Part shown: positions 1-64,000 of the stretch, in pieces
How positions within the stretch are numbered: position 1 is the stretch's first letter
Layout: each line of letters opens with the position of its first letter
Source: Pelagibius marinus
GTDB taxonomy: Bacteria > Pseudomonadota > Alphaproteobacteria > Kiloniellales > Kiloniellaceae
Reading direction: 5' to 3'
DNA length: 64,000 nucleotides
Assembly: GCF_014925385.1 (NCBI RefSeq)
Contig: NZ_JACSDK010000018.1
Coordinates: forward strand, 124,001-188,000
The notes under the pieces: generated by a model
Database searches by the model: none
The model's input: the letters and a program-made list of their open reading frames with translations, nothing else
What the model was told of the DNA's origin: nothing
Position numbers and translations under genes: made by a program

Positions 1-51
1 CCAGGACGGCCCCCATAGGCACCCGAGGACCGGGCGCCTGAGGAGCGAGCC

Positions 52-363
52 ATGACCATGAATATCAACGGGGCTGTTCAGGCCTACGACCGGATGCTGC
101 GCCAGGGCGGTTCCGCGCCCGGCCTGGAGGCGCGCGACAGCGGCGGCGCCGATTTCTCCTCCCTGCTGCAGCGCGCCGCCGAGCGCGCCGCCGACACCAT
201 GCTGGAAGGCGAGAAGCAGACCATCCAGGCGGGGGCCGGGGCGGCCGACCTGACCCAGGTGGGTATGGCCGTGTCCAAGGCCGGGATGACCCTGGGGACC
301 GTGGGGGCCCTGCGCGGCAAGGTGGTCCAGGCCTACCAGGAAATCCTGCGGATGCCGGTCTGA
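52..363 (+). CDS. fliE: Flagellar hook-basal body protein FliE
   Basis: 103 residues, the usual FliE length. FliE is the small adaptor joining the MS ring to the proximal rod and is exported early by the flagellar type III system. The C-terminal half carries the typical FliE pattern (DTMLEGEKQTIQ, then VSKAGMTLGTVGALRGKVVQAY and a final LRMPV-type end). The start at 52 follows a GAGGAGCGAG ribosome site; a second ATG two codons on (58) is possible. It heads fliE-fliQ-fliR-flhB on one strand, which fixes the assignment. The first 51 bases probably hold the end of the preceding flagellar gene, but too little is visible to name it. Confidence 0.93.
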   Translation: MTMNINGAVQAYDRMLRQGGSAPGLEARDSGGADFSSLLQRAAERAADTMLEGEKQTIQAGAGAADLTQVGMAVSKAGMTLGTVGALRGKVVQAYQEILRMPV

Positions 364-403
364 CGGCTTTGGCGGCGTTGGCAGGCAAGGGAAGGGGGCC
401 CCT

Positions 404-670
404 GTGAACGGCACGGAAGCGATCGAGATCGGCCGCGAGACGATCCTCGTCATGCTGAAGATCGGCGCCCCGGTTATGCTGATGGCACTGGCCGTCGGCC
501 TGGCCATCGCCCTGTTCCAGGCCCTGACCTCGATCCAGGAAATGACCCTGACCTTCGTGCCGAAGATCATCATCATCTTCGTCGGCGTGATGCTGATGCT
601 GCCCTTCATGCTGAGTAGCCTGACGACTTTCTCCCAAGGCCTCTTCGATCGCATGATCTCCCTCGGCTAG
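404..670 (+). CDS. fliQ: Flagellar export apparatus protein FliQ
   Basis: 88 residues with two long hydrophobic helices (about 15-40 and 50-75), standard for FliQ, a subunit of the FliPQR export gate at the base of the flagellar type III system. The N-terminal E-I-G-R-E and the FQALTSIQEMTLTFVPKI segment between the helices are family hallmarks. The start is GTG at 404 after GAAGGGGG. It sits 40 bases after fliE and 16 bases before fliR, so co-transcription is likely. fliP is not in this window, so the gate genes are split as in many alphaproteobacteria. Confidence 0.95.
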   Translation: MNGTEAIEIGRETILVMLKIGAPVMLMALAVGLAIALFQALTSIQEMTLTFVPKIIIIFVGVMLMLPFMLSSLTTFSQGLFDRMISLG

Positions 671-686
671 GGCGGGAGCCTCTCCC

Positions 687-1454
687 ATGCTCGCCGAACT
701 TCTGCCGGATCAAGTCTTCGCCCTGCTGCTGGTCTTCGTGCGGCTGGGCAGCGCCATGATGCTGATGCCCGGCTTCGGCGAGAACTACATCTCCCCGCGC
801 GTGCGCCTGCTCCTGGCGCTGACGGTGACGGTGGTGATCCAGCCGGCCCTGCCGCAAGGGGTCATCCCGGCGCTGCCCGACAGCGCCGTGGCGATGTTCC
901 TGCTGATCCTCGGCGAGGCCTTCGTCGGCCTGTTTCTCGGCTCGCTGGCGCGCATCCTCATGGCGGCACTCTCCATCGGCGGCATGATGATCGCCACGGT
1001 GACAGGCCTGGCCAACGCGCTGACCAACGATCCCACCGCGGCCCAGCAGGGCTCCATCGCCGGCTCCTTCCTCTCGACCCTGGCGCTCTTGATCATCATC
1101 ATCCTCGACCTGCACCACCTGCTGCTGCGCGGCGTCATCGAAAGCTACGCGCTGTTCCTGCCGGGCCAGTCGATCCTGGTGGGCGACGTTTCGCAGATGA
1201 TCACCCGTGGCGTGGCGCGGGCCTTCCTGCTGGGCTTCCAGATCGCCTCGCCCTTCATCGCCGTGGGGCTGATCTTCAATCTGGGCCTCGGCCTGCTGTC
1301 GCGCCTCATGCCGCAGATGCAGGTCTTCTTCATCGCCATCCCGCTGCAGATCCTGATCGGCATGGGCATCCTGATGATCGCCCTGCCGACGCTCATCGGC
1401 TGGTTCATCTCGGGCTTCCAGGACGTCATGCTGCCCTTCGCGGGCTTGAACTAG
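687..1454 (+). CDS. fliR: Flagellar export apparatus protein FliR
   Basis: 255 residues, highly hydrophobic with about six predicted membrane helices, the usual length and profile of FliR, which completes the FliPQR gate. The segment around VRLLLALTVTVVIQPALP and the later GLLSRLMPQMQVFFIAIPLQI stretch are typical of the family. The ATG at 687 is preceded by GGGAGCC. It ends 12 bases before flhB in the conserved fliQ-fliR-flhB order. Confidence 0.95.
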   Translation: MLAELLPDQVFALLLVFVRLGSAMMLMPGFGENYISPRVRLLLALTVTVVIQPALPQGVIPALPDSAVAMFLLILGEAFVGLFLGSLARILMAALSIGGMMIATVTGLANALTNDPTAAQQGSIAGSFLSTLALLIIIILDLHHLLLRGVIESYALFLPGQSILVGDVSQMITRGVARAFLLGFQIASPFIAVGLIFNLGLGLLSRLMPQMQVFFIAIPLQILIGMGILMIALPTLIGWFISGFQDVMLPFAGLN

Positions 1455-1466
1455 GGGCAGGCGCGG

Positions 1467-2552
1467 ATGGCCGGTGAAGACGACGATTCACAAAAAACAG
1501 AAGACCCGACAAGCAAACGCCTGTCCGATGCGCGCGAGAAGGGCCAGGTACCCCGCTCGCAGGAGGTCTCGCACTGGTTCATGATGCTGGCCCTGGCGCT
1601 GGTGGTCGGCATCTTCTCGCCGTCTCTGATGTCGGATATCGGCGCCCTTTTGCGGCCCTTCGTGGAGCAGCCGCACATGATCGTGCTGGACAACGGCGGC
1701 CTGCGCGACGTGCTCAGCGGGACGGCGCTGGGCATTCTCAAGGCGGCCGCGATCCCGCTGGCGATCATCCTGGTGGCGGGACTGGCGGCCGGGACGATCC
1801 AGAACGGCATCATCGTCACCACCGAGCAGATCCAGCCCAAGCTCTCCAACATCGGGTTCAAGCGCGGCTTCAAGAAGATGTTCTCCAGCCGCTCGCTGGC
1901 CGACTTCCTGAAAGGCGTTCTGAAGCTCACCGTCGTCGGGGTGGTGGTGGCGCTGATCGTCTGGCCGGACCGCGACGACGTGCTCGTCATTCCGACCATG
2001 GAAGTTCAGAGCGTTCTGGAACTGGTGCGCACGGAGGCGGCAAAAATCATTGTCGGCGTTCTGGCGGTGATGACGATCATTGCGCTGGCCGACGTGATGT
2101 ACCAGCGCTTCATGCACCACAAAGAGCTGCGCATGACCAAGCAGCAGATCAAGGACGAGCACAAGCAGTCGGAAGGCGACCCGCTGATCAAGAGCCGCCT
2201 GCGCCAGATCCGCGTCGAGCGCGCGCGCAAGCGTATGATGGCGGCGGTGCCGGAGGCCGACGTGGTGATCACCAACCCGACCCACTACGCCGTGGCTCTG
2301 AAGTACGATCAGAGGACCATGGAGGCGCCGCGGGTGGTGGCCAAGGGCGTCGACAACGTGGCCCTGCGCATCCGCGAGGTGGCCGAGGAGAACGACGTGG
2401 CGGTGGTCGAGAACCCGCCGGTGGCCCGCGCCCTGCACGCCAGCGTGGACATCGACCAGGAAATCCCGCCCGAGCACTACAAGGCGGTGGCCGAGATCAT
2501 CGGCTACGTCATGCGCCTGAAGAAGGGCCTGCCCGCCCGCGCTCCGCGGTAA
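1467..2552 (+). CDS. flhB: Flagellar export switch protein FlhB
   Basis: 361 residues. The N-terminal half has four membrane helices after a charged start (DDDSQKTEDPTSKRL, the EDPT signature). The cytoplasmic half carries the self-cleavage motif N270-P271-T272-H273 within VITNPTHYAVALKYD. FlhB family members cleave themselves between Asn and Pro, which switches export from rod/hook to filament substrates; an intact site implies a working switch. Last gene of the fliE-fliQ-fliR-flhB run; no strong terminator follows. Confidence 0.96.
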   Translation: MAGEDDDSQKTEDPTSKRLSDAREKGQVPRSQEVSHWFMMLALALVVGIFSPSLMSDIGALLRPFVEQPHMIVLDNGGLRDVLSGTALGILKAAAIPLAIILVAGLAAGTIQNGIIVTTEQIQPKLSNIGFKRGFKKMFSSRSLADFLKGVLKLTVVGVVVALIVWPDRDDVLVIPTMEVQSVLELVRTEAAKIIVGVLAVMTIIALADVMYQRFMHHKELRMTKQQIKDEHKQSEGDPLIKSRLRQIRVERARKRMMAAVPEADVVITNPTHYAVALKYDQRTMEAPRVVAKGVDNVALRIREVAEENDVAVVENPPVARALHASVDIDQEIPPEHYKAVAEIIGYVMRLKKGLPARAPR

Positions 2553-2683
2553 AGAATGGGCCGGCTCCACGCCGCACCTGAGGTTCGCGCCGCGCCGAGC
2601 CGGCTGAGCGCCCCGGCGCCCCCCAGAACCACAGCGTTCATGTCCGCCGCCGCGCTATTCGTCTTGCTCGCGACTCGGTGCCT

Positions 2684-2705
2684 ATGGTTAATCTTCATTA
2701 ATTAA
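2684..2705. promoter_or_regulatory. CtrA-like sites upstream of cckA
   Basis: ATGGTTAA at 2684-2691 is the complement of the CtrA half-site TTAACCAT. Two further TTAA tetrads follow at 2698-2701 and 2702-2705, giving TTAA-N6-TTAA and TTAA-N10-TTAA rather than the canonical N7. They lie about 60-80 bases before the cckA start, where an activator or autoregulator of the CckA-CtrA pathway could act. Binding is inference. Confidence 0.4.
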
Positions 2706-2763
2706 TAGCGGATAGTTTTCCGAAGCTTATGCGTGGCGTGGAAGGACAGGGAGGGGCCTGCAG

Positions 2764-5133
2764 TTGCTGAGCCTCATTGCATTTGTCGTTGGTGGCCTCC
2801 TCGGCCTGGCGGGGGGGGCGGCCGGCATGTGGTATTGGCAGCGCCGCCGCGGCCTCTGCGCCTCCGTCTTTGCCGCCGTGCCCAAGCCCTGGCAGGTGGT
2901 CTCGCCCGCCGGGCGCACCATCCTCGCCAACGCCGCCCTCGACAGCTTTTTCGGCGGTGACGAGCGGCCGATCCCCGAGATGCTGCTGGAGCAGGTCGCC
3001 GGCGACCCGGAGGCGCGCCGCCAGATCGAACTGATCGCCGAGCAGGCCAAGCGCGGTCTGCTGGGCCAGGTCGAGGTACGGGTGCCCGCCGCCAACGGGG
3101 CCGGCAACGGCGGCTACGACTGGCGCTTCGTCGCCGCCTATCCACTGCCGGACCATCCCGGCTACGTCTACTGGGTGGTGGACGACATCACCCCGCGCCG
3201 CCAAATGGAACAGATCATGCGCGAGGAGCAGGAGCGCTTCGTCGACCTGCTGGAGAACGCGCCGGTCGGTTTCTACTCGGCCGACGCCGAGGGGCGCTTC
3301 CTCTTCGCCAATCACACGCTCTGCGAATGGCTGGGCGTGGCCCACAACGACCTGGAACTGGGCCGCGTGCGCCTGCACGACGTGGTCGAGGGGCTGCCCG
3401 CGGGAGCGCGGCCCTACGACCCCTTCGGGGTGTCCGGCGCCTCCCAGGGCGAGGTGCTGCTGAAGGACGCCGACGGCGAGACCTTCCGCGCCTCCATCCG
3501 TCAGGACCTGGTGACCGACGAGAACGGCGAGGTGCAGCGCACCCGCTCGGTGGTGCGCGACCTGTCGCGCGAGATGGCCATGGCCGCGGCGCTGGAGGAA
3601 TCGGAATACCGCTTCGAGCAGCTCTTCGCCAAGGCGCCGGCGGGCATCGCCCTGATCGGTCCCGAGGGGACGATCCAGGAATGCAACGACGCCCTGGGCC
3701 GCCTGGTCGGGCGCGAGCCCAAGGCGTTGCGCTCGGTCTCGCTTTTCGACCTGGTGGCCAAGGGCGACGTCGAGGCCCTGAAGACGGCGCTGGCGCCCCA
3801 GGATCACAAAGCAGGGGCCTCCCAGCCGGCGCGGCGCCAGGCGCCGCCGCTGGAGGTGCATCTGGCCAGCGACGAGGGGCCGGTCTGCACGCTCTTCGTG
3901 AACCGCACCGAGGGCAGCGACGGCTCGCTGGCGGGCTTCGTGGTGCACTTCATCGATTCAACGGAGCAGAAGAACCTGGAGCGCCAGTTCGCCCAGTCGC
4001 AGAAGATGCAGGCGGTGGGCCAACTGGCCGGCGGCATCGCCCACGACTTCAACAATCTGCTGACGGCGATGATCGGTTTCTCCGACCTGCTGCTGCTGCG
4101 CCACCGCCCCGGCGACCAGTCCTTCGCCGACATCATGCAGATCAAGCAGAACGCCAACCGCGCCGCCAACCTGGTGCGCCAGCTGCTGGCCTTCTCGCGC
4201 CAGCAGACGCTGCAGCCGCGCCTTTTGAACCTGACCGACATCCTGGCCGAACTGTCGCACCTGCTGCGCCGCCTGATCGGCGAGAACATCGAGCTGAAGA
4301 TGAGCCACGGCCGCGACCTGGGCATGATCAAGGCCGACCAGGGCCAGCTGGAGCAGGTCATCATCAACCTGGCGGTCAACGCCCGCGACGCCATGCCCGA
4401 GGGCGGCGTGCTGACCATCCGTACCGGCAACGAGAAGGTGGAGAAACGGCGCAAGTCCAAGGACGAGTCCATGCCGCCGGGCAACTACACGGTCATCGAG
4501 GTGGTCGACAGCGGCATCGGCATTCCGTCGGAGAACCTGGACCGCATCTTCGATCCCTTCTTCTCGACCAAGGAGGTCGGCGCCGGCACCGGCCTGGGTC
4601 TCTCCACGGTCTACGGCATCGTCAAGCAGACCGGCGGCTACGTCTTCGTCGACAGCGTCGTCGGCGGCGGCACCACCTTCGCCATCTTCCTGCCGCAGGT
4701 GGCCGAGCAGGAGGTCGCCGCCACCCTGCAGGACGTCGAGGCGCTGGAGCGCCGCGACCTGACCGGCGCCGGCACCCTGCTGCTGGTCGAGGACGAGGAC
4801 GCGGTGCGCGCCTTCTCGGCCCGGGCCCTGCGCAACAAGGGCTACAACGTGCTGGAGGCCAACTCCGGCGAGACCGCGCTGGAGATCCTGGAAGGCGAGG
4901 GCGAGCCCATCGACCTCCTGGTCACCGACGTGGTCATGCCGCGCCTGGACGGGCCCAGCCTGGTCAAGGAGGTGCGCCAGACGCGCCCCGACCTGAAGGT
5001 CATCTTCATCTCCGGCTATGCCGAGGACAGCTTCAGGAAGCGCCTGGACGAGGAGGTCGGTATCCACTTCCTGCCCAAGCCATTCAGCCTCAAGCAGCTG
5101 GCCGGCAAGGTGAAGGAAGTGCTGGGCGAGTAG
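2764..5133 (+). CDS. cckA: Hybrid histidine kinase CckA (cell-cycle kinase)
   Basis: 789 residues. One N-terminal membrane helix (about 3-25), PAS-like sensor regions (about 150-270 and 280-400), a dimerisation/phosphoacceptor domain with [12 protein letters not shown] (His427), an ATP-binding domain with [21 protein letters not shown] and [13 protein letters not shown], and a C-terminal receiver with phospho-acceptor Asp722 ([12 protein letters not shown]). This is the CckA order; CckA passes phosphate through ChpT to CtrA and CpdR in alphaproteobacteria. The start is TTG at 2764 behind a GGGAGGGG site, chosen because it includes the membrane helix; the next in-frame ATG would cut into it. 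Well-studied CckA has two N-terminal helices, only one is clear here. Confidence 0.9.
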
Positions 5134-5166
5134 CCAGGCGCGGGGGACGAGGAGTTCCTTGGGGAA

Positions 5167-5538
5167 ATGTCCGGCAAGATGATCGATGAAATCCTCGGAA
5201 AATGTGAGAGCACTGGGGGCTTTCTCGGAGAAACGCCCTTGGGCGTAAACGACACCAATATCTTTGGCGACACCCCCTTGCACCTAGTCAGTCGCTGGGG
5301 CGACGCCGAGGCGGTAGCGGCCCTGCTGGCTGCGGGCGCTGACGTCAATGCGATAGGTGAAAAGGGGCAGACCCCGCTTTTTTGTGCAGGGTCAACGGAA
5401 GTGGTCGATCTGCTGCTGACCGCCGGGGCCGATCCCGCTGTCATCGATGAATTCAGTCACTCCGCGGAAACGTTTCTGAGAAGCGTGGGGCAGACCAAGG
5501 CGGCAGACCACATTGGGTCACGTGCGAGGCGGCCGTAA
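5167..5538 (+). CDS. Small ankyrin-repeat protein
   Basis: 123 residues with two to three ankyrin units: GDTPLHLVSRWGDAEAVAAL followed by LLAAGADVNAIGEKGQTPLF, then STEVVDLLLTAGADPAVID. There is no signal peptide or membrane segment, so it is probably a cytoplasmic protein-binding module. A GGAGTTCCTTGGGGAA stretch precedes the ATG at 5167; an internal ATG at 5182 is an alternative. It follows cckA by 33 bases and could share its transcript. Its partner is unknown. Codon use is a little less GC-rich than in its neighbours. Confidence 0.75.
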   Translation: MSGKMIDEILGKCESTGGFLGETPLGVNDTNIFGDTPLHLVSRWGDAEAVAALLAAGADVNAIGEKGQTPLFCAGSTEVVDLLLTAGADPAVIDEFSHSAETFLRSVGQTKAADHIGSRARRP

Positions 5539-5763
5539 GTCACCAGGATCAGACTGGACAGCACGGCGGTTCAAACTGAAGCCGCTCGCCGGCGAGGCGA
5601 GGGAGGTGCCGGGTGAAGAGCTCAGCTTCCACCGCTGAGTCCGCCCCCGATTCCCCATCCCGGCCGCCCGCCGATTCCGCCTCAATCAGGCCGCTGTCGA
5701 TTCCGCGCTGCAGCAGGCTTCTGGTCTGAAAATTAGGGCAATTTGTCTCTAATTTTATGGAAT

Positions 5764-5815
5764 GTTCTCATTTTGATCCGCTTTTTCCTTGCGTCGACGA
5801 GAACAAAGTTGGTAC
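5764..5815. promoter_or_regulatory. LexA SOS boxes in the recA promoter
   Basis: GTTC-TCATTTT-GATC at 5764-5778 fits exactly the GTTC-N7-GATC form of the alphaproteobacterial SOS box. GAAC-AAAGTTG-GTAC at 5801-5815 is one base from GAAC-N7-GAAC. A plausible -35 (TTGCGT, 5789-5794) and -10 (TACAAA, 5813-5818) place the second site across the promoter. The rest of the 5539-5868 intergenic stretch shows no gene. Confidence 0.7.
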
Positions 5816-5868
5816 AAACTCCCCTCATTGCAGACCCTCGACCCCTATGACATAAGGGAGTTCAGCCC

Positions 5869-6963
<1,095 letters not shown>

Positions 6964-7015
6964 GGCTTCCAGGCCTCTCCGCCCAGGGGGCCGCGAGCCC
7001 CGGCGCAGAGATACG

Positions 7016-7044
7016 AAACGGGCCCCTGAAAAGGGGCCCGTTTT
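7016..7044 (+). terminator. Rho-independent terminator of recA
   Basis: AAACGGGCCCC, loop TGAAAA, then GGGGCCCGTTTT: an 11-pair stem with a short T run, 52 bases after the recA stop. It is symmetric enough to serve also the convergent gene ending at 7087. Confidence 0.85.
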
Positions 7045-7086
7045 GCTTTTGCGCCTGGTTTTCCCGGCTTCGCCCGCCCGGTCGGG

Positions 7087-7791
7087 CTATTCGATGCTGC
7101 CGAAGCCCGCGGTGAAGCCGCTGAGGGAGAACTGCATGTTGATCGGCTGGTTCTTGTTGGCGTGCAGCTGGATCACGCCCTGATTGCCGGCCCTGAAGGA
7201 GTTCAGGACCTCAGCGGAAAGCGGCAGGTAGGCCTGGCAGCCGTCGACGCGGCAGAACTGAAACGGCGCGCCGGCGATGCCCTTGCCATCGACGCCCACC
7301 TGGACGCCGCCGGCCAGGGGCACGCCCAGCGGCATGGCGATGACCGCCATGGGCTGGCGGTTCGGCCGGAAGAAGCCGATGGTGATCTTCAGCAGCGGAC
7401 GCTGGCTGTTCTGATCGACCAGTTGCTGGGTGATGAAGCAGGCGACCTGTTCGCCTTCCTTGGGCGGGGAGGCGTCCTTGGGCGGGTTCGGCGTGCAGCG
7501 GCGGACCCAGTCGCCGAAGCGCTCGGGCTCCGGGGCCGTGGCCGGGCCCTGGCCGGCCGGCGCCTGACCTTGGGGTGCCTGACCTTGGGGTGCCTGGCCT
7601 TGGGGCGCCTGGCCCTGAGGGGCAGGTTGGTCGGGAATCTGGAGCTGGACCTGGGCGGCCGCCGGGACCACCGGGGCCGCCAGGCCCGCGCTCAGCAGCG
7701 CCGCCGCCACAAGGCGCGCGCCACGGCGGTGAACAGGTCGAGCCGAGGCGGTGCCGCGGATCGGGCAAGTAAACGCAGTATATGAAGGCAT
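7087..7791 (-). CDS. Invasion-associated locus B (IalB) family protein, secreted
   Basis: 234 residues. An N-terminal region with a hydrophobic stretch ending APVVPAAAQ (about 27-47) looks like a signal peptide with a long n-region. Next is a Gln/Pro/Gly-rich linker with tandem APQGQ units, then the IalB-type domain: FGDWVRRCTP, the QVACFITQQLV segment, VIAMPLGVPL and FQFCRVDGCQAYLPL. Paired cysteines probably form disulphides in the periplasm. The family is common in alphaproteobacteria; IalB in Bartonella is linked to erythrocyte invasion, but in free-living relatives the role is unknown. Convergent with recA. Confidence 0.8.
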   Translation of the reverse strand: MPSYTAFTCPIRGTASARPVHRRGARLVAAALLSAGLAAPVVPAAAQVQLQIPDQPAPQGQAPQGQAPQGQAPQGQAPAGQGPATAPEPERFGDWVRRCTPNPPKDASPPKEGEQVACFITQQLVDQNSQRPLLKITIGFFRPNRQPMAVIAMPLGVPLAGGVQVGVDGKGIAGAPFQFCRVDGCQAYLPLSAEVLNSFRAGNQGVIQLHANKNQPINMQFSLSGFTAGFGSIE

Positions 7792-8078
7792 AAAGTGAAA
7801 CTAACTCCTGAGGACGGGGCTTGGCCAGAGCATTGCTGTGTCCCTTGGTCTCGCGCCCCTCAAATAGGGGGAGGGGACGGCAATTGCCAGGATAATCCTT
7901 GAGGCAGAGGGGGGCAGGGCGCCCGGCCGGTCCCCGGGGACCGAAAGGGCCTTTCGGTGGACAGCCCCCCTGGGGCGCGCTAAAACGCTCCGCTTTCGCG
8001 CGCTTTGCCCGCCCGCTGCGAAGAAATTTAGAAGGGTTCCAGCTTGCGGTGCAAGCTCAGGGATAATATCTATCTGCT

Positions 8079-10739
8079 ATGACGACCGGTAACGAAATTC
8101 GCTCCGCCTTTCTGGACTACTTCGCGCGCAACGGGCACGAGATCGTGGCTTCTTCGCCGCTGGTCCCGCGCAACGACCCGACCCTGCTGTTCACCAATGC
8201 CGGCATGGTCCAGTTCAAGAACGTCTTCACAGGCAACGAGACGCGCCCCTACAACCGCGCCACCACGTCTCAGAAGTGCGTGCGCGCCGGGGGCAAGCAC
8301 AACGACCTGGAGAACGTCGGCTACACCGCGCGCCACCACACCTTCTTCGAGATGCTGGGGAACTTCTCCTTCGGCGATTATTTCAAGGACCTGGCCATCG
8401 AGCTGGCCTGGAACCTGGTCACCAAGGAATACGGCCTGCCCAAGGACAAGCTGCTGGTGACGGTCTATTCCGAGGACGAGCAGGCGGCCAAGCTGTGGAA
8501 GCAGATCGCCGGCCTGCCCGACGACCGCATCATCCCCATCCCCACCTCGGACAACTTCTGGGCCATGGGCGACACCGGCCCCTGCGGGCCCTGCTCGGAG
8601 ATCTTCTTCGATCACGGCGAGCATATTCCCGGCGGCCCGCCGGGCAGCCCCGACGAGGACGGTGACCGCTTCATCGAGATCTGGAACCTGGTCTTCATGC
8701 AGTATGAGCAGCAGGACAAGGATACCCGGGTCGAGCTGCCGCGGCCCTCGATCGACACCGGCATGGGCCTGGAGCGCATCGCCGCGGTGCTGCAGGGCAA
8801 GCACGACAACTACGACACCGACCTGCTGCGCTCGATCATCGAGGCCTCGGCCGAGGCTTCCGGCCAGGACCCGGACGGCGAGCACGCGGTCTCCCACCGG
8901 GTGATCGCCGACCATCTGCGCGCCAGTTCCTTCCTCATCGCCGACGGCGTGCTGCCCTCCAACGAGGGGCGCGGCTACGTGCTGCGCCGGATCATGCGCC
9001 GCGGCATGCGCCATGCCCACAAGCTGGGCTGCAAGGAGCCGCTGCTGTGGCGCCTGGTGCCGACCCTGGCCGGCATGATGGGCTCGCATTTCCCGGAGCT
9101 GAACCGCGCGGGCGCGCTGATCACCGAGACCCTGAAGCTGGAGGAAAGCCGCTTCAAGGATACCCTCGACCGCGGCCTGAAGCTGCTGGAGGAAGAGACC
9201 GACAAGCTGGGCGAGGGTCAGGCGCTCAACGGCGAGGTCGCCTTCAAGCTCTACGACACCTACGGCTTTCCCCTGGACCTGACCCAGGACATCCTGCGCG
9301 GCCAGGGCCGCAGCGTCGATACCGACGGCTTCGACGCGGCCATGGACCGCCAGCGCGCGGCCGCGCGCAAGGCCTGGGCCGGCTCCGGCGAAGCGACCAC
9401 CGAGGCCCTCTGGTTCGAGCTGCGCGAGCGCCTCGGCGCCACCGAGTTCCTGGGCTACGACGCCGAGGAGGCCGAGGGCCAGATCGTCGCCCTGGTGGTC
9501 GACGGCAAGGAGGTCGAGAAGGCCGAGGCCGGCCAGGAGGTCATGCTGGTGACCAACCAGACGCCCTTCTACGGCGAGTCCGGCGGCCAGCAGGGTGACC
9601 ACGGCGCGGTCTTCAGCGCCGAGGGCGGCGAGATGGAGGTGCGCGACACCCAGAAGAAGCTGGGCGACCTGCACGTTCACATCGGCAAGATGAGCCACGG
9701 CGAGCTGAAGCTAGGCGACGCCGTCGAAATGCGTGTCGACGGGCGCCGCCGTGCGGCCCTGCGCGCCCATCACTCGGCGACCCACCTGCTGCACGAGGCG
9801 CTGCGCCGCCGCCTGGGCGACCACGTGACGCAGAAAGGTTCATTGGTTGCCGAAGACCGGCTGCGCTTCGACATCAGCCATCCCAAGCCGCTGACCCCGG
9901 AAGACGTCGTGGCCATCGAGGCAGAGGTCAACGAACGCATCCGCAAGAACGCCGAGGTCGAAACCCGCTTCATGACGCCGGACGAGGCCATCGAGGCGGG
10001 CGCCCTGGCGCTGTTCGGCGAGAAGTACGGCGACGAGGTGCGTGTACTCTCCATGGGCGGGGCCGACCCGACCAAGAACGGCAAAGCCTATTCGACCGAG
10101 CTGTGCGGCGGCACCCACGTGCGCCGTACAGGCGACATCGGCTTCTTCAAGCTGACCGGCGAGGCGGCGTTGGCCGCCGGTGTGCGCCGCATCGAGGCGG
10201 TGGTGGGTGACGCCGCGCGCCGCTATGTGGAGCACCAGGAGCAACTGCTGAAGGATGCCGCGACGGCGCTGAAGGTGGCGCCCGAGGAACTGCCGGCCCG
10301 CCTTTCGGCCCTGCTCGACGAACGCAAGCGCCTCGAGCGCGAAACCGGCGAACTGCGCCGCAAGCTGGCGACCGGCGGCGGAGGCGGCGGCAACGCGGAG
10401 GACGTCCGCGAGGTGGCCGGGATGAAGTTCGCCGCCAAGGTGCTGGACGGCATTCCCGCCAAGGATCTGAAGCCGCTGGCCGACGACATCAAGAAGCAGA
10501 TCGGCAGCGGCGTCGTGGTGCTGGTGGCGGTGAACGACGGCAAGGCCTCGCTGGTCGTCGCCGTTACCGAGGACGCCACCGGCAAGGCCAGCGCCGTCGA
10601 CCTGGTGAAGGTCGGTTCCGCGGCCCTGGGCGGCAAGGGCGGCGGCGGCCGCCCGGACATGGCCCAGGCCGGCGGCCCGGACGGCGCGGCAGCCCCCAAG
10701 GCCATCGAGGCCATCGAAGCGGCCCTGGCCGCCTCCTGA
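8079..10739 (+). CDS. alaS: Alanyl-tRNA synthetase AlaS
   Basis: 886 residues, usual AlaS length. It charges tRNA-Ala and edits Ser/Gly mischarging. The N-terminal class II core begins [17 protein letters not shown], with [16 protein letters not shown] and [18 protein letters not shown]. The editing domain has the metal-binding HHSATHLLH and the C-x3-H motif in [12 protein letters not shown]. The C-Ala domain carries a Gly-rich linker near 770 and ends in [13 protein letters not shown], the typical tail. The ATG at 8079 gives the conserved start. The 287 bases upstream hold no recognisable gene. Ends 4 bases from the convergent MscS gene. Confidence 0.98.
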
Positions 10740-10743
10740 GCGA

Positions 10744-11586
10744 TCAGTCCGAGAGCTTGCCTTCTTCGACCACCCGCACCTCGCGCTGCGGGATGGGGAT
10801 GGTGAGGCCTTCGGCCTCAAGGCGTTCCTTGGCCGCCTGGCGCAGCTCGAAGCTGAGCGGCCAGTAGTCTGCCTTGGCGCACCAGCAGCGCAGGATGAGA
10901 TCCACCGAGAAATCGGACAGCGCGCCGACCAGCACCTGGGGTGCGGGCTCGTCCATCACCCGGCTGTCGCCCTCCAGCAGGCCCATGAGCAGGCGCCGGG
11001 CCGTCTCGATGCTGTCGCCGTAGCTGATGCCGATGGTCAGGTCCAGGCGCCGGGTCGGGCGCCGGTCGTAGTTGGTGATGGTGGCGTTCCACAGCTTGGC
11101 GTTGGGCACCGAGCGGTAGAGCCCGTCGAAGGTCGTCATGGTGGTGACGAAAAGGCCGATCTCCTCCACCGTGCCGTCGATGCCGTCGGCGGAGACGTAT
11201 TCGCCCACCTGGAAGGGTCGCAGGAGCAGCAGCATCATGCCGGCGGCGATGTTCTGCAGGGTGCCCTGCAAGGCCAGGCCCACGGCGATGCCGGCGGCGC
11301 CCAGGAGGGCGATGATGCTGGCCGTCTGCACGCCGAACTGGGCCAGCACCGCCACCATGACGAAGACCAGCACCGTGTAGCGGGCGATGCTGGCCAGCAC
11401 CGGCTTCAGGGTGCGGTCCATGTTGGGCGTGCGGTCGAGCAGGCGCTGCACCAGGCGACCTGCCCAGCCGGCCAGCAGCCAGCCGAGCAGGAGGATGACG
11501 ATGCCGGCGGCCAGGTCGAGGGCGTAGCCGAGCAACAGCTCCGCCAGGCCGCTCAACTGATCCACCTCCGAAGCATCCAGCTGCAT
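10744..11586 (-). CDS. Small-conductance mechanosensitive channel, MscS family
   Basis: 280 residues from the ATG at 11586, which has TTGAGG upstream and removes an overlap with the next gene that an upstream start at 11637 would create. Three membrane helices (about 20-45, 65-90, 95-115) lead into the MscS pore helix region (LLGAAGIAVGLALQGTLQNI) and the beta domain (RPFQVGEYVSADGIDGTVEEI, then VPNAKLWNATITNYDRRPTR). MscS channels release solutes from the cytoplasm on osmotic down-shock. It lies just downstream of the cyclophilin gene on the same strand. Confidence 0.9.
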   Translation of the reverse strand: MQLDASEVDQLSGLAELLLGYALDLAAGIVILLLGWLLAGWAGRLVQRLLDRTPNMDRTLKPVLASIARYTVLVFVMVAVLAQFGVQTASIIALLGAAGIAVGLALQGTLQNIAAGMMLLLLRPFQVGEYVSADGIDGTVEEIGLFVTTMTTFDGLYRSVPNAKLWNATITNYDRRPTRRLDLTIGISYGDSIETARRLLMGLLEGDSRVMDEPAPQVLVGALSDFSVDLILRCWCAKADYWPLSFELRQAAKERLEAEGLTIPIPQREVRVVEEGKLSD

Positions 11587-11617
11587 GGCCGTTACCTCAA
11601 GGGAGGAGGCGCCGCCG

Positions 11618-12175
11618 CTACTCGAGGTCGGCTTCAACCTTCAGCGAGATGATCTTGTCGGGCGCGCGCACCGTGCCGCTCTGGTCGCCGCGCGGCGCCT
11701 TCTTGATCATGTCCACAAACTCCATCCCTTCGATGACGCGGCCCCAGACCGTGTACTGGCGGTCGAGGAAGCGCGCCGGGGCGAAGGTGATGAAGAACTG
11801 GCTGTTGGCGCTGTCCGGGTTCTGGCTGCGGGCCATGCCGGCCACGCCGCGCTCGAAGGGTTCGGCGGAGAACTCGGCCGGAATGTCCGGCAGGTCGGAG
11901 CCGCCACGCCCGGTGCCCGTCGGGTCGCCGGTCTGCGCCATGAAGCCATCTATGACACGGTGGAACACGATGCCGTCGTAGAAGCCCTGGCGCGTCAGAG
12001 TCTTGATCTGTTCGACGTGCTTGGGGGCCAGGTCCGGCAGCATCTCGATCTTCACGATGCCGTCCTTCAGCTCCATGACCAAGACGTTTTCGGGATCCGG
12101 TGCGGCGCCGGCGTCGCTGGATTCAAGGGTCATGGCAAGTAGTCCGATAGCAATGAGAGACAGGAGGGATTTCAT
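11618..12175 (-). CDS. Cyclophilin-type peptidylprolyl isomerase, secreted
   Basis: 185 residues with a signal peptide (about 1-24, ending SSDAGAA). The cyclophilin fold is clear: FYDGIVFHRVIDGFMAQTGD carries the catalytic Arg in FHRV, followed by GTGRGG, FERGVAGMAR, and NSQFFITFAP with the substrate-binding Phe pair. It speeds cis-trans prolyl isomerisation and probably helps protein folding in the periplasm. It starts 24 bases downstream of icd and precedes mscS, all on the minus strand. Confidence 0.93.
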   Translation of the reverse strand: MKSLLSLIAIGLLAMTLESSDAGAAPDPENVLVMELKDGIVKIEMLPDLAPKHVEQIKTLTRQGFYDGIVFHRVIDGFMAQTGDPTGTGRGGSDLPDIPAEFSAEPFERGVAGMARSQNPDSANSQFFITFAPARFLDRQYTVWGRVIEGMEFVDMIKKAPRGDQSGTVRAPDKIISLKVEADLE

Positions 12176-12199
12176 GCAAAGGAACTCCCTAAAATGGAA

Positions 12200-13414
12200 T
12201 TAGCCCATGGCCTTCTGCAGGTTTTCGTCCAGCTTGTCCATGAATTCGTCGGTCGTCATCCATTTCTGGTCCGGGCTGATGAGCAGCGCCAGGTCCTTGG
12301 TCATGAAGCCGCCCTCGACGGTGTCGACGCAGACCTTTTCCAGGTCGGCGGCGAACTTCACCACCTCGGGCGTGCCGTCGAACTCACCGCGGAAGTGCAG
12401 GCCGCGGGTCCAGGCGAAGATCGAAGCGATGGGGTTGGTCGAGGTCGGCTTGCCCTGCTGGTGCAGGCGATAGTGCCGGGTCACCGTGCCGTGCGCGGCC
12501 TCGGCCTCGACGGTCCTGCCGTCCGGCGTCATCAGCACCGAGGTCATGAGGCCCAGCGAGCCGAAGCCCTGGGCCACGGTGTCGGACTGCACGTCGCCGT
12601 CGTAGTTCTTGCAGGCCCAGACGTAGCCGCCGGACCACTTCATCGCCGCGGCGACCATGTCGTCGATCAGGCGGTGCTCATAGTGGATGCCCTTGGCCTC
12701 GAAGGCGTCCTTGAATTCCTTGTCGTAGGTCTCCTGGAAGATGTCCTTAAAGCGGCCATCGTAGACCTTGAGGATGGTGTTCTTGGTCGAGAGGTAGACC
12801 GGCCAGCCGAGGTTGAGGCCGTAGTTCAGGCAGGCCCGGGCGAAGCCGCGGATCGACTCGTCCAGATTGTACATGCCCATGGCGACGCCCGCCTCGGGGA
12901 AGTCGAAGATGTCGTAGGTGCTTGCCTCGCCGCCGTCGGCGGGCTGGAAGGTCATGGTCAGCTTGCCGGGTCCCGGCACCTTGAAGTCGGTGGCGCGGTA
13001 CTGGTCGCCGAAGGCGTGACGGCCGATGACGATGGGCTGGGTCCAGCCCGGCACCAGGCGCGGCACGTTCTGCATGATGATGGGTTGGCGGAAGATGGTG
13101 CCGCCGATGATGTTGCGCAGCGTGCCGTTGGGCGAGCGCCACATCTTCTTCAGGCCGAACTCCTCGACCCGGGCCTCGTCCGGGGTGATGGTCGCGCATT
13201 TCACGCCGACCCGGTGTTCCTTGATGGCCTCGGCGGCGTCGATGGTGATCTGGTCGTCCGTCTCGTCGCGCTTTTCGACCGAGAGGTCATAGTATTTCAG
13301 GTCGACATCCAGATAGGGAAGGATCAGCTTTTCCTTGATCTTCTCCCAGATGATCCGCGTCATCTCGTCGCCGTCGAGCTCGACAATCGGGTTCTTGACC
13401 TTGATTTTCCCCAT
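12200..13414 (-). CDS. icd: NADP-dependent isocitrate dehydrogenase
   Basis: 404 residues, the length of the dimeric type II (eukaryote-like) NADP-IDH common in alphaproteobacteria. It oxidises isocitrate to 2-oxoglutarate in the TCA cycle. Landmarks: [19 protein letters not shown], the substrate loop [20 protein letters not shown], and the metal/substrate Asp residues in [13 protein letters not shown] and [20 protein letters not shown]; the coenzyme site is in [12 protein letters not shown]. The ATG at 13414 is set 7 bases after a GGAGG ribosome site; a longer frame upstream adds only a basic, non-homologous tail. Confidence 0.97.
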
Positions 13415-13607
13415 CTTTTTCCTCCAGGAGTGCTGACCAGGCCGGCTCGGGCGCGCTGCCCTGGGCCGATTTTTGCGGCGCAAGATAGCAGGCTGCGGCG
13501 GCCTTGCAAGATAGGGGGCGGGGCGGGGGTGAAATTAGCCCGCCTGAGGGGTTCCACCGGTGCTTTAAGAGGGCTCTGCGGGAGCTTTGCCCGGGCCCGG
13601 AAGCCGG

Positions 13608-14189
13608 CTACATGCGCTCGATCTTGTCGGGCAGGGAGGGCTGGGGTGCCCGGGCGGCGGTCTCCAGGACCTGCTCGACCCGGTCGACGACCAGGAAAAG
13701 GTCGGCCGGGTCGCCGCGCAGGTAGCCCTCGGCGACCTGGTGGTCGACCAGGCGGAGCAGCGGGTCCCAGTAGCCGTCGATGTTGACCAGGATCACCGGC
13801 TTGTCGTGCAGCTTGAGCTGACGCCAGGTGATGATCTCGAAGGTTTCATCCAGCGTGCCGAAGCCGCCGGGCAGGGCGCAGAAGGCGTCCGAGCGCTCGG
13901 CCATCAATTGTTTGCGCGCGTGCATGGAATCGACGACGTGGTACTCGGCGGTGTCGCGGTTGCCGGCCTCCAGGGCTTCCAGGTGCTGGGGAATGATGCC
14001 GACCACATGGCCGCCGGCGTCCATGGCGCCCGAGGCCACGGCGCCCATCATGCCGACCCGGCCGCCGCCGTAGACGATGGCGACGCCGGCCTGCGCGGCA
14101 AGCTTGCCGAGGTCGCGCGCCGCCTGCAGGTGGCTCTCGCGGACCCTGCTGGCGGAACCGCAATAGACGCAAAGTGCTTGAATTTCCAT
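13608..14189 (-). CDS. LOG family protein (nucleotide 5'-monophosphate phosphoribohydrolase-like)
   Basis: 193 residues. Carries the LOG signature ALPGGFGTLDETFE (PGGxGTxxE) and the SMHARKQLM segment, with an N-terminal LCVYCGSASR. LOG enzymes cleave the base from cytokinin riboside monophosphates in plants; bacterial homologues, long labelled lysine decarboxylase, act on nucleotide monophosphates such as AMP. The actual substrate here is not shown. An in-frame GTG two codons upstream (14195) is the alternative start; neither has a strong ribosome site. Confidence 0.88.
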   Translation of the reverse strand: MEIQALCVYCGSASRVRESHLQAARDLGKLAAQAGVAIVYGGGRVGMMGAVASGAMDAGGHVVGIIPQHLEALEAGNRDTAEYHVVDSMHARKQLMAERSDAFCALPGGFGTLDETFEIITWRQLKLHDKPVILVNIDGYWDPLLRLVDHQVAEGYLRGDPADLFLVVDRVEQVLETAARAPQPSLPDKIERM

Positions 14190-14438
14190 GATCACAAACT
14201 CGTTACCGGCGGGGCGGGAAGCAGGGGGGCGTTGAAATCGTACGCCGAATCACTAGTGTTTTAGTTGCGTCACTTCATCGTGTTCGCCTTGTAGCACAGG
14301 CCTGTTATTTCCATCCACCTCAGGTCGTCTCGGGGCAGGGTCCGATTGCCGCTCGGATTGGCGCGCTGAGAAGCCTTAGACAACAAGTATGCCCCGTTGC
14401 TGACCGCACGTGGCGTAGACAAGGAAGGAGCGGGTCAC

Positions 14439-14963
14439 ATGAAACGAAACACTCTTCTCGCAGCCGCCGGGGCCGCCGCCGTTGCGGCCGCCGTCGCCTT
14501 CGGCGCCACCCCCCTGGTTCAGGCGTCCGAAAGCGCGCGGGTGCAACTGGCGAGCGCCGAGCAAATGGCGGCGGTGAAAGAGCGCCAGGAACTCATGAAG
14601 TCGATCGGCGGCAACATGAAGGCCATCGTCGACTTCCTGAAGGAGTCCAAAGGCACGGCGGCCGAGGCCCAGGCGGCGGCGGCCAAGATCGGCGAACTGT
14701 CGCAGAAGATCCCCGCGGCTTTCGAGACCGAGGCCACGCTGGACGAGATGGACGCCGTCGGCAAGAACCGCGGCAAGCCGGAGATCTGGCTGAACTGGGA
14801 GGGCTTCACGGAGAATGCGAAGAACCTCGAAGCCAAGAGCGCGGCGCTGGTGGCCGCCTTCGAGGGCGGTGACTCCGGCGCCATCCAGACGGCCTTCGGC
14901 GACATGGGCAAGAACGGCTGCGGCGGCTGCCACGACGACTTCCGCGGCCCGAAGGTCGAGTAG
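14439..14963 (+). CDS. Cytochrome c' / c-556 family protein
   Basis: 174 residues with a signal peptide (about 1-28, ending ATPLVQAS) and a single haem site C-G-G-C-H near the C terminus (KNGCGGCHDDFR), the arrangement of class II cytochromes c' and c-556: a four-helix bundle with C-terminal haem. A helix with RQELMKSIGGNMKAIVDFLK matches the family. The AAGGAAGGAG site 9 bases upstream sets the ATG at 14439. It lies in the periplasm; members handle NO or short-range electron transfer. A dihaem cytochrome follows after 151 bases, so the two may work in one electron route. Confidence 0.9.
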   Translation: MKRNTLLAAAGAAAVAAAVAFGATPLVQASESARVQLASAEQMAAVKERQELMKSIGGNMKAIVDFLKESKGTAAEAQAAAAKIGELSQKIPAAFETEATLDEMDAVGKNRGKPEIWLNWEGFTENAKNLEAKSAALVAAFEGGDSGAIQTAFGDMGKNGCGGCHDDFRGPKVE

Positions 14964-15114
14964 CCGGACTTTTCCCGCCCCTGCCGACGGTCGGGGCTTC
15001 GATCCGGGCCGCGGCCCCGGGGGACTTTTCCCCCGCGGCCGCGTGCCCGTCTTTCTTCGATACGGTGTCTTCCCAACACGGATCTCCGATTGTCACCCGG
15101 GAACTGCGATATCG

Positions 15115-16029
15115 ATGTCTAGGGCGCTAGTGGTGTGTTTTTCGGCGGGCCTTGTGGTTCTGGCGGCGCTGCTCGTTTCCGTCGCCGGGGCGCGGGCGCA
15201 AAGCGGCGCAGAGACGACCGCGGAGAGTTTGAGCGACCCGGCGGTCGCGCGTGGCGCCTATGTCTTCAAGGCGGCCGGCTGCCTGGCCTGTCACACCGAC
15301 AGCAAGGGCGGCGGCGCGCCGTTGGCCGGCGGGCGGCCCTTGAAGACTCCCTTCGGCACTTTCTACAGCCCCAACATCACCCCGGACCCGGCGACCGGCA
15401 TCGGCGCCTGGAACGAGGCCGACTTCGTCACGGCGCTGCGCCACGGGACCTCGCCGCAGGGTGATCCCTATTACCCGGCCTTTCCCTACACCTCCTACAG
15501 CGGCATGACCGACCAGGACATGCGCGACCTCTTCGCCTACCTGATGGCGCAGCCGCCGGTAGCGCGAGAGAACCGCGCACACGATTTGGGCTTTCCCTAC
15601 AACATGCGGTTCACGCTGGGCATCTGGAAGGCGATGTTCTTCGAGGCGGGCGCCTTCCAGCCGGTAGCCGGAAAGGACGCACAGTGGAACCGCGGCGCCT
15701 ACCTGGTGCGCCACCTCGGTCACTGCGGCGAGTGCCACAGCCCGCGCGGTTTCCTGGGCGCGGTCGACGCCTCGCGGGAACTGGCAGGCAATCCCCAGGG
15801 CCCCGACGGCGGCAAGGTGCCGAACCTGACGCCGGGCCCCGGCGGACTGGGCGACTGGAGCGAATCGGACATCGCCTACGCCCTGAAAAGCGGGATCACG
15901 CCGGACGGTGATTTCCTCAGCGACTCCATGGGGGAGGTCATCGACAACGCCACGAGCCAGCTGACGGACGAAGACCGCACCGCAATATCGATATATCTCA
16001 AAGACTTAACGCCAATTCCTATGCCCTGA
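15115..16029 (+). CDS. Dihaem cytochrome c, alcohol dehydrogenase cytochrome-subunit type
   Basis: 304 residues with a signal peptide (about 1-29, ending GARAQS). Two CxxCH haem sites: GCLACHTD in the first half and HCGECHSPRGF in the second, with the recurring PFGTFYSPNITPDPATGIG and NLTPGPGGLGDWSESDI segments. This is the pattern of the cytochrome subunits that carry electrons from periplasmic membrane dehydrogenases of alcohols and sugars (usually three haems, here two). No dehydrogenase gene is adjacent, so the electron donor is unknown. The ATG at 15115 was chosen for the signal peptide; the frame is open further upstream. Confidence 0.88.
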   Translation: MSRALVVCFSAGLVVLAALLVSVAGARAQSGAETTAESLSDPAVARGAYVFKAAGCLACHTDSKGGGAPLAGGRPLKTPFGTFYSPNITPDPATGIGAWNEADFVTALRHGTSPQGDPYYPAFPYTSYSGMTDQDMRDLFAYLMAQPPVARENRAHDLGFPYNMRFTLGIWKAMFFEAGAFQPVAGKDAQWNRGAYLVRHLGHCGECHSPRGFLGAVDASRELAGNPQGPDGGKVPNLTPGPGGLGDWSESDIAYALKSGITPDGDFLSDSMGEVIDNATSQLTDEDRTAISIYLKDLTPIPMP

Positions 16030-16103
16030 GGACACCGTGGCCGGCATTGCGCCGGACCGGCCCGCGTACTAGGCTGTTTCGCGGGGGTGTGGAGGCTAGG
16101 CGT

Positions 16104-17264
16104 TTGCAGCGAGTTCTTATTGCCATCGGCGCAGCCGTCATCGTTTCGGCTGGCATTTTCGGGTTCTTTTTCTTCGGCGCAGAGGAAGAGGGACCGCCGG
16201 TCGTGGCCGAGAGCGCCGCGCCGCAGGCAGAGGCCCCGGCGCCGCCTGCGCCTCCCGCGCCGTCTTCAACACAAGCCGCCGAAACCACCGCGGCGCCCGC
16301 CGCTTCCGGCCAGCCGCAGTCCTCGACGCCGATCGTGCAGGTGAAGCCGCGTGACCCGTCGGCGACGCAAAGCGCCGAGGCCCCCGCCGCGCGGGACGGT
16401 GAAGAGTCCGAAGCGCCCAGCTTTGATGTGGTCCGGGTGGAGAAGACCGGCGAGACGGTCATTGCCGGGCGGGCGAAGCCGGACAGCGAAGTGAACGTGA
16501 CCACAGAGGACGGCGAATCCCTCGGCCGCGCGCACGCCGACCGCAGCGGTACCTGGGCCATTGTCACCGAGCAGCCGCTGGCTCCGGGCAGCCACGAAAT
16601 CGGTATCGAGTCCAAGGACGCCGAGGGCGAGACCCATCTCTCCGAAGAAGTGGTCGTGGTGGTGGTGCCCGAACCGGCCGCTGCGCAGAGCAGCAGCGCG
16701 GCGCCCGCCAAACCCAAGGCGCGGGATCAGGTCCTGGCGGTCCTGACGCCGCGCCAGGGCGAGGGGGCGAGCAAGGTGCTGCAGCAGGGACCGGAAGCCG
16801 AGGACGGCATCGCCGCCGGCGATCTGGTGCTCGACAGCGTCGACTACGACGAACTCGGCCGGGTGACGGTCGGGGGGCGGGCCGCTCACGGCTCACGCCT
16901 GCGCATCTATCTCGACAACCAGCTTGTCGGGGAGACCGTCGCCGGCCCCGACGGTCGCTGGAGCCATTCGCCAGAGGATCCGGTCGCCGAAGGGCTGCAT
17001 GCCCTGCGGGTCGACCGCGTGGCCCAGGACGGCAGCGTGCTGGCCCGCGTCGAGACGCCCTTCTCGCGCGAGGCGGTGCGGGTGGCGCAGGCGGACGAGG
17101 AGTTCGTCATCGTCCAACCCGGCAACTCACTATGGCGCATCGCGCGACGGACCTACGGCGAAGGCCTCCGCTACACGGTGATCTACCAGGCGAACAAGGA
17201 TCAGATCCGCGATCCCGACCTGATCTATCCAGGCCAGGTCTTCGAGGTTCCCAAAACCAACTGA
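16104..17264 (+). CDS. LysM-domain cell-envelope protein with Ig-like repeats
   Basis: 386 residues from a TTG at 16104 placed 8 bases after GGAGG; in-frame alternatives are GTG 16089 and TTG 16047. One N-terminal membrane helix (about 4-26) anchors a long Ala/Pro-rich, low-complexity linker. Two Ig-like/bacterial adhesion modules follow (VAGRAKPDSEVNV-like: about 110-190, and VTVGGRAAHGSRLRIYLDN: about 250-325). A C-terminal LysM domain (VIVQPGNSLWRIARRTYGEG, then YQANKDQIRDPDLIYPGQ) binds peptidoglycan. Proteins of this build are common and uncharacterised in Rhodospirillales-type genomes. Confidence 0.8.
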   Translation: MQRVLIAIGAAVIVSAGIFGFFFFGAEEEGPPVVAESAAPQAEAPAPPAPPAPSSTQAAETTAAPAASGQPQSSTPIVQVKPRDPSATQSAEAPAARDGEESEAPSFDVVRVEKTGETVIAGRAKPDSEVNVTTEDGESLGRAHADRSGTWAIVTEQPLAPGSHEIGIESKDAEGETHLSEEVVVVVVPEPAAAQSSSAAPAKPKARDQVLAVLTPRQGEGASKVLQQGPEAEDGIAAGDLVLDSVDYDELGRVTVGGRAAHGSRLRIYLDNQLVGETVAGPDGRWSHSPEDPVAEGLHALRVDRVAQDGSVLARVETPFSREAVRVAQADEEFVIVQPGNSLWRIARRTYGEGLRYTVIYQANKDQIRDPDLIYPGQVFEVPKTN

Positions 17265-17280
17265 AGTTTTACGAGAGCGC

Positions 17281-17862
17281 TCAGGCTTCGACGGGGGTGC
17301 CGGCTTCCTCGTCCGGCGGCGGCGGACGGCGCAGCGACACTGCTTCGCCCAGCAGGTCGAGGTAGGGCTTGAAGTCGATGATCAAGGCCACTGCCGTGGC
17401 GATGACCGCGACCGGCGTGCGCGGGCTCGGCGGGTTCAGTTCCCCTTCCAGCACCATGTCCTGTTCCTCGGAGAGCAGGATGTGGCCGCGGCGCAGCCGG
17501 TCGGTAGCCGCCATCACCGTGCGGGCAAGGCGGCGGCCGTCGGGCGACTCCGCGCTGAAAGGCAGCTTGCCGAGGTTGGCGCGCAGGCGCAGTGGCGCCG
17601 TCTTACTGGCCAGGTCGGCTTCGAACTCGATGCCGCAGGCCGAAAAGCGGAAGTGGAGCGGACGGTCTTCGCTGACAGGGCGGATGTGGCCGTCTTCGCC
17701 GAGAACGACGCTTCCGACCTCCAGGGGCAGGGACGTCTCCGCGACCTGCTTGACGGCCGATTTGACGTCCTGCGCCTCGGCGGCGTCCTGGGCCCCGGAA
17801 TCAGGAGTCTCTGATTCCTGGGCGTCAGTTGAATCGCGCCCCTCGATCCCCTTGTCGTCCAA
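17281..17862 (-). CDS. Conserved hypothetical protein
   Basis: 193 residues, start TTG at 17862 with GAGGGGAG 8-10 bases upstream. The N terminus is acidic and disordered (about 1-45). A central part reads HFRFSACGIEFEADLASKTA and LRLRANLGKLPFSAESPDGR. A hydrophobic stretch near 145-165 (TPVAVIATAVALIIDFKPYL) precedes a Pro-rich acidic tail. I do not recognise the family. It faces the LysM gene tail to tail and is divergent from psd. Real coding is supported by the ribosome site and by codon pattern, not by homology. Confidence 0.6.
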   Translation of the reverse strand: MDDKGIEGRDSTDAQESETPDSGAQDAAEAQDVKSAVKQVAETSLPLEVGSVVLGEDGHIRPVSEDRPLHFRFSACGIEFEADLASKTAPLRLRANLGKLPFSAESPDGRRLARTVMAATDRLRRGHILLSEEQDMVLEGELNPPSPRTPVAVIATAVALIIDFKPYLDLLGEAVSLRRPPPPDEEAGTPVEA

Positions 17863-18019
17863 AGTGTTAGCTCCCCTCAGCGTAGAAGTATTTTGGTTAG
17901 CACGGCAGGCTTTAAGGATCGGTAAAGTATCAGCGGAGCTTGATTTTTCGACTGCTTGGCCAAACCTGCCGTGTTCTAGTAGGGTTTAGTCGAATCGCCG
18001 CTGCAGACAGGAAAACCGC

Positions 18020-18706
18020 GTGTTCCGAAGCGTTCTGGTGCCAATCCACCGGGCCGGCTGGCCCTTCATCGGAATAGCCCTGGCCGCCGCCGTGCTGCTG
18101 GGGCTGCTCTGGGTGCCCTTGTTCTGGCTCGGCCTGCTGGCCGCGGCCTACTGCGCCTATTTCTTCCGCGACCCGCCGCGCGTGACGCCGACGCGGGTGG
18201 GGCTGGTCATCGCGCCGGCCGACGGCATGGTCCTGCCCATCGAGCGCGCGGTGCCGCCGCCGGAGCTGGAACTGGGCGACGAGCCGCTGACCCGGATCTC
18301 GATCTTCCTCAACATCTTCAACGTGCACATCAACCGCGTGCCACTGGACGGCACGGTGACGGCGCTGTCCTACCGACCCGGCAAGTTCCTCAACGCTTCG
18401 CTGGACAAGGCCTCGGAGGACAACGAGCGCATGTCCGTGAAGGTGACCACCTACGACGGCGTCGACCTGGGCTTCATCCAGATCGCCGGCCTGGTGGCCC
18501 GGCGCATCATCTGCGAGTTGAAGGTCGGCGAGCCGGTGCGCGCCGGTCAGGTCTTCGGCCTGATCCGTTTCGGCAGCCGCATGGACGTCTTCCTGCCCGA
18601 AGGCGTCGCACCGCTGGTCGTGCCCTACCAGACGACGGTCGCCGGCGAGACGGTCCTTGCCGATCTGCAGTCCGACGAACCTGTCCGCCAGGGCGAGGAA
18701 CGTTAG
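18020..18706 (+). CDS. psd: Phosphatidylserine decarboxylase, short type
   Basis: 228 residues. Two hydrophobic N-terminal segments, FFRDPPR, VIAPADGMVLPIE, IFLNIFNVHINRVPLDG, and the self-cleavage site GS at 185-186 within IRFGSRMDVFLP, which yields the pyruvoyl cofactor. It makes phosphatidylethanolamine from phosphatidylserine in the inner membrane. Start GTG at 18020. It is immediately followed by pssA (1 base between stop and start), the enzyme that makes its substrate. Confidence 0.95.
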   Translation: MFRSVLVPIHRAGWPFIGIALAAAVLLGLLWVPLFWLGLLAAAYCAYFFRDPPRVTPTRVGLVIAPADGMVLPIERAVPPPELELGDEPLTRISIFLNIFNVHINRVPLDGTVTALSYRPGKFLNASLDKASEDNERMSVKVTTYDGVDLGFIQIAGLVARRIICELKVGEPVRAGQVFGLIRFGSRMDVFLPEGVAPLVVPYQTTVAGETVLADLQSDEPVRQGEER

Positions 18707-18707
18707 C

Positions 18708-19511
18708 ATGACGCGCTTCCGCCGCCGCCGGGTGACAGCCCTGTCGATCAACCGGATGATTCCCAACGCGCTGACCCTGCTGGCGCTCTGCTCCGGGCTG
18801 ACGGCGATCCGCTTCGCCCTGCAGGACCGTTGGGAGGTGGCGGTGGTGGCAGTGCTGGTGGCCATGCTGCTGGACGGCCTGGACGGGCGCATTGCGCGCC
18901 TCATGGGGGCGACCAGCGAATTGGGCGCGCAGCTCGACTCCCTCTCCGATGTCATCGCCTTCGGGGTCACGCCGTCGGTGATGATCTATCTCTGGACCCT
19001 GTCGGATGCCGGCGGCATCGGCTGGGCCGCCTGCCTGGTCTATGCCGCCTGCTGCGCCCTGCGCCTGGCGCGCTTCAACACCGCGCTGGTCGAGGAAACG
19101 CCGACGCCGCTGGCCTCGCGCTATTTCGTCGGCGTGCCGGCCCCTGCCGCCGCCGGCCTGGCGCTGCTGCCCCTGGTGTTGAGTTTTGTGCTGGGCGACC
19201 TGGTGCTGCGCAACGACGCGGTCAACGCGCTGACCCTGCTGGGCGTGGCCATCCTCATGGTCAGCCGGGTGCCGACTTTCTCGGCCAAGCGCCTGAAGCT
19301 GAAGGCGCCGCAGCGGCTCATCGCCATGGTCGGCATGGTGATCTTCGTGGCCATGCTGATCGGCGAGACCTGGATTACCGTCTCGCTGATCTCCCTGGCC
19401 TACTTGGTAAGCATCCCGCTCGCGGTGCTGCAGCACCGGCGTGAACTGCGCCACGGCGTGTCCGAGACCCCGGACGAGCCGGTCCTGCCCGAAGACGAGG
19501 ACCTAGGATAG
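18708..19511 (+). CDS. pssA: CDP-diacylglycerol-serine O-phosphatidyltransferase
   Basis: 267 residues. The CDP-alcohol phosphotransferase motif (D-G-x2-A-R-x8-G-x3-D-x3-D) is seen in LLDGLDGRIARLMGATSELG followed by AQLDSLSD. Membrane helices cover most of the rest. It condenses CDP-diacylglycerol with serine. The ATG at 18708 lies 1 base after the psd stop and 9-14 bases after GGCGAGGAA inside psd, so translation is probably coupled. Its last 9 bases overlap the convergent gene ending at 19503. Confidence 0.96.
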   Translation: MTRFRRRRVTALSINRMIPNALTLLALCSGLTAIRFALQDRWEVAVVAVLVAMLLDGLDGRIARLMGATSELGAQLDSLSDVIAFGVTPSVMIYLWTLSDAGGIGWAACLVYAACCALRLARFNTALVEETPTPLASRYFVGVPAPAAAGLALLPLVLSFVLGDLVLRNDAVNALTLLGVAILMVSRVPTFSAKRLKLKAPQRLIAMVGMVIFVAMLIGETWITVSLISLAYLVSIPLAVLQHRRELRHGVSETPDEPVLPEDEDLG

Positions 19512-19799
19512 GGGAAGTTTCGCGCGCACGCGGAATTCCGGAGCGCTTTCAGTGTCGCTGAAATCCACGCGCCACCGCTTGGCGGGGATTCCCGTGCCGG
19601 CGGCGGTGGTATAGGGGCCGGTCTCCAGCACGCCTTGCGTGCCGTTTTCCATCACCAGCGTCCCCAGGGCCTGCGAGCCGTCGGAGAAGGCGACCTCGCA
19701 GGTCGCGCCCTGGCCGTCCTTCGGGAGCGCGCCGTGGAGGCTGCCCGTGAGTCCCGGATAGAGATGGGTGTGGACGGCTTCCAGACGGAGTTCCCGCAT
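19503..19799 (-). CDS. Small conserved hypothetical protein
   Basis: 98 residues, no signal peptide or membrane segment; mostly beta-type sequence (VAFSDGSQALGTLVMENGTQ, KRWRVDFSDTESAPEFRVRA). The family is not recognised. It overlaps the 3' end of pssA by 9 bases and starts 27 bases downstream of the RND gene stop on the same strand, so it may be the last gene of the RND operon or an independent gene. Confidence 0.55.
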   Translation of the reverse strand: MRELRLEAVHTHLYPGLTGSLHGALPKDGQGATCEVAFSDGSQALGTLVMENGTQGVLETGPYTTAAGTGIPAKRWRVDFSDTESAPEFRVRAKLPLS

Positions 19800-19825
19800 T
19801 GGCCCGCATCCTCCGCGTGGCGTCC

Positions 19826-22800
19826 CTACTCAGCCGCGGCGGGGATCTGCCCGTCCCCCTTCTTGCCGGAGCCCTTCTTGCCACCGGCCGTCTTGTCCTG
19901 GTCCTTGGGCGGCGAGTGGCGCGTGCCGCGGCGGCGGACGAAGCGGCCGAGGTTTTCCCGCAGCATCAGCGCCGAGGGCGTGACCACCAGGGTCAGCAGG
20001 GTGGCGAAAGTGAGGCCGAAGACGATGGCGGTGGAGAGCTGGCGCCACCACTGGGTCGATGGCGCGCCGACCTGCACCGTGCGCGAGAAGAAGTCGATGT
20101 TGGTGGCCAGCACCATGGGCATGAGGCCCAGGATGGTGGTGATGGTGGTCAGCATCACGGGCCTGAGGCGCTGGGCGCCGGTGCGCAGGATGGCTTCGCG
20201 CACGGAGTCCGTCGTTTCGCGCAGCCGGTCGAAGGTGTCGATCAGTACGATGTTGTTGTTCACCACGATGCCGGCCAGGGCGATGACGCCGATGCCGGAC
20301 ATGACGATGCCGAAAGGCTGATGGGTGACCAGCAAGCCGATCATCACGCCCACCGTCGACATGATCACGGCGGTGAGGATCAGGAAGGCGCTGTAGAAGC
20401 TGTTGAACTGGGTGACCAGGATGATGGCCATGAGGAAGAGGGCGACGCCGAAGGCCTTGCCGAGGAAAGCCTGGGCCGCCTTCTGCTCCTCGTCCTCGCC
20501 CTTGAAGTCGAAGGTGAGGCGCGAGTCGAAGTCCTGCCCGGCCAGCCAGCTGCGCACTTCCTGCACCTTGGTGTCGACCAGCTCTCCCTCCGCGACGTCG
20601 GCCTTCACCGTCATGGCCCGCCGGCTGTCGGAGCGGCGCAGCAGGCCGACCCGCGGCTTGGCCACGCGGGTGACGAAGTTGGAGATCGGCACCAGCCCGG
20701 CCGAGGTCTGCATGCGGATGCGGTCGAGTTGTTCGATATTGCGGTACTGCTCGGGCAGGCGCACGACAATGTCAATCTCCTCGGTGCTGTCGTCCGGGCG
20801 GTACTCGCCCAGCTTCATGCCGTTGGTGATCATGCGCACGTAGCTGCCGATCAGGCTGATGTCGGCGCCGAACTTCGCGGCCTGGGCGCGGTCGACCGCC
20901 AGCTCCCATTCGATGCCGGGAATCTGCGCACCGTCCTCCACGTCGACGAAGCCGCCGAGGTCGGCCAGGCCGGCGGCGACGCGCTTGGCGGCCGGCTCGA
21001 TCAGCGCGGGGTCGGAGGCGGAGATCTGGATCTGCACCGGCTTGCCGACCGGCGGGCCGGCTTCTTCCTTGCGGGCTTCCACCTGGACACCCGCGAAGAT
21101 CTCGCTGCGCTCGCGAATCTCGGTGAGGATCTCGTTGGCGGGGCGGCGAGAGAACCAGTCGGTGAATTCCAGGGTGATCTTGCCGATCAGGTCTTCGGCT
21201 TCCTCGCCGCCGCGCTGGCCGGAGGAGGCCATGGACTGGGCGGTGATCGCGTGGAATTCTCCGTGCTCGCGCTGCACGGCCAGCACAACCTGCTCGACCT
21301 GGCGCACCAACTGGTCGCGCTCCTCGACCGAGAGGTTGCCGCGGGCGTGCAGCTGCAGTACCGCGTTGGGCGGCTCGACGTCGGGGAAGAATTCGACGCC
21401 GCGCCCGAAGGTGTAGTAGGCGGCGATCACAAGGATCAGCGCCGCGACGGCGGTCAGCAGGACTTTGCCCGGATGGCGGAGAGCGCCGCCGAGCAGCCTG
21501 AGGTAGGTTTGGGTCAGGCCGTGGATCTCCTCCAGGTGCCCGCTGTCGCCGGCGGCCAGGGCCTTCATGGTCTCCGGATCGGCGGTGCCGCCCGGCTTGC
21601 CGAAGACCGAGCCCAGGGTGGGCACGAAGACGAGCGCCATGACAAGGGAGGCCGACAGCGTAGCGATGAGGGTCAGCGGCAGGTACTTCATGAACTCGCC
21701 GACCACGCCGGGCCAGAACATCAGCGGCAGGAAGGCGGCCAGCGTCGTCGCGGTGGCGGCGATGATCGGCCAGGCCATGCGCTTGCCGGCCAGGCCGTAG
21801 GCTTCCTTCTTCGGCAGGCCCTCGCTCATCTTGCGGTCGGCGTACTCCGTCACCACGATGGCGCCGTCAACCAGCATGCCGACCGCGAGGATGAGGGCGA
21901 AGAGCACGACGATGTTCACGGTCAGTCCGGCGACGGAGAGCACCAGGATGCCGGTGAGGAAGGAGCCGGGAATGGCGATGCCGACGAAGCAGGCCGTGCG
22001 GATGCCCAGGGCCGCGACCACCACCACCATGACCAGCAGGATGGCGCTCAGCACGTTGTTCTGCAGGTCCAGCAGGTTGTTGCGGATGTCGGTCGACTTG
22101 TCCTGGCTGTAGGCCACGGTGACGGTTTCGGGCCAGCTCGCGCGCGCCTGCTCGACGACGGCGCGCACGGTCTCGATGGTTTCGATGATGTTCTCGCCGG
22201 TGCGCTTCTTCACCTCCAGCGCCAGGGCCGGCTGCCCGTTCAGGCGCGCGTAGCCGTCGGAGTCCTTGAAGGTGCGGCGCAGGCTGGCGATGTCGCGGAA
22301 GCGCACAACTGCATCGCCGTTCACCTTCACCGGCAGGTTGATGATGTCTTGCATGGTCTCGAAGAGGCCGGGCACCTTGATGGCGAAGCGGCCCTGGCCG
22401 GTGTCCAGGGCGCCGGCGGCGATCACCCGGTTGGACTTGGACACCATGGTGAGGATGTCCTCGGCGTCCAGATTGTAGCTCTCCAGCGCCAGGGGGTCGA
22501 TGATGACCTCCAGCAGCTCGTCGCGGTCGCCGACGATCTCGGCTTCCAGGACGCTGGAAATGCCTTCGATGCGGTCCTGCAGGTCGCGGGCGATGCGCAG
22601 CAGGGTCCGCTCCGGCGCCGTGCCGGACAGCGAGACCGTCAGCACCGGGAAGAGCGAGAGGTTGATCTCGTGCACCGTCGGTTCGTCGGCGTCCTCCGGC
22701 AGATCGGGCTTGGCCAGGTCGACCTTCTCGCGCACGTCGATCAGCGCCTGGTCGGCATCGAAGCCGGCGTCGAACTCCATCACCACGTTGGCGCCGCCCA

Positions 22801-23059
22801 GGTAGGCGGTGGACGTCATCTCCTTCACGCCCTCGATGGCGCGCAGCTGTTTTTCCAGCGGCTTAATGAGCAGCCGCTCGGCGTCCTCCGGCGCGATGCC
22901 CTCGTGGTTCACGCTGACGTAGAGCGTCGGGATGTTGATGTCAGGCGAATCTTCCTTGGGGATCGAGACGTAGGCGAAGCTGCCGGCCGCCAGGATCAGG
23001 ACAAGCGCCAGGATCACCGTGCGGCTGTGGGAGATGGCGGCGTCGATGATGGCGTTCAA
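19826..23059 (-). CDS. RND efflux transporter permease
   Basis: 1077 residues, typical of AcrB/MexB-like RND pumps: about 12 membrane helices, two large periplasmic loops, an N-terminal IPKEDSPDINIPTLYV segment, the central helix with VGMLVDGAIVVTEY carrying proton-relay acidic residues, and near the end GIGVIALAGIVVNNNIVLID. It drives drug or lipid export across the envelope with proton energy. The start is TTG at 23059 in a TTGA overlap with the adaptor stop (23058-23056), a coupling arrangement. The C terminus is Lys/Gly-rich. No outer-membrane factor gene is nearby. Confidence 0.93.
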   Translation of the reverse strand: MNAIIDAAISHSRTVILALVLILAAGSFAYVSIPKEDSPDINIPTLYVSVNHEGIAPEDAERLLIKPLEKQLRAIEGVKEMTSTAYLGGANVVMEFDAGFDADQALIDVREKVDLAKPDLPEDADEPTVHEINLSLFPVLTVSLSGTAPERTLLRIARDLQDRIEGISSVLEAEIVGDRDELLEVIIDPLALESYNLDAEDILTMVSKSNRVIAAGALDTGQGRFAIKVPGLFETMQDIINLPVKVNGDAVVRFRDIASLRRTFKDSDGYARLNGQPALALEVKKRTGENIIETIETVRAVVEQARASWPETVTVAYSQDKSTDIRNNLLDLQNNVLSAILLVMVVVVAALGIRTACFVGIAIPGSFLTGILVLSVAGLTVNIVVLFALILAVGMLVDGAIVVTEYADRKMSEGLPKKEAYGLAGKRMAWPIIAATATTLAAFLPLMFWPGVVGEFMKYLPLTLIATLSASLVMALVFVPTLGSVFGKPGGTADPETMKALAAGDSGHLEEIHGLTQTYLRLLGGALRHPGKVLLTAVAALILVIAAYYTFGRGVEFFPDVEPPNAVLQLHARGNLSVEERDQLVRQVEQVVLAVQREHGEFHAITAQSMASSGQRGGEEAEDLIGKITLEFTDWFSRRPANEILTEIRERSEIFAGVQVEARKEEAGPPVGKPVQIQISASDPALIEPAAKRVAAGLADLGGFVDVEDGAQIPGIEWELAVDRAQAAKFGADISLIGSYVRMITNGMKLGEYRPDDSTEEIDIVVRLPEQYRNIEQLDRIRMQTSAGLVPISNFVTRVAKPRVGLLRRSDSRRAMTVKADVAEGELVDTKVQEVRSWLAGQDFDSRLTFDFKGEDEEQKAAQAFLGKAFGVALFLMAIILVTQFNSFYSAFLILTAVIMSTVGVMIGLLVTHQPFGIVMSGIGVIALAGIVVNNNIVLIDTFDRLRETTDSVREAILRTGAQRLRPVMLTTITTILGLMPMVLATNIDFFSRTVQVGAPSTQWWRQLSTAIVFGLTFATLLTLVVTPSALMLRENLGRFVRRRGTRHSPPKDQDKTAGGKKGSGKKGDGQIPAAAE

Positions 23060-24159
23060 GACGACAGCTCCTTCAGCCGCTTTTCCACCGTGGACTCGGG
23101 GATTGCCCGTACCGCCTCGCCGTCGCTGACGTATTCCTGACCGACGGTGATAAGGGTAACCTCGTCGGGCAGGCCGCTGATCCATACGCCGTTGTTGTCG
23201 GTATCGACGATCTTGACCGGGTGAAAGACCACGCGGCTGTCGTCATCAACCGCCTTGATGCCGATCAGGCCCCGATCGGAGAGCGTCAGAATGGCCGGCG
23301 AGACCAGGTGAGCCTGGACGCGGCTCAGCGGCAGGGCGATCTCTGCGGTCATGCCGTCGGAAATGACGCCTTCGGGATTGGGCACCTCCAACTCCACGCG
23401 GAAGGTGCGCGTCGCCTCGTCGGCGACAGCTGAGATATGGCGGATGCGGCCTTCCACCGTGTCGCCGGTCATCAGGCGGGCCTTGCCGGGCGCGCCGACC
23501 GCCAGGCGCTGGACGTCGCGTTCGTTGACCTGGGTGACGATGAGGATCGGGTCCAGCTCGACCAGCCGGGCGATGGCGTCACCGCGGTCGACGAAGTCGC
23601 CGATCTCCACCACCCGCTTGTCGATGAGGCCGTCGAAGGGCGCGCGGATGCGGGTGTAGGCCAGCTCGACCTCGGCGATCTTCACCGCCGCTGCGGCAGC
23701 TTCCAGCTCGGCCTCGGTGGCGGCCAGCGCCGTTTCGGCGCGGAAGCCCTTCTTGGAGAGCTTCTGGTCGGCCTCGTGCTCGATCTTGCGCTGCGCCATC
23801 AGCGCTTTGGCTTCGGCCAGGCGGGCGGGGCGGTCGCCGGCCGAGATCCGGGCAATGACCTCGCCTTCCGAGACCCGGGTGCCGTCCTCGACGGTAAGCT
23901 CGATGATGCGCCCGTCGGTCTCCGACTTGATCTCGACCAGGCGGTTGGCCTCGGTGCGGCCGCGCAGCAGGTCGATGACCGCGTGCGGCCGGGCGCTGGA
24001 AGAGCGCACGCGCACCGCCGGCGCCTCGTCGAGGGCCGTCAGGTCCGCCGGCGGCTTCTGCGCCTCGGGCTGGGCGCCGCTGTCGCCGAACTGGCCCGAG
24101 AGGACCCAGAGGGCGGCGGCGGCGGCGAGCAGGACCGCGAAGATGACGGAGCGTTTCAT
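23056..24159 (-). CDS. RND efflux periplasmic adaptor (membrane fusion protein)
   Basis: 367 residues. N-terminal membrane segment or signal (about 4-20), lipoyl-type half domain VEIKSETDGRIIELTVEDGT, an alpha hairpin rich in Ala/Glu (KALMAQRKIEHEADQKLSKK), the return lipoyl part ELAYTRIRAPFDGLIDKRVV, then beta-barrel domains. It bridges the RND pump to an outer-membrane channel. ATG 24159 is preferred because it starts directly before the hydrophobic segment, though no clear ribosome site precedes it; a GTG at 24213 is the alternative. It follows the PadR gene and overlaps the pump gene by 4 bases. Confidence 0.92.
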   Translation of the reverse strand: MKRSVIFAVLLAAAAALWVLSGQFGDSGAQPEAQKPPADLTALDEAPAVRVRSSSARPHAVIDLLRGRTEANRLVEIKSETDGRIIELTVEDGTRVSEGEVIARISAGDRPARLAEAKALMAQRKIEHEADQKLSKKGFRAETALAATEAELEAAAAAVKIAEVELAYTRIRAPFDGLIDKRVVEIGDFVDRGDAIARLVELDPILIVTQVNERDVQRLAVGAPGKARLMTGDTVEGRIRHISAVADEATRTFRVELEVPNPEGVISDGMTAEIALPLSRVQAHLVSPAILTLSDRGLIGIKAVDDDSRVVFHPVKIVDTDNNGVWISGLPDEVTLITVGQEYVSDGEAVRAIPESTVEKRLKELSS

Positions 24160-24267
24160 CGGGGGGCGCTCATGGTTGGTGGATTGAGGAGCTGCATGTC
24201 TTTGTCTGTTCACGATACGCAGGGAAGGGCGTTTTCGTTCACGCCCGACTTGCGGGTTTCCGGGATC

Positions 24268-24813
24268 CTATTCGGCCACCAGCGTGGCGGACTCGCTGAT
24301 TTCGGCGATCAGCTCCGCGCGGTGGGCTTCCAGGTAGTCGGCGGCGGCCCGGTAGACGGCGATGCCCATCCCGCGCACGAAGGCGGCGCCGGCCGGCACG
24401 GTATTGGTGCAGGCACAGCTTTCCATGCGCTCCAGGGCCTCCCGGTACCAGGCGATGCGCTGGTCGATCAGGTGGCCGACACGCCTGGGCGGCAGGAACT
24501 GGGCGAAGGAAAGAATAAAGAGGAAATCGGAGCGCATGACGTCCGGCGCCGGCTCGATCTTCAGCGCCGAGATCAGCGCGCTGCGGCCTTTCGGCGTGAT
24601 GGAGTAGAGCTTCTTGTCCGGGCGCTTGTCCTGCGCCTGGGCGCGGCCGGTGATCAGCCCCTCGGCGCTCAGCGCGTTCAGCGCCGGGTAGATGGAACCG
24701 AAGCTGGTCTGGTGGAAGTGGCTGAAGGGCCCTTCCTCGAAGGCCTTCTTGATCTCATAGCCGCTGGCTTCGCCGCGCAGCAGGACACCGAGGCAGAGGG
24801 TCTTTGCATCCAT
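24268..24813 (-). CDS. PadR-family transcriptional regulator
   Basis: 181 residues. N-terminal winged helix of PadR type: LCLGVLLRGEASGYEIKKAF, FHQTSFGSIYPALNALSAEG and a wing KRPDKKLYSITPKGRSAL; the C-terminal helices serve dimerisation. PadR proteins usually repress efflux or phenolic-stress genes and release DNA when ligand binds. It is the first gene of the PadR-adaptor-pump run on the minus strand, and palindromes lie 44-77 bases upstream, so autorepression of the whole operon is likely. Confidence 0.92.
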   Translation of the reverse strand: MDAKTLCLGVLLRGEASGYEIKKAFEEGPFSHFHQTSFGSIYPALNALSAEGLITGRAQAQDKRPDKKLYSITPKGRSALISALKIEPAPDVMRSDFLFILSFAQFLPPRRVGHLIDQRIAWYREALERMESCACTNTVPAGAAFVRGMGIAVYRAAADYLEAHRAELIAEISESATLVAE

Positions 24814-24856
24814 AGGTCTTCATTTCGCGTCTGGGACTATTCGAGGGCGAGTATTC

Positions 24857-24890
24857 TATATCAGCCTGACATATATCAACCCTATATAGG
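24857..24890. promoter_or_regulatory. Palindromic operator cluster upstream of padR
   Basis: An 8-1-8 palindrome with one mismatch (TATATCAG-C-CTGACATA, 24857-24873) and a perfect 10-base palindrome CCTATATAGG (24881-24890), centres two helical turns apart. AT-rich paired palindromes are usual PadR targets. Assignment to this PadR is inference from position. Confidence 0.5.
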
Positions 24891-24970
24891 TGGGCAGCGG
24901 CCCTGCGGCCAGTGCATAGGGCGTGCTTTTCCGCCCCGGAAGCCGGGGTTTTCCGAAAAAGTACATAAAA

Positions 24971-24984
24971 TTCAAATATTTGAA
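24971..24984. promoter_or_regulatory. Perfect 14-base palindrome upstream of the FlgC-like gene
   Basis: TTCAAATATTTGAA, 56 bases before the start at 25040, in a local AT-rich patch. It could be an operator for a dimeric repressor of the downstream gene; the regulator is not identified. Confidence 0.35.
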
Positions 24985-25039
24985 CCTGACATCGCAGGCG
25001 CGTAGAATGGCGTGTTTTGAAGGGACGAAGGGGTTGCCC

Positions 25040-25438
25040 ATGATTGCCGGATTTTCGGCGTCCCTGTCGGGGCTGATGGCGCAGAGCAAGCGCCTGGCGG
25101 TCTCGGCGGACAACATCGCCAACATGCGCAGCCGCGGGCTGCGCGAGGACGGCCCGGCTGAACAGCCGGGGGCCTACGTGCCCAAGCGCGTGGACGACGT
25201 GACCACCGCCGGCGGTGGCGTGCGCGCAGAGGTTCGCCCGGTGGATCCGCCGTCGGTCGAGGTCTATGCCCCGAGCCGCCCGGATGCGGACGCCAACGGC
25301 GTCGCCGCCGTTCCCAACGTGAACCTGGCCGAAGAGTTGGTGACCCAGATCCAGGCGCAGCGGGCCTACGAGGCCAACGCCGCGGCGATCCGCACCCAGG
25401 ACGAGCTGACCGACAGCCTGCTGGACATCAAGTCGTAA
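25040..25438 (+). CDS. Orphan FlgC-like flagellar rod-domain protein
   Basis: 132 residues. The N terminus (SASLSGLMAQSKRLAVSADNIANMRSRG) is the flagellar rod N-terminal motif with LAVSADNIAN, and the C terminus (NLAEELVTQIQAQRAYEANA) is the FlgC/FlgG-type rod C-terminal motif. It is about the length of FlgC but with a different middle. It stands alone, 22 kb from the flagellar genes at the window start, with its own palindromic upstream site and terminator. GAAGGGG precedes the ATG at 25040. It may be a divergent rod protein or serve another envelope structure. Confidence 0.8.
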   Translation: MIAGFSASLSGLMAQSKRLAVSADNIANMRSRGLREDGPAEQPGAYVPKRVDDVTTAGGGVRAEVRPVDPPSVEVYAPSRPDADANGVAAVPNVNLAEELVTQIQAQRAYEANAAAIRTQDELTDSLLDIKS

Positions 25439-25489
25439 GGCCGCGGCCTTGCTCCGTCGTCGGGCGGGGCGGGTCCACAAATGACAAAG

Positions 25490-25522
25490 CCGCGCTGGAC
25501 CGGTGGGTCCGCGCGGTTTTTT
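25490..25522 (+). terminator. Rho-independent terminator
   Basis: CCGCGCTGGACC and GGTCCGCGCGG form a GC-rich stem followed by six T (25517-25522), about 50 bases after the FlgC-like gene. Confidence 0.85.
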
Positions 25523-25648
25523 GTCGTATCCAGATACCGAAATGGAGGCGGCCGGAGGCCGTGCCGTTGCGTGAAGTCTTCCCCGGAACCAATCGACGCC
25601 GCAGTCGAAAGCCGCGGCGACAGGGTCAGGTAGGGATGATCGCGAGCC

Positions 25649-25816
25649 TTAGGCGGCGATGCCTTCGCGCCAAGCGCTGGTGGACTTGCAGGACTGGCAG
25701 ACGCGCTCGCCCGGCCAAGAGCTCACGAACTCGGAGCTGCACATGAGGCAGTTCCGGCGCTTCTTCTCGTAGGCGCGGTCCGATTTCGGTTTGGAGTTTT
25801 TCGTGGAGTCACTCAT
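25649..25816 (-). CDS. Small zinc-ribbon protein
   Basis: 55 residues from the ATG at 25816. A basic N terminus (NSKPKSDRAYEKKRRN) is followed by C-L-M-C and, 16 residues on, C-Q-S-C, a four-cysteine zinc ribbon. The fold suggests nucleic-acid or ribosome contact, but the role is unknown. The gene lies alone. A perfect inverted repeat (25848-25865) sits about 32 bases upstream of the start. Confidence 0.72.
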   Translation of the reverse strand: MSDSTKNSKPKSDRAYEKKRRNCLMCSSEFVSSWPGERVCQSCKSTSAWREGIAA

Positions 25817-26357
25817 GGGCGCGGTGATACCGGGACCAGCATTTGAATGCAACAAAAATGTTGCACCGCAATGACGATTTTGCGCCATTTTCTCTGAAAG
25901 TAGTATGTTGGAGTGATTTTAAAAATAATCATTCGGATTATGGGCGCCGGCTTGCAATATTCGAAGCCCTGCAGCGCCGCGACTTGTCGGAAAGGGGACC
26001 TCGCTGTCCCGTTCCGTGACCGGTGACCGCCGCAGCACTGTCGCCCGACTTGCGGAGTCGCGATCACTTCTGCCGACGACTTGGGAAGAAATTCTGAAGA
26101 GGCCGCCTGGCGGGCCGCCGGGGCGGGCCCGGGCGCGCGCAGCGAGATGTCGCAGCCAGACGGTTACCCAGGGTTGCCGGGGCCGGGCGCGGCGACGGCG
26201 GGGCGAGGGCGCATCGTGAGGGCTTCTCGGCCCATCGGGGTTTTGCTATCCTTTGGCTACGTGCAGGGTTCCCGGCGCCGCGAGGGATGGCGCCCCAAGC
26301 CAAGAGGACCGTCCGGAAAGGAAGGCCATTCAGGAGCCGCACGGGGAGGGAGACAGC
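25817..26357. other. Intergenic stretch with two perfect inverted repeats
   Basis: TGCAACA-AAAA-TGTTGCA (25848-25865) could be an operator or a 5' hairpin for the zinc-ribbon gene. ATAATC-ATTCG-GATTAT (25925-25941) lies in a short AT-rich patch (about 25890-25945) that reads like a promoter zone. From 26000 to 26357 the sequence is GC-rich and I see no convincing gene, RNA or repeat; open frames there lack ribosome sites and homology. Confidence 0.4.
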
Positions 26358-26492
26358 ATGTATCGTTCGGTCATCGAGAGCGAGCAGGAAGGCAGCGAAC
26401 GCCGGCGTCTTTGGCGCTGGGTCGAGGGCATCCTGGTCGCCGTGGTGGTCGTGGTCGGGGTCACTTATCTGTTCGGCCTGATCACGTTCTAG
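26358..26492 (+). CDS. Single-span small membrane protein (44 residues)
   Basis: 44 residues: a charged N terminus (SEQEGSERRRLWRWVEG) and one strong membrane helix (about 24-41, ILVAVVVVVGVTYLFGLITF). GGGGAGGG lies 7 bases before the ATG at 26358. The charge pattern predicts the N terminus inside. It lies before the cobalamin riboswitch but outside it. The function is unknown. Confidence 0.6.
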   Translation: MYRSVIESEQEGSERRRLWRWVEGILVAVVVVVGVTYLFGLITF

Positions 26493-26653
26493 CACCGCCG
26501 CTTTCCGTTTCTCTACGCCATGCAGCGTCGGCTGCAGTTGCCGGCGTGCGCCGTCATGCGGGCTCACTGTCGGCCCGTCTGGTCGCGGATCGTTCATTGC
26601 GGGTCGCGCGGAGATGTTGCGGGGCGGGGAGAATCGCGGATAATGTCGCTTCA

Positions 26654-26842
26654 GATGGTTCCGCCAGTCCGAACGGCACGGCGGATTAAATGGGAACACG
26701 GTGAGGCGTACCCTATAGGGACCGAAGCCGTGGCTGCCCCCGCAACTGTGAGCGGAGAGCGACACCCGACAAGCCACTGGCCCCAGCGCGGGCCGGGAAG
26801 GCGGAGTGGAGCGAAGACCCGCAAGCCAGGAGACCTGCCATC
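26654..26842 (+). ncRNA. Cobalamin (AdoCbl-type) riboswitch
   Basis: All consensus blocks are present in order: AATGGGAACACGGTGAGGC, a GCTGCCCCCGCAACTGT core near 26733-26748, AAGCCACTGG, GGGAAGGCGGAG, and the B12 box GCAAGCCAGGAGACCTGCC (26821-26839). The closing P1 stem is GATGG (26654-26658) with CCATC (26838-26842). It lies 123 bases before cbtB. Cobalamin riboswitches normally shut off downstream genes when B12 is plentiful, which suits cobalt uptake genes. Confidence 0.95.
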
Positions 26843-26965
26843 GGGTTTTTCTCACTCCGGGCGGGGTTGCTCGGAAGGGCGGAGTGGCAGGCGGGTCAGC
26901 CGTGCCGTGCAGATGTCTTTCCAGCGCATCCCTGTCCGAAGAACGATAGGCAGTTGGAGGACTTG

Positions 26966-27136
26966 ATGCAGACCGCGACCCAGACTTCTTCATTCTCTCA
27001 GAGCCGGCGCATGATCGCCGCCGCGACCCTGGCCTTCGGCCTGGGGCTGATTTTCCTCAGCGGCTTCGCCAACTCGGCGGCGGTGCACAACGCGGCGCAC
27101 GACACGCGTCACGCCATGGCCTTTCCCTGCCACTGA
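26966..27136 (+). CDS. cbtB: Cobalt transporter subunit CbtB
   Basis: 56 residues with one membrane helix (about 20-36) and a C-terminal His cluster (HNAAHDTRHAMAFPCH), the CbtB pattern thought to collect cobalt. GGAGG at 26956-26960 sets the ATG at 26966. It is directly downstream of the B12 riboswitch and 23 bases before cbtA. Confidence 0.93.
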   Translation: MQTATQTSSFSQSRRMIAAATLAFGLGLIFLSGFANSAAVHNAAHDTRHAMAFPCH

Positions 27137-27159
27137 CCCAACGGCGCTGGATTAGAACA

Positions 27160-27927
27160 ATGCTTCACCGCATCCTTTGGGCGGCGTTGGTCGCCGGCCT
27201 CGTGGCCGGCCTCGCGACCGCAGTGCTGCAGCACTTCACCACCACCCCCCTGATCCTCGAAGCCGAGCTCTACGAGAACGGCGAGGCGCCGGGCATCGCG
27301 CAGTCCGGCTTGGCCCCTTCGGATTCAGGGGGCGCTGCTTTCGGCGGCGCCCGGCTCATCCTCGCCGATGCCAGCGAGGACCATGGTGACGAGGGCGGTA
27401 TCTGGGCGCCTGCCGACGGCCTGGAGCGCACGCTCTCTACCTCCGTGGTGACCATCGGCACGGCCTTCGGCTTCGCGCTGATCCTGCTCTCCGTCATGGT
27501 GCTGGCCGACGCGCGCATCTCCGCGCGCAGCGGGCTCATGTGGGGCATCGCCGGCTTCGCCGCGGCGGGTCTCGCGCCGGCGCTGGGGCTCAGCCCGGAA
27601 CTGCCGGGCTCGGCCGCGGCGGTATTGGAGGACCGCCAGATCTGGTGGATCGCCACGGCCATTGCGACGGCCGCCGGCCTGTGGCTGGCGCTCAGGATCT
27701 CGAAGCCCTGGGCGATCGCCGGCGGCATCGTCCTGATGATCCTGCCGCACGTGGTCGGCGCGCCCCATCCGGAAGGCTTCGTCAGCGAGGTTCCGGCCGA
27801 GCTCTCCGGCCATTTCGCCGCCGCCTCCCTGGTGGTGATGGCGGTCGTCTGGTCGCTGGCCGGCACCGTCGCCGGCTACGTCTGGCAGCGCGGCGAGGCG
27901 AAGCAGGCCGCCACCGCGGCGGCTTAG
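27160..27927 (+). CDS. cbtA: Cobalt transporter subunit CbtA
   Basis: 255 residues with about five to six membrane helices, beginning MLHRILWAALVAGLVAGLAT, with the TAVLQHFTTTPLILEAELYE segment typical of CbtA. CbtAB is a predicted cobalt uptake system found almost only under B12 riboswitch control. Late in the protein, PHVVGAPHPEGFVSEVPAEL carries His residues likely to contact metal. It lies between cbtB and the DUF1636 gene. Confidence 0.93.
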   Translation: MLHRILWAALVAGLVAGLATAVLQHFTTTPLILEAELYENGEAPGIAQSGLAPSDSGGAAFGGARLILADASEDHGDEGGIWAPADGLERTLSTSVVTIGTAFGFALILLSVMVLADARISARSGLMWGIAGFAAAGLAPALGLSPELPGSAAAVLEDRQIWWIATAIATAAGLWLALRISKPWAIAGGIVLMILPHVVGAPHPEGFVSEVPAELSGHFAAASLVVMAVVWSLAGTVAGYVWQRGEAKQAATAAA

Positions 27928-27945
27928 GCCGCCAGAGGGTACTTC

Positions 27946-28332
27946 GTGGCAGCGGTCTGCCTGCAGGTCTGTGTATCCTGTGAAGGCCTATGCTCTGAGT
28001 CCGCGGCCGGTGGGGAAGTCCCCGCCGGCCGCCGCCTTTACGAGTCCCTCCTGACCGCCACCGCCGAGATTCCCGACATCAACGTCGCGCCGGTCGACTG
28101 CTTCGCCGTTTGCGACCGTCCGGTCACTCTGGCTTTCCGCGCTGCAGGTGGCGATCCCGAAAGGTGGAGCTACCTCATCGGTGATGCCGACCCGGAGCGC
28201 GACCTCGCCGATATCCTGGCCGCCGCCCGCGCCGTCGCGGATTCGCCCCACGGCGTGCCGGCCATAGAGGATCGCCCGCCCTTCTTCCGCAAAGGCGTTA
28301 TCGCCCGTGTGCCGCCGTTGCCGAGGCTGTGA
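27946..28332 (+). CDS. DUF1636 family metal-binding protein
   Basis: 128 residues, start GTG at 27946. The N-terminal CVSCEGLC and the later CFAVCDRP give the four-cysteine pattern of DUF1636 proteins, thought to hold a thioredoxin-fold metal or Fe-S site. Such genes are frequent next to cobalamin synthesis or cobalt uptake genes; here it is 18 bases after cbtA under the same riboswitch. Its last 114 bases have a near copy at 30791-30916, see that entry. Confidence 0.85.
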   Translation: MAAVCLQVCVSCEGLCSESAAGGEVPAGRRLYESLLTATAEIPDINVAPVDCFAVCDRPVTLAFRAAGGDPERWSYLIGDADPERDLADILAAARAVADSPHGVPAIEDRPPFFRKGVIARVPPLPRL

Positions 28333-28358
28333 CGGTGCGCAGGGAGTGAGCGGCCAGC

Positions 28359-28901
28359 TTACTCTTCCAGGAAGGCCTTGTCGGCTTCCGGCCCCAGTCC
28401 CAGCTTGCCCTGTTCCCCGATCAGCGCCTTGACGCGCGGGTCGTGGCGGAACCACTGTTTGGTTTCCTTGGCATCCGCGGTGTAGCCGTTGTTCTCGGCC
28501 CAGGCCTTGAGAAAGCGGTTGGCGCCGCGCCACTCTCCGTCAGGCGCTTCGCGGACAAACTGCAGCGCGAAGAGCCTGACACCATGGTTGGTCATGAAGA
28601 GTCCGTCGGCGACGACTTTCTTGCCGAGGAAGGGCAGCAGTTCGACCTGCGTGCCGCTGAAGGGTGTCGAGTTCTTGACCGGAAGGACCAGCGTTCCGTC
28701 GTCGAGTAGCAGACCAAGTTGCCGGCGTCCGGCGCCGCCGTCGGTCGGGCAATCGTCTTTCAGCTCGCAGAGCACGTCGACCACTTTGGCCTCGAAGCGC
28801 GCGGTTTCCTCATTGGGCAGACCCCAGCTGTTGGCGGCCTGCGCGGTGCCGGCAAGGAACATGCCGGCGGTCAATACAAAGGCAAAGGTCCTGGGATGCA
28901 T
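28359..28901 (-). CDS. Secreted hypothetical protein
   Basis: 180 residues with a signal peptide (about 1-22, MHPRTFAFVLTAGMFLAGTAQA). The mature part has a beta-rich segment (FEAKVVDVLCELKDDCP, then GRRQLGLLLDDGTLVLPV and KKVVADGLFMTNHGVRLFAL) and a helical C-terminal end. Its layout, a V-D-x-x-C motif, a second cysteine, then G-L-L-x-D-G, mirrors the neighbouring 28906-29358 protein, so the two may be distant relatives. ATG 28901 has GGGGAG upstream. It is 4 bases downstream of that neighbour, one operon. Confidence 0.65.
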   Translation of the reverse strand: MHPRTFAFVLTAGMFLAGTAQAANSWGLPNEETARFEAKVVDVLCELKDDCPTDGGAGRRQLGLLLDDGTLVLPVKNSTPFSGTQVELLPFLGKKVVADGLFMTNHGVRLFALQFVREAPDGEWRGANRFLKAWAENNGYTADAKETKQWFRHDPRVKALIGEQGKLGLGPEADKAFLEE

Positions 28902-28905
28902 GGCT

Positions 28906-29358
28906 CTACTCCCCGAACGGCTGGATGCCGTATTCTTCATGGGTCAGGTTCACGATGCCTTCATCCTTGAGCACTTTGTTGACCGAGAGGTACTTCAGAC
29001 CGTCGCGCTCATAGACATCGCCGTCGATGCTGATCTGGTGAGTCTGGATTTCAAGCAGGCCGGGATCGGCGAGGGTGTCGCTGCGTCCTTCGAACTCGAC
29101 GATGAAGTAGACATCGCCGTCTTCGGTCAGCAGTCCGACGGGGACGCCGCCGGCTGCGCACCAGATAGCGCACTGATGGTGCGCCGTGCCCTCGGCGTAC
29201 ATGATTCCCGAGAGGTAACACCAGGTATCGATGACCTCGCCGGTCAGTTCCATGGACTCGGCTTTCATCGGCATGGCCGTGGACGCCGCGCCCAGCGCGA
29301 GGCCCGGCGCGGAGAGAGAAAGCGTCAGGGCCAGCAATGGTGCAGAAATACGAAGCAT
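28906..29358 (-). CDS. Secreted Cys/His protein
   Basis: 150 residues with a signal peptide (about 1-24). The mature part reads ELTGEVIDTWCYLSG, then HHQCAIWCAAGGVPVGLLTE and DGDVYFIVEF: three cysteines and two histidines that could bind a metal or form a disulphide. I do not know a named function; similar periplasmic proteins occur beside copper genes. It is preceded by the cupredoxin gene and followed by the related 28359-28901 gene. Confidence 0.65.
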   Translation of the reverse strand: MLRISAPLLALTLSLSAPGLALGAASTAMPMKAESMELTGEVIDTWCYLSGIMYAEGTAHHQCAIWCAAGGVPVGLLTEDGDVYFIVEFEGRSDTLADPGLLEIQTHQISIDGDVYERDGLKYLSVNKVLKDEGIVNLTHEEYGIQPFGE

Positions 29359-29509
29359 GATGGTCTCCTTCGCCGTAGGAGTGGGTGAGAACTCAGGCAG
29401 AGGTTCCTGAGTATGTCAAAGCGGCGAAGGGAAGGTGGTCACATGCCTTCACAAGGATGTTAGGAGAGCCGGAGTGGCGCGCCGGCGGGTGCCGGCGCGC
29501 CCGCGCTCG

Positions 29510-30079
29510 TCAGCTGCCGGCGTTGGGGGGGTTAGTGAACACGACCTCGCCATGCATGTCCGCCTCGTAGTGGCCGGGCACGTTGCAGGCGAACTCCAGG
29601 TCCATTGGCCCGGAAAACTTCCACACCAGTTCCCCCGTCTCGCCCGGTTCCAGCAAGACGCTGTTGGGGTCGTCATGTCCCATGCCGGCCCCGTGTCCGC
29701 TGCCCATTTCACTGTAGTTGATGCCGGTGGCGGTCATAGCGCCCCTGTCCATCATCGCCATCATCTCCTCTTGATGGGCGGCGTGCATCGCCGCGGTGCC
29801 GATGTTGAACTCATGCAGCAGTTCGCCTGCGTTCGTGACGACGAAGCGGACCGTCTCGCCCGGGTGCACCGAAATGCGCTTCGGCTCGAAATGACTGTCG
29901 TTCATGTCGATCTCGACGGTACGGTCGGCCTCTGTGGGCTTGGCCGGCTGTCCGAAGCTCATGGCGGCGTCGTGGCCATGGCCGCCCGAATGCGAGCCGG
30001 CGGCGAGGGCGCTGCCCGAAGTGGACAGGGCTGCAGCGGCGAGGAGGGCGAGGACGGCTTTGGAAAGTACAATTCGCAT
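29510..30079 (-). CDS. Periplasmic cupredoxin (type 1 copper protein)
   Basis: 189 residues with a signal peptide (about 1-27) and a His-rich start (GSHSGGHGHDAAM). The cupredoxin fold carries the type 1 copper ligands: His in GELLHEFNIG, then Cys, His and Met in FACNVPGHYEADM. An inserted Met/His-rich loop (MHAAHQEEMMAMMDRGAM) may hold extra copper. It probably binds or carries copper in the periplasm, as CopI-like proteins do. It is 151 bases upstream of the two secreted proteins on the same strand. Confidence 0.9.
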   Translation of the reverse strand: MRIVLSKAVLALLAAAALSTSGSALAAGSHSGGHGHDAAMSFGQPAKPTEADRTVEIDMNDSHFEPKRISVHPGETVRFVVTNAGELLHEFNIGTAAMHAAHQEEMMAMMDRGAMTATGINYSEMGSGHGAGMGHDDPNSVLLEPGETGELVWKFSGPMDLEFACNVPGHYEADMHGEVVFTNPPNAGS

Positions 30080-30276
30080 TGATCATAAGGTCCTTTTTGT
30101 TCACTACGGTCGCATGGTAAGTGCTGCTGATGCCAAGGAAGCGGCTGCAGCCTGCGCCACGGCGGCGCACCGTGCGGGATTTTTGCAACGATGTCATGGG
30201 AATGGGACGCCCAGGCGTCAGTCGACCGGCCGGTCAGCTCGGTGGCGTTGCGCGCTCTGGGGTGTGCGTCACTGAC

Positions 30277-30633
30277 TCAGCCCGGCTGCCGTGGCGGGGG
30301 AGGATCGAAGCTGTGGAAAACCTGCTGCGACAGCTCGGCGCTGCCCACCGAAACCACGTCAAAGAAATAGGGGTCCAGAGAGAGGCTCACTGTGTCGAAC
30401 AGCGGGTGAAAATGGTGGCTGCAGTTCCGTTGATCGGCGGACGAAGGGGTTTCGCCGCTGGAAGGAAGACCATGATCGGCACAATCGGTGTTCGATTGCC
30501 CGCCGGACAGGGGATCTATGACTGCATGGGCATGGGCGGGCGGCAGGTTGAGCGCTACGGCCAGTGCCGCCACAACAGCCAGCATCCGGGCCAGGTCCAT
30601 CGCCGAAGCAATCATGCGCGCGCCTAAGTTCAT
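30277..30633 (-). CDS. Secreted small Cys/His protein, DUF2946-like
   Basis: 118 residues. An N-terminal hydrophobic segment (LAVVAALAVALNLPPAHAHA) is a signal peptide. The mature part has CADHG and CSHHFHP, then a C-terminal FDPPPPRQPG end that is common in small copper-associated proteins of proteobacteria (recalled, not searched). Start candidates are GTG 30636, ATG 30633 and ATG 30615; none has a strong ribosome site. It precedes the cupredoxin gene on the same strand. Confidence 0.55.
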   Translation of the reverse strand: MNLGARMIASAMDLARMLAVVAALAVALNLPPAHAHAVIDPLSGGQSNTDCADHGLPSSGETPSSADQRNCSHHFHPLFDTVSLSLDPYFFDVVSVGSAELSQQVFHSFDPPPPRQPG

Positions 30634-30790
30634 CACCAGCGAATCGGTTCCACTTGCTTGTTGCGGGGAGGGATGAGGGTTTCCCGCGATGGAAGGTCAA
30701 GTCATTGGCCACCAAGTTTGGTGCTCGGGAGCCGTGTGACAAGGTCGCTGCGGTAATGCTCGATTTTTGTCACTTCTGCCGCAGTGTCAT

Positions 30791-30916
30791 GCCGCCGCCC
30801 GCGCCGTCGCGGATTCGCCCCACGGCGTGCCGGCCATGGAGGACCGCCCGGCCTTCTTCCGCGAGGGCGTCATCGCCCGCGTGCCGCCGCAACCCAGCAG
30901 GATCGAAACACCATAG
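30791..30916 (+). pseudogene. 3' remnant of a second DUF1636 gene
   Basis: 41 codons plus a TAG stop, with no start: AAARAVADSPHGVPAMEDRP followed by AFFREGVIARVPPQPSRIET and a final Pro. The first 47 bases (30791-30837) are identical to 28219-28265 of the intact gene; after that the copies differ mainly at third positions and in the last codons (PPLPRL versus PPQPSRIETP). The similarity begins abruptly. Different natural ends show two alleles or orthologues, not a recent tandem copy. The rest of 30634-31032 holds nothing else I can support. Confidence 0.85.
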
Positions 30917-31032
30917 GGGAGCGGCGGTCGCCGGTTCCCGGTCTGCAGTCATGCTGAGGCCCGAAGCGCTCCTCCGCTGCGATCGAACTCCAAAGCAGGT
31001 TGGTTGCGTAATTGCGGTAAGCGGGCCTTCGC

Positions 31033-31770
31033 TCAATTGCTCGGGCAGCCGAGCAGCGTCGCCAGAACGTCTCTTGGGTGCAGAGGGATGGCCGCGCAGG
31101 CAGGTGTTGCCGCGAACTCCTGTGCGTCGGCGCCCAAAGCGGGGTGCGGCGCGGCGAGCGATGCGGCGGACTCGGCCCCGTTGCAGATTTGGCCGATGTC
31201 AATGCCGGCCAGCTTGAGGGTTGCCGGGGCCGCCATGATGATCGCTTCCTCTCCGAGGTTTTGGAAATTCTTGCCGGCCTGCTCGATACGGCGCGCCTCG
31301 TGGATCGTGGCGCCGTAGAGGCGCGGAGGTTCGCACTCGTCTCGGGGACGCTCCACGGCCACCTCGCCCGAATTGAGGCCGATGCGCACCCGCCGGGTGG
31401 GCAGGCCTGCCGAACGGCGGTGGGCGTTCTCCTCGGCGATCTGGCCGCTCAGCTCGGCTGCGGCCAGAAGCGCGAGCCGGGCCGATGACGCGTAGTGCGG
31501 AAAGGCCGTGTCCCAGAAGGCAAAGACGCCGTCGCCGGTGCTGCAGAGCACCGTCCCGCGGTTGCCTTCGATGACGTCCCGGATCAGTGCCAGGTTCTGG
31601 TTCAGGTACATCGCAATGCCGACGATGCCAAGCGCGCGGGCGAGCCCGGTCGAGTCTTCCATATCCGTGAACATGACCGTGGTCATGGTGCGTGTCAGGT
31701 GGACGGGCGAGACTGCCGGGGCGGTGCCGGGGCATCGTGGCAGACTGACCTCATGGTTCAGTGACCTCAT
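31033..31770 (-). CDS. Class III adenylate/guanylate cyclase domain protein
   Basis: 245 residues from ATG 31770, 8 bases after an AGGAGG site. The cyclase domain fills most of the protein: TVMFTDMEDSTGLA and CSTGDGVFAFWD supply the two metal-binding Asp residues. RIGLNSGEVAVERP and LYGATIHEARRIEQAG are the rest of the site, but the usual V-N-x-A-A-R is I-H-E-A-R-R, so the transition-state Asn is His while the Arg remains. Activity may therefore be altered. There is no membrane segment or separate sensor. It may make a cyclic nucleotide in the cytoplasm. Confidence 0.82.
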   Translation of the reverse strand: MRSLNHEVSLPRCPGTAPAVSPVHLTRTMTTVMFTDMEDSTGLARALGIVGIAMYLNQNLALIRDVIEGNRGTVLCSTGDGVFAFWDTAFPHYASSARLALLAAAELSGQIAEENAHRRSAGLPTRRVRIGLNSGEVAVERPRDECEPPRLYGATIHEARRIEQAGKNFQNLGEEAIIMAAPATLKLAGIDIGQICNGAESAASLAAPHPALGADAQEFAATPACAAIPLHPRDVLATLLGCPSN

Positions 31771-31942
31771 CACGCGACCTCCTCTGGTGCCGGCCTTTGC
31801 GGCTTTCGATGCCCTTGAGTGTGCCCGCACAACGCAAGCGCATCGTCAGAGGTCCGTTGAATGATCGTCATAACTTCGCGATAAACCGCGGAATTCCCCG
31901 CAAAAAAGGACTAGTCTCGGCATCCGGAAGGGGTGCCGTGCG

Positions 31943-33568
31943 TCAGGCCAGCAGCTGGCTGAGGTCGATGACGCCCTTTCCGAACTGCTGCTCGGCGTTT
32001 ACCGCGCTCTCGCCGTTCGGTTTGTCGACACTCAGAGGCACCGGATTGGCGGGTGTTCCACCCAGCCACGGCCAGTTCACGTTCAGGCTGCCGCTCGCCT
32101 TGACCGCGACCTTGACCCCGTTTCCGTCGGCGGGAGCGCCTGTGTCCGCGCGCTCCTTCGACTGCAGCAGGGCGACGGCGCCGGCCATGATGGCAGAGGC
32201 CCCGGAAGTCCCCCCGAAGAGCGTGTAGAGCGCGGAGCGGTCGTCGTTCTCCTGTTCCTCGGTCGAGAGGCTTTCGAGGACCCCGTCCGTGTAGCCCCGG
32301 GGGCCGGGCACGTCGGTGGTCAGCAGCCCCTGCGGCGAATAGTCGACTTCCAGTCCCGGATTTGCCGCCAGGTGAAGCATGAAATTGTGGTCGCGCCAGC
32401 CCGGCGCCTCGCGGTCGAGGCGGACTTCGTGACGGTTGTACATCTCTTCGTCGTCCGAAGGCGTGGCAATGGTGACTTTGCAGTCCGCGGCTTCGGCGCA
32501 GTAGTTCGAATAGGATGAACGCTTGGCCAGGTATGTCACCCCTGCAACGGAGATGATGCCGTTGTTGTCGTCGGCTTTATTCGCCGGGTAGATCAGGTGG
32601 TCGTAGCCGTTGTTGCCCGCGGCGCAGACGACGGGAATCTCGTTGCTCACTTCCTCCAGGATCTTTTCGAAGACGTCCCAGGCGAGTTGCCGGTCCGGAT
32701 CGGAGTCGTAGCGGCTCTCCTCGAGGTCGCTGCGATACCGGTTGGCACGCTTCGGGTCGGCGGCTTCGCGCGGAAAGTGGATGACCGACACGCCCTGGTC
32801 GCGGGCATAGAGGAAGGCGAAGATGAGCTGCTGCGCCGTCGGCTCGGCAGAGACGACAATGGGCAGAATTTCCGCGCCGGGAGCGACCCCCCAGTAGGGT
32901 ACCGGTCCGATGTCCGGCAATTCGGAATCTGCGCCGTTCCCCCCGTTACCCCCGTTTCCGCCGGCCTCCGCGGCGGGGTGACCCACCATGAGACCTGCAC
33001 AGGCCGTGCCGTGGCCGCCATAGCGCTGGCGGGACAGCTGGGCATCGTGGTGCCGAACGCCGAGACCGCCCGACAGCCGGTCGATCAACGCGTCGCCGTT
33101 GGCGTCGAGAAAACCTTTCGCCCAGTTCCAGGTGGCGGCGCTGACTAGACTGGCGTCAAGTGGGTCCTCCAAGCCGCGGTTCATCGGTTGCGCGACGTTC
33201 GCCTGTGCGAGCAGTGCCGGCGAGGCATCGGTGATCGCCGGTCCTGCGGCGTAGACGGCGCCGAAGGGGTGAACCGCGAAGTCGACGCTGGGCTTGATGC
33301 TCGGCGCGAGATTGGGATGCTTGTCGTTGACGCCGGTGTCGATCATGGCGATGACCTCGCCCGTTCCGGGCAGGATACCGTCGGGAAGATTGAGAAGTGT
33401 CCAGGCGTCCGGCTCGATCTCGTACCTTGCTTCCTCGTCGAATTCGGGCGCGTTGTTGGGGTCGGCGCCACCGGGCTTCGCGCGCACGGCACGGATCGCA
33501 ATCAGGTGCCAGAGGTAGTGGTACCAGTCGTAGAACTCGAAGCCTTGTTCTTGCAGATTCGCGGCCAT
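31943..33568 (-). CDS. Subtilisin-like serine protease (S8 family)
   Basis: 541 residues without a signal peptide. The catalytic triad is Asp77 (VIAMIDTGVND), His186 (YGGHGTACAGLM) and Ser455 (GGTSGASAIMAGAV), and the oxyanion Asn lies in VVCAAGNNGYDHL. A Gly/Asn-rich insert (about 205-215) follows the His. The enzyme looks complete, and absence of a signal suggests cytoplasmic action or non-classical export. GGAGGG precedes ATG 33568. It is 12 bases after the PAP2 gene and probably shares its transcript. Confidence 0.9.
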   Translation of the reverse strand: MAANLQEQGFEFYDWYHYLWHLIAIRAVRAKPGGADPNNAPEFDEEARYEIEPDAWTLLNLPDGILPGTGEVIAMIDTGVNDKHPNLAPSIKPSVDFAVHPFGAVYAAGPAITDASPALLAQANVAQPMNRGLEDPLDASLVSAATWNWAKGFLDANGDALIDRLSGGLGVRHHDAQLSRQRYGGHGTACAGLMVGHPAAEAGGNGGNGGNGADSELPDIGPVPYWGVAPGAEILPIVVSAEPTAQQLIFAFLYARDQGVSVIHFPREAADPKRANRYRSDLEESRYDSDPDRQLAWDVFEKILEEVSNEIPVVCAAGNNGYDHLIYPANKADDNNGIISVAGVTYLAKRSSYSNYCAEAADCKVTIATPSDDEEMYNRHEVRLDREAPGWRDHNFMLHLAANPGLEVDYSPQGLLTTDVPGPRGYTDGVLESLSTEEQENDDRSALYTLFGGTSGASAIMAGAVALLQSKERADTGAPADGNGVKVAVKASGSLNVNWPWLGGTPANPVPLSVDKPNGESAVNAEQQFGKGVIDLSQLLA

Positions 33569-33580
33569 GACACCCTCCGC

Positions 33581-34630
33581 CTATTGCCATTCGCGCTGGG
33601 CCGCGCGCATCGCGCCGTCCATCGCTTCGATCAGATAGGGCGCGACCCGGGCGGCGAGCTCGTGGCCCGCCTCGGTGTCGCTCGAGTAGTGCAGGCCGCC
33701 CCATTCGCGGTTTTCTCCCACCCGTCGTGCCCGGTGGAAGAGCGCCGAGATGCCGGGATGCTCCGGAAGGATGCGCTGGAAGACCTGCGCTACCGAGAAG
33801 GACTGGAAGGAGTGGTTCGAGGGGTAGGAGGCATGCGAGGGGACAGGCAATATGGGCCGCAGCCGCGGCTCGATGATGTTCGGCCGCCGGCGGTTGAAGC
33901 GGTCCTTGTAGATCAGGCCGACGATTTCGGTGACCTCCAGTACCGCGATGATCAGCCCCCGCGTCGCCTCGAAGCCACCGGCCGAGTCGATGCCGAGCGG
34001 TGCCGTATAGTCGGAGATCTCAAAAGTTGCCTGTCGCTCGATCTCGGCCCGCCTGATCGGGTCGTTGGCCAAGGCCGCCTGCAGGTCGAGGAGGCCGGCT
34101 GTCTCCAGCAGGCTCTCGCTCGGCCCCGGCGGGGGCGGTATCGCGATGTTCTCCCAGATCGCGCCGAGCAGCCGCCCCAGATCGTTGAGACCAAAGCGGC
34201 ACAGCCCCCGGTGCTCGTACCAGGAAGGCAGAGCTTCAGCGTCGAGCTCGAAGACTTCGCGGCCCCGGCCGCGGCCGCGTCCTCTACCGCGGCCCCTGCC
34301 GCGCCCCCGGCCGCGTCCCCGCCCTCTGCCGCGGCCACGGCCTTGGGCGGAACCGAGAGACAGCGCCAACACGCGTGTCTGAAGTTCCTCCTCAGGGGCG
34401 TCCCCCGTCGCGATCAGAAGAAGGTTGGGGGATATCGCCAGCTCGCTGCGCGTGGTCTTGCGGACGATGAATTCCGAGGATGGCAGGTACTCGCCCGCGA
34501 TGAGGAACTCGAGAAGGCCCGCACTGAAGTCGGGATTTGCCTCCAAACCCGCGACCAACTGGTACTCGCGCAACTCGTCGTGGCGAATGCGATAGCGGGC
34601 ATCTCTCAGACTTTGAGCAAGCGTAGGCAT
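33581..34630 (-). CDS. PAP2/vanadium haloperoxidase-like phosphatase with an Arg-Gly repeat
   Basis: 349 residues from ATG 34630 behind GAGGGGG. The C-terminal half has the acid-phosphatase/haloperoxidase triad: KDRFNRRRP (K-x6-R-P), YPSNHSF (PSxH) and RVGENREWGGLHYSSD (R-x5-H-x3-D). Residues 97-124 are 14 consecutive Gly-Arg pairs (34259-34342), encoded with varied synonymous codons. The build resembles bacterial vanadium-peroxidase-like proteins that act in the cytoplasm; neither metal nor substrate can be told. It lies between the SARP-like regulator and the subtilase. Confidence 0.82.
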   Translation of the reverse strand: MPTLAQSLRDARYRIRHDELREYQLVAGLEANPDFSAGLLEFLIAGEYLPSSEFIVRKTTRSELAISPNLLLIATGDAPEEELQTRVLALSLGSAQGRGRGRGRGRGRGRGRGRGRGRGRGRGREVFELDAEALPSWYEHRGLCRFGLNDLGRLLGAIWENIAIPPPPGPSESLLETAGLLDLQAALANDPIRRAEIERQATFEISDYTAPLGIDSAGGFEATRGLIIAVLEVTEIVGLIYKDRFNRRRPNIIEPRLRPILPVPSHASYPSNHSFQSFSVAQVFQRILPEHPGISALFHRARRVGENREWGGLHYSSDTEAGHELAARVAPYLIEAMDGAMRAAQREWQ

Positions 34631-34716
34631 GGACCACCCCCTCTTTCGCCCAGCGGCTCCCGGCAAGCCGGTCCACTCCCTCCGCTAGGGCAATGGACCG
34701 CAGCCGCCGCCCGAGT

Positions 34717-36411
34717 TTAGTTCGGGTGCGCCACCAGGCCGACGCGTGATAGACCCCTTTCGATAACAGCGGTGCCGAGCACTCCGGCGATCGGGTAGTC
34801 CCGGTCGTGAAGCAGCTCCAAGGAGAAATCCGGCTCCAGTTCGCGGATTCTCTGCAGTGTGTCGTAAGCTTCCTGGCCCTCGCCCATGTATCCCTGGCAG
34901 GAGGCGGTATAGCGCAGCGCGGGCAGGTAGTTCGGCTGCTGCGCGAGGACGCGCCTGCCGTGCGCGATGCCCTCGTCGAAGCGGCCTCTCAGCGTTGAGA
35001 GGATGCAGCAGGTGGTGTCGATGCAATAGCGGTAGGGCGGTGGCCCCCCCAGCTTTCGCGCGATCACCGCGTCTTTATAGCCCCGCTCCACGTCACCCAG
35101 ATAACCGAGCGTCAGTGCCCGCAGGTCGCGCGCGATTGCCAGGTTCGGGTTTGCGGCTACGGCGCGGTCGGCGAGGTCCAGGGCGTAGTGGTAGTCGCGA
35201 AGGATGAACGAGTAGGCATGGGCGGTCAGCGCCAGGGTGATGGGATTGTAGGGGTCGCTTTCCTCTGCGCGGCGCGCATAGTCGCGGACCTGTTCACAGA
35301 AGGCGCCACTGTGGCCGACCCGGCGCTCACCCAGGCGTGTCGCGTTGATGAAGAGAAGCCAGCCGAGATAGGAACTCTTCGGATCCAGCTCATAGGCGCG
35401 CAGCAGCATTTTCTCGGCGGAGTCGATGTCGGCATCCGTAAGGCGGAAGATCTGATAGATCGCCCCGATCGCCAGCCGCGATGCTTCATGGCGTGTCTCA
35501 TTGTGCGGCCGGGCCGGCCGGACGATCTGGTCCAGCGTGGCGAAGACCGAATCGTTCACGAAGGCGCCAAGATCGACTTGCTCCGGCGAAGCCAGTTCGC
35601 CGTCGCCGAACCTGCGGGTCTGGGACCACAGCACATGCCCGTCCTCGACCCTGTGCAATTGAACGGACAGGTTGGCGCCGCCGGCCAGCTTTGCCGGCTT
35701 CATGTGCAGGATCCAGTCCGGGCCGCTTGACGCCCCAAGCTGGGTGGCGGGCGCGCGGTCAATCCGCAGATCGATGAGGTCGACGGCGTCGACATTCAGG
35801 AAACTGCGTGCCGCCATGTCGAGAAACAGGTTCCCGACGGAGCAGACCTCGGGATCGAGCTCTGCCGGGGAATCGCCGTGCAATCCGATACAGGGCCGCG
35901 ACAAGGAAGGAGACGGGCTGTCCGCGGCAGGCTCCCGGACCAAGAGGGGCACTGACCTGTCGGCGCTCACGCCGCTGTCGGCCGCGTCCCGGCGGAACTG
36001 TCGTTCTCCACGCAGCCAATCCTCGAATTCCGGATCGCCGAGGTCGAGACCTTCGAGCAGCTCCTGGGTCGGGCCGTCGGGGGAGCTGTCGGCGAGGTCG
36101 ATCAACACGGCAGAGTGGTCAAGCCGGACAATCTCGCGGTCGGCGGAAATCGGTTCTATGCCGAGCGATCTGAAGTGCCGGCGCAGCCCGCTCAATTCCT
36201 GCCGCAGGCTGGCGGCGCCCTGTTCCTCGTCGCGCTCGCTCCAGAGTTTGTCCTGGATCCACTTGCGGCTGCGCACGCCGGTTTTTGCCAGGGCGAGGAG
36301 GGCGATCAGCGCCTTGGCTCTCTTGCCGCGGGGCGTGATATCCGTGCCGTCGCCGTTCTCGACGCGGAGGGGACCGCTCAGTTGGATCTTGATTCTTGGA
36401 ACCGCGTTCAC
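34717..36411 (-). CDS. SARP-type transcriptional regulator with TPR region
   Basis: 564 residues. The N terminus (about 1-100) is an OmpR-like winged helix as in SARP/BTAD regulators (IQLSGPLRVENGDGTDITP, RAKALIALLALAKTGVRSRK, WIQDKLWSERDEEQGAASLR). A middle region resembles the FlgO/adenylate-cyclase-associated beta domain (about 215-300, DWILHMKPAKLAGGANLSVQ), and the C-terminal half is tetratricopeptide-like helices. There is no membrane helix. It probably controls the PAP2 and subtilase genes downstream on its strand, possibly sensing through the TPR part. An inverted repeat 87 bases upstream may be its operator. Confidence 0.8.
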   Translation of the reverse strand: MNAVPRIKIQLSGPLRVENGDGTDITPRGKRAKALIALLALAKTGVRSRKWIQDKLWSERDEEQGAASLRQELSGLRRHFRSLGIEPISADREIVRLDHSAVLIDLADSSPDGPTQELLEGLDLGDPEFEDWLRGERQFRRDAADSGVSADRSVPLLVREPAADSPSPSLSRPCIGLHGDSPAELDPEVCSVGNLFLDMAARSFLNVDAVDLIDLRIDRAPATQLGASSGPDWILHMKPAKLAGGANLSVQLHRVEDGHVLWSQTRRFGDGELASPEQVDLGAFVNDSVFATLDQIVRPARPHNETRHEASRLAIGAIYQIFRLTDADIDSAEKMLLRAYELDPKSSYLGWLLFINATRLGERRVGHSGAFCEQVRDYARRAEESDPYNPITLALTAHAYSFILRDYHYALDLADRAVAANPNLAIARDLRALTLGYLGDVERGYKDAVIARKLGGPPPYRYCIDTTCCILSTLRGRFDEGIAHGRRVLAQQPNYLPALRYTASCQGYMGEGQEAYDTLQRIRELEPDFSLELLHDRDYPIAGVLGTAVIERGLSRVGLVAHPN

Positions 36412-36724
36412 AGCAAAAAAGCCTTTCAGGGTCCAAGAGTTCTGGGGGTATTCCTCACAAGAGATTAGAGCAAATGGTGCACTTCCCTAGAGAAGCAATT
36501 GTATTACTACTCAGGTATTACAATAAAAGGTGAATAATATTTCCAAATATTAACTATGGGTAGTAGAGTCGCGGTCTTTATAAGTTGAATACCCGGCCTC
36601 GTAATTAGCCGCTTACCCCGTCTCAAAGGGGTCGGGGATTTCGTCCTGCCGCCGCACCGGCAGGCTCTTCGACGTTTGTAGAGGAAGAATAAATGCTTGG
36701 GCGCGCTCGTGCCGCGCGGCCCCC
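36412..36724. promoter_or_regulatory. AT-rich regulatory gap with an inverted repeat (36498-36524)
   Basis: ATTGTATTAC and GTATTACAAT (36498-36507 and 36515-36524) form an inverted repeat with one mismatch and a 7-base spacer, in an AT-rich patch from about 36490 to 36560. It stands 87 bases before the SARP-like start, so it may be that gene's promoter or operator. From 36570 to 36724 nothing else is recognised. Confidence 0.4.
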
Positions 36725-36931
36725 TCAGCGGCGCTTCCATCCCAGGAAAGCGATACCGGCGCCGACCACGAAGGGCAGCCAGAAGATCAGCAGGGCTTCC
36801 TCCGTCAGCCACTCGTAGGAACGGCTGGCGTTGTTGGTGTAGAAGCCGGCGGCCATTTCGTTCAGGAAGATCCAGAACAGCAGGGCGCCGGCGCAAATGA
36901 CCCCACCCAGCAGCATCAAGAAAATACGCAT
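36725..36931 (-). CDS. Small two-helix membrane protein, copy A
   Basis: 68 residues: an N-terminal helix (about 3-24, RIFLMLLGGVICAGALLFWI), a short polar loop (FYTNNASRSYEWLTEEA), and a second helix (about 48-64). It is a paralogue of the next gene upstream (37013-37219): same length, same FLML-G-x6-GALLFWI and EAL-x-IFW-x-PF-x2-GA-x-I-x-F-x-GW pattern. Function unknown. Start ATG 36931. Confidence 0.72.
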   Translation of the reverse strand: MRIFLMLLGGVICAGALLFWIFLNEMAAGFYTNNASRSYEWLTEEALLIFWLPFVVGAGIAFLGWKRR

Positions 36932-37012
36932 CTATCGAACATCCGTTATGACTGTTGGTCGCAACCCAGAAATAGCGCAGCCAAAGCGACGGCGCCGCGC
37001 TTCATTGCCTGC

Positions 37013-37219
37013 TCACGGAAGAGACCAGCCTATGAAGATGATGGCGGCGCCCGCCGCGAAGGGCACCCAGAAGATTCGCAGAGCCTCTTTGTTCAGCCAT
37101 TTCATGGACTGCTTGGCGTTTGAGGTGTGCCAGGCTTTCGCCATGGCCTGCAGGTAAATCCAGAACAGCAGGGCCCCGACGGAAACAGCGGCTCCCGACA
37201 GCATCAGGAAAAGACGCAT
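37013..37219 (-). CDS. Small two-helix membrane protein, copy B
   Basis: 68 residues from ATG 37219, paralogue of the 36725-36931 product. First helix MRLFLMLSGAAVSVGALLFW, loop AWHTSNAKQSMKWLNKEA, second helix IFWVPFAAGAAIIFIGW. The loop of this copy is more basic (KQSMKWLNK) where copy A is acidic (SYEWLTEEA), which would suit a paired complex. An upstream extension of the frame runs through the Lrp remnant and is not believed. It lies 81 bases upstream of copy A. Confidence 0.72.
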   Translation of the reverse strand: MRLFLMLSGAAVSVGALLFWIYLQAMAKAWHTSNAKQSMKWLNKEALRIFWVPFAAGAAIIFIGWSLP

Positions 37220-37253
37220 CACTTTGTATTCCGGTTCTGTTGTCGGCGGAAGC

Positions 37254-37348
37254 TCATGAGACGGCCGCTTGTGCCGGGCCGCCCGTCGTCTCCAGCGGCA
37301 GCGAGTGGGGTGTACGTCACCTGGCGCAGGGCGAGGGAGGAGTCGATG
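37254..37348 (-). pseudogene. 3' remnant of a second Lrp/AsnC gene
   Basis: Read on the minus strand this matches the last 25-30 codons of the intact Lrp gene at 41854-42327: IDSSLALRQVTYT, then after a one-base indel HSLPLETTGG, then PAQAAVS and a stop at 37254. Over about 70 bases there are six mismatches and one indel against 41861-41930. The intact gene stops right after ETTGG, this copy runs seven codons further, so the ends come from different alleles. No start or DNA-binding domain remains. Confidence 0.8.
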
Positions 37349-37507
37349 ACGATCTTCGCTTCGGCAATTCTCCTTTAGATAGTATTTAAGAAATTCCATT
37401 CTACCATCTCAACCCTAAAGCGAGTTCGAGGTTGATATCCTTTCGTAACCTGTAGCACGATGTTGCTGCACTTGGCGCCTGCGATTCCTCTTCGCTGGAG
37501 AGTCTCG

Positions 37508-38740
37508 ATGGCTGAGCCTGCCCAACCGATCGCAAGAAGGTCCGGACGCTGGATCTATTTTATCGGGATCCTCGGTTTCCTCGCCTATGCGGGTTGGATC
37601 ATGGCTCCTTATCTGCGCTCCATCATCGTCCGGGATGCCACGGTGACGACGTGGTTGAACTGGTCCACCGCTCCTATCGAAGGCACGATCACCTGGCAGT
37701 CCTCCGGTGTCGAACAAAAGGTCGGTGCCGACGGTGTCATCGCCCGCATCGAGAACGTGTACATGAGTCGCCATGCGCTGGAGGAACATGGTCTCCGCAT
37801 TAAACTGGTGCAGGCCAAGGTGGATCAGCTCAAGGCCTATCTCGAAGATATCAAACAGTTGGATCGGGAGCGTGCCGATCTGAAAGGAGACTACGCCGAT
37901 ACATTTCGTGCTCAGTTGGATGCCGAAATTGCGAGCTTGAAGCGCAAGATCAAGGTGAATAACGACCGGCTCGTTCTGATGCGTGACATCGCGGCGCGCA
38001 AGGTGAAATTGTTGAACAAAGGATTGGTCTCGGAAATCGTCACGCACGAGGATGCGATCAGGGTCTCGGACCTGGAGTTCTATCTCGCAGAGCTGCAAGA
38101 ACGCCTGGACCAGGCCCAGGTCCGCCGTCAAGCCGCCGACAAAGGCGTGTTCATTGACCAGAATGGAGAAGATCCGGCCTGGGTTCGAGGCTCGCGTCTG
38201 GAACTCAAGCTGGAAAAGAAGCGGGCCCGCCTCGAGTTGAGAGAAGCGGAGGTGGAGCTGACTGAAGTGCAGTTGGATGCCGAGGAAAAGCAGAGAGACT
38301 TCGACAGGATGAGCGGGGCCAGCATCAGCGTGCCGCCGGGCAGTATTCTATGGAGTCAGCCTGTGGCGGGGGGCGCTGCGGTGGTGAACGGCCAATCCGT
38401 GGCCGCGTGGCTCGACTGTTCGGTCCTGATGATAGACGTGCCACTCGCTGATCCCGAGGTCTCGCTGATAAAGATGGGCATGGAGGCGGATGTCATCCTG
38501 GAAGGCGAAAGCAAGACTCGCAGGGCAAAGACGATTCTAACCCGGGGTTCAGCTTCGACCCTTGGAAGCACGGACCTTGCGGCGGTCGCCAAAGGCCGCC
38601 GCGATGGCGTGGCGCAGGTTCTGCTCGATTTCTCTCATGAGGCTGAGAGCTTCGAGGAGTGTCCGGTCGGTCTTGCCGCTTATGTGGACTTTGTCGACAT
38701 TGGCCTCATCGACGTAATCAGAGCACGCCTGCGGCTCTAG
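37508..38740 (+). CDS. HlyD-like membrane fusion protein
   Basis: 410 residues from ATG 37508, behind CTGGAGAG. One N-terminal membrane helix (about 16-38, WIYFIGILGFLAYAGWIMAP), a lipoyl-type half (IEGTITWQSSGVEQKVGADG), a long coiled coil (about 85-275, rich in Lys/Glu/Gln/Leu), and a beta-barrel-like C-terminal domain (VPLADPEVSLIKMGMEADVI). This is the adaptor plan of HlyD-type exporters, but no exporter or outer channel is adjacent; instead two CDF-like membrane proteins follow at 17 and 26 bases. In some polysaccharide systems HlyD-like proteins act without an exporter. Confidence 0.75.
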   Translation: MAEPAQPIARRSGRWIYFIGILGFLAYAGWIMAPYLRSIIVRDATVTTWLNWSTAPIEGTITWQSSGVEQKVGADGVIARIENVYMSRHALEEHGLRIKLVQAKVDQLKAYLEDIKQLDRERADLKGDYADTFRAQLDAEIASLKRKIKVNNDRLVLMRDIAARKVKLLNKGLVSEIVTHEDAIRVSDLEFYLAELQERLDQAQVRRQAADKGVFIDQNGEDPAWVRGSRLELKLEKKRARLELREAEVELTEVQLDAEEKQRDFDRMSGASISVPPGSILWSQPVAGGAAVVNGQSVAAWLDCSVLMIDVPLADPEVSLIKMGMEADVILEGESKTRRAKTILTRGSASTLGSTDLAAVAKGRRDGVAQVLLDFSHEAESFEECPVGLAAYVDFVDIGLIDVIRARLRL

Positions 38741-38756
38741 GAGGGCCGACCGAGCC

Positions 38757-39680
38757 ATGGCCGGAGCACCGACCCCCGAGCAAATAGCTAAGGAGAGAGC
38801 GGTCCTCTATACGGCTCTGGCCGATCTCTCGATTCTCGTGCTCCAGATTATTTTCGCTACGCTGACAAGGTCGCTCTCTCTGCTGAGTGAGGCGATCCGC
38901 GTCGGACTCATGCTTACCATCGAGTTCTATACATATTTCGTCCTCAGGGCTGTGCATCGGGGGCGCCTGGGAAAGTTTCGTTTCGGAATCGGTCAGCTTG
39001 AGCAGATGTGCAATCTGGTGATCGGCGCGTGCCTGGTGCTCAGCGGTCTGTGGGTTGCTCAGGAGGTGGTCCGGGCGATCCTGCTCGGAGAAGCGGCCGC
39101 GAGTCCTCTTGGCCTGGCAACCGCTGCGGTTATCAACGGCATAAACCTGACCATTAACGTCCTGGGCTGGTTCGCCATGGTTTCGGCGGCACGGCCCGAC
39201 GACTCGGCGATCTTCAGCGCACAGTTGCGCGCGCGTACGGTAAAGTTACTTTCCTCGATCATTGTCCAAACAACAATGACCGCTGCCGCCTTGGCGAAGG
39301 ACCCGCTGGTTGCGGCCTGGCTCGACGGGCTTGGCGCGTCGTTTGTCGGAGTACTGATGGTCGCCATTGGGGCCCGGATGGTCTGGAGTTGCCTGCCGGA
39401 TCTGCTCGACCGTGCGGTTCAAGCGGAGCTTTCAGTCAGCATCGACTCGATTCTGGATGAGGCAAAAGCCGGTACCCTTGGAATCGCGCAGCGAAGAACC
39501 CGTCGTGCCGGAAGTTTTCCTCATATCGAACTCACTCTGTCGACGACGGGCTGCGTCTGGGTCAGTGATTTCCTGGAACGCGCCGGCGAACTCGAGACCC
39601 GATTGCGCAGCCAGATTCCCGACGCCGATATCACGATCGCAGTTCATGAAACCGGCAGCACGGGCCTCGAGTCGAACTAG
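38757..39680 (+). CDS. CDF-like membrane protein, first of a pair
   Basis: 307 residues, six predicted membrane helices then a cytoplasmic domain, the plan of cation diffusion facilitators. GKFRFGIGQLEQ matches the CDF segment YGxGKxE, and PDLLDRAVQ matches the usual end of the membrane part. The canonical helix-2 acidic ligand region reads SEAIRVGLM instead of SDAxHSxxD, and the helix-5 His (H-x3-D) is replaced by Ala before the Asp of AAWLDGLG. Metal transport in the normal way is therefore doubtful. It starts 17 bases after the HlyD-like gene. Confidence 0.72.
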   Translation: MAGAPTPEQIAKERAVLYTALADLSILVLQIIFATLTRSLSLLSEAIRVGLMLTIEFYTYFVLRAVHRGRLGKFRFGIGQLEQMCNLVIGACLVLSGLWVAQEVVRAILLGEAAASPLGLATAAVINGINLTINVLGWFAMVSAARPDDSAIFSAQLRARTVKLLSSIIVQTTMTAAALAKDPLVAAWLDGLGASFVGVLMVAIGARMVWSCLPDLLDRAVQAELSVSIDSILDEAKAGTLGIAQRRTRRAGSFPHIELTLSTTGCVWVSDFLERAGELETRLRSQIPDADITIAVHETGSTGLESN

Positions 39681-39705
39681 GTGGGAGTCTGATGGAGCAA
39701 GAACC

Positions 39706-40587
39706 ATGAATGCCGGGACGTTCCTGCGGATTGCCGATTTTGGGTTTGCGGCGCTGTTACTGGCGGTGGCGCTGATTTCGAACTCGTTGAGCCTTATCGG
39801 CCTATCCCTTGCCGGCTTGGCGCTGGCCACCCGCGAGACCTTGCTGGTTTCCCTTTCACGCAGACTGCAGGGGGACTCCTCGCGTCACTTTCAGTATGGC
39901 CCTGGCAAGGCGGTCCAGGCCGGCAACTTGGGCATCGCCTTGTGCACGATCCTTGCCGGCGTCTGGCTCGCGGGTGAATCTTTCGGTGTCATCGTATCTG
40001 GTTTCAATGAGATAACTCCCTTTGGTTTCGCCCTTGTGGCGACCTCAAATGCGCTTGTTGCGCTCTGGCACGGCATTCTGGTCTACGCACATGTCGCGCC
40101 CGACGATCAGGCGAAGCGGATCCTGCTCAGCCGGCGCCGCCGTCTTTTCGTTTTGCTTGTCGCTGTCCAGATCTTTCTGACCACCGCCGTCTTGGCGAAG
40201 GATCTGGAGGTTGCGTTCTGGGTCGATGTTCTCGGCGCGGCCGTCGTTTCGTCGATCGTTGTCGCTTCCGCCTTAAGGCAGGCCTGGAATTGCGTGTGCG
40301 ATCTGATTGACCATCCCCTGGACGGCGAGCGGGAGGCGGCTCTCATGGCATTGCTATATCGGGAGGGCATTCAGCCGGCGGAACTCGCCGAACTGCGCAC
40401 GCGCTGTTGCGGACATCAGGTCTTCGCCGAGGTAACTTTGCGCTTGCTGGAACCAATGCCGATCGAAGAAGCCCATCAACGGCTTGCAGGTCTTCGGCGG
40501 GCGTTGGAGGGCGCGGTGATGGACCTTGACCTTGTAATCAAACTGCAGGGACCTGCGCCATCCACGCAGACTTCCGGTGGGAGCTGA
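39706..40587 (+). CDS. CDF-like membrane protein, second of a pair
   Basis: 293 residues from ATG 39706 after GATGGAGC. The frame is open upstream into the first CDF-like gene, but the start fits the first membrane helix (FLRIADFGFAALLLAVALIS). QYGPGKAVQAGN matches the CDF YGxGKxE region, and CDLIDHPLDGER the end of the membrane part. As in its partner, helix 2 lacks the acidic ligand (SLIGLSLAGLALA) and helix 5 has Ala in place of His (VAFWVDVLG). The two proteins may form a heterodimer with the HlyD-like protein. Confidence 0.72.
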   Translation: MNAGTFLRIADFGFAALLLAVALISNSLSLIGLSLAGLALATRETLLVSLSRRLQGDSSRHFQYGPGKAVQAGNLGIALCTILAGVWLAGESFGVIVSGFNEITPFGFALVATSNALVALWHGILVYAHVAPDDQAKRILLSRRRRLFVLLVAVQIFLTTAVLAKDLEVAFWVDVLGAAVVSSIVVASALRQAWNCVCDLIDHPLDGEREAALMALLYREGIQPAELAELRTRCCGHQVFAEVTLRLLEPMPIEEAHQRLAGLRRALEGAVMDLDLVIKLQGPAPSTQTSGGS

Positions 40588-40630
40588 CAGGCGAACATGA
40601 AGCGCAGGACCTAGGGGCGGGGCCTTCTGG

Positions 40631-41734
40631 TCAAGGCCGTTTGCGCAGAACGACGGTCAGGTTCCAGAGCTCGAACCTGTACTTACCCGGGTGCTCGCGG
40701 TAGAGGGCCTCGAAGCGACGGTAGAACTCCTCCGCCAGGCTGTCCGCCTCTTCGACGTCATTGGCTGCCGGACCGAAGAGCTGCGTGCGAAGCGTGGTGT
40801 CGGCGAAGGCGCGCATGTAGCCGGTGTACTTTCGGGCGTAGGCGGCCGGGTCGCCGATCAGGGCCCCGAAGACGTCATCTGCATTGGCCGGCGCGGGCTT
40901 TACCGATACCTCTTTGATCTCAAACGCTTTCGAGAGGACAGGATCCGACTCGATCGGGTCCCTTGCGTCCTTCTCGGTCTGGAACCAGAGCGCAAAAACG
41001 AAGCGATCGAGACTGGCCTTGTCGAGCAGCCCTTCATCGGCCATCGACTGCGCCGCGGCCTGGATTGCGCGGTAGATGCCGCGTCCCGACGCGGCCGCGC
41101 CGTTGGCCTCGTCGGCATCCGGGACCGATCCGAGTGTGGACACGAGCAGATGGCCGCCCGGCCGCAGTTCCTGTGCCCTGAGCTGAAGGAAGCGAACCCA
41201 GTCACTGCGTGCCAGTGTCGCCATCTTCCGGCGCGCCTCGCCCTGCAGATCGGCGAACCAGATGCTGCCGGGAGCGTCGAGATGGACCGCATGGGAGAGC
41301 CAGTGGCTTGCGGCGAAACAGGTCGCCAGATTGACCGATTCATCCGACACCATCCGGTCATAGAATGACCCCACTGCAGCTTCCGCTCGGATGCAGGTCC
41401 GGCCTTCGAGGTAGCCCTCCGGGCCGCAAAGGAGTGTGAACAAGGTGTTCCAGTCGTTTCCGGGCTGGTCCAGGTGGCACACGGCGACAGGTCCGTCGCC
41501 CTCCACTTCGCGATAGGCCTCGATCGCCGAGCGGGCGACGTTGATCGTGCTGAGGCCCGGTCCGCACCCATAGTCGGCTATTCTGAACTCCGGCCGGACC
41601 GGACCGATATTCTGGACAAGCTTGCGGATTGTGGCGGCGTGGTTGGCCACCATGGACTGCTGCGCCGAGGAATGCGCATTGTAGTCAACCATGCCCTCGG
41701 TGGAGCGGTTTGAAAGCGTCTGATCGTCCTGCAT
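40631..41734 (-). CDS. SABATH-like carboxyl methyltransferase
   Basis: 367 residues from ATG 41734 (GTG 41755 is an alternative). It shows the SABATH order known from plant salicylate/jasmonate methyltransferases: YNAHSSAQQSMVANHAATIR near the N terminus, the SAM loop IADYGCGPGLSTI, the DQPGNDWNTLF segment, then GSFYDRMVSDESVN and FAASHWLS, where plants have GSFYxRLFPxxSL and SSYSLMWLS. The family uses S-adenosylmethionine to methylate small carboxylic acids or N atoms. The substrate is unknown. It faces away from the CDF pair and lies next to the Lrp gene. Confidence 0.82.
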   Translation of the reverse strand: MQDDQTLSNRSTEGMVDYNAHSSAQQSMVANHAATIRKLVQNIGPVRPEFRIADYGCGPGLSTINVARSAIEAYREVEGDGPVAVCHLDQPGNDWNTLFTLLCGPEGYLEGRTCIRAEAAVGSFYDRMVSDESVNLATCFAASHWLSHAVHLDAPGSIWFADLQGEARRKMATLARSDWVRFLQLRAQELRPGGHLLVSTLGSVPDADEANGAAASGRGIYRAIQAAAQSMADEGLLDKASLDRFVFALWFQTEKDARDPIESDPVLSKAFEIKEVSVKPAPANADDVFGALIGDPAAYARKYTGYMRAFADTTLRTQLFGPAANDVEEADSLAEEFYRRFEALYREHPGKYRFELWNLTVVLRKRP

Positions 41735-41853
41735 GAGGGCATCCCCATCGACCACTTTCGGGTTTCTATCGTGATCCTATCGGCAAATACTGCCCCTTAC
41801 TTGACGGTGCGCCCAGCACAAAGGAAAGCAGCCTTCTGTGGCCCGGCGGCTGA

Positions 41854-42327
41854 TCAGCCGCCGGTCGTCTCCAGCGGCAGGGAGTTGGTGTACTTCACCT
41901 GGCGCAGGGCGAAGGAGGACTCGATGGAGGCGACGTTCTCCACCCGGGTCAGCTTGGTCTTGAGGAAGCGCTCGTAGGCGGCCAGGTCGGCGGTGGCCAC
42001 GCGCAGCAGGTAGTCGCGGGTGCCGGTCATGAGATAGCACTCCAGAACCTCTGGGTAGCTGCTCACCTCGGCTTGGAAACGGTCCAGGTCCTCCTCGTGC
42101 TGGCGCTCCAGCTTGATGGAGATGAAGACCGAGACCGGCAGGCCAACGGCATCCTGATTCAAGAGCGCGACATAGCGGTTGATGACCCCGGCCTCCTCCA
42201 GGAGGCGCACCCGGCGCAGGCAAGGGGAAGGGGAGAGCCCGACCCGCTCGGCCAGTTCCACGTTGGAGAGCCGGCCATTGGCCTGCAGGGCGTCGAGGAT
42301 CTTGCGGTCGATGGCGTCCAGTTTCAT
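41854..42327 (-). CDS. Lrp/AsnC-family transcriptional regulator
   Basis: 157 residues from ATG 42327 (MKLDAIDRKILDALQANGRL). The N-terminal helix-turn-helix reads SNVELAERVGLSPSPCLRRV; the C-terminal RAM domain has ECYLMTGTRDYLLRV, the ligand/dimer region. Lrp-type proteins respond to amino acids. It is divergent from the AceE-like gene with a cluster of TGGCAT palindromes between, so it probably controls that gene and itself. A broken second 3' end of this gene lies at 37254-37348. Confidence 0.93.
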   Translation of the reverse strand: MKLDAIDRKILDALQANGRLSNVELAERVGLSPSPCLRRVRLLEEAGVINRYVALLNQDAVGLPVSVFISIKLERQHEEDLDRFQAEVSSYPEVLECYLMTGTRDYLLRVATADLAAYERFLKTKLTRVENVASIESSFALRQVKYTNSLPLETTGG

Positions 42328-42330
42328 GGC

Positions 42331-42431
42331 TGGCATATTATGCCATTCCATGCCGCGATGGATAGGTGATAATGCCAGTTTATTCACGAAAAATGGCGTA
42401 TTTGGCATGAAATGCCAGAGAAATTGGCGTA
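42331..42431. promoter_or_regulatory. Lrp-type operator cluster between lrp and the AceE-like gene
   Basis: Perfect palindromes TGGCATA-T-TATGCCA (42331-42345) and TGGCAT-GAA-ATGCCA (42403-42417), plus partial sites AATGCCAG (42372-42379), TGGCGTAT (42394-42401) and TGGCGTATT (42425-42433). The first touches the lrp start codon, the last lies about 40 bases before the AceE-like start. Repeated half-sites across a divergent promoter are usual for Lrp/AsnC proteins. Confidence 0.75.
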
Positions 42432-42470
42432 TTCTCATCCTGAGCCGCCCTTCAAACCGGGAAATCCGCC

Positions 42471-44876
42471 ATGGCGACCATCGACAACCGCCACCTGAAG
42501 ATGCTGGAAGCGCTGGAGAAGAAGGTTCTCTGGCTGTCTTCCTGGACCATCCACAACGCCAACCACATCCGTCCCAAGGGCCCAGGGCGTGAGGTGAAGG
42601 TCGGCGGCCATCAGGCCTCCAGCGCCTCCCTGGCCACGCTGATGACGGCGCTCTATTTCGACGTGCTGCGGCCGGCCGACCGGGTGGCGGTGAAGCCGCA
42701 CGCCAGCCCGGTGTTCCACGCCATCCAGTATCTGTTGGGCAACCAGACGCGCGACAAGCTGGAGAACTTCCGCGGCTTCGGCGGCGCCCAGTCCTATCCC
42801 TCGCGCACCAAGGACGGCGACGACGTCGACTTCTCCACCGGCTCGGTCGGCCTCGGCGTGGCGATCACCTCCTTCGCTTCCATGGTGCAGGACTACGTGC
42901 GCGAGAAGGGCTGGTCGAAAAACCGTGCCGAAGGCCGCATGGTGGCGCTGGTCGGCGACGCGGAGCTGGACGAGGGCAACATTTACGAAGCCCTCATGGA
43001 GGGCTGGAAGCACGACCTGCGCAACACCTGGTGGGTGATCGACTACAACCGGCAGAGCCTGGACGCGGTGGCGAGCAAGAACCTCTACGGCCAGTTCGAC
43101 AAGCTGTTCCGCTCCATGGGCTGGGAGGTCATCACCATCAAGTACGGCCATCTGCTGCAGGCCGCTTTCAAGGAGCCGGGCGGCGAGAAGCTGCGCCAGT
43201 GGATCGACGACTGCCCCAACCAACTCTACTCGGCGCTGACCTTCCAGGGCGGCGCGGCCTGGAGAAAACGTCTCTTGGATGACCTGGGCGATCAGGGACC
43301 GGTCACGGCCCTGATCGAAAGCCGCAGCGACGACGACCTGGCGCGCCTCATGACCAACCTCGGCGGCCACGACCTGCCGGCGGTGCTGGAGGCCTTTCAC
43401 TCGGTCGACCATGACCGTCCGGTCTGCTTCATCGCCTACACGGTGAAGGGCTACGGCCTGCCGCTGGCCGGCCATAAGGACAACCACGCCGGCCTGATGA
43501 CGCCGGAGCAGATGGAGAGCTTCCGCGTCTCCCTGGGCGTGCGCGAAGGCCACGAGTGGGAGCCCTTCGAGGCCATGGCACCGGCGAAGAAGGACGTCGA
43601 AGCCTTCCTCAAGGCAGTGCCCTTCAACGCCGAGGGTCGGCGGCGCTACGACGCGGCCTCGGTGGAGGTGCCCGCCAAGCTGGCGACGCCGGAAGGCGAC
43701 GTCATGTCGACCCAGGAAGGCTTCGGCAAGATCCTCAACGAGATCGCCCGCGGGAAGTCCCAGCTCGCCGAGCGCATCGTGACCACCTCGCCGGACGTCA
43801 CCGTCTCCACCAACCTGGGGCCCTGGGTGAATCGCCGCGGCCTGTTCAGCCGCACACCGCTGGCCGACACCTTCCGCGACCAGCAGGTGCCCTCGGCGCA
43901 GAAATGGATGATGTCGCCGGAAGGCCAGCACATCGAACTCGGCATCGCCGAGATGAACCTCTTCCTGCTGCTGGGCGCGCTGGGGCTGTCGCATTCGCTG
44001 TTCGGCGAGCGCCTGCTGCCGATCGGCACGCTCTACGATCCCTTCATCCAGCGCGGCCTGGATGCGCTGAACTACGCCTGCTACCAGGACGCCCGCTTCA
44101 TCCTGGTGGCCACCCCCTCGGGCGTCACCCTGGCCCCGGAAGGCGGCGCGCACCAGTCGGTGTCCTCGCCGCTCATCGGGCTGGCCCAGGACGGCCTGGC
44201 CTCCTTCGAGCCGGCCTTCGTCGACGAACTCGCGACCATTCTCGGCTGGTCCTTCGACTACCTGCAGCGGAACGGCGAGGGTGAGCCCTCCGGGCCCTGG
44301 CTGCGCGACGAGAAGGGCGGCTCGGTCTACCTGCGCCTTTCCACAAGGCAGCTGGAACAGCCCAAGCGGGCCATCGACGACGACCTCTCGGCCGACATCA
44401 TCAACGGCGCCTACTGGCTGCGCCGGCCCGGGCCGAACTGCGAGGTGGTCATCGCCTACCAGGGCGTGGTGGCCGAGGAAGCCATCGCCGCGGCCGGGCT
44501 CATCGCCGAGGATCGCCGCGACGTCGGCGTGCTGGCGGTGACCTCCGCCGACCGACTTAGTGCGGGTTGGCATGCCGCCGAGCGGGCGCGCCAGGAAGGC
44601 GACGTGAACGCGCGCTCACACATCGAGAACCTGCTGGCGCCCATCGACCGCGACGCCGGGCTGGTGACGGTGCTGGACGGCCATCCGACCACGCTGTCCT
44701 GGCTGGGTTCGGTGCGCGGCCACCGGGTGCAGGCCCTGGGCGTCGAGCACTTCGGGCAGACCGGCACGGTGCAGGACCTCTACGGCCACCACCGCATCGG
44801 CACCGAGGCCATCGTCGCCGCGGCCAACGCCGCCTCGGCGGGGCGGCCGATCCGCTACCTAAGGGCGGTGCCGTAA
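42471..44876 (+). CDS. AceE-like (homodimeric) 2-oxo acid dehydrogenase E1 / transketolase-family enzyme
   Basis: 801 residues, shorter than typical AceE (about 890). It has transketolase-type thiamine-diphosphate domains: GHQASSASLATLMTALYFDV, GDAELDEGNIYEALMEG with a following DYNRQSLD (the TPP-binding GD-x-N type motif), HIELGIAEMNLFLLLGALGL in the pyrimidine domain, and a C-terminal transketolase fold. The close relative MdeB of Pseudomonas (2-oxobutyrate, methionine breakdown) is also paired with an Lrp-type regulator, so an amino-acid-derived 2-oxo acid is a likely substrate. No E2 or E3 gene is adjacent. Confidence 0.82.
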   Translation: MATIDNRHLKMLEALEKKVLWLSSWTIHNANHIRPKGPGREVKVGGHQASSASLATLMTALYFDVLRPADRVAVKPHASPVFHAIQYLLGNQTRDKLENFRGFGGAQSYPSRTKDGDDVDFSTGSVGLGVAITSFASMVQDYVREKGWSKNRAEGRMVALVGDAELDEGNIYEALMEGWKHDLRNTWWVIDYNRQSLDAVASKNLYGQFDKLFRSMGWEVITIKYGHLLQAAFKEPGGEKLRQWIDDCPNQLYSALTFQGGAAWRKRLLDDLGDQGPVTALIESRSDDDLARLMTNLGGHDLPAVLEAFHSVDHDRPVCFIAYTVKGYGLPLAGHKDNHAGLMTPEQMESFRVSLGVREGHEWEPFEAMAPAKKDVEAFLKAVPFNAEGRRRYDAASVEVPAKLATPEGDVMSTQEGFGKILNEIARGKSQLAERIVTTSPDVTVSTNLGPWVNRRGLFSRTPLADTFRDQQVPSAQKWMMSPEGQHIELGIAEMNLFLLLGALGLSHSLFGERLLPIGTLYDPFIQRGLDALNYACYQDARFILVATPSGVTLAPEGGAHQSVSSPLIGLAQDGLASFEPAFVDELATILGWSFDYLQRNGEGEPSGPWLRDEKGGSVYLRLSTRQLEQPKRAIDDDLSADIINGAYWLRRPGPNCEVVIAYQGVVAEEAIAAAGLIAEDRRDVGVLAVTSADRLSAGWHAAERARQEGDVNARSHIENLLAPIDRDAGLVTVLDGHPTTLSWLGSVRGHRVQALGVEHFGQTGTVQDLYGHHRIGTEAIVAAANAASAGRPIRYLRAVP

Positions 44877-44890
44877 CTTGCTCCTTTGGC

Positions 44891-44994
44891 GTCCCGGGGC
44901 TTGACCCCGGGACCCATTGGCATTCACCCCGAGACGAATTGCTGCGGGCCATTGTGCGGATAGGGCACTGGGTCCCGGCAACAAGTGCCGGGAC
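44891..44994. repeat. Palindromic intergenic repeat, copy 1
   Basis: Two hairpins: GTCCCGGGG-CTTGA-CCCCGGGAC (44891-44913) and GTCCCGGCA-ACAAG-TGCCGGGAC (44972-44994). The second is the same as in copy 2 at 47630-47652 apart from the loop. It fills the gap between the AceE-like gene and the AhpD-like gene. Confidence 0.8.
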
Positions 44995-45090
44995 GACGAC
45001 TGAGCGGAAGTCGAGGGTACACCCGAAGCATCCACGGGACCGCCAACCGCTGGTGGCTCAACGGCCTTTCCGAACCTTCCGCTGTTCCCC

Positions 45091-45435
45091 TCAGCCCGCC
45101 GAAAGCTGATCGAAGGCCTCCAGGGCCTGGGCGCCATAGACGTAGGATGGGCCGCCGCCCATGTAGATCGCCACGTCGATGGTCTCCAAAACTTCGGCAC
45201 GGGTCGCCCCGTGGCGGATGGCGGCGGCGGTGTGGAAACCGATGCAGCCGTCGCAGCGCCCGGCGATGCCGATGGCCATGGCGATCAGTTCCTTGATCTT
45301 CGGCGACAGTTCGCCGGGGGTTGTCGCCGCGTTGGCGAGCCCGGAAAAGGCCTTCGCCAGTTCCGGCGACGCTTTGCGGTAGTCGGTGATGGCCTGCGAC
45401 AGAGTCTGGTTGGCGTTCTTCCAATCCTTGTGCAA
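45091..45435 (-). CDS. AhpD/carboxymuconolactone decarboxylase-family protein
   Basis: 114 residues. The CMD fold with the redox/active motif GRCDGCIGFHTAAAIRHGAT (C-x2-C-x3-H) identifies an AhpD-like alkylhydroperoxidase-type protein. The start is TTG at 45435 after GGAGGG. It lies alone, with a palindromic repeat downstream; divergent from the Rieske gene. Peroxide or quinone reduction is the usual role, the substrate here is unknown. Confidence 0.88.
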   Translation of the reverse strand: MHKDWKNANQTLSQAITDYRKASPELAKAFSGLANAATTPGELSPKIKELIAMAIGIAGRCDGCIGFHTAAAIRHGATRAEVLETIDVAIYMGGGPSYVYGAQALEAFDQLSAG

Positions 45436-45629
45436 TTCGCCCTCCTTGCTTTGTCAAAGCGTCAGTTGTCGGGGAGAGCGTGGGCGCTGTCGATGACCGA
45501 GATCAAGGAACTGATCCGACCCTGTCGCTCCTGCAACACCTCTGTCGCAAATCCTGTCGCGGGCCCCGAGCCGACGCGGAAGAGTGGAGCCTGAAGCACG
45601 GCATTCCCCTTGGCGCGGAGGCGGCCCTC

Positions 45630-46802
45630 ATGAGCACCTGGCTCCCCAGAGAAATCGAAGCGAAACGGCAGGTCCTGCAGCAGGTTCTGAAGCCGATCGC
45701 GGAGGCCTGCGGCCTGCCCAACGAGGCCTACACCTCCGAGGCTTTCGCCGCCGTGGAGCGCGACGAGGTGCTGGCCAGGACCTGGACCTGCATCGGGGTC
45801 GGCAACTGGGTGCCCGAGCCCGGCGACCTGAAGCCGGTGCAGCTTCTCGGCCTGCCGCTGCTGCTGCTGCGCGACCGCGCGGGCGAGATCAAGGTCTTCC
45901 ACAACGTCTGCAGCCACCGTGGCCTGGAACTGGTCAGCGCCCCCTGCAAGTCGAAGGGCCTGATCCGCTGCCGCTACCACTCCTGGAGCTACAGCCTGGA
46001 TGGCAGCCTGAAGGCCACGCCCTTCATCGGCGGGCCGGGTACCAAGACCTGCGAGGGCTTCGACAAATCGAAGCACGGCCTGAAACCGGTGCGCAGCGCC
46101 GTGTGGTGCGACGCCGTCTTCGTCGATCTCTCCGGCGAGGCGCCGCCCTTCGAGGACTTCATCGCCCCCATCGCCGAGCGCTGGCAGGCCTTCGACCCGG
46201 CGCGCCTGCGCCACGGCGGCCCCGACTCGGCCTTTGCCATCGAGGTGAAGTGCAACTGGAAGCTGGCGGTGGAGAACTACTGCGAGGCCTATCACCTGCC
46301 GTGGATCCATCCGGCCCTGAACCAGTACTCCCGCCTGGAGGACCATTACATCATCGAGGAGGCGGGGCACATGGCCGGGCAGGGCAGCACCGCCTACCGG
46401 CCGGCGCTGAGCGGCGACGGGCGGCAGTTTCCTGCGCACCCCGGCCTGCCGGAAAGCTGGTACGGCGCCGGGGAGTACCTGGCGCTCTTCCCCAACGTGC
46501 TCTTCGGCGTCCATTCCGACCACTTCTACACCGTGGTGCTGGAGCCGCTGGGCGCCGGCGCCACGCGCGAGCACTTCGAGATCTATTACTTCGACGAGGC
46601 GGTGCTGGACGACGCCTACGCCGACCTGCGCGCCACCAACGCCCGCCAGTGGATGACGGTCTTCGAGGAGGACCGCGGCGTGGTGGAGGGCATGCAGGCC
46701 GGGCGCGCCTCGCCGGCCTTCGAGGGAGGCGTCTTCTCGCCGGCGATGGACGGCCCGACCCACTGCTTCAACAAGTGGATGGCAGAAGCCCTGCTGGGCT
46801 GA
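45630..46802 (+). CDS. Rieske-type ring-hydroxylating oxygenase, alpha-subunit family
   Basis: 390 residues from ATG 45630, which has GGAGG upstream; the open frame reaches 45480 but without homology. The Rieske [2Fe-2S] ligands are C94-x-H96 (VCSHRGLELV) and C114-x2-H117 (IRCRYHSWSYS). The mononuclear iron site is in ENYCEAYHLPWIHPALNQYS. It adds oxygen to an aromatic, quaternary-amine or other small substrate, with a reductase encoded elsewhere. TetR and DMGDH-type genes in the region leave a quaternary-amine substrate possible, but this is inference. Confidence 0.88.
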   Translation: MSTWLPREIEAKRQVLQQVLKPIAEACGLPNEAYTSEAFAAVERDEVLARTWTCIGVGNWVPEPGDLKPVQLLGLPLLLLRDRAGEIKVFHNVCSHRGLELVSAPCKSKGLIRCRYHSWSYSLDGSLKATPFIGGPGTKTCEGFDKSKHGLKPVRSAVWCDAVFVDLSGEAPPFEDFIAPIAERWQAFDPARLRHGGPDSAFAIEVKCNWKLAVENYCEAYHLPWIHPALNQYSRLEDHYIIEEAGHMAGQGSTAYRPALSGDGRQFPAHPGLPESWYGAGEYLALFPNVLFGVHSDHFYTVVLEPLGAGATREHFEIYYFDEAVLDDAYADLRATNARQWMTVFEEDRGVVEGMQAGRASPAFEGGVFSPAMDGPTHCFNKWMAEALLG

Positions 46803-46871
46803 CTCGGTGGACAGCGTGGCCTCTGTGGCCTTAGTCTTTCCTGTGGTTGCATCGTCCACAGGAGACTTCCC

Positions 46872-47510
46872 ATGGCCGCTGCGAAGCCATCTTCAAAAAG
46901 TAAATCAAAGCCGCCGGCGGCAGAAAGCCAGGGCCTGCGCCGGCGCATCATCGAAGCGGCCCTGGACATCGCCGAAGACTGGGGCTGGTACGACATCCGC
47001 TTGCATCACGTGGCCGAGCGGTTGAAGTTGCCGCTGGCGGCCGTCCGCGCTGAGTTCCGCGACGGCGATGCCATCGCCGACGCTTGGATTGCGACAGCCG
47101 ACCTGGCCATGCTGGCGCCGCCGAGGCGGGGCTTTGCCGACCTTCCGGCCCGCGAGCGTCTGCAGATCGTGCTGGAAACTTGGCTCGACGCCCTGGCGCC
47201 CCACCGCAAGGTGACGGCGGAAATGTTTCGCGCCAAGCTCTGGCCCGTGCACGTCCACCATAACCTCAAGCTTGTCACCTGGACTTCACGCACGGTGCAG
47301 TGGTGGCGCGAGGCGGCATTGCTCGACGGCACGGGCCAGCGCCGCTCGGTGGAGGAGATCGGGATGACCCTTATCTTCCTCGCCACCCTGGCGCGCTGGT
47401 GCCGTGACACCTCAGAGGGGCAGACGCGGACCAAGACCTACCTGCAGCGCCGCCTCGAGCGCGCCGACCGCTTCATGGGTCGTACTTTCCCACCACGCAA
47501 AGCAACCTAG
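46872..47510 (+). CDS. TetR-family transcriptional regulator
   Basis: 212 residues. A Lys/Ser-rich start precedes the TetR helix-turn-helix (RRRIIEAALDIAEDWGWYDI, then HHVAERLKLPLAAVRAEF), and the rest is helical ligand domain with several Trp residues. It follows the Rieske gene by 69 bases on the same strand and may control it. The HTH recognition helix is atypical, so confidence in DNA binding is moderate. A COQ9-like protein is an alternative reading, because COQ9 also has a TetR fold. Confidence 0.7.
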   Translation: MAAAKPSSKSKSKPPAAESQGLRRRIIEAALDIAEDWGWYDIRLHHVAERLKLPLAAVRAEFRDGDAIADAWIATADLAMLAPPRRGFADLPARERLQIVLETWLDALAPHRKVTAEMFRAKLWPVHVHHNLKLVTWTSRTVQWWREAALLDGTGQRRSVEEIGMTLIFLATLARWCRDTSEGQTRTKTYLQRRLERADRFMGRTFPPRKAT

Positions 47511-47534
47511 CCGGAAGTAGCCATATCAAAGACC

Positions 47535-47652
47535 GTCATCCCAGGCCTGACCCCGGGATCCAACGACGTCAGCGCGAGGCGATTCGGCGAGGAGCTCCAT
47601 TGAGCTCGATGCAGTGGAGAGGGCAATGGGTCCCGGCATCAAGTGCCGGGAC
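47535..47652. repeat. Palindromic intergenic repeat, copy 2
   Basis: Starts with GTCATCCCAGGCCTGACCCC (47535-47554, an imperfect hairpin) and ends with GTCCCGGCA-TCAAG-TGCCGGGAC (47630-47652), the same end hairpin as copy 1. Between them are about 70 bases of different sequence. Confidence 0.8.
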
Positions 47653-47717
47653 CACAGTGGAGTGTGCCTGCAGCTGCCGGGCCGTCATGTGGAGGACTTA
47701 TCTCGAGGGTCCTTCGG

Positions 47718-47933
47718 TCAGGTCGCAGCCGCTTCTTGCCGCCGGCGGAATTCCTCCACCGGCAGGCCGGCGATGCCCCAGTCGGCGGTGTCGACCTCGT
47801 CGATGACGACGAAAGTCGTCGCCGGGTTCTTGTCCAGCACCTCCGCCAGCAGGTTGGTGATGCCCTGCATCAGGGCCGCCTTCTGCTTGGGCGTCGCGCC
47901 TTCGCGGGTGATCTTTACGTTTACATAGGGCAT
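47718..47933 (-). CDS. 4-oxalocrotonate tautomerase-family protein
   Basis: 71 residues. The N terminus MPYVNVKITREGATPKQKAA leaves Pro as residue 1 after Met removal, the catalytic base of this family, and the length is typical of the small tautomerase subunit. It interconverts enol and keto forms of small acids, sometimes in aromatic breakdown. It lies 19 bases after the SnoaL-like gene on the minus strand and could share its transcript. Confidence 0.88.
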   Translation of the reverse strand: MPYVNVKITREGATPKQKAALMQGITNLLAEVLDKNPATTFVVIDEVDTADWGIAGLPVEEFRRRQEAAAT

Positions 47934-47952
47934 GGGGCTTGCTCCCTTTGGG

Positions 47953-48348
47953 TCAGCTTGCCGGGTCGAGGTCGAAGTGGAAGACCTTGGAGATGATCTG
48001 CCAGCGCCCCCCGACGAAGATCAGGGTCAAGAGGTCGGTGAAGAACTTCGGGCCGATCGCGCACTCCACCCGGGCGAGGGCGGTGACGGGCCCGGCGAAC
48101 TCCAGCGAGACGATGCGGTCGCGGCGCGGCTCGCCGCGGCTGGCCGGGGAGGGCCGGGCATCGACCATGGGAAAGTACTGCGCCATCGTCAGATGCACCG
48201 GCTCGCCGCCCTGGTCTGCCGCTTCGGTCGCCGTGACGTAGTGGGCCAGCGGGTGGAAGACCTGCTTCAGTCTTCCGGTATCGCTGTGGTGGAGGCCGTC
48301 GAAGTAGGTCTGCAAGGCGGCCGCTACCGTCCCGAAGCGTTCGTCCAT
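47953..48348 (-). CDS. SnoaL/NTF2-like protein
   Basis: 131 residues with an NTF2-type cone fold pattern: AALQTYFDGLHHSDTGRLKQ, a Val/Phe-rich sheet, and FFTDLLTLIFVGGRWQIISK near the end, the lumazine-binding-like subtype. Small members of the fold bind or isomerise small molecules; the exact function is unknown. It lies between the GST gene and the tautomerase gene on one strand, 14 bases downstream of GST. Confidence 0.75.
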   Translation of the reverse strand: MDERFGTVAAALQTYFDGLHHSDTGRLKQVFHPLAHYVTATEAADQGGEPVHLTMAQYFPMVDARPSPASRGEPRRDRIVSLEFAGPVTALARVECAIGPKFFTDLLTLIFVGGRWQIISKVFHFDLDPAS

Positions 48349-48362
48349 GATGGTCTGCTCGC

Positions 48363-48962
48363 TCAGGCCGCGAGGCCCTCGGCCTTCAGTGCCGCCTGCA
48401 CCGCGTCGCGCCCGGCGACGCGCTGCTGGAAGGCGGCGATGTTCGGCCAGCTGTCCAGGCCGATGCCCGTGGGTCCCGTCCAGTTGGCGACCACGAAGAG
48501 ATAGATGTCGGCGACGCTGAAGCTGTCGCCCATCAGGTACTGACGGCCGTCGGAGAGCAGGTCGTTCACGTAGTCGAACTTCTGATGCACCTTCTTCCTG
48601 GCGGCCTCCTTCTCGGCCTCGCCGCTGTCGGCCTTGAAGAGAGGACTGAACGCCTTGTGCAGTTCGGTGGCGACGAAGTTCAGGTAGGCCTGCAGGTGGG
48701 TCCGCTCGCGGCTGCCGGCGGCCGGGGCCAGCGCCGCCGAAGGCTTGCTGTCGGCGATGAACTGCAGGATGGCGGCGTTCTCTGTCAGCAGATCGCCGTC
48801 GTCCAGGGTCAGGGCCGGTACGTAGCCCTTGGGATTGAGCGACAGAAAGTCGGCGCTCTTGTTGGCGGCGTCGATGCGCTCCAGGTCGAAATCGGCGCCG
48901 ACTTCGCGCAGGGCGATGTGGGAGGCGAGGGAGCAGGACCCGGGGAGGTAATAGAGCTTCAT
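48363..48962 (-). CDS. Glutathione S-transferase, beta-like class
   Basis: 199 residues, full length. N-terminal thioredoxin-like domain MKLYYLPGSCSLASHIALRE with SCSLASH, the Cys/Ser region of bacterial beta-class GSTs, followed by NPKGYVPALTLDDG with the cis-Pro and the glutathione-binding ENAAILQFIAD. The C-terminal domain is helical. It conjugates or reduces electrophiles with glutathione. It is divergent from the HxlR regulator with 168 bases between and precedes the SnoaL-like and tautomerase genes. Confidence 0.93.
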   Translation of the reverse strand: MKLYYLPGSCSLASHIALREVGADFDLERIDAANKSADFLSLNPKGYVPALTLDDGDLLTENAAILQFIADSKPSAALAPAAGSRERTHLQAYLNFVATELHKAFSPLFKADSGEAEKEAARKKVHQKFDYVNDLLSDGRQYLMGDSFSVADIYLFVVANWTGPTGIGLDSWPNIAAFQQRVAGRDAVQAALKAEGLAA

Positions 48963-49130
48963 CTTGCAGATCTCCTGTTTCTTCGAAACGGCCGCGGCTG
49001 CGGCGCCCCGAAGACGTAGGGGCAGGAGTTACTTTTGTATACCTGCTGATTGATTGTTACGCGATTATCGGGTATCCGTTCAGTAACTAATGGTAACCGA
49101 TGGTAACTTAGAGGCGGGAAAGGTGACCTC

Positions 49131-49526
49131 ATGGCCTTGAAGATACGTAAGAACCGCAGCCCGGAGCCGCCCAACGAGTGTCCGCTCTCCAAGTGCATGG
49201 AGGTGCTGAAGGGCGCCTGGACGCCCAACGTCATCTGGTACCTCAGCGGCGGGCCGCGCCGCTTCAACGAGCTGCGCCTCGACATCCCCAGGGTCTCGGC
49301 CAAGGTGCTGACGACCCGGCTGCGGGACCTGGAGGCCAAGGGCGTCGTCCTGCGCGAGGTGAAGCCGACCTCGCCGCCCTCCGTTGAGTACTCCCTCACC
49401 GATCTGGGCCAGCAATTGGTTCCTGCGATCAACGCCATCGCCGACGTCGGCCATAAGCTGAAAGAGCGGAAGAAAGCGCGGACGATGCCGCAGGGCAAGG
49501 CAAAGCAGCGAGCCGCGGCGGAATAG
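49131..49526 (+). CDS. HxlR-family transcriptional regulator
   Basis: 131 residues. The HxlR winged helix is plain: CPLSKCMEVLKGAWTPNVIW, YLSGGPRRFNELRLDIPRVS, AKVLTTRLRDLEAKGVVLRE and the wing PSVEYSLTDLGQQL. C-terminal tail is Lys/Arg-rich. HxlR proteins often respond to aldehydes or quinones through a Cys near the N terminus, here in the CPLSKC pair. It is divergent from the GST gene and probably controls that operon. Confidence 0.93.
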   Translation: MALKIRKNRSPEPPNECPLSKCMEVLKGAWTPNVIWYLSGGPRRFNELRLDIPRVSAKVLTTRLRDLEAKGVVLREVKPTSPPSVEYSLTDLGQQLVPAINAIADVGHKLKERKKARTMPQGKAKQRAAAE

Positions 49527-49671
49527 GGCGGTGCAGCGGCGGCGGGTGCCGTGTAGCCGCAAAGAAACCGAAGCAATCCTGTCATCATAGAGTCACAGGC
49601 GGGCTGTAGAGCTTGGGGCGATCCGCTCGGTCGGTTGGGGCCGGGCCCATCGTATCCAGGGGGCTCTCTGC

Positions 49672-50565
49672 ATGTCCGTTATTGCTGTGTCGCGCGTCCG
49701 CAAGTCCTTCGGCGACAAGACCGTGCTGCACGGTGTCGACCTGGAAGTGCGCGAAGGGGAGATGGTGGGCCTGATCGGCGCTTCCGGCTCCGGCAAGTCG
49801 ACCCTGATCCGCCTCATCTGCGGGCTGGAGCGCATGGACCGCGGCACCGAAGGCCGTATCGCCCTCTTCGGCAGGGAAACCCAGAAGGACGGCCGCTTCA
49901 GCGAAAACAGCGAGGCGCTGCGCCGTGAGGTCGGCGTCATCTTCCAGCAGTTCAATCTCATCAACCGCCTGTCGCTGCTGACCAACGTGCTGGCCGGACG
50001 GCTGGGACGCATCGCGCGCTGGCGCGGCACGCTGGGCCTCTTTCCACAGGGCGATAAGGTGATGGCGCTGCAGGCGCTGGAGCGCGTCGGCCTCATCGCG
50101 CAGGCGCATCAGCGTGCCTCCACGCTGTCCGGCGGCCAGCAGCAGCGCGGCGCCATTGCCCGGGTACTGACCCAGCAGGCCCGGCTTATCCTCGCCGACG
50201 AGCCCATCGCCTCCCTCGACCCGGCCGCCGCAAAGCTCATCATGTCGACCCTGCGGGAGATCAACCGCCAGGACAAGACCACGGTGATCGTCTCCCTGCA
50301 CCAGATCGACCATGCCTTCGAGCATTGCGACCGCATCATCGCCCTGAAGGACGGCCGGGTGATCCATAACGGCCCGACCGGCGGCATCACGCCGGACGAC
50401 ATCGCAAACCTCTACGGGGTGGCGGCGGGCAGCCTCGACCTCGTCAAGGCCCCCGTGAAGGAGCCCGCCAAGGCCGGGCCGTTGCGGCCCGCGGCCGGCG
50501 CCTATCCGGGCAACGGGCTGGACCGCCAGGACGACCTCGCCGCCCGCGTGGCCGCCAACGCCTGA
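49672..50565 (+). CDS. phnC: Phosphonate ABC transporter ATPase PhnC
   Basis: 297 residues. Walker A GASGSGKST, Q-loop FQQFNLINRLSLLTNVLAGR, ABC signature LSGGQQQR, Walker B ILADEPIASLDP, and the switch His region TTVIVSLHQIDHAF. The PhnC family energises phosphonate or phosphite uptake. The C-terminal tail (about 255-297) is a longer Pro/Ala-rich extension than usual. It opens phnC-phnD-phnE, a complete importer, without C-P lyase genes nearby. Confidence 0.95.
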   Translation: MSVIAVSRVRKSFGDKTVLHGVDLEVREGEMVGLIGASGSGKSTLIRLICGLERMDRGTEGRIALFGRETQKDGRFSENSEALRREVGVIFQQFNLINRLSLLTNVLAGRLGRIARWRGTLGLFPQGDKVMALQALERVGLIAQAHQRASTLSGGQQQRGAIARVLTQQARLILADEPIASLDPAAAKLIMSTLREINRQDKTTVIVSLHQIDHAFEHCDRIIALKDGRVIHNGPTGGITPDDIANLYGVAAGSLDLVKAPVKEPAKAGPLRPAAGAYPGNGLDRQDDLAARVAANA

Positions 50566-50603
50566 CTCTCATTTCCGCCTACGCATCAGTCAAACAGGAG
50601 TAA

Positions 50604-51611
50604 ATGATGCTCAAGACCCTCACCACCGCCGCCGCCGGTCTTGCGACGGCCTTGGCCTTCAGCGCCTCCGTGGCCCAGGCCGAGATGCCCGAGCAGATCA
50701 ACTTCGGCATCATCTCGACCGAGTCCTCCTCGGCCCTCGAGAAGTCCTTCAGCCCCTTCCTCAAGGACATGGAGAAGAGCCTGGGCGTGAAGGTGAAGCC
50801 CTTCTTCGCCTCCGACTACGCGGGCGTCATCGAAGGCATGCGCTTCGGCAAGGTCGATGTCGCCTGGTTCGGCAACAAGTCGGCCATCGAGGCCGTGGAC
50901 CGCGCCGGCGGCGAGGTCTTCGCCCAGACCATCAAGGACGACGGCTCCAAGGGCTACTACTCGTTGCTGATCGTCAACAAGGACTCCAAGATCAATTCCC
51001 TGGACGACGTGCTGAAGTGCGACAAGACGCTGACCTTCGGCAACGGCGACCCGAACTCCACCTCGGGCTTCGCGATCCCCGGCTACTACGTCTGGGCGCT
51101 GAACAACAAGAACCCGGAAGACTGCTTCGTCCGGGTCACCAATTCCAACCACGAAGGCAACGCCATGGCCGTCGCCAGCGGCAAGGTCGACGTGGCCACC
51201 AACAACACCGAGTCGATCTACGCGCGCCTCGCCAAGTCCAATCCGGAAGCCGCCGCCAACATCAAGGAGATCTGGCGCTCGCCGATGATCCCCTCCGACC
51301 CGATGGTGTGGCGCAAGGAACTGGCCGAGGACGCCAAGCAGAAGATCTACTACTTCTTCATGCAGTACGGCCGCTTCGGCGACGCGGAGAAGGTGAAGCG
51401 CGAGCGTGAGGTGCTGGCCAGCGTGTCCGACGGCTGGGGCCCCTTCCTGGCCTCTTCCAACGCGCAGCTGCTCGACGTGCGCCAGATCGAGGCCTTCAAG
51501 GCCAAGATCAAGGCCCAGAACGCCGGCGACGAGGCGGGCGTGAAGGCCGCCGAGGAGAAGCTGAAGGACCTGCAGGCCTACGCCAAGATCGTCGGCGAAG
51601 CCGGCTACTAA
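50604..51611 (+). CDS. phnD: Phosphonate ABC transporter binding protein PhnD
   Basis: 335 residues with a signal peptide (about 1-27, ending SVAQAE). The PhnD core is clear: INFGIISTESSSALEKSFSP, YAGVIEGMRFGKVDVAWFGN, then FGNGDPNSTSGFAIPGYYVW (the substrate pocket loop) and NNTESIYARL. It captures phosphonates or phosphite in the periplasm for PhnC/PhnE. AGGAG lies 6 bases before the ATG at 50604. 38 bases after phnC. Confidence 0.96.
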   Translation: MMLKTLTTAAAGLATALAFSASVAQAEMPEQINFGIISTESSSALEKSFSPFLKDMEKSLGVKVKPFFASDYAGVIEGMRFGKVDVAWFGNKSAIEAVDRAGGEVFAQTIKDDGSKGYYSLLIVNKDSKINSLDDVLKCDKTLTFGNGDPNSTSGFAIPGYYVWALNNKNPEDCFVRVTNSNHEGNAMAVASGKVDVATNNTESIYARLAKSNPEAAANIKEIWRSPMIPSDPMVWRKELAEDAKQKIYYFFMQYGRFGDAEKVKREREVLASVSDGWGPFLASSNAQLLDVRQIEAFKAKIKAQNAGDEAGVKAAEEKLKDLQAYAKIVGEAGY

Positions 51612-51704
51612 GCTAAAGCCACGGGAAGCCGGGGGCGGTCCGCCAGGGCCGCTCCCGGCAGCCTCCTTCGTTCGTTCATACCTTGATTTCGTGAGCCGCC
51701 GCCG

Positions 51705-52550
51705 ATGAGCCTCGCCACCGCCAACGCCGCATCACCCGCCGCCAGGCTGGAGGATCTCTCGCCGGAGGTGCGCGAGGCGCTGCAGCCGCGCTGGAGCGGC
51801 TTCCTGAATCGCGCCGGGGTGGCGCTGGTCATCGCAGTGATGCTGGGGCTTTCCTACTACCCGGCCGAGGTGGACCGCTGGACCTTCCTGATCACCGACG
51901 CCGACAACATGGCGGTCTTCATCAGTGACTTCCTGTCGCCGGACTTCACCGACCTCGACACCTTCGTTCTGAAAATGATCGAGACGGTGCAGATCGCCCT
52001 CTGGGGCTCCGTGCTGTCGATCATCGTCGGCGTGCCCTGCGGCCTGCTGTCCTCCAACAACATCGCGCCGGTGTGGATCGTACAGCCCATGCGCCGGGCG
52101 ATGGACGCGGCCCGCGCCATCAACGAGTTGGTCTTCGCCATCCTCTTCGTGGCCGCGGTGGGCCTGGGGCCCTTCGCCGGGGTCATGGCGCTTTTCATCC
52201 ATAACCTGGGCGTCATCTCCAAGCTGTTCTCGGAGGCCGTGGAGGCCATCGACCCGCGCCCGGTGGAGGGCATCCGCGCCACCGGCGCCAGCCGCCTGCA
52301 GCAGGTGATCTACGGCGTCATCCCGCAGGTGCTGCCGCTATGGAGCAGCTTCTCGCTCTACCGCTTCGAGACCCTGGTGCGCTCGGCCACCGTGCTGGGC
52401 ATCGTCGGCGCCGGCGGCATCGGCTTCACCTTCTACGAGTCGTTCCGCGCCTTTCAGTACGACCGCGCCGCGGCGGTGATCATCGTCGTGGTGCTGGTGG
52501 TCTCGGTCATCGACATCATCTCCTCCCAGCTCCGCAAGCGCCTGATCTGA
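51705..52550 (+). CDS. phnE: Phosphonate ABC transporter permease PhnE
   Basis: 281 residues, about five to six membrane helices, with the permease coupling loop EAVEAIDPRPVEGIRATGAS that contacts the ATPase, and a C-terminal IVGAGGIGFTFYESFRAFQY. The N-terminal 35 residues are hydrophilic. It completes PhnCDE and lies 93 bases after phnD. A palindromic repeat follows the stop. Confidence 0.95.
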   Translation: MSLATANAASPAARLEDLSPEVREALQPRWSGFLNRAGVALVIAVMLGLSYYPAEVDRWTFLITDADNMAVFISDFLSPDFTDLDTFVLKMIETVQIALWGSVLSIIVGVPCGLLSSNNIAPVWIVQPMRRAMDAARAINELVFAILFVAAVGLGPFAGVMALFIHNLGVISKLFSEAVEAIDPRPVEGIRATGASRLQQVIYGVIPQVLPLWSSFSLYRFETLVRSATVLGIVGAGGIGFTFYESFRAFQYDRAAAVIIVVVLVVSVIDIISSQLRKRLI

Positions 52551-52569
52551 TCTTTCCCACACGCCAGAT

Positions 52570-52655
52570 CGTCACCCTCGGGCTTGTCCCGAGGGTCCAG
52601 GGCAATAGGCCATGGCGCCGGCCCCTGGATGCTCGGAACCAGTCCGGGCATGATG
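52570..52655. repeat. Palindromic intergenic repeat, copy 3
   Basis: ACCCTCGGG-CTTGT-CCCGAGGGT (52574-52596) is a perfect 9-pair hairpin with the same loop type as copy 1 (CTTGA), followed by a less regular second half with GCTCGGAACCAGTCCGGGC (52631-52649). A divergent member of the repeat seen in copies 1 and 2. Confidence 0.7.
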
Positions 52656-52684
52656 CTAATGGTGGAAGTGAAGGCGCTGTTTTT

Positions 52685-53050
52685 TCAGGCCGCCTTCTTC
52701 ACACTCACCTTGTCGGGATAGAAGGCCACGTAGCCCTTCACCGCGCCGACCAGGGGCAGCGGCTCGGGGTAGGTCCAGGCGGCGTTCTCCAGAGTCTGGC
52801 CGCCGGCCTTCACGCTGAAATAACTGGCGTCGCCCTTGATGGGGCAGTGGGTCCGGTGGTCCGTGGCTTCCAGGTACTCCGGGTCGATGTCGTCGAGCGG
52901 GAAATAGACCACGGGCGGGTAGCTCTTCTCGCCGTTCACCTCTTCCAGAATCATGACACGGTCGGAGAGGGCGATGGTGGCCTCGCCGAGCTTCGCGACA
53001 TAGGGCTCTCCGGCCATGGACACGGTGGCGGTATGAGATTTCTCGGTCAT
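52685..53050 (-). CDS. DUF427 family protein
   Basis: 121 residues from ATG 53050. The DUF427 core is visible: SDRVMILEEVNGEKSYPPVV, YFPLDDIDPEYLEATDHRTH, CPIKGDASYFSV and an AWTYPEPLP segment. The family is a compact beta fold of unknown biochemical role, common across bacteria. It lies alone on the minus strand between phnE and the PAS_5 gene. Confidence 0.9.
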   Translation of the reverse strand: MTEKSHTATVSMAGEPYVAKLGEATIALSDRVMILEEVNGEKSYPPVVYFPLDDIDPEYLEATDHRTHCPIKGDASYFSVKAGGQTLENAAWTYPEPLPLVGAVKGYVAFYPDKVSVKKAA

Positions 53051-53205
53051 CGGCGATCTCCGGTACTCGGTCAAACTGTGTCGTTTGGCTGTGTCTTCTG
53101 GCAGCCCCGGCGCGCAAAGACGCCGGCGCCTCTCCTTAGAGAGGTCCTCCCGAGACATGGGGGCGCGAAGGCGTCAGGTCCAGAGGTGATGGCGGCGATT
53201 GGTGC

Positions 53206-53739
53206 TCAGGGAGCGGCGGCGCCGTGCTGCGTCAGCACCTTGCGATCCAGTTCGAAGAAGTCGAAGCCGCTGCCCAGTCGCACCAGGGGGAAGGAGGGGC
53301 CGGTCTTGTCGTAGTCGAAGACCTGGCTGAGCAGGACGAAGCCGATCCGCTCGGGCTTTTCGTTGTCGGCATAGGGCAGCAGCAGGCGCCGCGTGTCCAA
53401 CGCCCGCCCGCGATCCCACTGGAAACGGCTGTGCGAGAACAGCGGCACGCGTTCGGCCCGGCACTGGTCGATGTGGCCGCGGATGAAGTCGTGGTAGTCG
53501 CCGTCCATGAACTCGTGCAGGCAGCGCCCCGTGTAGTCGCTGCCCCAGACCTGTGCGATTTCGGTGCCCACCAGGCGCAGGCGCACGGCGTCGTCCTTGG
53601 TGAACTCGTAGATCACCAGCGTCGGCAGGCAGCGCGGAAAGTCGACGGGATCGAAGGAGGCACGGGGCGGCACGTGATGGCACCGGGCCGTCTCTGCGCA
53701 CCAGGCGCGGTAAAGTTCTTCCTGCCGCGGGTCCAACAT
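53206..53739 (-). CDS. PAS_5-type PAS domain protein
   Basis: 177 residues, a single PAS-like domain: CLPTLVIYEFTKDDAVRLRL followed by VGTEIAQVWGSDYTGRCLHE and RALDTRRLLLPYADN. The family (PAS_5) is frequent in Rhodospirillales-type alphaproteobacteria as stand-alone proteins without a kinase or enzyme domain. It probably senses a small ligand and acts through a partner. No cofactor ligand can be identified. Confidence 0.8.
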   Translation of the reverse strand: MLDPRQEELYRAWCAETARCHHVPPRASFDPVDFPRCLPTLVIYEFTKDDAVRLRLVGTEIAQVWGSDYTGRCLHEFMDGDYHDFIRGHIDQCRAERVPLFSHSRFQWDRGRALDTRRLLLPYADNEKPERIGFVLLSQVFDYDKTGPSFPLVRLGSGFDFFELDRKVLTQHGAAAP

Positions 53740-53905
53740 GGCTGCCCAACTCTAGTCGCTGTGATTGGATAATCTACGCAAACGATTAGGGGCGGCGAAA
53801 GCGGTTGCGGCCAAAAGCCGCAGTTTTTTCATGGTTTTTGTGATCCTCGGCTGCGCCGCGTGCAGGTCATCAATTCAGGGTTGCGGGAGGCCGGCGGCGC
53901 AGGCG

Positions 53906-55102
53906 CTACAGCAGGCCCCGCGCCGCCAGGTTCCGCATCAGCGCGCTGCTGCCGAAGGTCCAGGGCGCGATCTTGTCGCAGTGGTTCACCCGGTTCACCA
54001 GGGCGCCCAGCTGGCTGCTGCGGATGGTGACCCGGTCGCCCAGCTTGTGGGTGAAGCCCTCGCCGGGGCGGTCGCGGTCCTGGATCGGCGCGAACATGGT
54101 ACCCAGCATCAGCACCAGGCCGTCCGGGTACTGGTGGTCGCTGTTCAGCGCCTGGGCCACCAGGTCCGTCACGTCGCGGCTGATGGCGGCCAGGGGATAG
54201 TTGTCGGCGATCTTGAAGCCGTCCTCGCCGGCGACTTCGACCTCGATCACCACGTTGCGCAGGTCGTCCAGGCTGAAGGTCTCGTCGACAAGCCGGATGA
54301 AGGGACCGAGGGCGCAGGAGGCGTTGTTGTCCTTGGCGCGGCCGAGCAGCAGGGCGCTGCGCCCCTCCACGTCGCGCAAGTTCACGTCGTTGGCCAGCGT
54401 GGCGCCCAGGATCTCGCCGCGGCTGTTCACCACCACCGCCACCTCCGGCTCCGGGTTGTTCCACACCGAGGTGGCGAGGATGCCGATCTCCGCGCCGCTG
54501 CCGACGGCGGACATGGGCTGGGCCTTGGTAAAAATCTCGGCGTCGGGGCCGATGCCCACCTCCAGGTACTGCGACCACTGCCCCCGCTCGATCAGCGTCT
54601 GCTTCAGCCGGGCGGCTTCCGGCGAGCCGGGCTTCAGGGCCGCCAGCTCGGTGCCGATCTCCTTGGCGATGCCGGCGCGGATGGCCTCGGCCTGCTGCGG
54701 GTCGCCCTTGGCCTGCTCCTCGATGACGCGCTCCAGCATGGAGTCGACGAAGGTGACGCCGCTGGCGCGCAGCGCCTGCAGGTCCGCCGGCGCCAGGAAG
54801 TGCGCCACGTCGTTGCGCGCCTTGTCCCAGGCCGAGTTGGCCAGCATGGCCTCAAGGTCGCCCACCACCGGCAGGCTGCCGGCGCCGAGGGCCTTGCGGA
54901 TGCGCGCGGCCAGGCCATCGAGCTCGAAGAGGGCGGCGGCGGTGGGCGCCAGGGCGGTGAGCTCGCGCACCTGGGTGCCGTCCAGGACTACCGGGCTCGG
55001 CCCCGGCGTGTCGCCTTCGTGGGCCGGGGGCAGCCAGGCGCGGCCGATCAGCAGGCCGGCGGTCTTGTCGTCGGGGAGGATGAGGTCGGGAGTCAGGTCC
55101 AT
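53906..55102 (-). CDS. Fumarylacetoacetate hydrolase (FAH) family protein
   Basis: 398 residues. The C-terminal half has the FAH metal site: EIGILATSVWNNPEPEVAVV (E-x-E), then GATLANDVNLRDVEGRSALL, and DGLVLMLGTMFAPIQDRD, GFTHKLGDRVTI near the end. The N-terminal half carries an extra helical region. FAH-family members hydrolyse or decarboxylate 1,3-dioxo acids; some act in sugar-acid breakdown. Divergent from the cupin regulator, which may control it as well as the DMGDH gene. Confidence 0.88.
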   Translation of the reverse strand: MDLTPDLILPDDKTAGLLIGRAWLPPAHEGDTPGPSPVVLDGTQVRELTALAPTAAALFELDGLAARIRKALGAGSLPVVGDLEAMLANSAWDKARNDVAHFLAPADLQALRASGVTFVDSMLERVIEEQAKGDPQQAEAIRAGIAKEIGTELAALKPGSPEAARLKQTLIERGQWSQYLEVGIGPDAEIFTKAQPMSAVGSGAEIGILATSVWNNPEPEVAVVVNSRGEILGATLANDVNLRDVEGRSALLLGRAKDNNASCALGPFIRLVDETFSLDDLRNVVIEVEVAGEDGFKIADNYPLAAISRDVTDLVAQALNSDHQYPDGLVLMLGTMFAPIQDRDRPGEGFTHKLGDRVTIRSSQLGALVNRVNHCDKIAPWTFGSSALMRNLAARGLL

Positions 55103-55319
55103 CGGGCGGGTTTTCCTTCGTGCGGTCTTTCTTATGGGAGCGCTATCACCGCGAGTTATAGGGCCTTCCGCCGCCGCTTTGAACTCCTGTGAGGCTCCGG
55201 GCGTGATTTGAGGGAATTCCCTCAGCGCAAGACCGCCTCGCTCGTGAAATTTTTACTGGAATTTTCATAGGAGCGGAGTCACCCTCCGGCAAGGCGATGA
55301 CGAGAGGGGGAGGGGCCGC

Positions 55320-55916
55320 ATGGCGGCGAGCCGGAAAGCGGTGGAGGTCAGCGCGGCGCTGCTGCCGGGCGCAAAGCTGGGCCAGGACCTGCGGGCGCTG
55401 CGCAAGACGCGCGGCCTGACGCTCAGCGAGCTGGCCCTGAAGGTCGGCCGCTCGGTGGGCTTCCTCAGCCAGGTGGAGCGCGGCATCTCGGAACTGGGGA
55501 TCGACGACCTGCGGGCGCTGGCGGCGGCGCTGGAGGCGCCGCTGTCCTGGTTCCTGATCCACGAGGACGTGCCCGAGGATGAGCGCGGCCAGGTGGTGCG
55601 CGCCGCCGGGCGGCGCCACATCGGCTCGGCCGAGACCGGCCTGACCGAAGAACTGCTGTCGCCGGACCTGGGCGGCAGCTTCGAGGTGCTGCGCAGCGTC
55701 TTCGCGCCGGGCGCCGAGCGCAAGCAGGTCATCACCCGCGATACCGAGGAGACCGGTTACCTGGTGGCCGGCGAGCTGGAGCTGTGGATCGGCGGGCGGC
55801 ACTTCCACCTGAAGGCCGGCGACTCCTTCCGCACCGAACGCGAGCCGACGCGCTGGCGCAATCCCGGCAAGGTCCCCTGCGAGGTGATCTGGGTCATCTC
55901 GCCGCCGGTCTATTGA
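55320..55916 (+). CDS. XRE-cupin transcriptional regulator
   Basis: 198 residues. N-terminal XRE helix-turn-helix (about 25-80): LRALRKTRGLTLSELALKVG, RSVGFLSQVERGISELGIDD. C-terminal cupin (about 110-198): EVLRSVFAPGAERKQVITRD, HLKAGDSFRTEREPTRWRNP. Such proteins commonly regulate the amino-acid or amine breakdown genes beside them; here the DMGDH-like gene follows after 174 bases. GGGGGAGGGG lies 7 bases before the ATG at 55320. Confidence 0.92.
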   Translation: MAASRKAVEVSAALLPGAKLGQDLRALRKTRGLTLSELALKVGRSVGFLSQVERGISELGIDDLRALAAALEAPLSWFLIHEDVPEDERGQVVRAAGRRHIGSAETGLTEELLSPDLGGSFEVLRSVFAPGAERKQVITRDTEETGYLVAGELELWIGGRHFHLKAGDSFRTEREPTRWRNPGKVPCEVIWVISPPVY

Positions 55917-55956
55917 GTGAGTGCGGCGCGGCGAAGGCTTGGAACCTGAAAGGGGA

Positions 55957-56062
55957 TCACCCCCACCCTAACCCTCCCCCATCGAAGGGGGAGGGGAAGA
56001 TTATAGAAACCGCCTGCTTGAACTCCTCCCCCCTTGATGGGGGGAGGTTGGGTGGGGGGTGA
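55957..56062. repeat. Long inverted repeat between cupin regulator and DMGDH-like gene
   Basis: TCACCCCCACCCTAACCCTC at 55957-55976 with its C-run, and GGGGAGGTTGGGTGGGGGGT at 56041-56060, are near-complementary arms. Each arm also holds its own small hairpin (CCTCCCCC-ATCGAA-GGGGGAGG; CTCCCCCC-TTGAT-GGGGGGAG). It ends 29 bases before the next start. This looks like a mobile palindromic element that is common in GC-rich alphaproteobacteria. Confidence 0.75.
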
Positions 56063-56090
56063 GGCGCAGCGCCAACAGAAGAGAAATGCC

Positions 56091-58574
56091 ATGACCGATC
56101 TCCCCCAACACGCCCCCAAGCACGCAAGGGCCGTCATCGTCGGCGGCGGCGTCATCGGCTGCTCCGTCGCCTACCATCTGGCCAGGCTCGGCTGGTCCGG
56201 CGTGGTGCTGCTGGAGAGGAAGCAGCTCACCTGCGGCACCACCTGGCACGCGGCGGGCCTCATCGGCCAGCTGCGCGCGACGTCGAACATGACCCAGCTC
56301 GCCAAGTACTCGGCCGAACTCTACGCCACGCTGGAGGCGGAGACCGGCGTCGCCACCGGCTTCAAACAGAACGGCTCGCTTTCCGTCGCGCTGACCGATG
56401 AGCGCCTGGAGGAGCTGAAGCGCGGCGCCTCCATGGCCAAGACCTTCGGCCTGGAGGTGGAGGTGCTGACGCCGGAGGAGGTGAAGGCCAAATACCCGCT
56501 CCTGAACCTGGAAGGCGCGACCGGCGGCGTCTTCCTGCCCAAGGACGGCCAGGCCGACCCGGCCAACATCGCCCACGCGCTGGCCAAGGGCGCGCGCCAG
56601 AAGGGCGTGCAGATCTTCGAGCAGACCCAGGTCACCGCCATCACGCAGAAGGACGGGCGCGTGACCGGCGTCGAGACGGATAAGGGGAACATCACCGCCG
56701 AATACGTCGTGAACTGCGCCGGCATGTGGGGGCGGGACGTGGGCCTCATGGCCGGCGTCGCCGTGCCCCTGCAGGCCTGTGAGCACTTCTACATCGTCAC
56801 CGAGGACATCCCCGAGCTGCCGCGCAATCTGCCCGTCCTGCGCGTGCCCGACGAGTGCGCCTACTACAAGGAGGACGCGGGCAAGATCCTGCTGGGCGCC
56901 TTCGAGCCCAAGGCCAAGCCCTGGGGCATGGCGGGCATCCCCGAGGACTTCTGCTTCGACCAGCTGCCGGAGGACTTCGATCACTTCGCGCCGATCCTGG
57001 AGGCCGCCGTCGCGCGCCTGCCGATCCTGGAGACCGCCGGCATCCACACCTTCTTCAACGGCCCGGAGAGCTTCACGCCGGACGACCGCTACCTGCTGGG
57101 CGAGGCGCCGGAGCTCAGGAACTTCTACGTCGCCGCCGGCTTCAACTCGGTGGGCATCCAGTCGGCCGGCGGCGCCGGCAAGGCGCTGGCCGAGTGGATG
57201 GAGGCGGGCGCGCCGCCCTTCGACCTCTGGGACGTGGACATCCGGCGCCTGCAGCCCTTCCAGAACAACAAGACCTATCTGGTGGCGCGCGCCAAGGAGG
57301 CGCTGGGCCTGCTCTACGCCGACCACTTCCCCTACCGCCAGTTCGAGACCGCGCGCGGCGTCCGCCAGAGCCCGCTGCACGAGCGCCTGGCTCAGCACGG
57401 CGCCTGCTTCGGCGAGACCGCGGGCTGGGAGCGCGCCAACTGGTTCCTGCCGGCGGAGGCGCGCGCAAGAGGGGAGGCCGCGGCCTACCGCTATTCCTGG
57501 AAGCGGCAGAACTGGTTCGACTACGCCGCCGCCGAGCACAGGGCGGTGCGCGCGGGCGTCGGCCTCTTCGACATGACCTCCTTCGCCAAGATCCGCGTCG
57601 CGGGGCGCGACGCCGAGGCCGTGCTGCAGAAGATCTGCGCCAACGACATCGCCGTGGAACCGGGGCGCATCGTCTATACCCAGTGGCTGAACGAGCGCGG
57701 CGGCATCGAGGCCGATCTCACCGTCACCCGTCTCAGCGAGACCGAGTTCCTGATCGTCACCGGCGCGGCGGTGGGCCGCCGCGACCTCGCCTGGCTGCAG
57801 CGCCACATCCCCGAGGACGCGCACTGCGTCGCCACCGAGGTGACGGCGGGCGAGGCGGTGCTCTGCGTCATGGGCCCCAAGGCGCGCGATCTGCTCCAGC
57901 CGCTGACGCCGTCACGCCTCGACAACGACGCCTTTCCCTTCGGCACGGCGCAGTCAATCGAGATCGGGATGGCGCAGGCCCGCGCCCACCGCGTCTCCTA
58001 CGTCGGCGAACTGGGCTGGGAGCTCTACGTGCCCGCCGACACGGCGCGCCACGTCTTCGACACGATCCTCGAAGCCGGTCTGCCGCAGGGTCTCAAGTTG
58101 TGTGGGATGCACGTGCTGGACTCCTGCCGCATCGAGAAGGCCTTCCGCCACTTCGGCCACGACATCTCCGACGAGGACCACGTGCTGGAGGCCGGCCTCG
58201 GCTTCGCGGTGAAGACGGAGAAGCCCGCCGGCACCTACGGCGACTTCCTCGGCCGCGCCGCGGTGCTGAAAAAGAAAGAAGAGGGCCTGACCCGCCGCCT
58301 GGTCCAGTTCAGGCTCAAGGACCCCGAGCCGCTGCTCTACCACAACGAGCCCATCTGGCGCGACGGCACCATCGCCGGCCACCTGACCAGCGGCGCCTAC
58401 GGCCACCACCTGGGCGCCGCCATCGGCCTGGGCTACGTGCACGGCGAGCCGGGCGAGAGCGCCGCCGACCTGCTGGCCTCAGCCTACGAGATCGAGGTGG
58501 CCGGCGACCGCTTCGCGGCGGAAGCCAGCCTTAAGCCGCTCTACGACCCGAAGGGGGAGCGGGTGAGGGGGTAG
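56091..58574 (+). CDS. Dimethylglycine/sarcosine dehydrogenase-like FAD oxidoreductase with GcvT domains
   Basis: 827 residues from ATG 56091. The N-terminal DAO domain begins AVIVGGGVIGCSVAYHLARL (FAD loop GxGxxG) with CGTTWHAAGLIGQLRATSN, the flavin-attachment region seen in DMGDH relatives. After the FAO_M linker, the C-terminal part (about 430-827) is GcvT-like and binds folate (VGLFDMTSFAKI, VGELGWELYVP, HLTSGAYGHHLGAAIGLGYV). The enzyme demethylates N-methyl amines with transfer of the carbon to tetrahydrofolate. It is the last GC-rich gene before the composition break. Confidence 0.93.
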   Translation: MTDLPQHAPKHARAVIVGGGVIGCSVAYHLARLGWSGVVLLERKQLTCGTTWHAAGLIGQLRATSNMTQLAKYSAELYATLEAETGVATGFKQNGSLSVALTDERLEELKRGASMAKTFGLEVEVLTPEEVKAKYPLLNLEGATGGVFLPKDGQADPANIAHALAKGARQKGVQIFEQTQVTAITQKDGRVTGVETDKGNITAEYVVNCAGMWGRDVGLMAGVAVPLQACEHFYIVTEDIPELPRNLPVLRVPDECAYYKEDAGKILLGAFEPKAKPWGMAGIPEDFCFDQLPEDFDHFAPILEAAVARLPILETAGIHTFFNGPESFTPDDRYLLGEAPELRNFYVAAGFNSVGIQSAGGAGKALAEWMEAGAPPFDLWDVDIRRLQPFQNNKTYLVARAKEALGLLYADHFPYRQFETARGVRQSPLHERLAQHGACFGETAGWERANWFLPAEARARGEAAAYRYSWKRQNWFDYAAAEHRAVRAGVGLFDMTSFAKIRVAGRDAEAVLQKICANDIAVEPGRIVYTQWLNERGGIEADLTVTRLSETEFLIVTGAAVGRRDLAWLQRHIPEDAHCVATEVTAGEAVLCVMGPKARDLLQPLTPSRLDNDAFPFGTAQSIEIGMAQARAHRVSYVGELGWELYVPADTARHVFDTILEAGLPQGLKLCGMHVLDSCRIEKAFRHFGHDISDEDHVLEAGLGFAVKTEKPAGTYGDFLGRAAVLKKKEEGLTRRLVQFRLKDPEPLLYHNEPIWRDGTIAGHLTSGAYGHHLGAAIGLGYVHGEPGESAADLLASAYEIEVAGDRFAAEASLKPLYDPKGERVRG

Positions 58575-58922
58575 GGGGACTTTGATATCCCGCAGCTCTA
58601 CTAGGTGTCCTGATTGCACAGAAGCAAATAAGCGGTGCGCATTGTCGATAGGCATCAGGAGCTATCAACAGTGCATGGATATAAAGTGCAGCCTAGTTTA
58701 CCATTTTATCGGTATGCAGAGTCGTGAAATGGCAGTACATAGATTTGGTATAGTAGATGGTGGATAAAATCAAAGTAGCGCTACGCTCTTCTGTAGATAC
58801 TTAATGGGAAAGAAGTTCAATGCTAGATTAACTTATGGTAATAGAAGTTCAATTAAAGTTTTTGTGTTGTTTTTTCAGAGTCGTTCGAACTATTCAGTTT
58901 CGCGCAAACACGAATAGGGCAC
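58575..58922. promoter_or_regulatory. AT-rich leader of the last operon, with direct repeats
   Basis: Composition drops within about 30 bases of the DMGDH stop. AGAAGTTCAAT occurs twice (58811-58821, 58843-58853), 32 bases apart, about three helical turns, fitting two sites for a regulator. T-rich tracts near 58860-58880 suit a promoter. A 61-codon frame (58582-58767) has no ribosome site or recognisable domain. No integrase, tRNA end or att site was recognised. Confidence 0.5.
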
Positions 58923-60800
58923 ATGTCAGAGCATATGCTTCATACTCAGTTCACTCCAATTTTCCCCAATGAATGCGATGGAACAACGGAGGTCGTGAAG
59001 CGAGTTGCTATGCCAGATAGCTCCAAATTTACTCTCGCAGATGGCAGCGTATTTCAAGCTCGCCGATTCTTGCCACTTGGAAAAGGCGATCATGTCTTGA
59101 TGCGGGAAGGGGAGCTATGGGTTTTAGCCAAACGCGATGATGTTTGGATTAATATTTTCGATGCTTGGATCCGAAACATCACGCTGAAATTTTTGGGCAA
59201 GACTATTCAAGTCGAGTTTAAAGAAATCGAAACACTCGAAGAACTTGAGCAATTTGAGGCGCTTCGCAAGTTCCACTACCGGGGTGGAGGTGGTGCCGGC
59301 CGCACTGTGCCGATCATAGGGAGATCCAATATCTGGGATCTTCCTTCAGTTCTTGGATTCATTGAAGTGTCGTCCAGCATGATCGCCAATACAGCAAGGA
59401 AGCGCTTTCTGGACTATCCCTATCGGGAAAATGGAGAACTGCTTTGGAGCCGATGGGATCATGCTTCAGCGCGCAAGTACTCTAACATGATCTGCCGCAT
59501 TTCGCGCTTTGTTATCCATCCTGAACTCCGCGGTTTGGGGCTGGCGAAGGAGTTCTTAGAAGCAGCGATTCAATACGCCGAGCAAAGGTGGTTTTTTGGG
59601 GGCTTCAAGCCGCGGTTCATTGAGATTACAGCAGACATGCTTCGGTACTATCCGTTTGTGGGCCAGAGCTTTGTGTTTATGGGTGAAACTGAAGGCAATG
59701 GGCACCGTATTCAAAAGGATATGAGCTACCTTGTCCGACGCGCTCAAGCGGGTGAGGATATCCGGGGTATGCCGCAAGGTGGGGGGGGGATTATGACTCT
59801 TCAGCGGGGCTATGCCGCGCAGCTTATTAAATACTTAAAGAAGACCAACAAGTCGCTCCCGGATGTCATCCATTCGTTGAAGTTTGACCCGTCTACGCTA
59901 GACCAAGAAACATGGGAAGCGCTCTATCGGCTTAACCGTAGACCTAAACCTTCCTATATCATGGGCCTTACCACAAATGCGAAGTCCTTTGTCAGCGAAC
60001 GCTGCGAAAACCACTACGCTACGGTCGGTTCGGCCATTGAGAAGGAGCCTTGTGCAGTGGAGGGCTCTGAGGAGCAAGAGCCCTTCATTTTTACAGGCAT
60101 CTCTGTACACGCGCGCGCTCAGATGGCTCAGTCGCGTGAGGCGCGCTCCTTGCAAGACAGCTTTGGCTTTGTTGGAAGCGAACTAGACGCGACCATTATT
60201 CAGCCCTTCGATTTTACCCTTGCTCCCGGAACGATCACCTTGATTTGCGGTGGAAGTGGCTCTGGTAAGACTCTGCTGGTGCAAGCCCTATCTCAACTCT
60301 CAGATGGTCAAAAGCATGCATGCGATACGGAGATTTGCGGAGAGAATGCAGAGGTTCATATTGCTGGCGAGATAAATCGGATTGCTAGCGTCGGTGGACT
60401 CGAGAGTATTCCTGGTCACATAGCATCGCTTGATCTGATTGGTAAGGGCGGCCTTGAGGAGTTTCTGAAGGTGACGGCTTCATGTGGCCTTGCCGAGCCG
60501 CAACTCTTTGTACGTCCGGTAAGCACGCTAAGTTCTGGCCAGATGTATCGCCTTCAGATCGCTCTCGCATTCTTGAAGCATTCCCAGATTGTTGCAGTAG
60601 ACAATTTCTGCGAGCCTCTCGATGCATTTACAATGGCGGCCGTGTGCAGGCGCATACGGCATCTAGTTAGAGAGTACAATGTCGCATTTGTAGCAGCGAC
60701 CGCATCATACGATCGGGTAGGGTCAGTGTTGCAACCCGATCAACGTATTCTTCTTCGTCGAGGTGATAGCGCGATTGTCCTAGAGGACTCTCCGCAATGA
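58923..60800 (+). CDS. GNAT acetyltransferase fused to an ABC-type ATPase
   Basis: 625 residues, lower GC than all genes before it. Residues about 70-290 form a GNAT-like domain: HY at 118-119 in FHYRGGGGAGR, RFVIHPELRGLGLAKEF with the acetyl-CoA loop R203-G204-x-G206, and FIEITADMLRYYPF. Residues about 420-620 are an ABC ATPase without membrane domains: Walker A GGSGSGKT (443-450), signature LSSGQ (536-540), Walker B Asp560 in AVDNFCEPLD. The catalytic Glu that normally follows is Asn561. This matches the known family of ABC ATPases fused to an acetyltransferase domain; its GNAT part also resembles phage Mom-type DNA modification proteins. It overlaps the next gene by 4 bases (ATGA). Confidence 0.82.
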   Translation: MSEHMLHTQFTPIFPNECDGTTEVVKRVAMPDSSKFTLADGSVFQARRFLPLGKGDHVLMREGELWVLAKRDDVWINIFDAWIRNITLKFLGKTIQVEFKEIETLEELEQFEALRKFHYRGGGGAGRTVPIIGRSNIWDLPSVLGFIEVSSSMIANTARKRFLDYPYRENGELLWSRWDHASARKYSNMICRISRFVIHPELRGLGLAKEFLEAAIQYAEQRWFFGGFKPRFIEITADMLRYYPFVGQSFVFMGETEGNGHRIQKDMSYLVRRAQAGEDIRGMPQGGGGIMTLQRGYAAQLIKYLKKTNKSLPDVIHSLKFDPSTLDQETWEALYRLNRRPKPSYIMGLTTNAKSFVSERCENHYATVGSAIEKEPCAVEGSEEQEPFIFTGISVHARAQMAQSREARSLQDSFGFVGSELDATIIQPFDFTLAPGTITLICGGSGSGKTLLVQALSQLSDGQKHACDTEICGENAEVHIAGEINRIASVGGLESIPGHIASLDLIGKGGLEEFLKVTASCGLAEPQLFVRPVSTLSSGQMYRLQIALAFLKHSQIVAVDNFCEPLDAFTMAAVCRRIRHLVREYNVAFVAATASYDRVGSVLQPDQRILLRRGDSAIVLEDSPQ

Positions 60801-62140
60801 AGTACAAGAAGGTCTTCTCAACGACGCGGTTTACAACCAAAGCCCAGAATAATTTCAATGCAGATGCGAAAAGAAAATCGATTATTTGTGGGGCGAGATC
60901 CGATGAATCAAGAACGGTACTGGTTGGTAAACTTATAGAGCAAGGGCGAACCTCAAATATTCTCGACTACAGCGTGCTTTGCGACATTAGCTTTCCCCAC
61001 GTTATTGGAATTTTTGGGAGTCGAGGAAGTGGTAAGAGCTTTGATTTAGGTATATTTCTTGAAGGAATTTTTGCACTCCAGTCAGAGCAAACATCCGATG
61101 CGGCGATAATCTTTGACGTGCAGGATCAGTTTTGGACACTTGCTTACACTCCGCACCAAGGTATCGAAGAAGATCAGGGACAATTGGACGAATTGCGTCG
61201 CTGGGGACTGGAGCCACGAGCCGTCCAGAGCGTGAGTGTTCTCGTTCCTGAGGCGAGTGACACGCAGGTTCCAGGTGCTAAACCCTTTGCGCTAGCCTCA
61301 GAGCAACTCACAAGTTCCGATTGGCTCGCCATTCTTGAGCTAGATCGATACAGCGCTATGGGGCAGGCATTGCTCACGCTCTTGAGATCGCTCGGACCAA
61401 GCACGCCGGGCGAACTCGCTCGAGCTTGTAGTGACAACCCCGCCCTGTCCAGCTTCCAGACAAGTACTGTGGATGGCGTTCGTTGGCGCCTTGAAAGCCT
61501 CGAAGAAACACGCATCGTTGCTGCCTCGGGTATCTCAATTGACGATGTTTTGAAGCCGGGATCGCTCACGATCATTCTGATGAGAAATCTCGCCGAGTCT
61601 GTGCGCGGTCTCGTGGTTGGAGTGATGTCGCGGCTTATTGCAGATCGCATGGGTAGAGTTCAACAAGCCCGAAAAGTCGCCCTGCGCACTGCCCGGGAAT
61701 CAGAATTGGAGTTGCCCGATCTGACGCGTCGGTTCTGGATGGTGCTCGATGAGGCTCATGTTCTGGTGCCATCTGATGGTACGACGGCTGCCACAGGGCC
61801 CTTGGTAGACTACGTAAAGCGCGGAAGGGACGCGGGATTGTCCCTGATATTTGCGACACAGCAACCGTCGGCCGTGAACTCGAAGCTTATGAGCCAAGTT
61901 GATCTCACGATTACTCACACGCTCGGCTTCGATGCTGATTTATCTGCGGCCGTTGCGCGTATGCCCACGCGCACATCTGTGGAGTATGAGATTGCCAATC
62001 AAAAGGTTAGTGCGCTGGGGGACATAATTCGAAACCTTGGGCCTGGTGAAGCTATTGTTGCAGATAGTGCAAGCGGGAGAGCGTTTATCGCCAAGATGCG
62101 GCCACGAGTCAGCGCCCACGGTGGAGCGACCCCAAAATGA
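60797..62140 (+). CDS. HerA-like DNA-translocase ATPase
   Basis: 447 residues. Walker A is GSRGSGKS (74-81) within VIGIFGSRGSGKSFDLGIFL and Walker B is WMVLDEAH (Asp318, Glu319); ATQQPSAVNSKLMSQVDLTI is the sensor-type strand and VKRGRDAGLSLIF the arginine-bearing segment, the HerA/FtsK order. HerA rings pump DNA; in defence islands they pair with nucleases or other effectors. The N terminus lacks a clear HAS barrel. The start overlaps the GNAT-ABC stop (ATGA, 60797-60800), and its stop overlaps the next start in the same way, so translation is coupled. Confidence 0.88.
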   Translation: MKYKKVFSTTRFTTKAQNNFNADAKRKSIICGARSDESRTVLVGKLIEQGRTSNILDYSVLCDISFPHVIGIFGSRGSGKSFDLGIFLEGIFALQSEQTSDAAIIFDVQDQFWTLAYTPHQGIEEDQGQLDELRRWGLEPRAVQSVSVLVPEASDTQVPGAKPFALASEQLTSSDWLAILELDRYSAMGQALLTLLRSLGPSTPGELARACSDNPALSSFQTSTVDGVRWRLESLEETRIVAASGISIDDVLKPGSLTIILMRNLAESVRGLVVGVMSRLIADRMGRVQQARKVALRTARESELELPDLTRRFWMVLDEAHVLVPSDGTTAATGPLVDYVKRGRDAGLSLIFATQQPSAVNSKLMSQVDLTITHTLGFDADLSAAVARMPTRTSVEYEIANQKVSALGDIIRNLGPGEAIVADSASGRAFIAKMRPRVSAHGGATPK

Positions 62141-63285
62141 CAATCCGTGGGACTCGTGCCGAGCTCGAATCTTATCTGGTTAGATCTTTGTCCAGATACA
62201 TTGGCTACACCACAGGTGCGTACGATCTGAATCGGATCTTTTCAGTATTGGATTTCTTCTCGGACGCACCATCAGGCTATCAATCTGAACTCGTAGACTT
62301 TCTCAAGGTGAGTCATCACGATGAAAAAGTTGAAACACGTCGAACGCCCAGTGAGGAATACTTAAATGATGTAATTGATTTCGCAACAGCGATGCAAATC
62401 GTCGAAATTGTGTCGGACCGGAATGCGCGGATAAGGAAGCTAGCACCGACGCAGCTTGGTCGTTCAGTAATGGGCGCTACACAGTCCGGCGACCCCGGTT
62501 TTTACAAATTTTTCGTCACGAATATCGTCCTTATGGCCGATGCAGACGCACTGATCTCAGTTCTAATATTGGACCAGAAATGCGAATCTGCATCTGATTT
62601 GCACGCTGCTTATCAAGACTTTCATTTCTCAATCCGCTGCCGGCGACTTGAGTGGTTGTACGAGGCCTTTCCGGAGCAACAACTGCTTAAGCGTATCACC
62701 GATCAGCTGCCTTGGCTCAAGCGTGAGAAATCGATCAATGCGCAGTATGAGATTGCGCCGATCACATTGAACACGGCGCGACACCATACGACTCCCCGGA
62801 AAGATTGGCTCGTGTGGCTCGGACTTGTTGACGAGCCGGAAAAATCGCTGACGGAGCTTGGGGGTGACATACTGCAAACGCTCGCGGCAGATGGGGAGTA
62901 CTTCTGGCTTGGCCCGCCAAGTGGCTTGCAGGAGGCACTGCGGATTCCAGAGAACGCTCGGCGAGCTGGACCTTATGAAGACAACATAACATTTCGCGCA
63001 AATTCACGAGTGCCCAATGAATCGGAGGTGCAAGATCTGATCGAAAAAACTGCTCAGATAATGATGCAAGGTTATGAGGCAGGTAAGCTTGTCTACGCAC
63101 CGCAAGCGTCATTGCACTTGCCGATTGCCTATATCCAGTATCGATCCTACATGGACGGCGCTAATTACGCATGGCAAGACATTCTCGAACATCTCTTTAG
63201 GCAAAAACGTCCGATGCTCGAGCGTTTGTCCGCAAGAAAGGGGCCAATTGGTTTCTACAAAGCGAAGAGCAGGGAAGCCACGTAA
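62137..63285 (+). CDS. Unknown protein of the HerA operon
   Basis: 382 residues, no signal peptide, no membrane helix, no cysteine-rich motif. Mostly helical in the first 270 residues (EDYLNDVIDF-like: SEEYLNDVIDFATAMQIVEI), with LGLVDEPEKSLTELGGDILQ near 230-250 reminiscent of a winged helix. No catalytic motif is recognised. By position (4-base ATGA overlap with herA, 1 base before the PLD gene) it belongs to the system, perhaps as a specificity or bridging subunit. Confidence 0.75.
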   Translation: MTIRGTRAELESYLVRSLSRYIGYTTGAYDLNRIFSVLDFFSDAPSGYQSELVDFLKVSHHDEKVETRRTPSEEYLNDVIDFATAMQIVEIVSDRNARIRKLAPTQLGRSVMGATQSGDPGFYKFFVTNIVLMADADALISVLILDQKCESASDLHAAYQDFHFSIRCRRLEWLYEAFPEQQLLKRITDQLPWLKREKSINAQYEIAPITLNTARHHTTPRKDWLVWLGLVDEPEKSLTELGGDILQTLAADGEYFWLGPPSGLQEALRIPENARRAGPYEDNITFRANSRVPNESEVQDLIEKTAQIMMQGYEAGKLVYAPQASLHLPIAYIQYRSYMDGANYAWQDILEHLFRQKRPMLERLSARKGPIGFYKAKSREAT

Positions 63286-63286
63286 G

Positions 63287-63835
63287 ATGGAAGAAACGAA
63301 GCGCAATCGGATTACTTACCAGGACGTGCATTATACCCGCAGCTTTTATCAGCGTTTCATATCGTCTTTGAGCGAACCAATCGATAGTCTAGTGATCTGC
63401 TCTCCATATTTCGACCAGCTTCCTTCTCCGTTCGATAACGTGCTTGACTTTTGTATTGATCAATTTCGTCGAGGCGCAAAGAACATTCAAATCATAACAA
63501 GACCGCCTGGAAAGGATAGCAACGCATTGTCAGTGGATATTGCGAAGCGTTTGGCTGCTGAAGGCGTAGAAATATTTATTCGGACCCAACCGTATCTTCA
63601 CGCGAAACTCTATCATTTTGATTATTCTCGAGGTTTTTTTCGAAGCTTTATTGGTTCATCAAACTTCACAATTGGTGGCCTCAAGCGCAACTATGAACTC
63701 GTTGCAGAGCTGGAAGGCGTGGGAGGGAGCTCCCCTTCCCATCGCGAAATTGCGCGAATGAGAGACCGCGGGGCAATGCCGTATAATGTGTGGGTTTCGC
63801 ACGAACTCCCTGAAGGGCAAGAGGAAACACTCTAG
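63287..63835 (+). CDS. Phospholipase D-like protein with a single HKD motif
   Basis: 182 residues from ATG 63287, 1 base after the previous stop. The PLD motif is H105-x-K107-x4-D112 (HAKLYHFD) followed by FIGSSNFTIGG, which supplies the conserved Asn. SLVICSPYFDQL at the start is the usual first strand. One HKD per chain means the active site would form in a dimer, as in Nuc-type nucleases. A DNA- or RNA-cutting role is likely given the HerA ATPase, though lipid hydrolysis cannot be excluded. Confidence 0.85.
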   Translation: MEETKRNRITYQDVHYTRSFYQRFISSLSEPIDSLVICSPYFDQLPSPFDNVLDFCIDQFRRGAKNIQIITRPPGKDSNALSVDIAKRLAAEGVEIFIRTQPYLHAKLYHFDYSRGFFRSFIGSSNFTIGGLKRNYELVAELEGVGGSSPSHREIARMRDRGAMPYNVWVSHELPEGQEETL

Positions 63836-64000
63836 TGCTTACGAATTATGGACTGACGCAAGATCCCTTCGCCATCGTGCCAGACGGTCCAGTGGACAAT
63901 TGGGCCGGGCGGGAAGAACTGAAGGAAGACCTAATGGATCTCGTAATGGGGGTCCGCGCATCTGATATCGGTTCGACGGAGTTTCTTGTGCTTCATGGGG
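63835..64000 (+). CDS. AAA/ORC-like ATPase, N-terminal part, cut by the window end
   Basis: 55 codons visible from a GTG at 63835 that shares its G with the PLD gene stop TAG. The segment NYGLTQDPFAIVPDGPVDNW followed by AGREELKEDLMDLVMGVRAS and STEFLVLHG is the typical entry to an AAA ATPase (the FVVLHG-x-x-GSGKS Walker A should follow directly after base 64000). Low GC like the rest of the operon. The class is inferred from the start only; the effector or sensor domains are outside the window. Confidence 0.65.
   Translation, partial: MLTNYGLTQDPFAIVPDGPVDNWAGREELKEDLMDLVMGVRASDIGSTEFLVLHG

Follow-up and report, generated by a model that had tools for sequence, protein, structure and literature searches.

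In Pelagibius marinus (G000), the region between the convergent DUF1636 (plus strand) and Lrp (minus strand) genes is an insertion, and each of these genes has a truncated spare copy of its own 3' end downstream, in the same orientation as the parent. Repeat alignment and a self-search of the window (the whole 64-kb stretch of DNA analysed here, to which all coordinates refer) confirmed both spare ends, as proposed in a first-pass annotation, and all predicted accessory genes lie between the two gene 3' ends. We lean towards an origin in which foreign DNA with a homologous gene 3' end recombined at the resident gene, a single crossover with a circular molecule being the simplest form of such an event.

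The intact DUF1636 gene (27946..28332, plus strand; Pfam PF07845) stands behind cbtB and cbtA. Its outer repeat copy (28219-28317, within the gene) aligns with the spare end (30791..30889, plus strand) over 99 nt, ungapped and with 92.9% identity (E-value 1.8e-35). Between them, insert A (28333..30790) encodes, all on the minus strand, two proteins without Pfam match (28359-28940 and 28906-29358), a cupredoxin (29510-30079; the nearest models are CopI, with scores under their cut-offs) and a 119-aa ORF (30277-30636). At the other end, the intact Lrp/AsnC gene (41854..42438, minus strand) carries the outer repeat copy 41857-41926, which aligns with a frameshifted spare end (37278..37348, minus strand) over 71 positions with 90.1% identity and one 1-nt indel (E-value 3.5e-19). 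Insert B (37349..41853) lies between them and encodes an HlyD-like protein (37460-38740) and two cation-efflux proteins (38757-39680 and 39706-40587) on the plus strand, and a SAM-dependent carboxyl methyltransferase of SABATH type (40631-41755) on the minus strand. The intact Lrp stop codon lies at the centre of a perfect 22-nt palindrome (41843-41864).

The first-pass annotation had explained the region by two insertions around a single middle block (30.9-37.3 kb). This does not hold: the stretch from 30.9 to 36.7 kb is a further insert, so that at least three inserts are present, and the stretch from 36.7 to 37.3 kb is native. The middle insert (30890..36700, right edge approximate) encodes, on the minus strand, a cyclase-like protein (31033-31830), a subtilase S8 (31943-33568), a PAP2 protein (33581-34666) and a SARP-like regulator (34717-36411; named from annotated plasmid relatives). 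Beyond it, two segments match a native intergenic stretch of the congener G004, 36731-36931 with 86% and 37040-37348 with 76% identity. The first is a small membrane-protein gene (copy a, 36731..36931, minus strand), whose G004 counterpart sits between DUF1636 and Lrp; a second copy (copy b, 37013..37219, minus strand) shares 57% protein identity with copy a.

The whole-locus comparison across relatives, suggested together with the spare ends, revealed an empty site in the congeners G004 and G005, and a third congener (G003) has an Lrp case of its own. Colinearity of G004 with the window extends up to 28323 on the DUF1636 side and resumes from 41857 on the Lrp side. The spare Lrp end is adjoined by a native Lrp tail of seven codons and a stop (37254-37277, minus strand) and by 13 nt of native flank (37241-37253), and the three together (37241-37348) are 88% identical to G004, while the intact Lrp has a C-terminus seven codons shorter than that of the G004 Lrp. 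Judged by this comparison, it is the original end of Lrp that survives as the inner scar, together with the tail and flank that G004 also has. The idea that the old ends were left behind as scars is therefore borne out for Lrp; the DUF1636 scar adjoins the middle insert directly and no native flank is visible behind it.

The intact 3' ends may be foreign, as had also been supposed, but at Lrp only the last codons point that way, and most differences between the copies are nonsynonymous or frameshift changes that reflect decay of the scar. Compared with G004, the last 129 nt of the intact Lrp are 96.9% identical and the rest of the gene 88.7% (Fisher p 0.005). In a sliding-identity test for a mosaic structure, the end windows reached 95.7 and 97.1%, and windows in the next gene reached up to 95.7%. 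The sites separating the DUF1636 copies display a mixed pattern. In the G003 Lrp case, both cargo and repeat length differ from those of the window, and of the 43 codons compared between the two ends 6 differ, all by synonymous changes. Among the loci of more than 4 kb searched by tblastn with the Lrp C-terminus, a spare end was found only in G003 (a single locus, entered as both L052 and L076), besides the scar of the window (L053).

The same footprint was then found elsewhere. In the 839 kb of G000 sampled, five further genes (LysR, PGK, FliW, SRAP and a DUF3253 gene; LysR, FliW and DUF3253 named from Pfam) display an intact gene, an insert and a spare 3' end, giving seven cases with the DUF1636 and Lrp pairs. 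Three of these five genes (LysR, the DUF3253 gene and FliW) are without insert in G004; PGK and SRAP are counted as cases by the order of their parts. The full order of intact gene, insert, displaced 3' end and native flank is found at Lrp, LysR, the DUF3253 gene and FliW. G003 has its own PGK case, with other cargo than that of G000, and a spare LepA 3' end occurs in two outgroup loci. Repeat lengths range from 70 to 438 nt and inserts from 0.5 to 6 kb. Because the footprint recurs at several other genes, it seems to mark a way of gaining genes that can operate repeatedly, and not a single event. No special mechanism is required for the mirror-image arrangement stressed in the first-pass annotation, since genes outside such pairs carry the footprint too.

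We then counted truncated gene-end repeats under a strict rule (at least 60 nt, at least 75% identity, reaching to within 25 nt of only one of the two gene ends, copies within 12 kb), using genes called by a home-made GC-codon rule. Over 2.83 Mb, 9 out of 10 such repeats are 3' ends with the spare copy downstream; the tenth is an upstream 5' end, and the other two direct classes are empty. One of the nine (L113; 71 nt, 76% identity) is weak. This count drops direct pairs covering at least half of the gene, namely FliW (0.85) and the DUF3253 gene (0.50), which are retained as cases on synteny grounds. Paralogue rows (three in G000, eight from one array in G004, one in G017) and internal repeats (27 direct and 3 inverted rows) were also left out. 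The outgroup rate is a lower bound, since the outgroup was sampled as pieces of up to about 20 kb around relatives of Lrp. Duplication of full genes followed by deletion down to their 3' ends, which the first-pass annotation had named as one result that would overturn its reading, would also leave spare ends in the same orientation. However, G004 and G005 have single adjacent DUF1636 and Lrp genes, the LysR scar runs on into the native gene downstream, and random deletion is not expected to favour 3' ends with a downstream spare. We consider this origin very improbable.

The LysR case is informative on the alleles involved. The spare end and the downstream gene are colinear with G004, the intact gene lying 1.7 kb away, and identity to G004 is 98.1% for the scar, 93.5% for the intact end and 93.7% for the remainder of the intact gene; the split in the tree has 64% bootstrap support. 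At PGK, the scar tail matches G004. From such comparisons, a new end that is an allele differing from the displaced end is favoured for the G003 Lrp and for LysR; the origin of the new end appears ambiguous for DUF1636, for the body of the window Lrp and for FliW. Some observations count against the homologous capture that we prefer: at LysR, the intact end and the rest of the gene are equally close to G004, the scar being the odd one; at the DUF3253 gene the intact tail, and not the scar, matches G004; and the sites separating the FliW copies interleave without a single switch. Some of the cases would fit a plain duplication of native sequence equally well.

Such a duplication is what an insertion with long target duplication would produce. 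Nobusato et al. are said to have named this type of insertion in Helicobacter pylori in 2000. Its defining features, an insert that relatives lack and long direct repeats on both sides of it, are present here; the differences in the window Lrp scar are mostly decay and the intact Lrp is native-like, and the FliW copies are 97% alike, neither being closer to G004 than the other. It does not sit well with the G003 Lrp ends, which differ at synonymous sites only, with the LysR intact and scar ends, which resemble different alleles, or with the intact tails of Lrp and PGK, which are unlike the native tails that the scars retain. Repeat copies that were identical at insertion, as this origin expects, are compatible with the FliW and window Lrp data. 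On balance, we regard this origin as unlikely. In the footprint described for H. pylori (PMC1643837, PMC4978471), long direct repeats likewise flank inserts that a relative lacks; the inserts described there are mainly restriction-modification genes, whereas here the repeats are located at gene 3' ends, the cargo is diverse, and some copy pairs look like two alleles.

The footprint could also be what remains of integrative elements. Prophage e14 at icd is an example of an element whose recombinase targets a gene 3' end and supplies its own version of that end. The order of parts would be identical here, with the enzyme lost or acting in trans, and targets recur (Lrp and PGK in two species each, LepA in two outgroup loci). 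Moreover, the starting point of the PGK repeat is shared by G000 and G003 (74 and 72 nt from the gene end); single crossovers of random fragments do not predict this, which counts against homologous capture and keeps a site-specific origin in play. Nevertheless, repeat starts differ at Lrp (73 and about 150 nt) and at LepA (125 and 168 nt), several unrelated genes are targeted, and the inserts measure 0.5 to 6 kb. In agreement with the first-pass annotation, no integrase, transposase or other recombinase domain was detected in the 13 proteins scanned between DUF1636 and Lrp (shorter or overlapping ORFs were left out), in 10 cargo proteins of other inserts or in 5 proteins from one G004 and one outgroup insert, although the scan covered part of the ORFs of the inserts and a lost or trans-acting enzyme would escape it. 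We find this explanation quite unlikely.

Under the homologous capture preferred here, small foreign pieces would combine cargo genes with the 3'-terminal ~70-440 nt of a resident gene or of one of its alleles. The incoming end would recombine with the resident end and leave the resident gene readable; the old 3' end and its native flank would be displaced to the far side of the cargo, where they would decay. The simplest route would be a single homologous crossover, the incoming molecule being circular or circularised, and a linear molecule with a homology anchor at one end might serve as well. At the present locus, such an event would have occurred at both convergent genes, flanking a further insert.

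Finally, we looked for donors and carriers of the cargo. The 28359 protein of insert A and the methyltransferase of insert B have no match in any of 7 congeners, and HlyD is matched in one of the 7. Relatives of the 28359 and 28906 proteins adjoin in 5 of 6 loci examined from other families. In none of the relatives examined does the cargo lie beside the same gene, as it would in a donor, and this too counts against homologous capture: the closest relative of the methyltransferase (G060, 81%) has no Lrp match on its 20-kb stretch, nor does one lie near the P. litoralis (L066) relatives of HlyD and the first cation-efflux protein (both 55%). A phage origin of insert A and most of the middle block (28333-36000) found no support, no match being detected in the phage collection. 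Insert B had no DNA match in the plasmid collection, and the plasmid matches of insert A fall in the cupredoxin region in the 20 listed of 38 plasmid records. A gene transfer agent likewise found no support as carrier, the GTA_TIM family being detected in none of 8 Pelagibius genomes (the Caulobacter control was positive). ComEC is present in all 8 but says little on the carrier, because 10 of 14 control genomes also have it.

The closest known systems share parts of this footprint. For the displacement of rhs C-terminal ends, the proposal of Jackson et al. 2009 (PMC2935791) is that a circular intermediate enters by one crossover; there too, the 5' part is kept, a new 3' end is gained and the old end is shifted downstream past the insert. 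However, the rhs tips belong to a single gene family and are non-homologous, whereas here homologous ends occur at ordinary genes (Lrp, DUF1636, LysR, PGK, FliW), with unrelated cargo. Experimentally, a small non-replicative plasmid conjugated into Escherichia coli gave a duplication PCR product in 56 out of 60 clones, and 14 sequenced clones had the homologous gene end duplicated over 109-950 bp (PMC3240628); these single-crossover duplications accompanied homology-facilitated illegitimate recombination. Homology-facilitated illegitimate recombination, as described in that experiment and for Vibrio cholerae T6SS arrays (PMC5361080), also anchors foreign DNA by one homologous end; deletion of recipient sequence is predicted in the E. 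coli experiment (PMC3240628), whereas here it is kept and duplicated.

Many accessory regions are without integrase. It is possible, and we propose it tentatively, that Pelagibius regularly gains small accessory genes without an integrase, by capturing foreign DNA anchored at gene 3' ends, and that other alphaproteobacteria probably do so less often. Gene 3' ends would then dominate because only there does the resident gene stay working, and conserved genes such as Lrp, PGK and LepA would be hit more than once because the match between their ends persists from species to species. From truncated 3' ends that lie downstream of intact genes in the same orientation, events of this kind could be counted, dated and polarised in any genome, and one could test how homology-anchored capture and site-specific integration are balanced. 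If this regular route is real, spare gene ends would be a readable genome-wide record of gains.

In the window, a cobalamin riboswitch (26639-26856; Rfam RF00174, 137 bits) lies upstream of cbtB, cbtA and DUF1636, all rightward, and thereby ties DUF1636 to cobalt or B12 handling. An Lrp/AsnC regulator runs leftward from 42438, and 13.5 kb separates the 3' ends of DUF1636 and Lrp. As the first-pass annotation had noticed, a second, spare copy of the 3' end of each gene lies deeper in the region and points the same way as the gene: a 99-nt repeat ending 15 nt before the stop codon for DUF1636 (28219-28317, spare 30791-30889), and the last ~70 nt of the gene for Lrp (41857-41926, spare 37278-37348). 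We carried out the whole-locus comparison across relatives that it had suggested. In two of the seven congeners (G004 and G005), DUF1636 and Lrp are adjacent and convergent, i.e. an empty site, separated in G004 by a single small membrane-protein gene. On both sides of the region, the window is colinear with G004 (84-88% identity over kilobases), a genome that lacks the accessory DNA. No close DUF1636 was found in the other five congeners, which carry different genes beside Lrp. In the congener G003, the place of cbtBA-DUF1636 is taken by an operon for a zinc ABC transporter (ZnuA by Pfam; L052:12452-14982). Downstream of Lrp, G001, G002, G006 and G007 carry an ABC transporter of the NMT1 type (Pfam on the G001 protein; ORF reading for the others), and in G002 a HupE/UreJ gene (read from ORFs) lies in between.

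The region is composite, with at least three inserts rather than two: insert A (28333-30790), the middle insert (30890 to about 36700) and insert B (37349-41853). Nor is 30.9-37.3 kb a single middle block, as a small gene (36731-36931; 86% identity to G004) and the stretch 37040-37348 (second small-gene copy, lrp flank and scar) are native. The small membrane-protein gene, single in G004, is present in two diverged tandem copies (36731-37219, 57% identity). Since the Lrp scar preserves the C-terminal tail and flank found in G004, and this tail is gone from the intact gene, the inner Lrp end is the old one. For DUF1636, the middle insert directly follows the scar, with no native flank seen, and the status of this scar as an old end is therefore assigned by analogy.

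The middle insert encodes a SARP-like regulator, a subtilase (S8 peptidase) and a PAP2 phosphatase. Its DNA has matches in 66 plasmid records, 62 of them from Rhizobium; the best 8 show about 71% identity over some 8% of the query, and 4 of these 8 have all three genes annotated. The three genes, which are thus found together on Rhizobium plasmids as well, possibly form a conserved accessory set. The PAP2 protein (33581-34666) contains an unbroken run of 13 Arg-Gly units. The insert A protein at 28359 and the insert B methyltransferase have no match in any of the seven congeners, and the HlyD of insert B matches only P. litoralis among them (55%). The methyltransferase (40631-41755; SAM-dependent carboxyl methyltransferase, PF03492) has its closest relative, 81% identical, in the genome G060 (L187), where it sits next to another copy of its C-terminal part, which is truncated (48%). 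The 13 inserts measured span 0.5-6 kb, and 6 have a G+C (0.47-0.60) lower than the surrounding loci. In agreement with the reported lack of integrase and transposase, the cargo proteins scanned from the window and other inserts showed no recombinase domain.

We then searched for the same footprint by self-comparison of 839 kb of the P. marinus genome (G000) and 400 kb of G004; for a gene-end scan, 74 loci from outgroups (1193 kb in all) and part of the family member G017 (400 kb) were added, genes being named from Pfam. In G000, the footprint recurs at LysR (repeat of 107 nt), PGK (70 nt), FliW (438 nt), SRAP (76 nt) and DUF3253 (147 nt, with a deletion). It was also found at a solute-binding protein gene of G004 (94 nt), at spare 3' ends of the translation factor LepA in two outgroup loci (L081:17596-20053, 121 nt; L093:17348-20473, 166 nt), weakly at a PmbA/TldD protein in a third (L113), and at Lrp and PGK of G003, with cargo differing from that of G000. 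The G003 cargo behind PGK is a DUF4062 protein (L298:6908-8113), which over residues 7-176 matches PDC-S60, a candidate defence model of PADLOC (E 5e-49). The mirror-image arrangement first singled out in the window is thus incidental. For LysR, FliW and DUF3253, the insert is missing in G004 and the spare end of G000 occupies the position of the native end. The central idea of the first-pass annotation, that DNA entered behind genes whose former ends persist as scars, is supported for Lrp and by other genes of this genome.

Under a strict count (one gene end only, repeats of at least 60 nt and 75% identity), 10 truncated gene-end repeats were identified among 2244 called genes. Nine are 3' ends with the spare copy downstream and the tenth is a 5' end whose spare copy lies upstream, the other two direct classes being empty (9/10, binomial vs. 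one quarter, P = 3e-5, or 4e-4 once the two reported pairs are excluded; 9 vs. 1 alone, P = 0.02). Five of the nine come from the 839 kb of G000 and four from the remaining 1993 kb; the 400 kb of G017 scanned gave none.

Such a footprint would result if a circular molecule with a gene 3' end on it recombined with the chromosomal gene in a single crossover, giving in order the intact gene, cargo, spare end and native flank. Such events are described as predominant for conjugated non-replicative plasmids in E. coli, and the duplications sequenced in that study measured 109-950 bp (PMC3240628). The same model has been put forward to account for rhs tips (PMC2935791), and a related model to account for V. 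cholerae effector arrays (PMC5361080). At PGK, the repeats share their start point between G000 and G003, which counts against random fragments, but the starts of the Lrp repeats, like those of LepA, differ between cases.

That the incoming DNA supplied the gene end, as first supposed, is favoured in some genes only. For LysR, identity to G004 is 98.1% in the spare end, 93.5% in the intact end and 93.7% in the 5' part; at several sites and the stop codon, the intact end has the G005 state and the scar the G004 state. In a tree of the 107 nt, the intact end and G005 split from the scar, G004 and others (64% bootstrap); the 5' part, by contrast, falls with G004 (bootstrap 100). Of the 43 codons compared between the two Lrp ends of G003, 6 differ, all synonymously, and unusual states are commoner in the intact copy. 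The sequences of these two genes favour two functional alleles, and hence an end that arrived together with the insert. For the window Lrp, most differences reflect decay of the scar, and the lost tail points to replacement. The comparison favours neither a replaced nor a native intact end for DUF1636 and FliW, and the intact DUF3253, with its G004-like tail, speaks against replacement.

The 3'-end bias would follow from selection, since only events at 3' ends leave the gene and its promoter intact. The main interest of these gene-end inserts is their recurrence.
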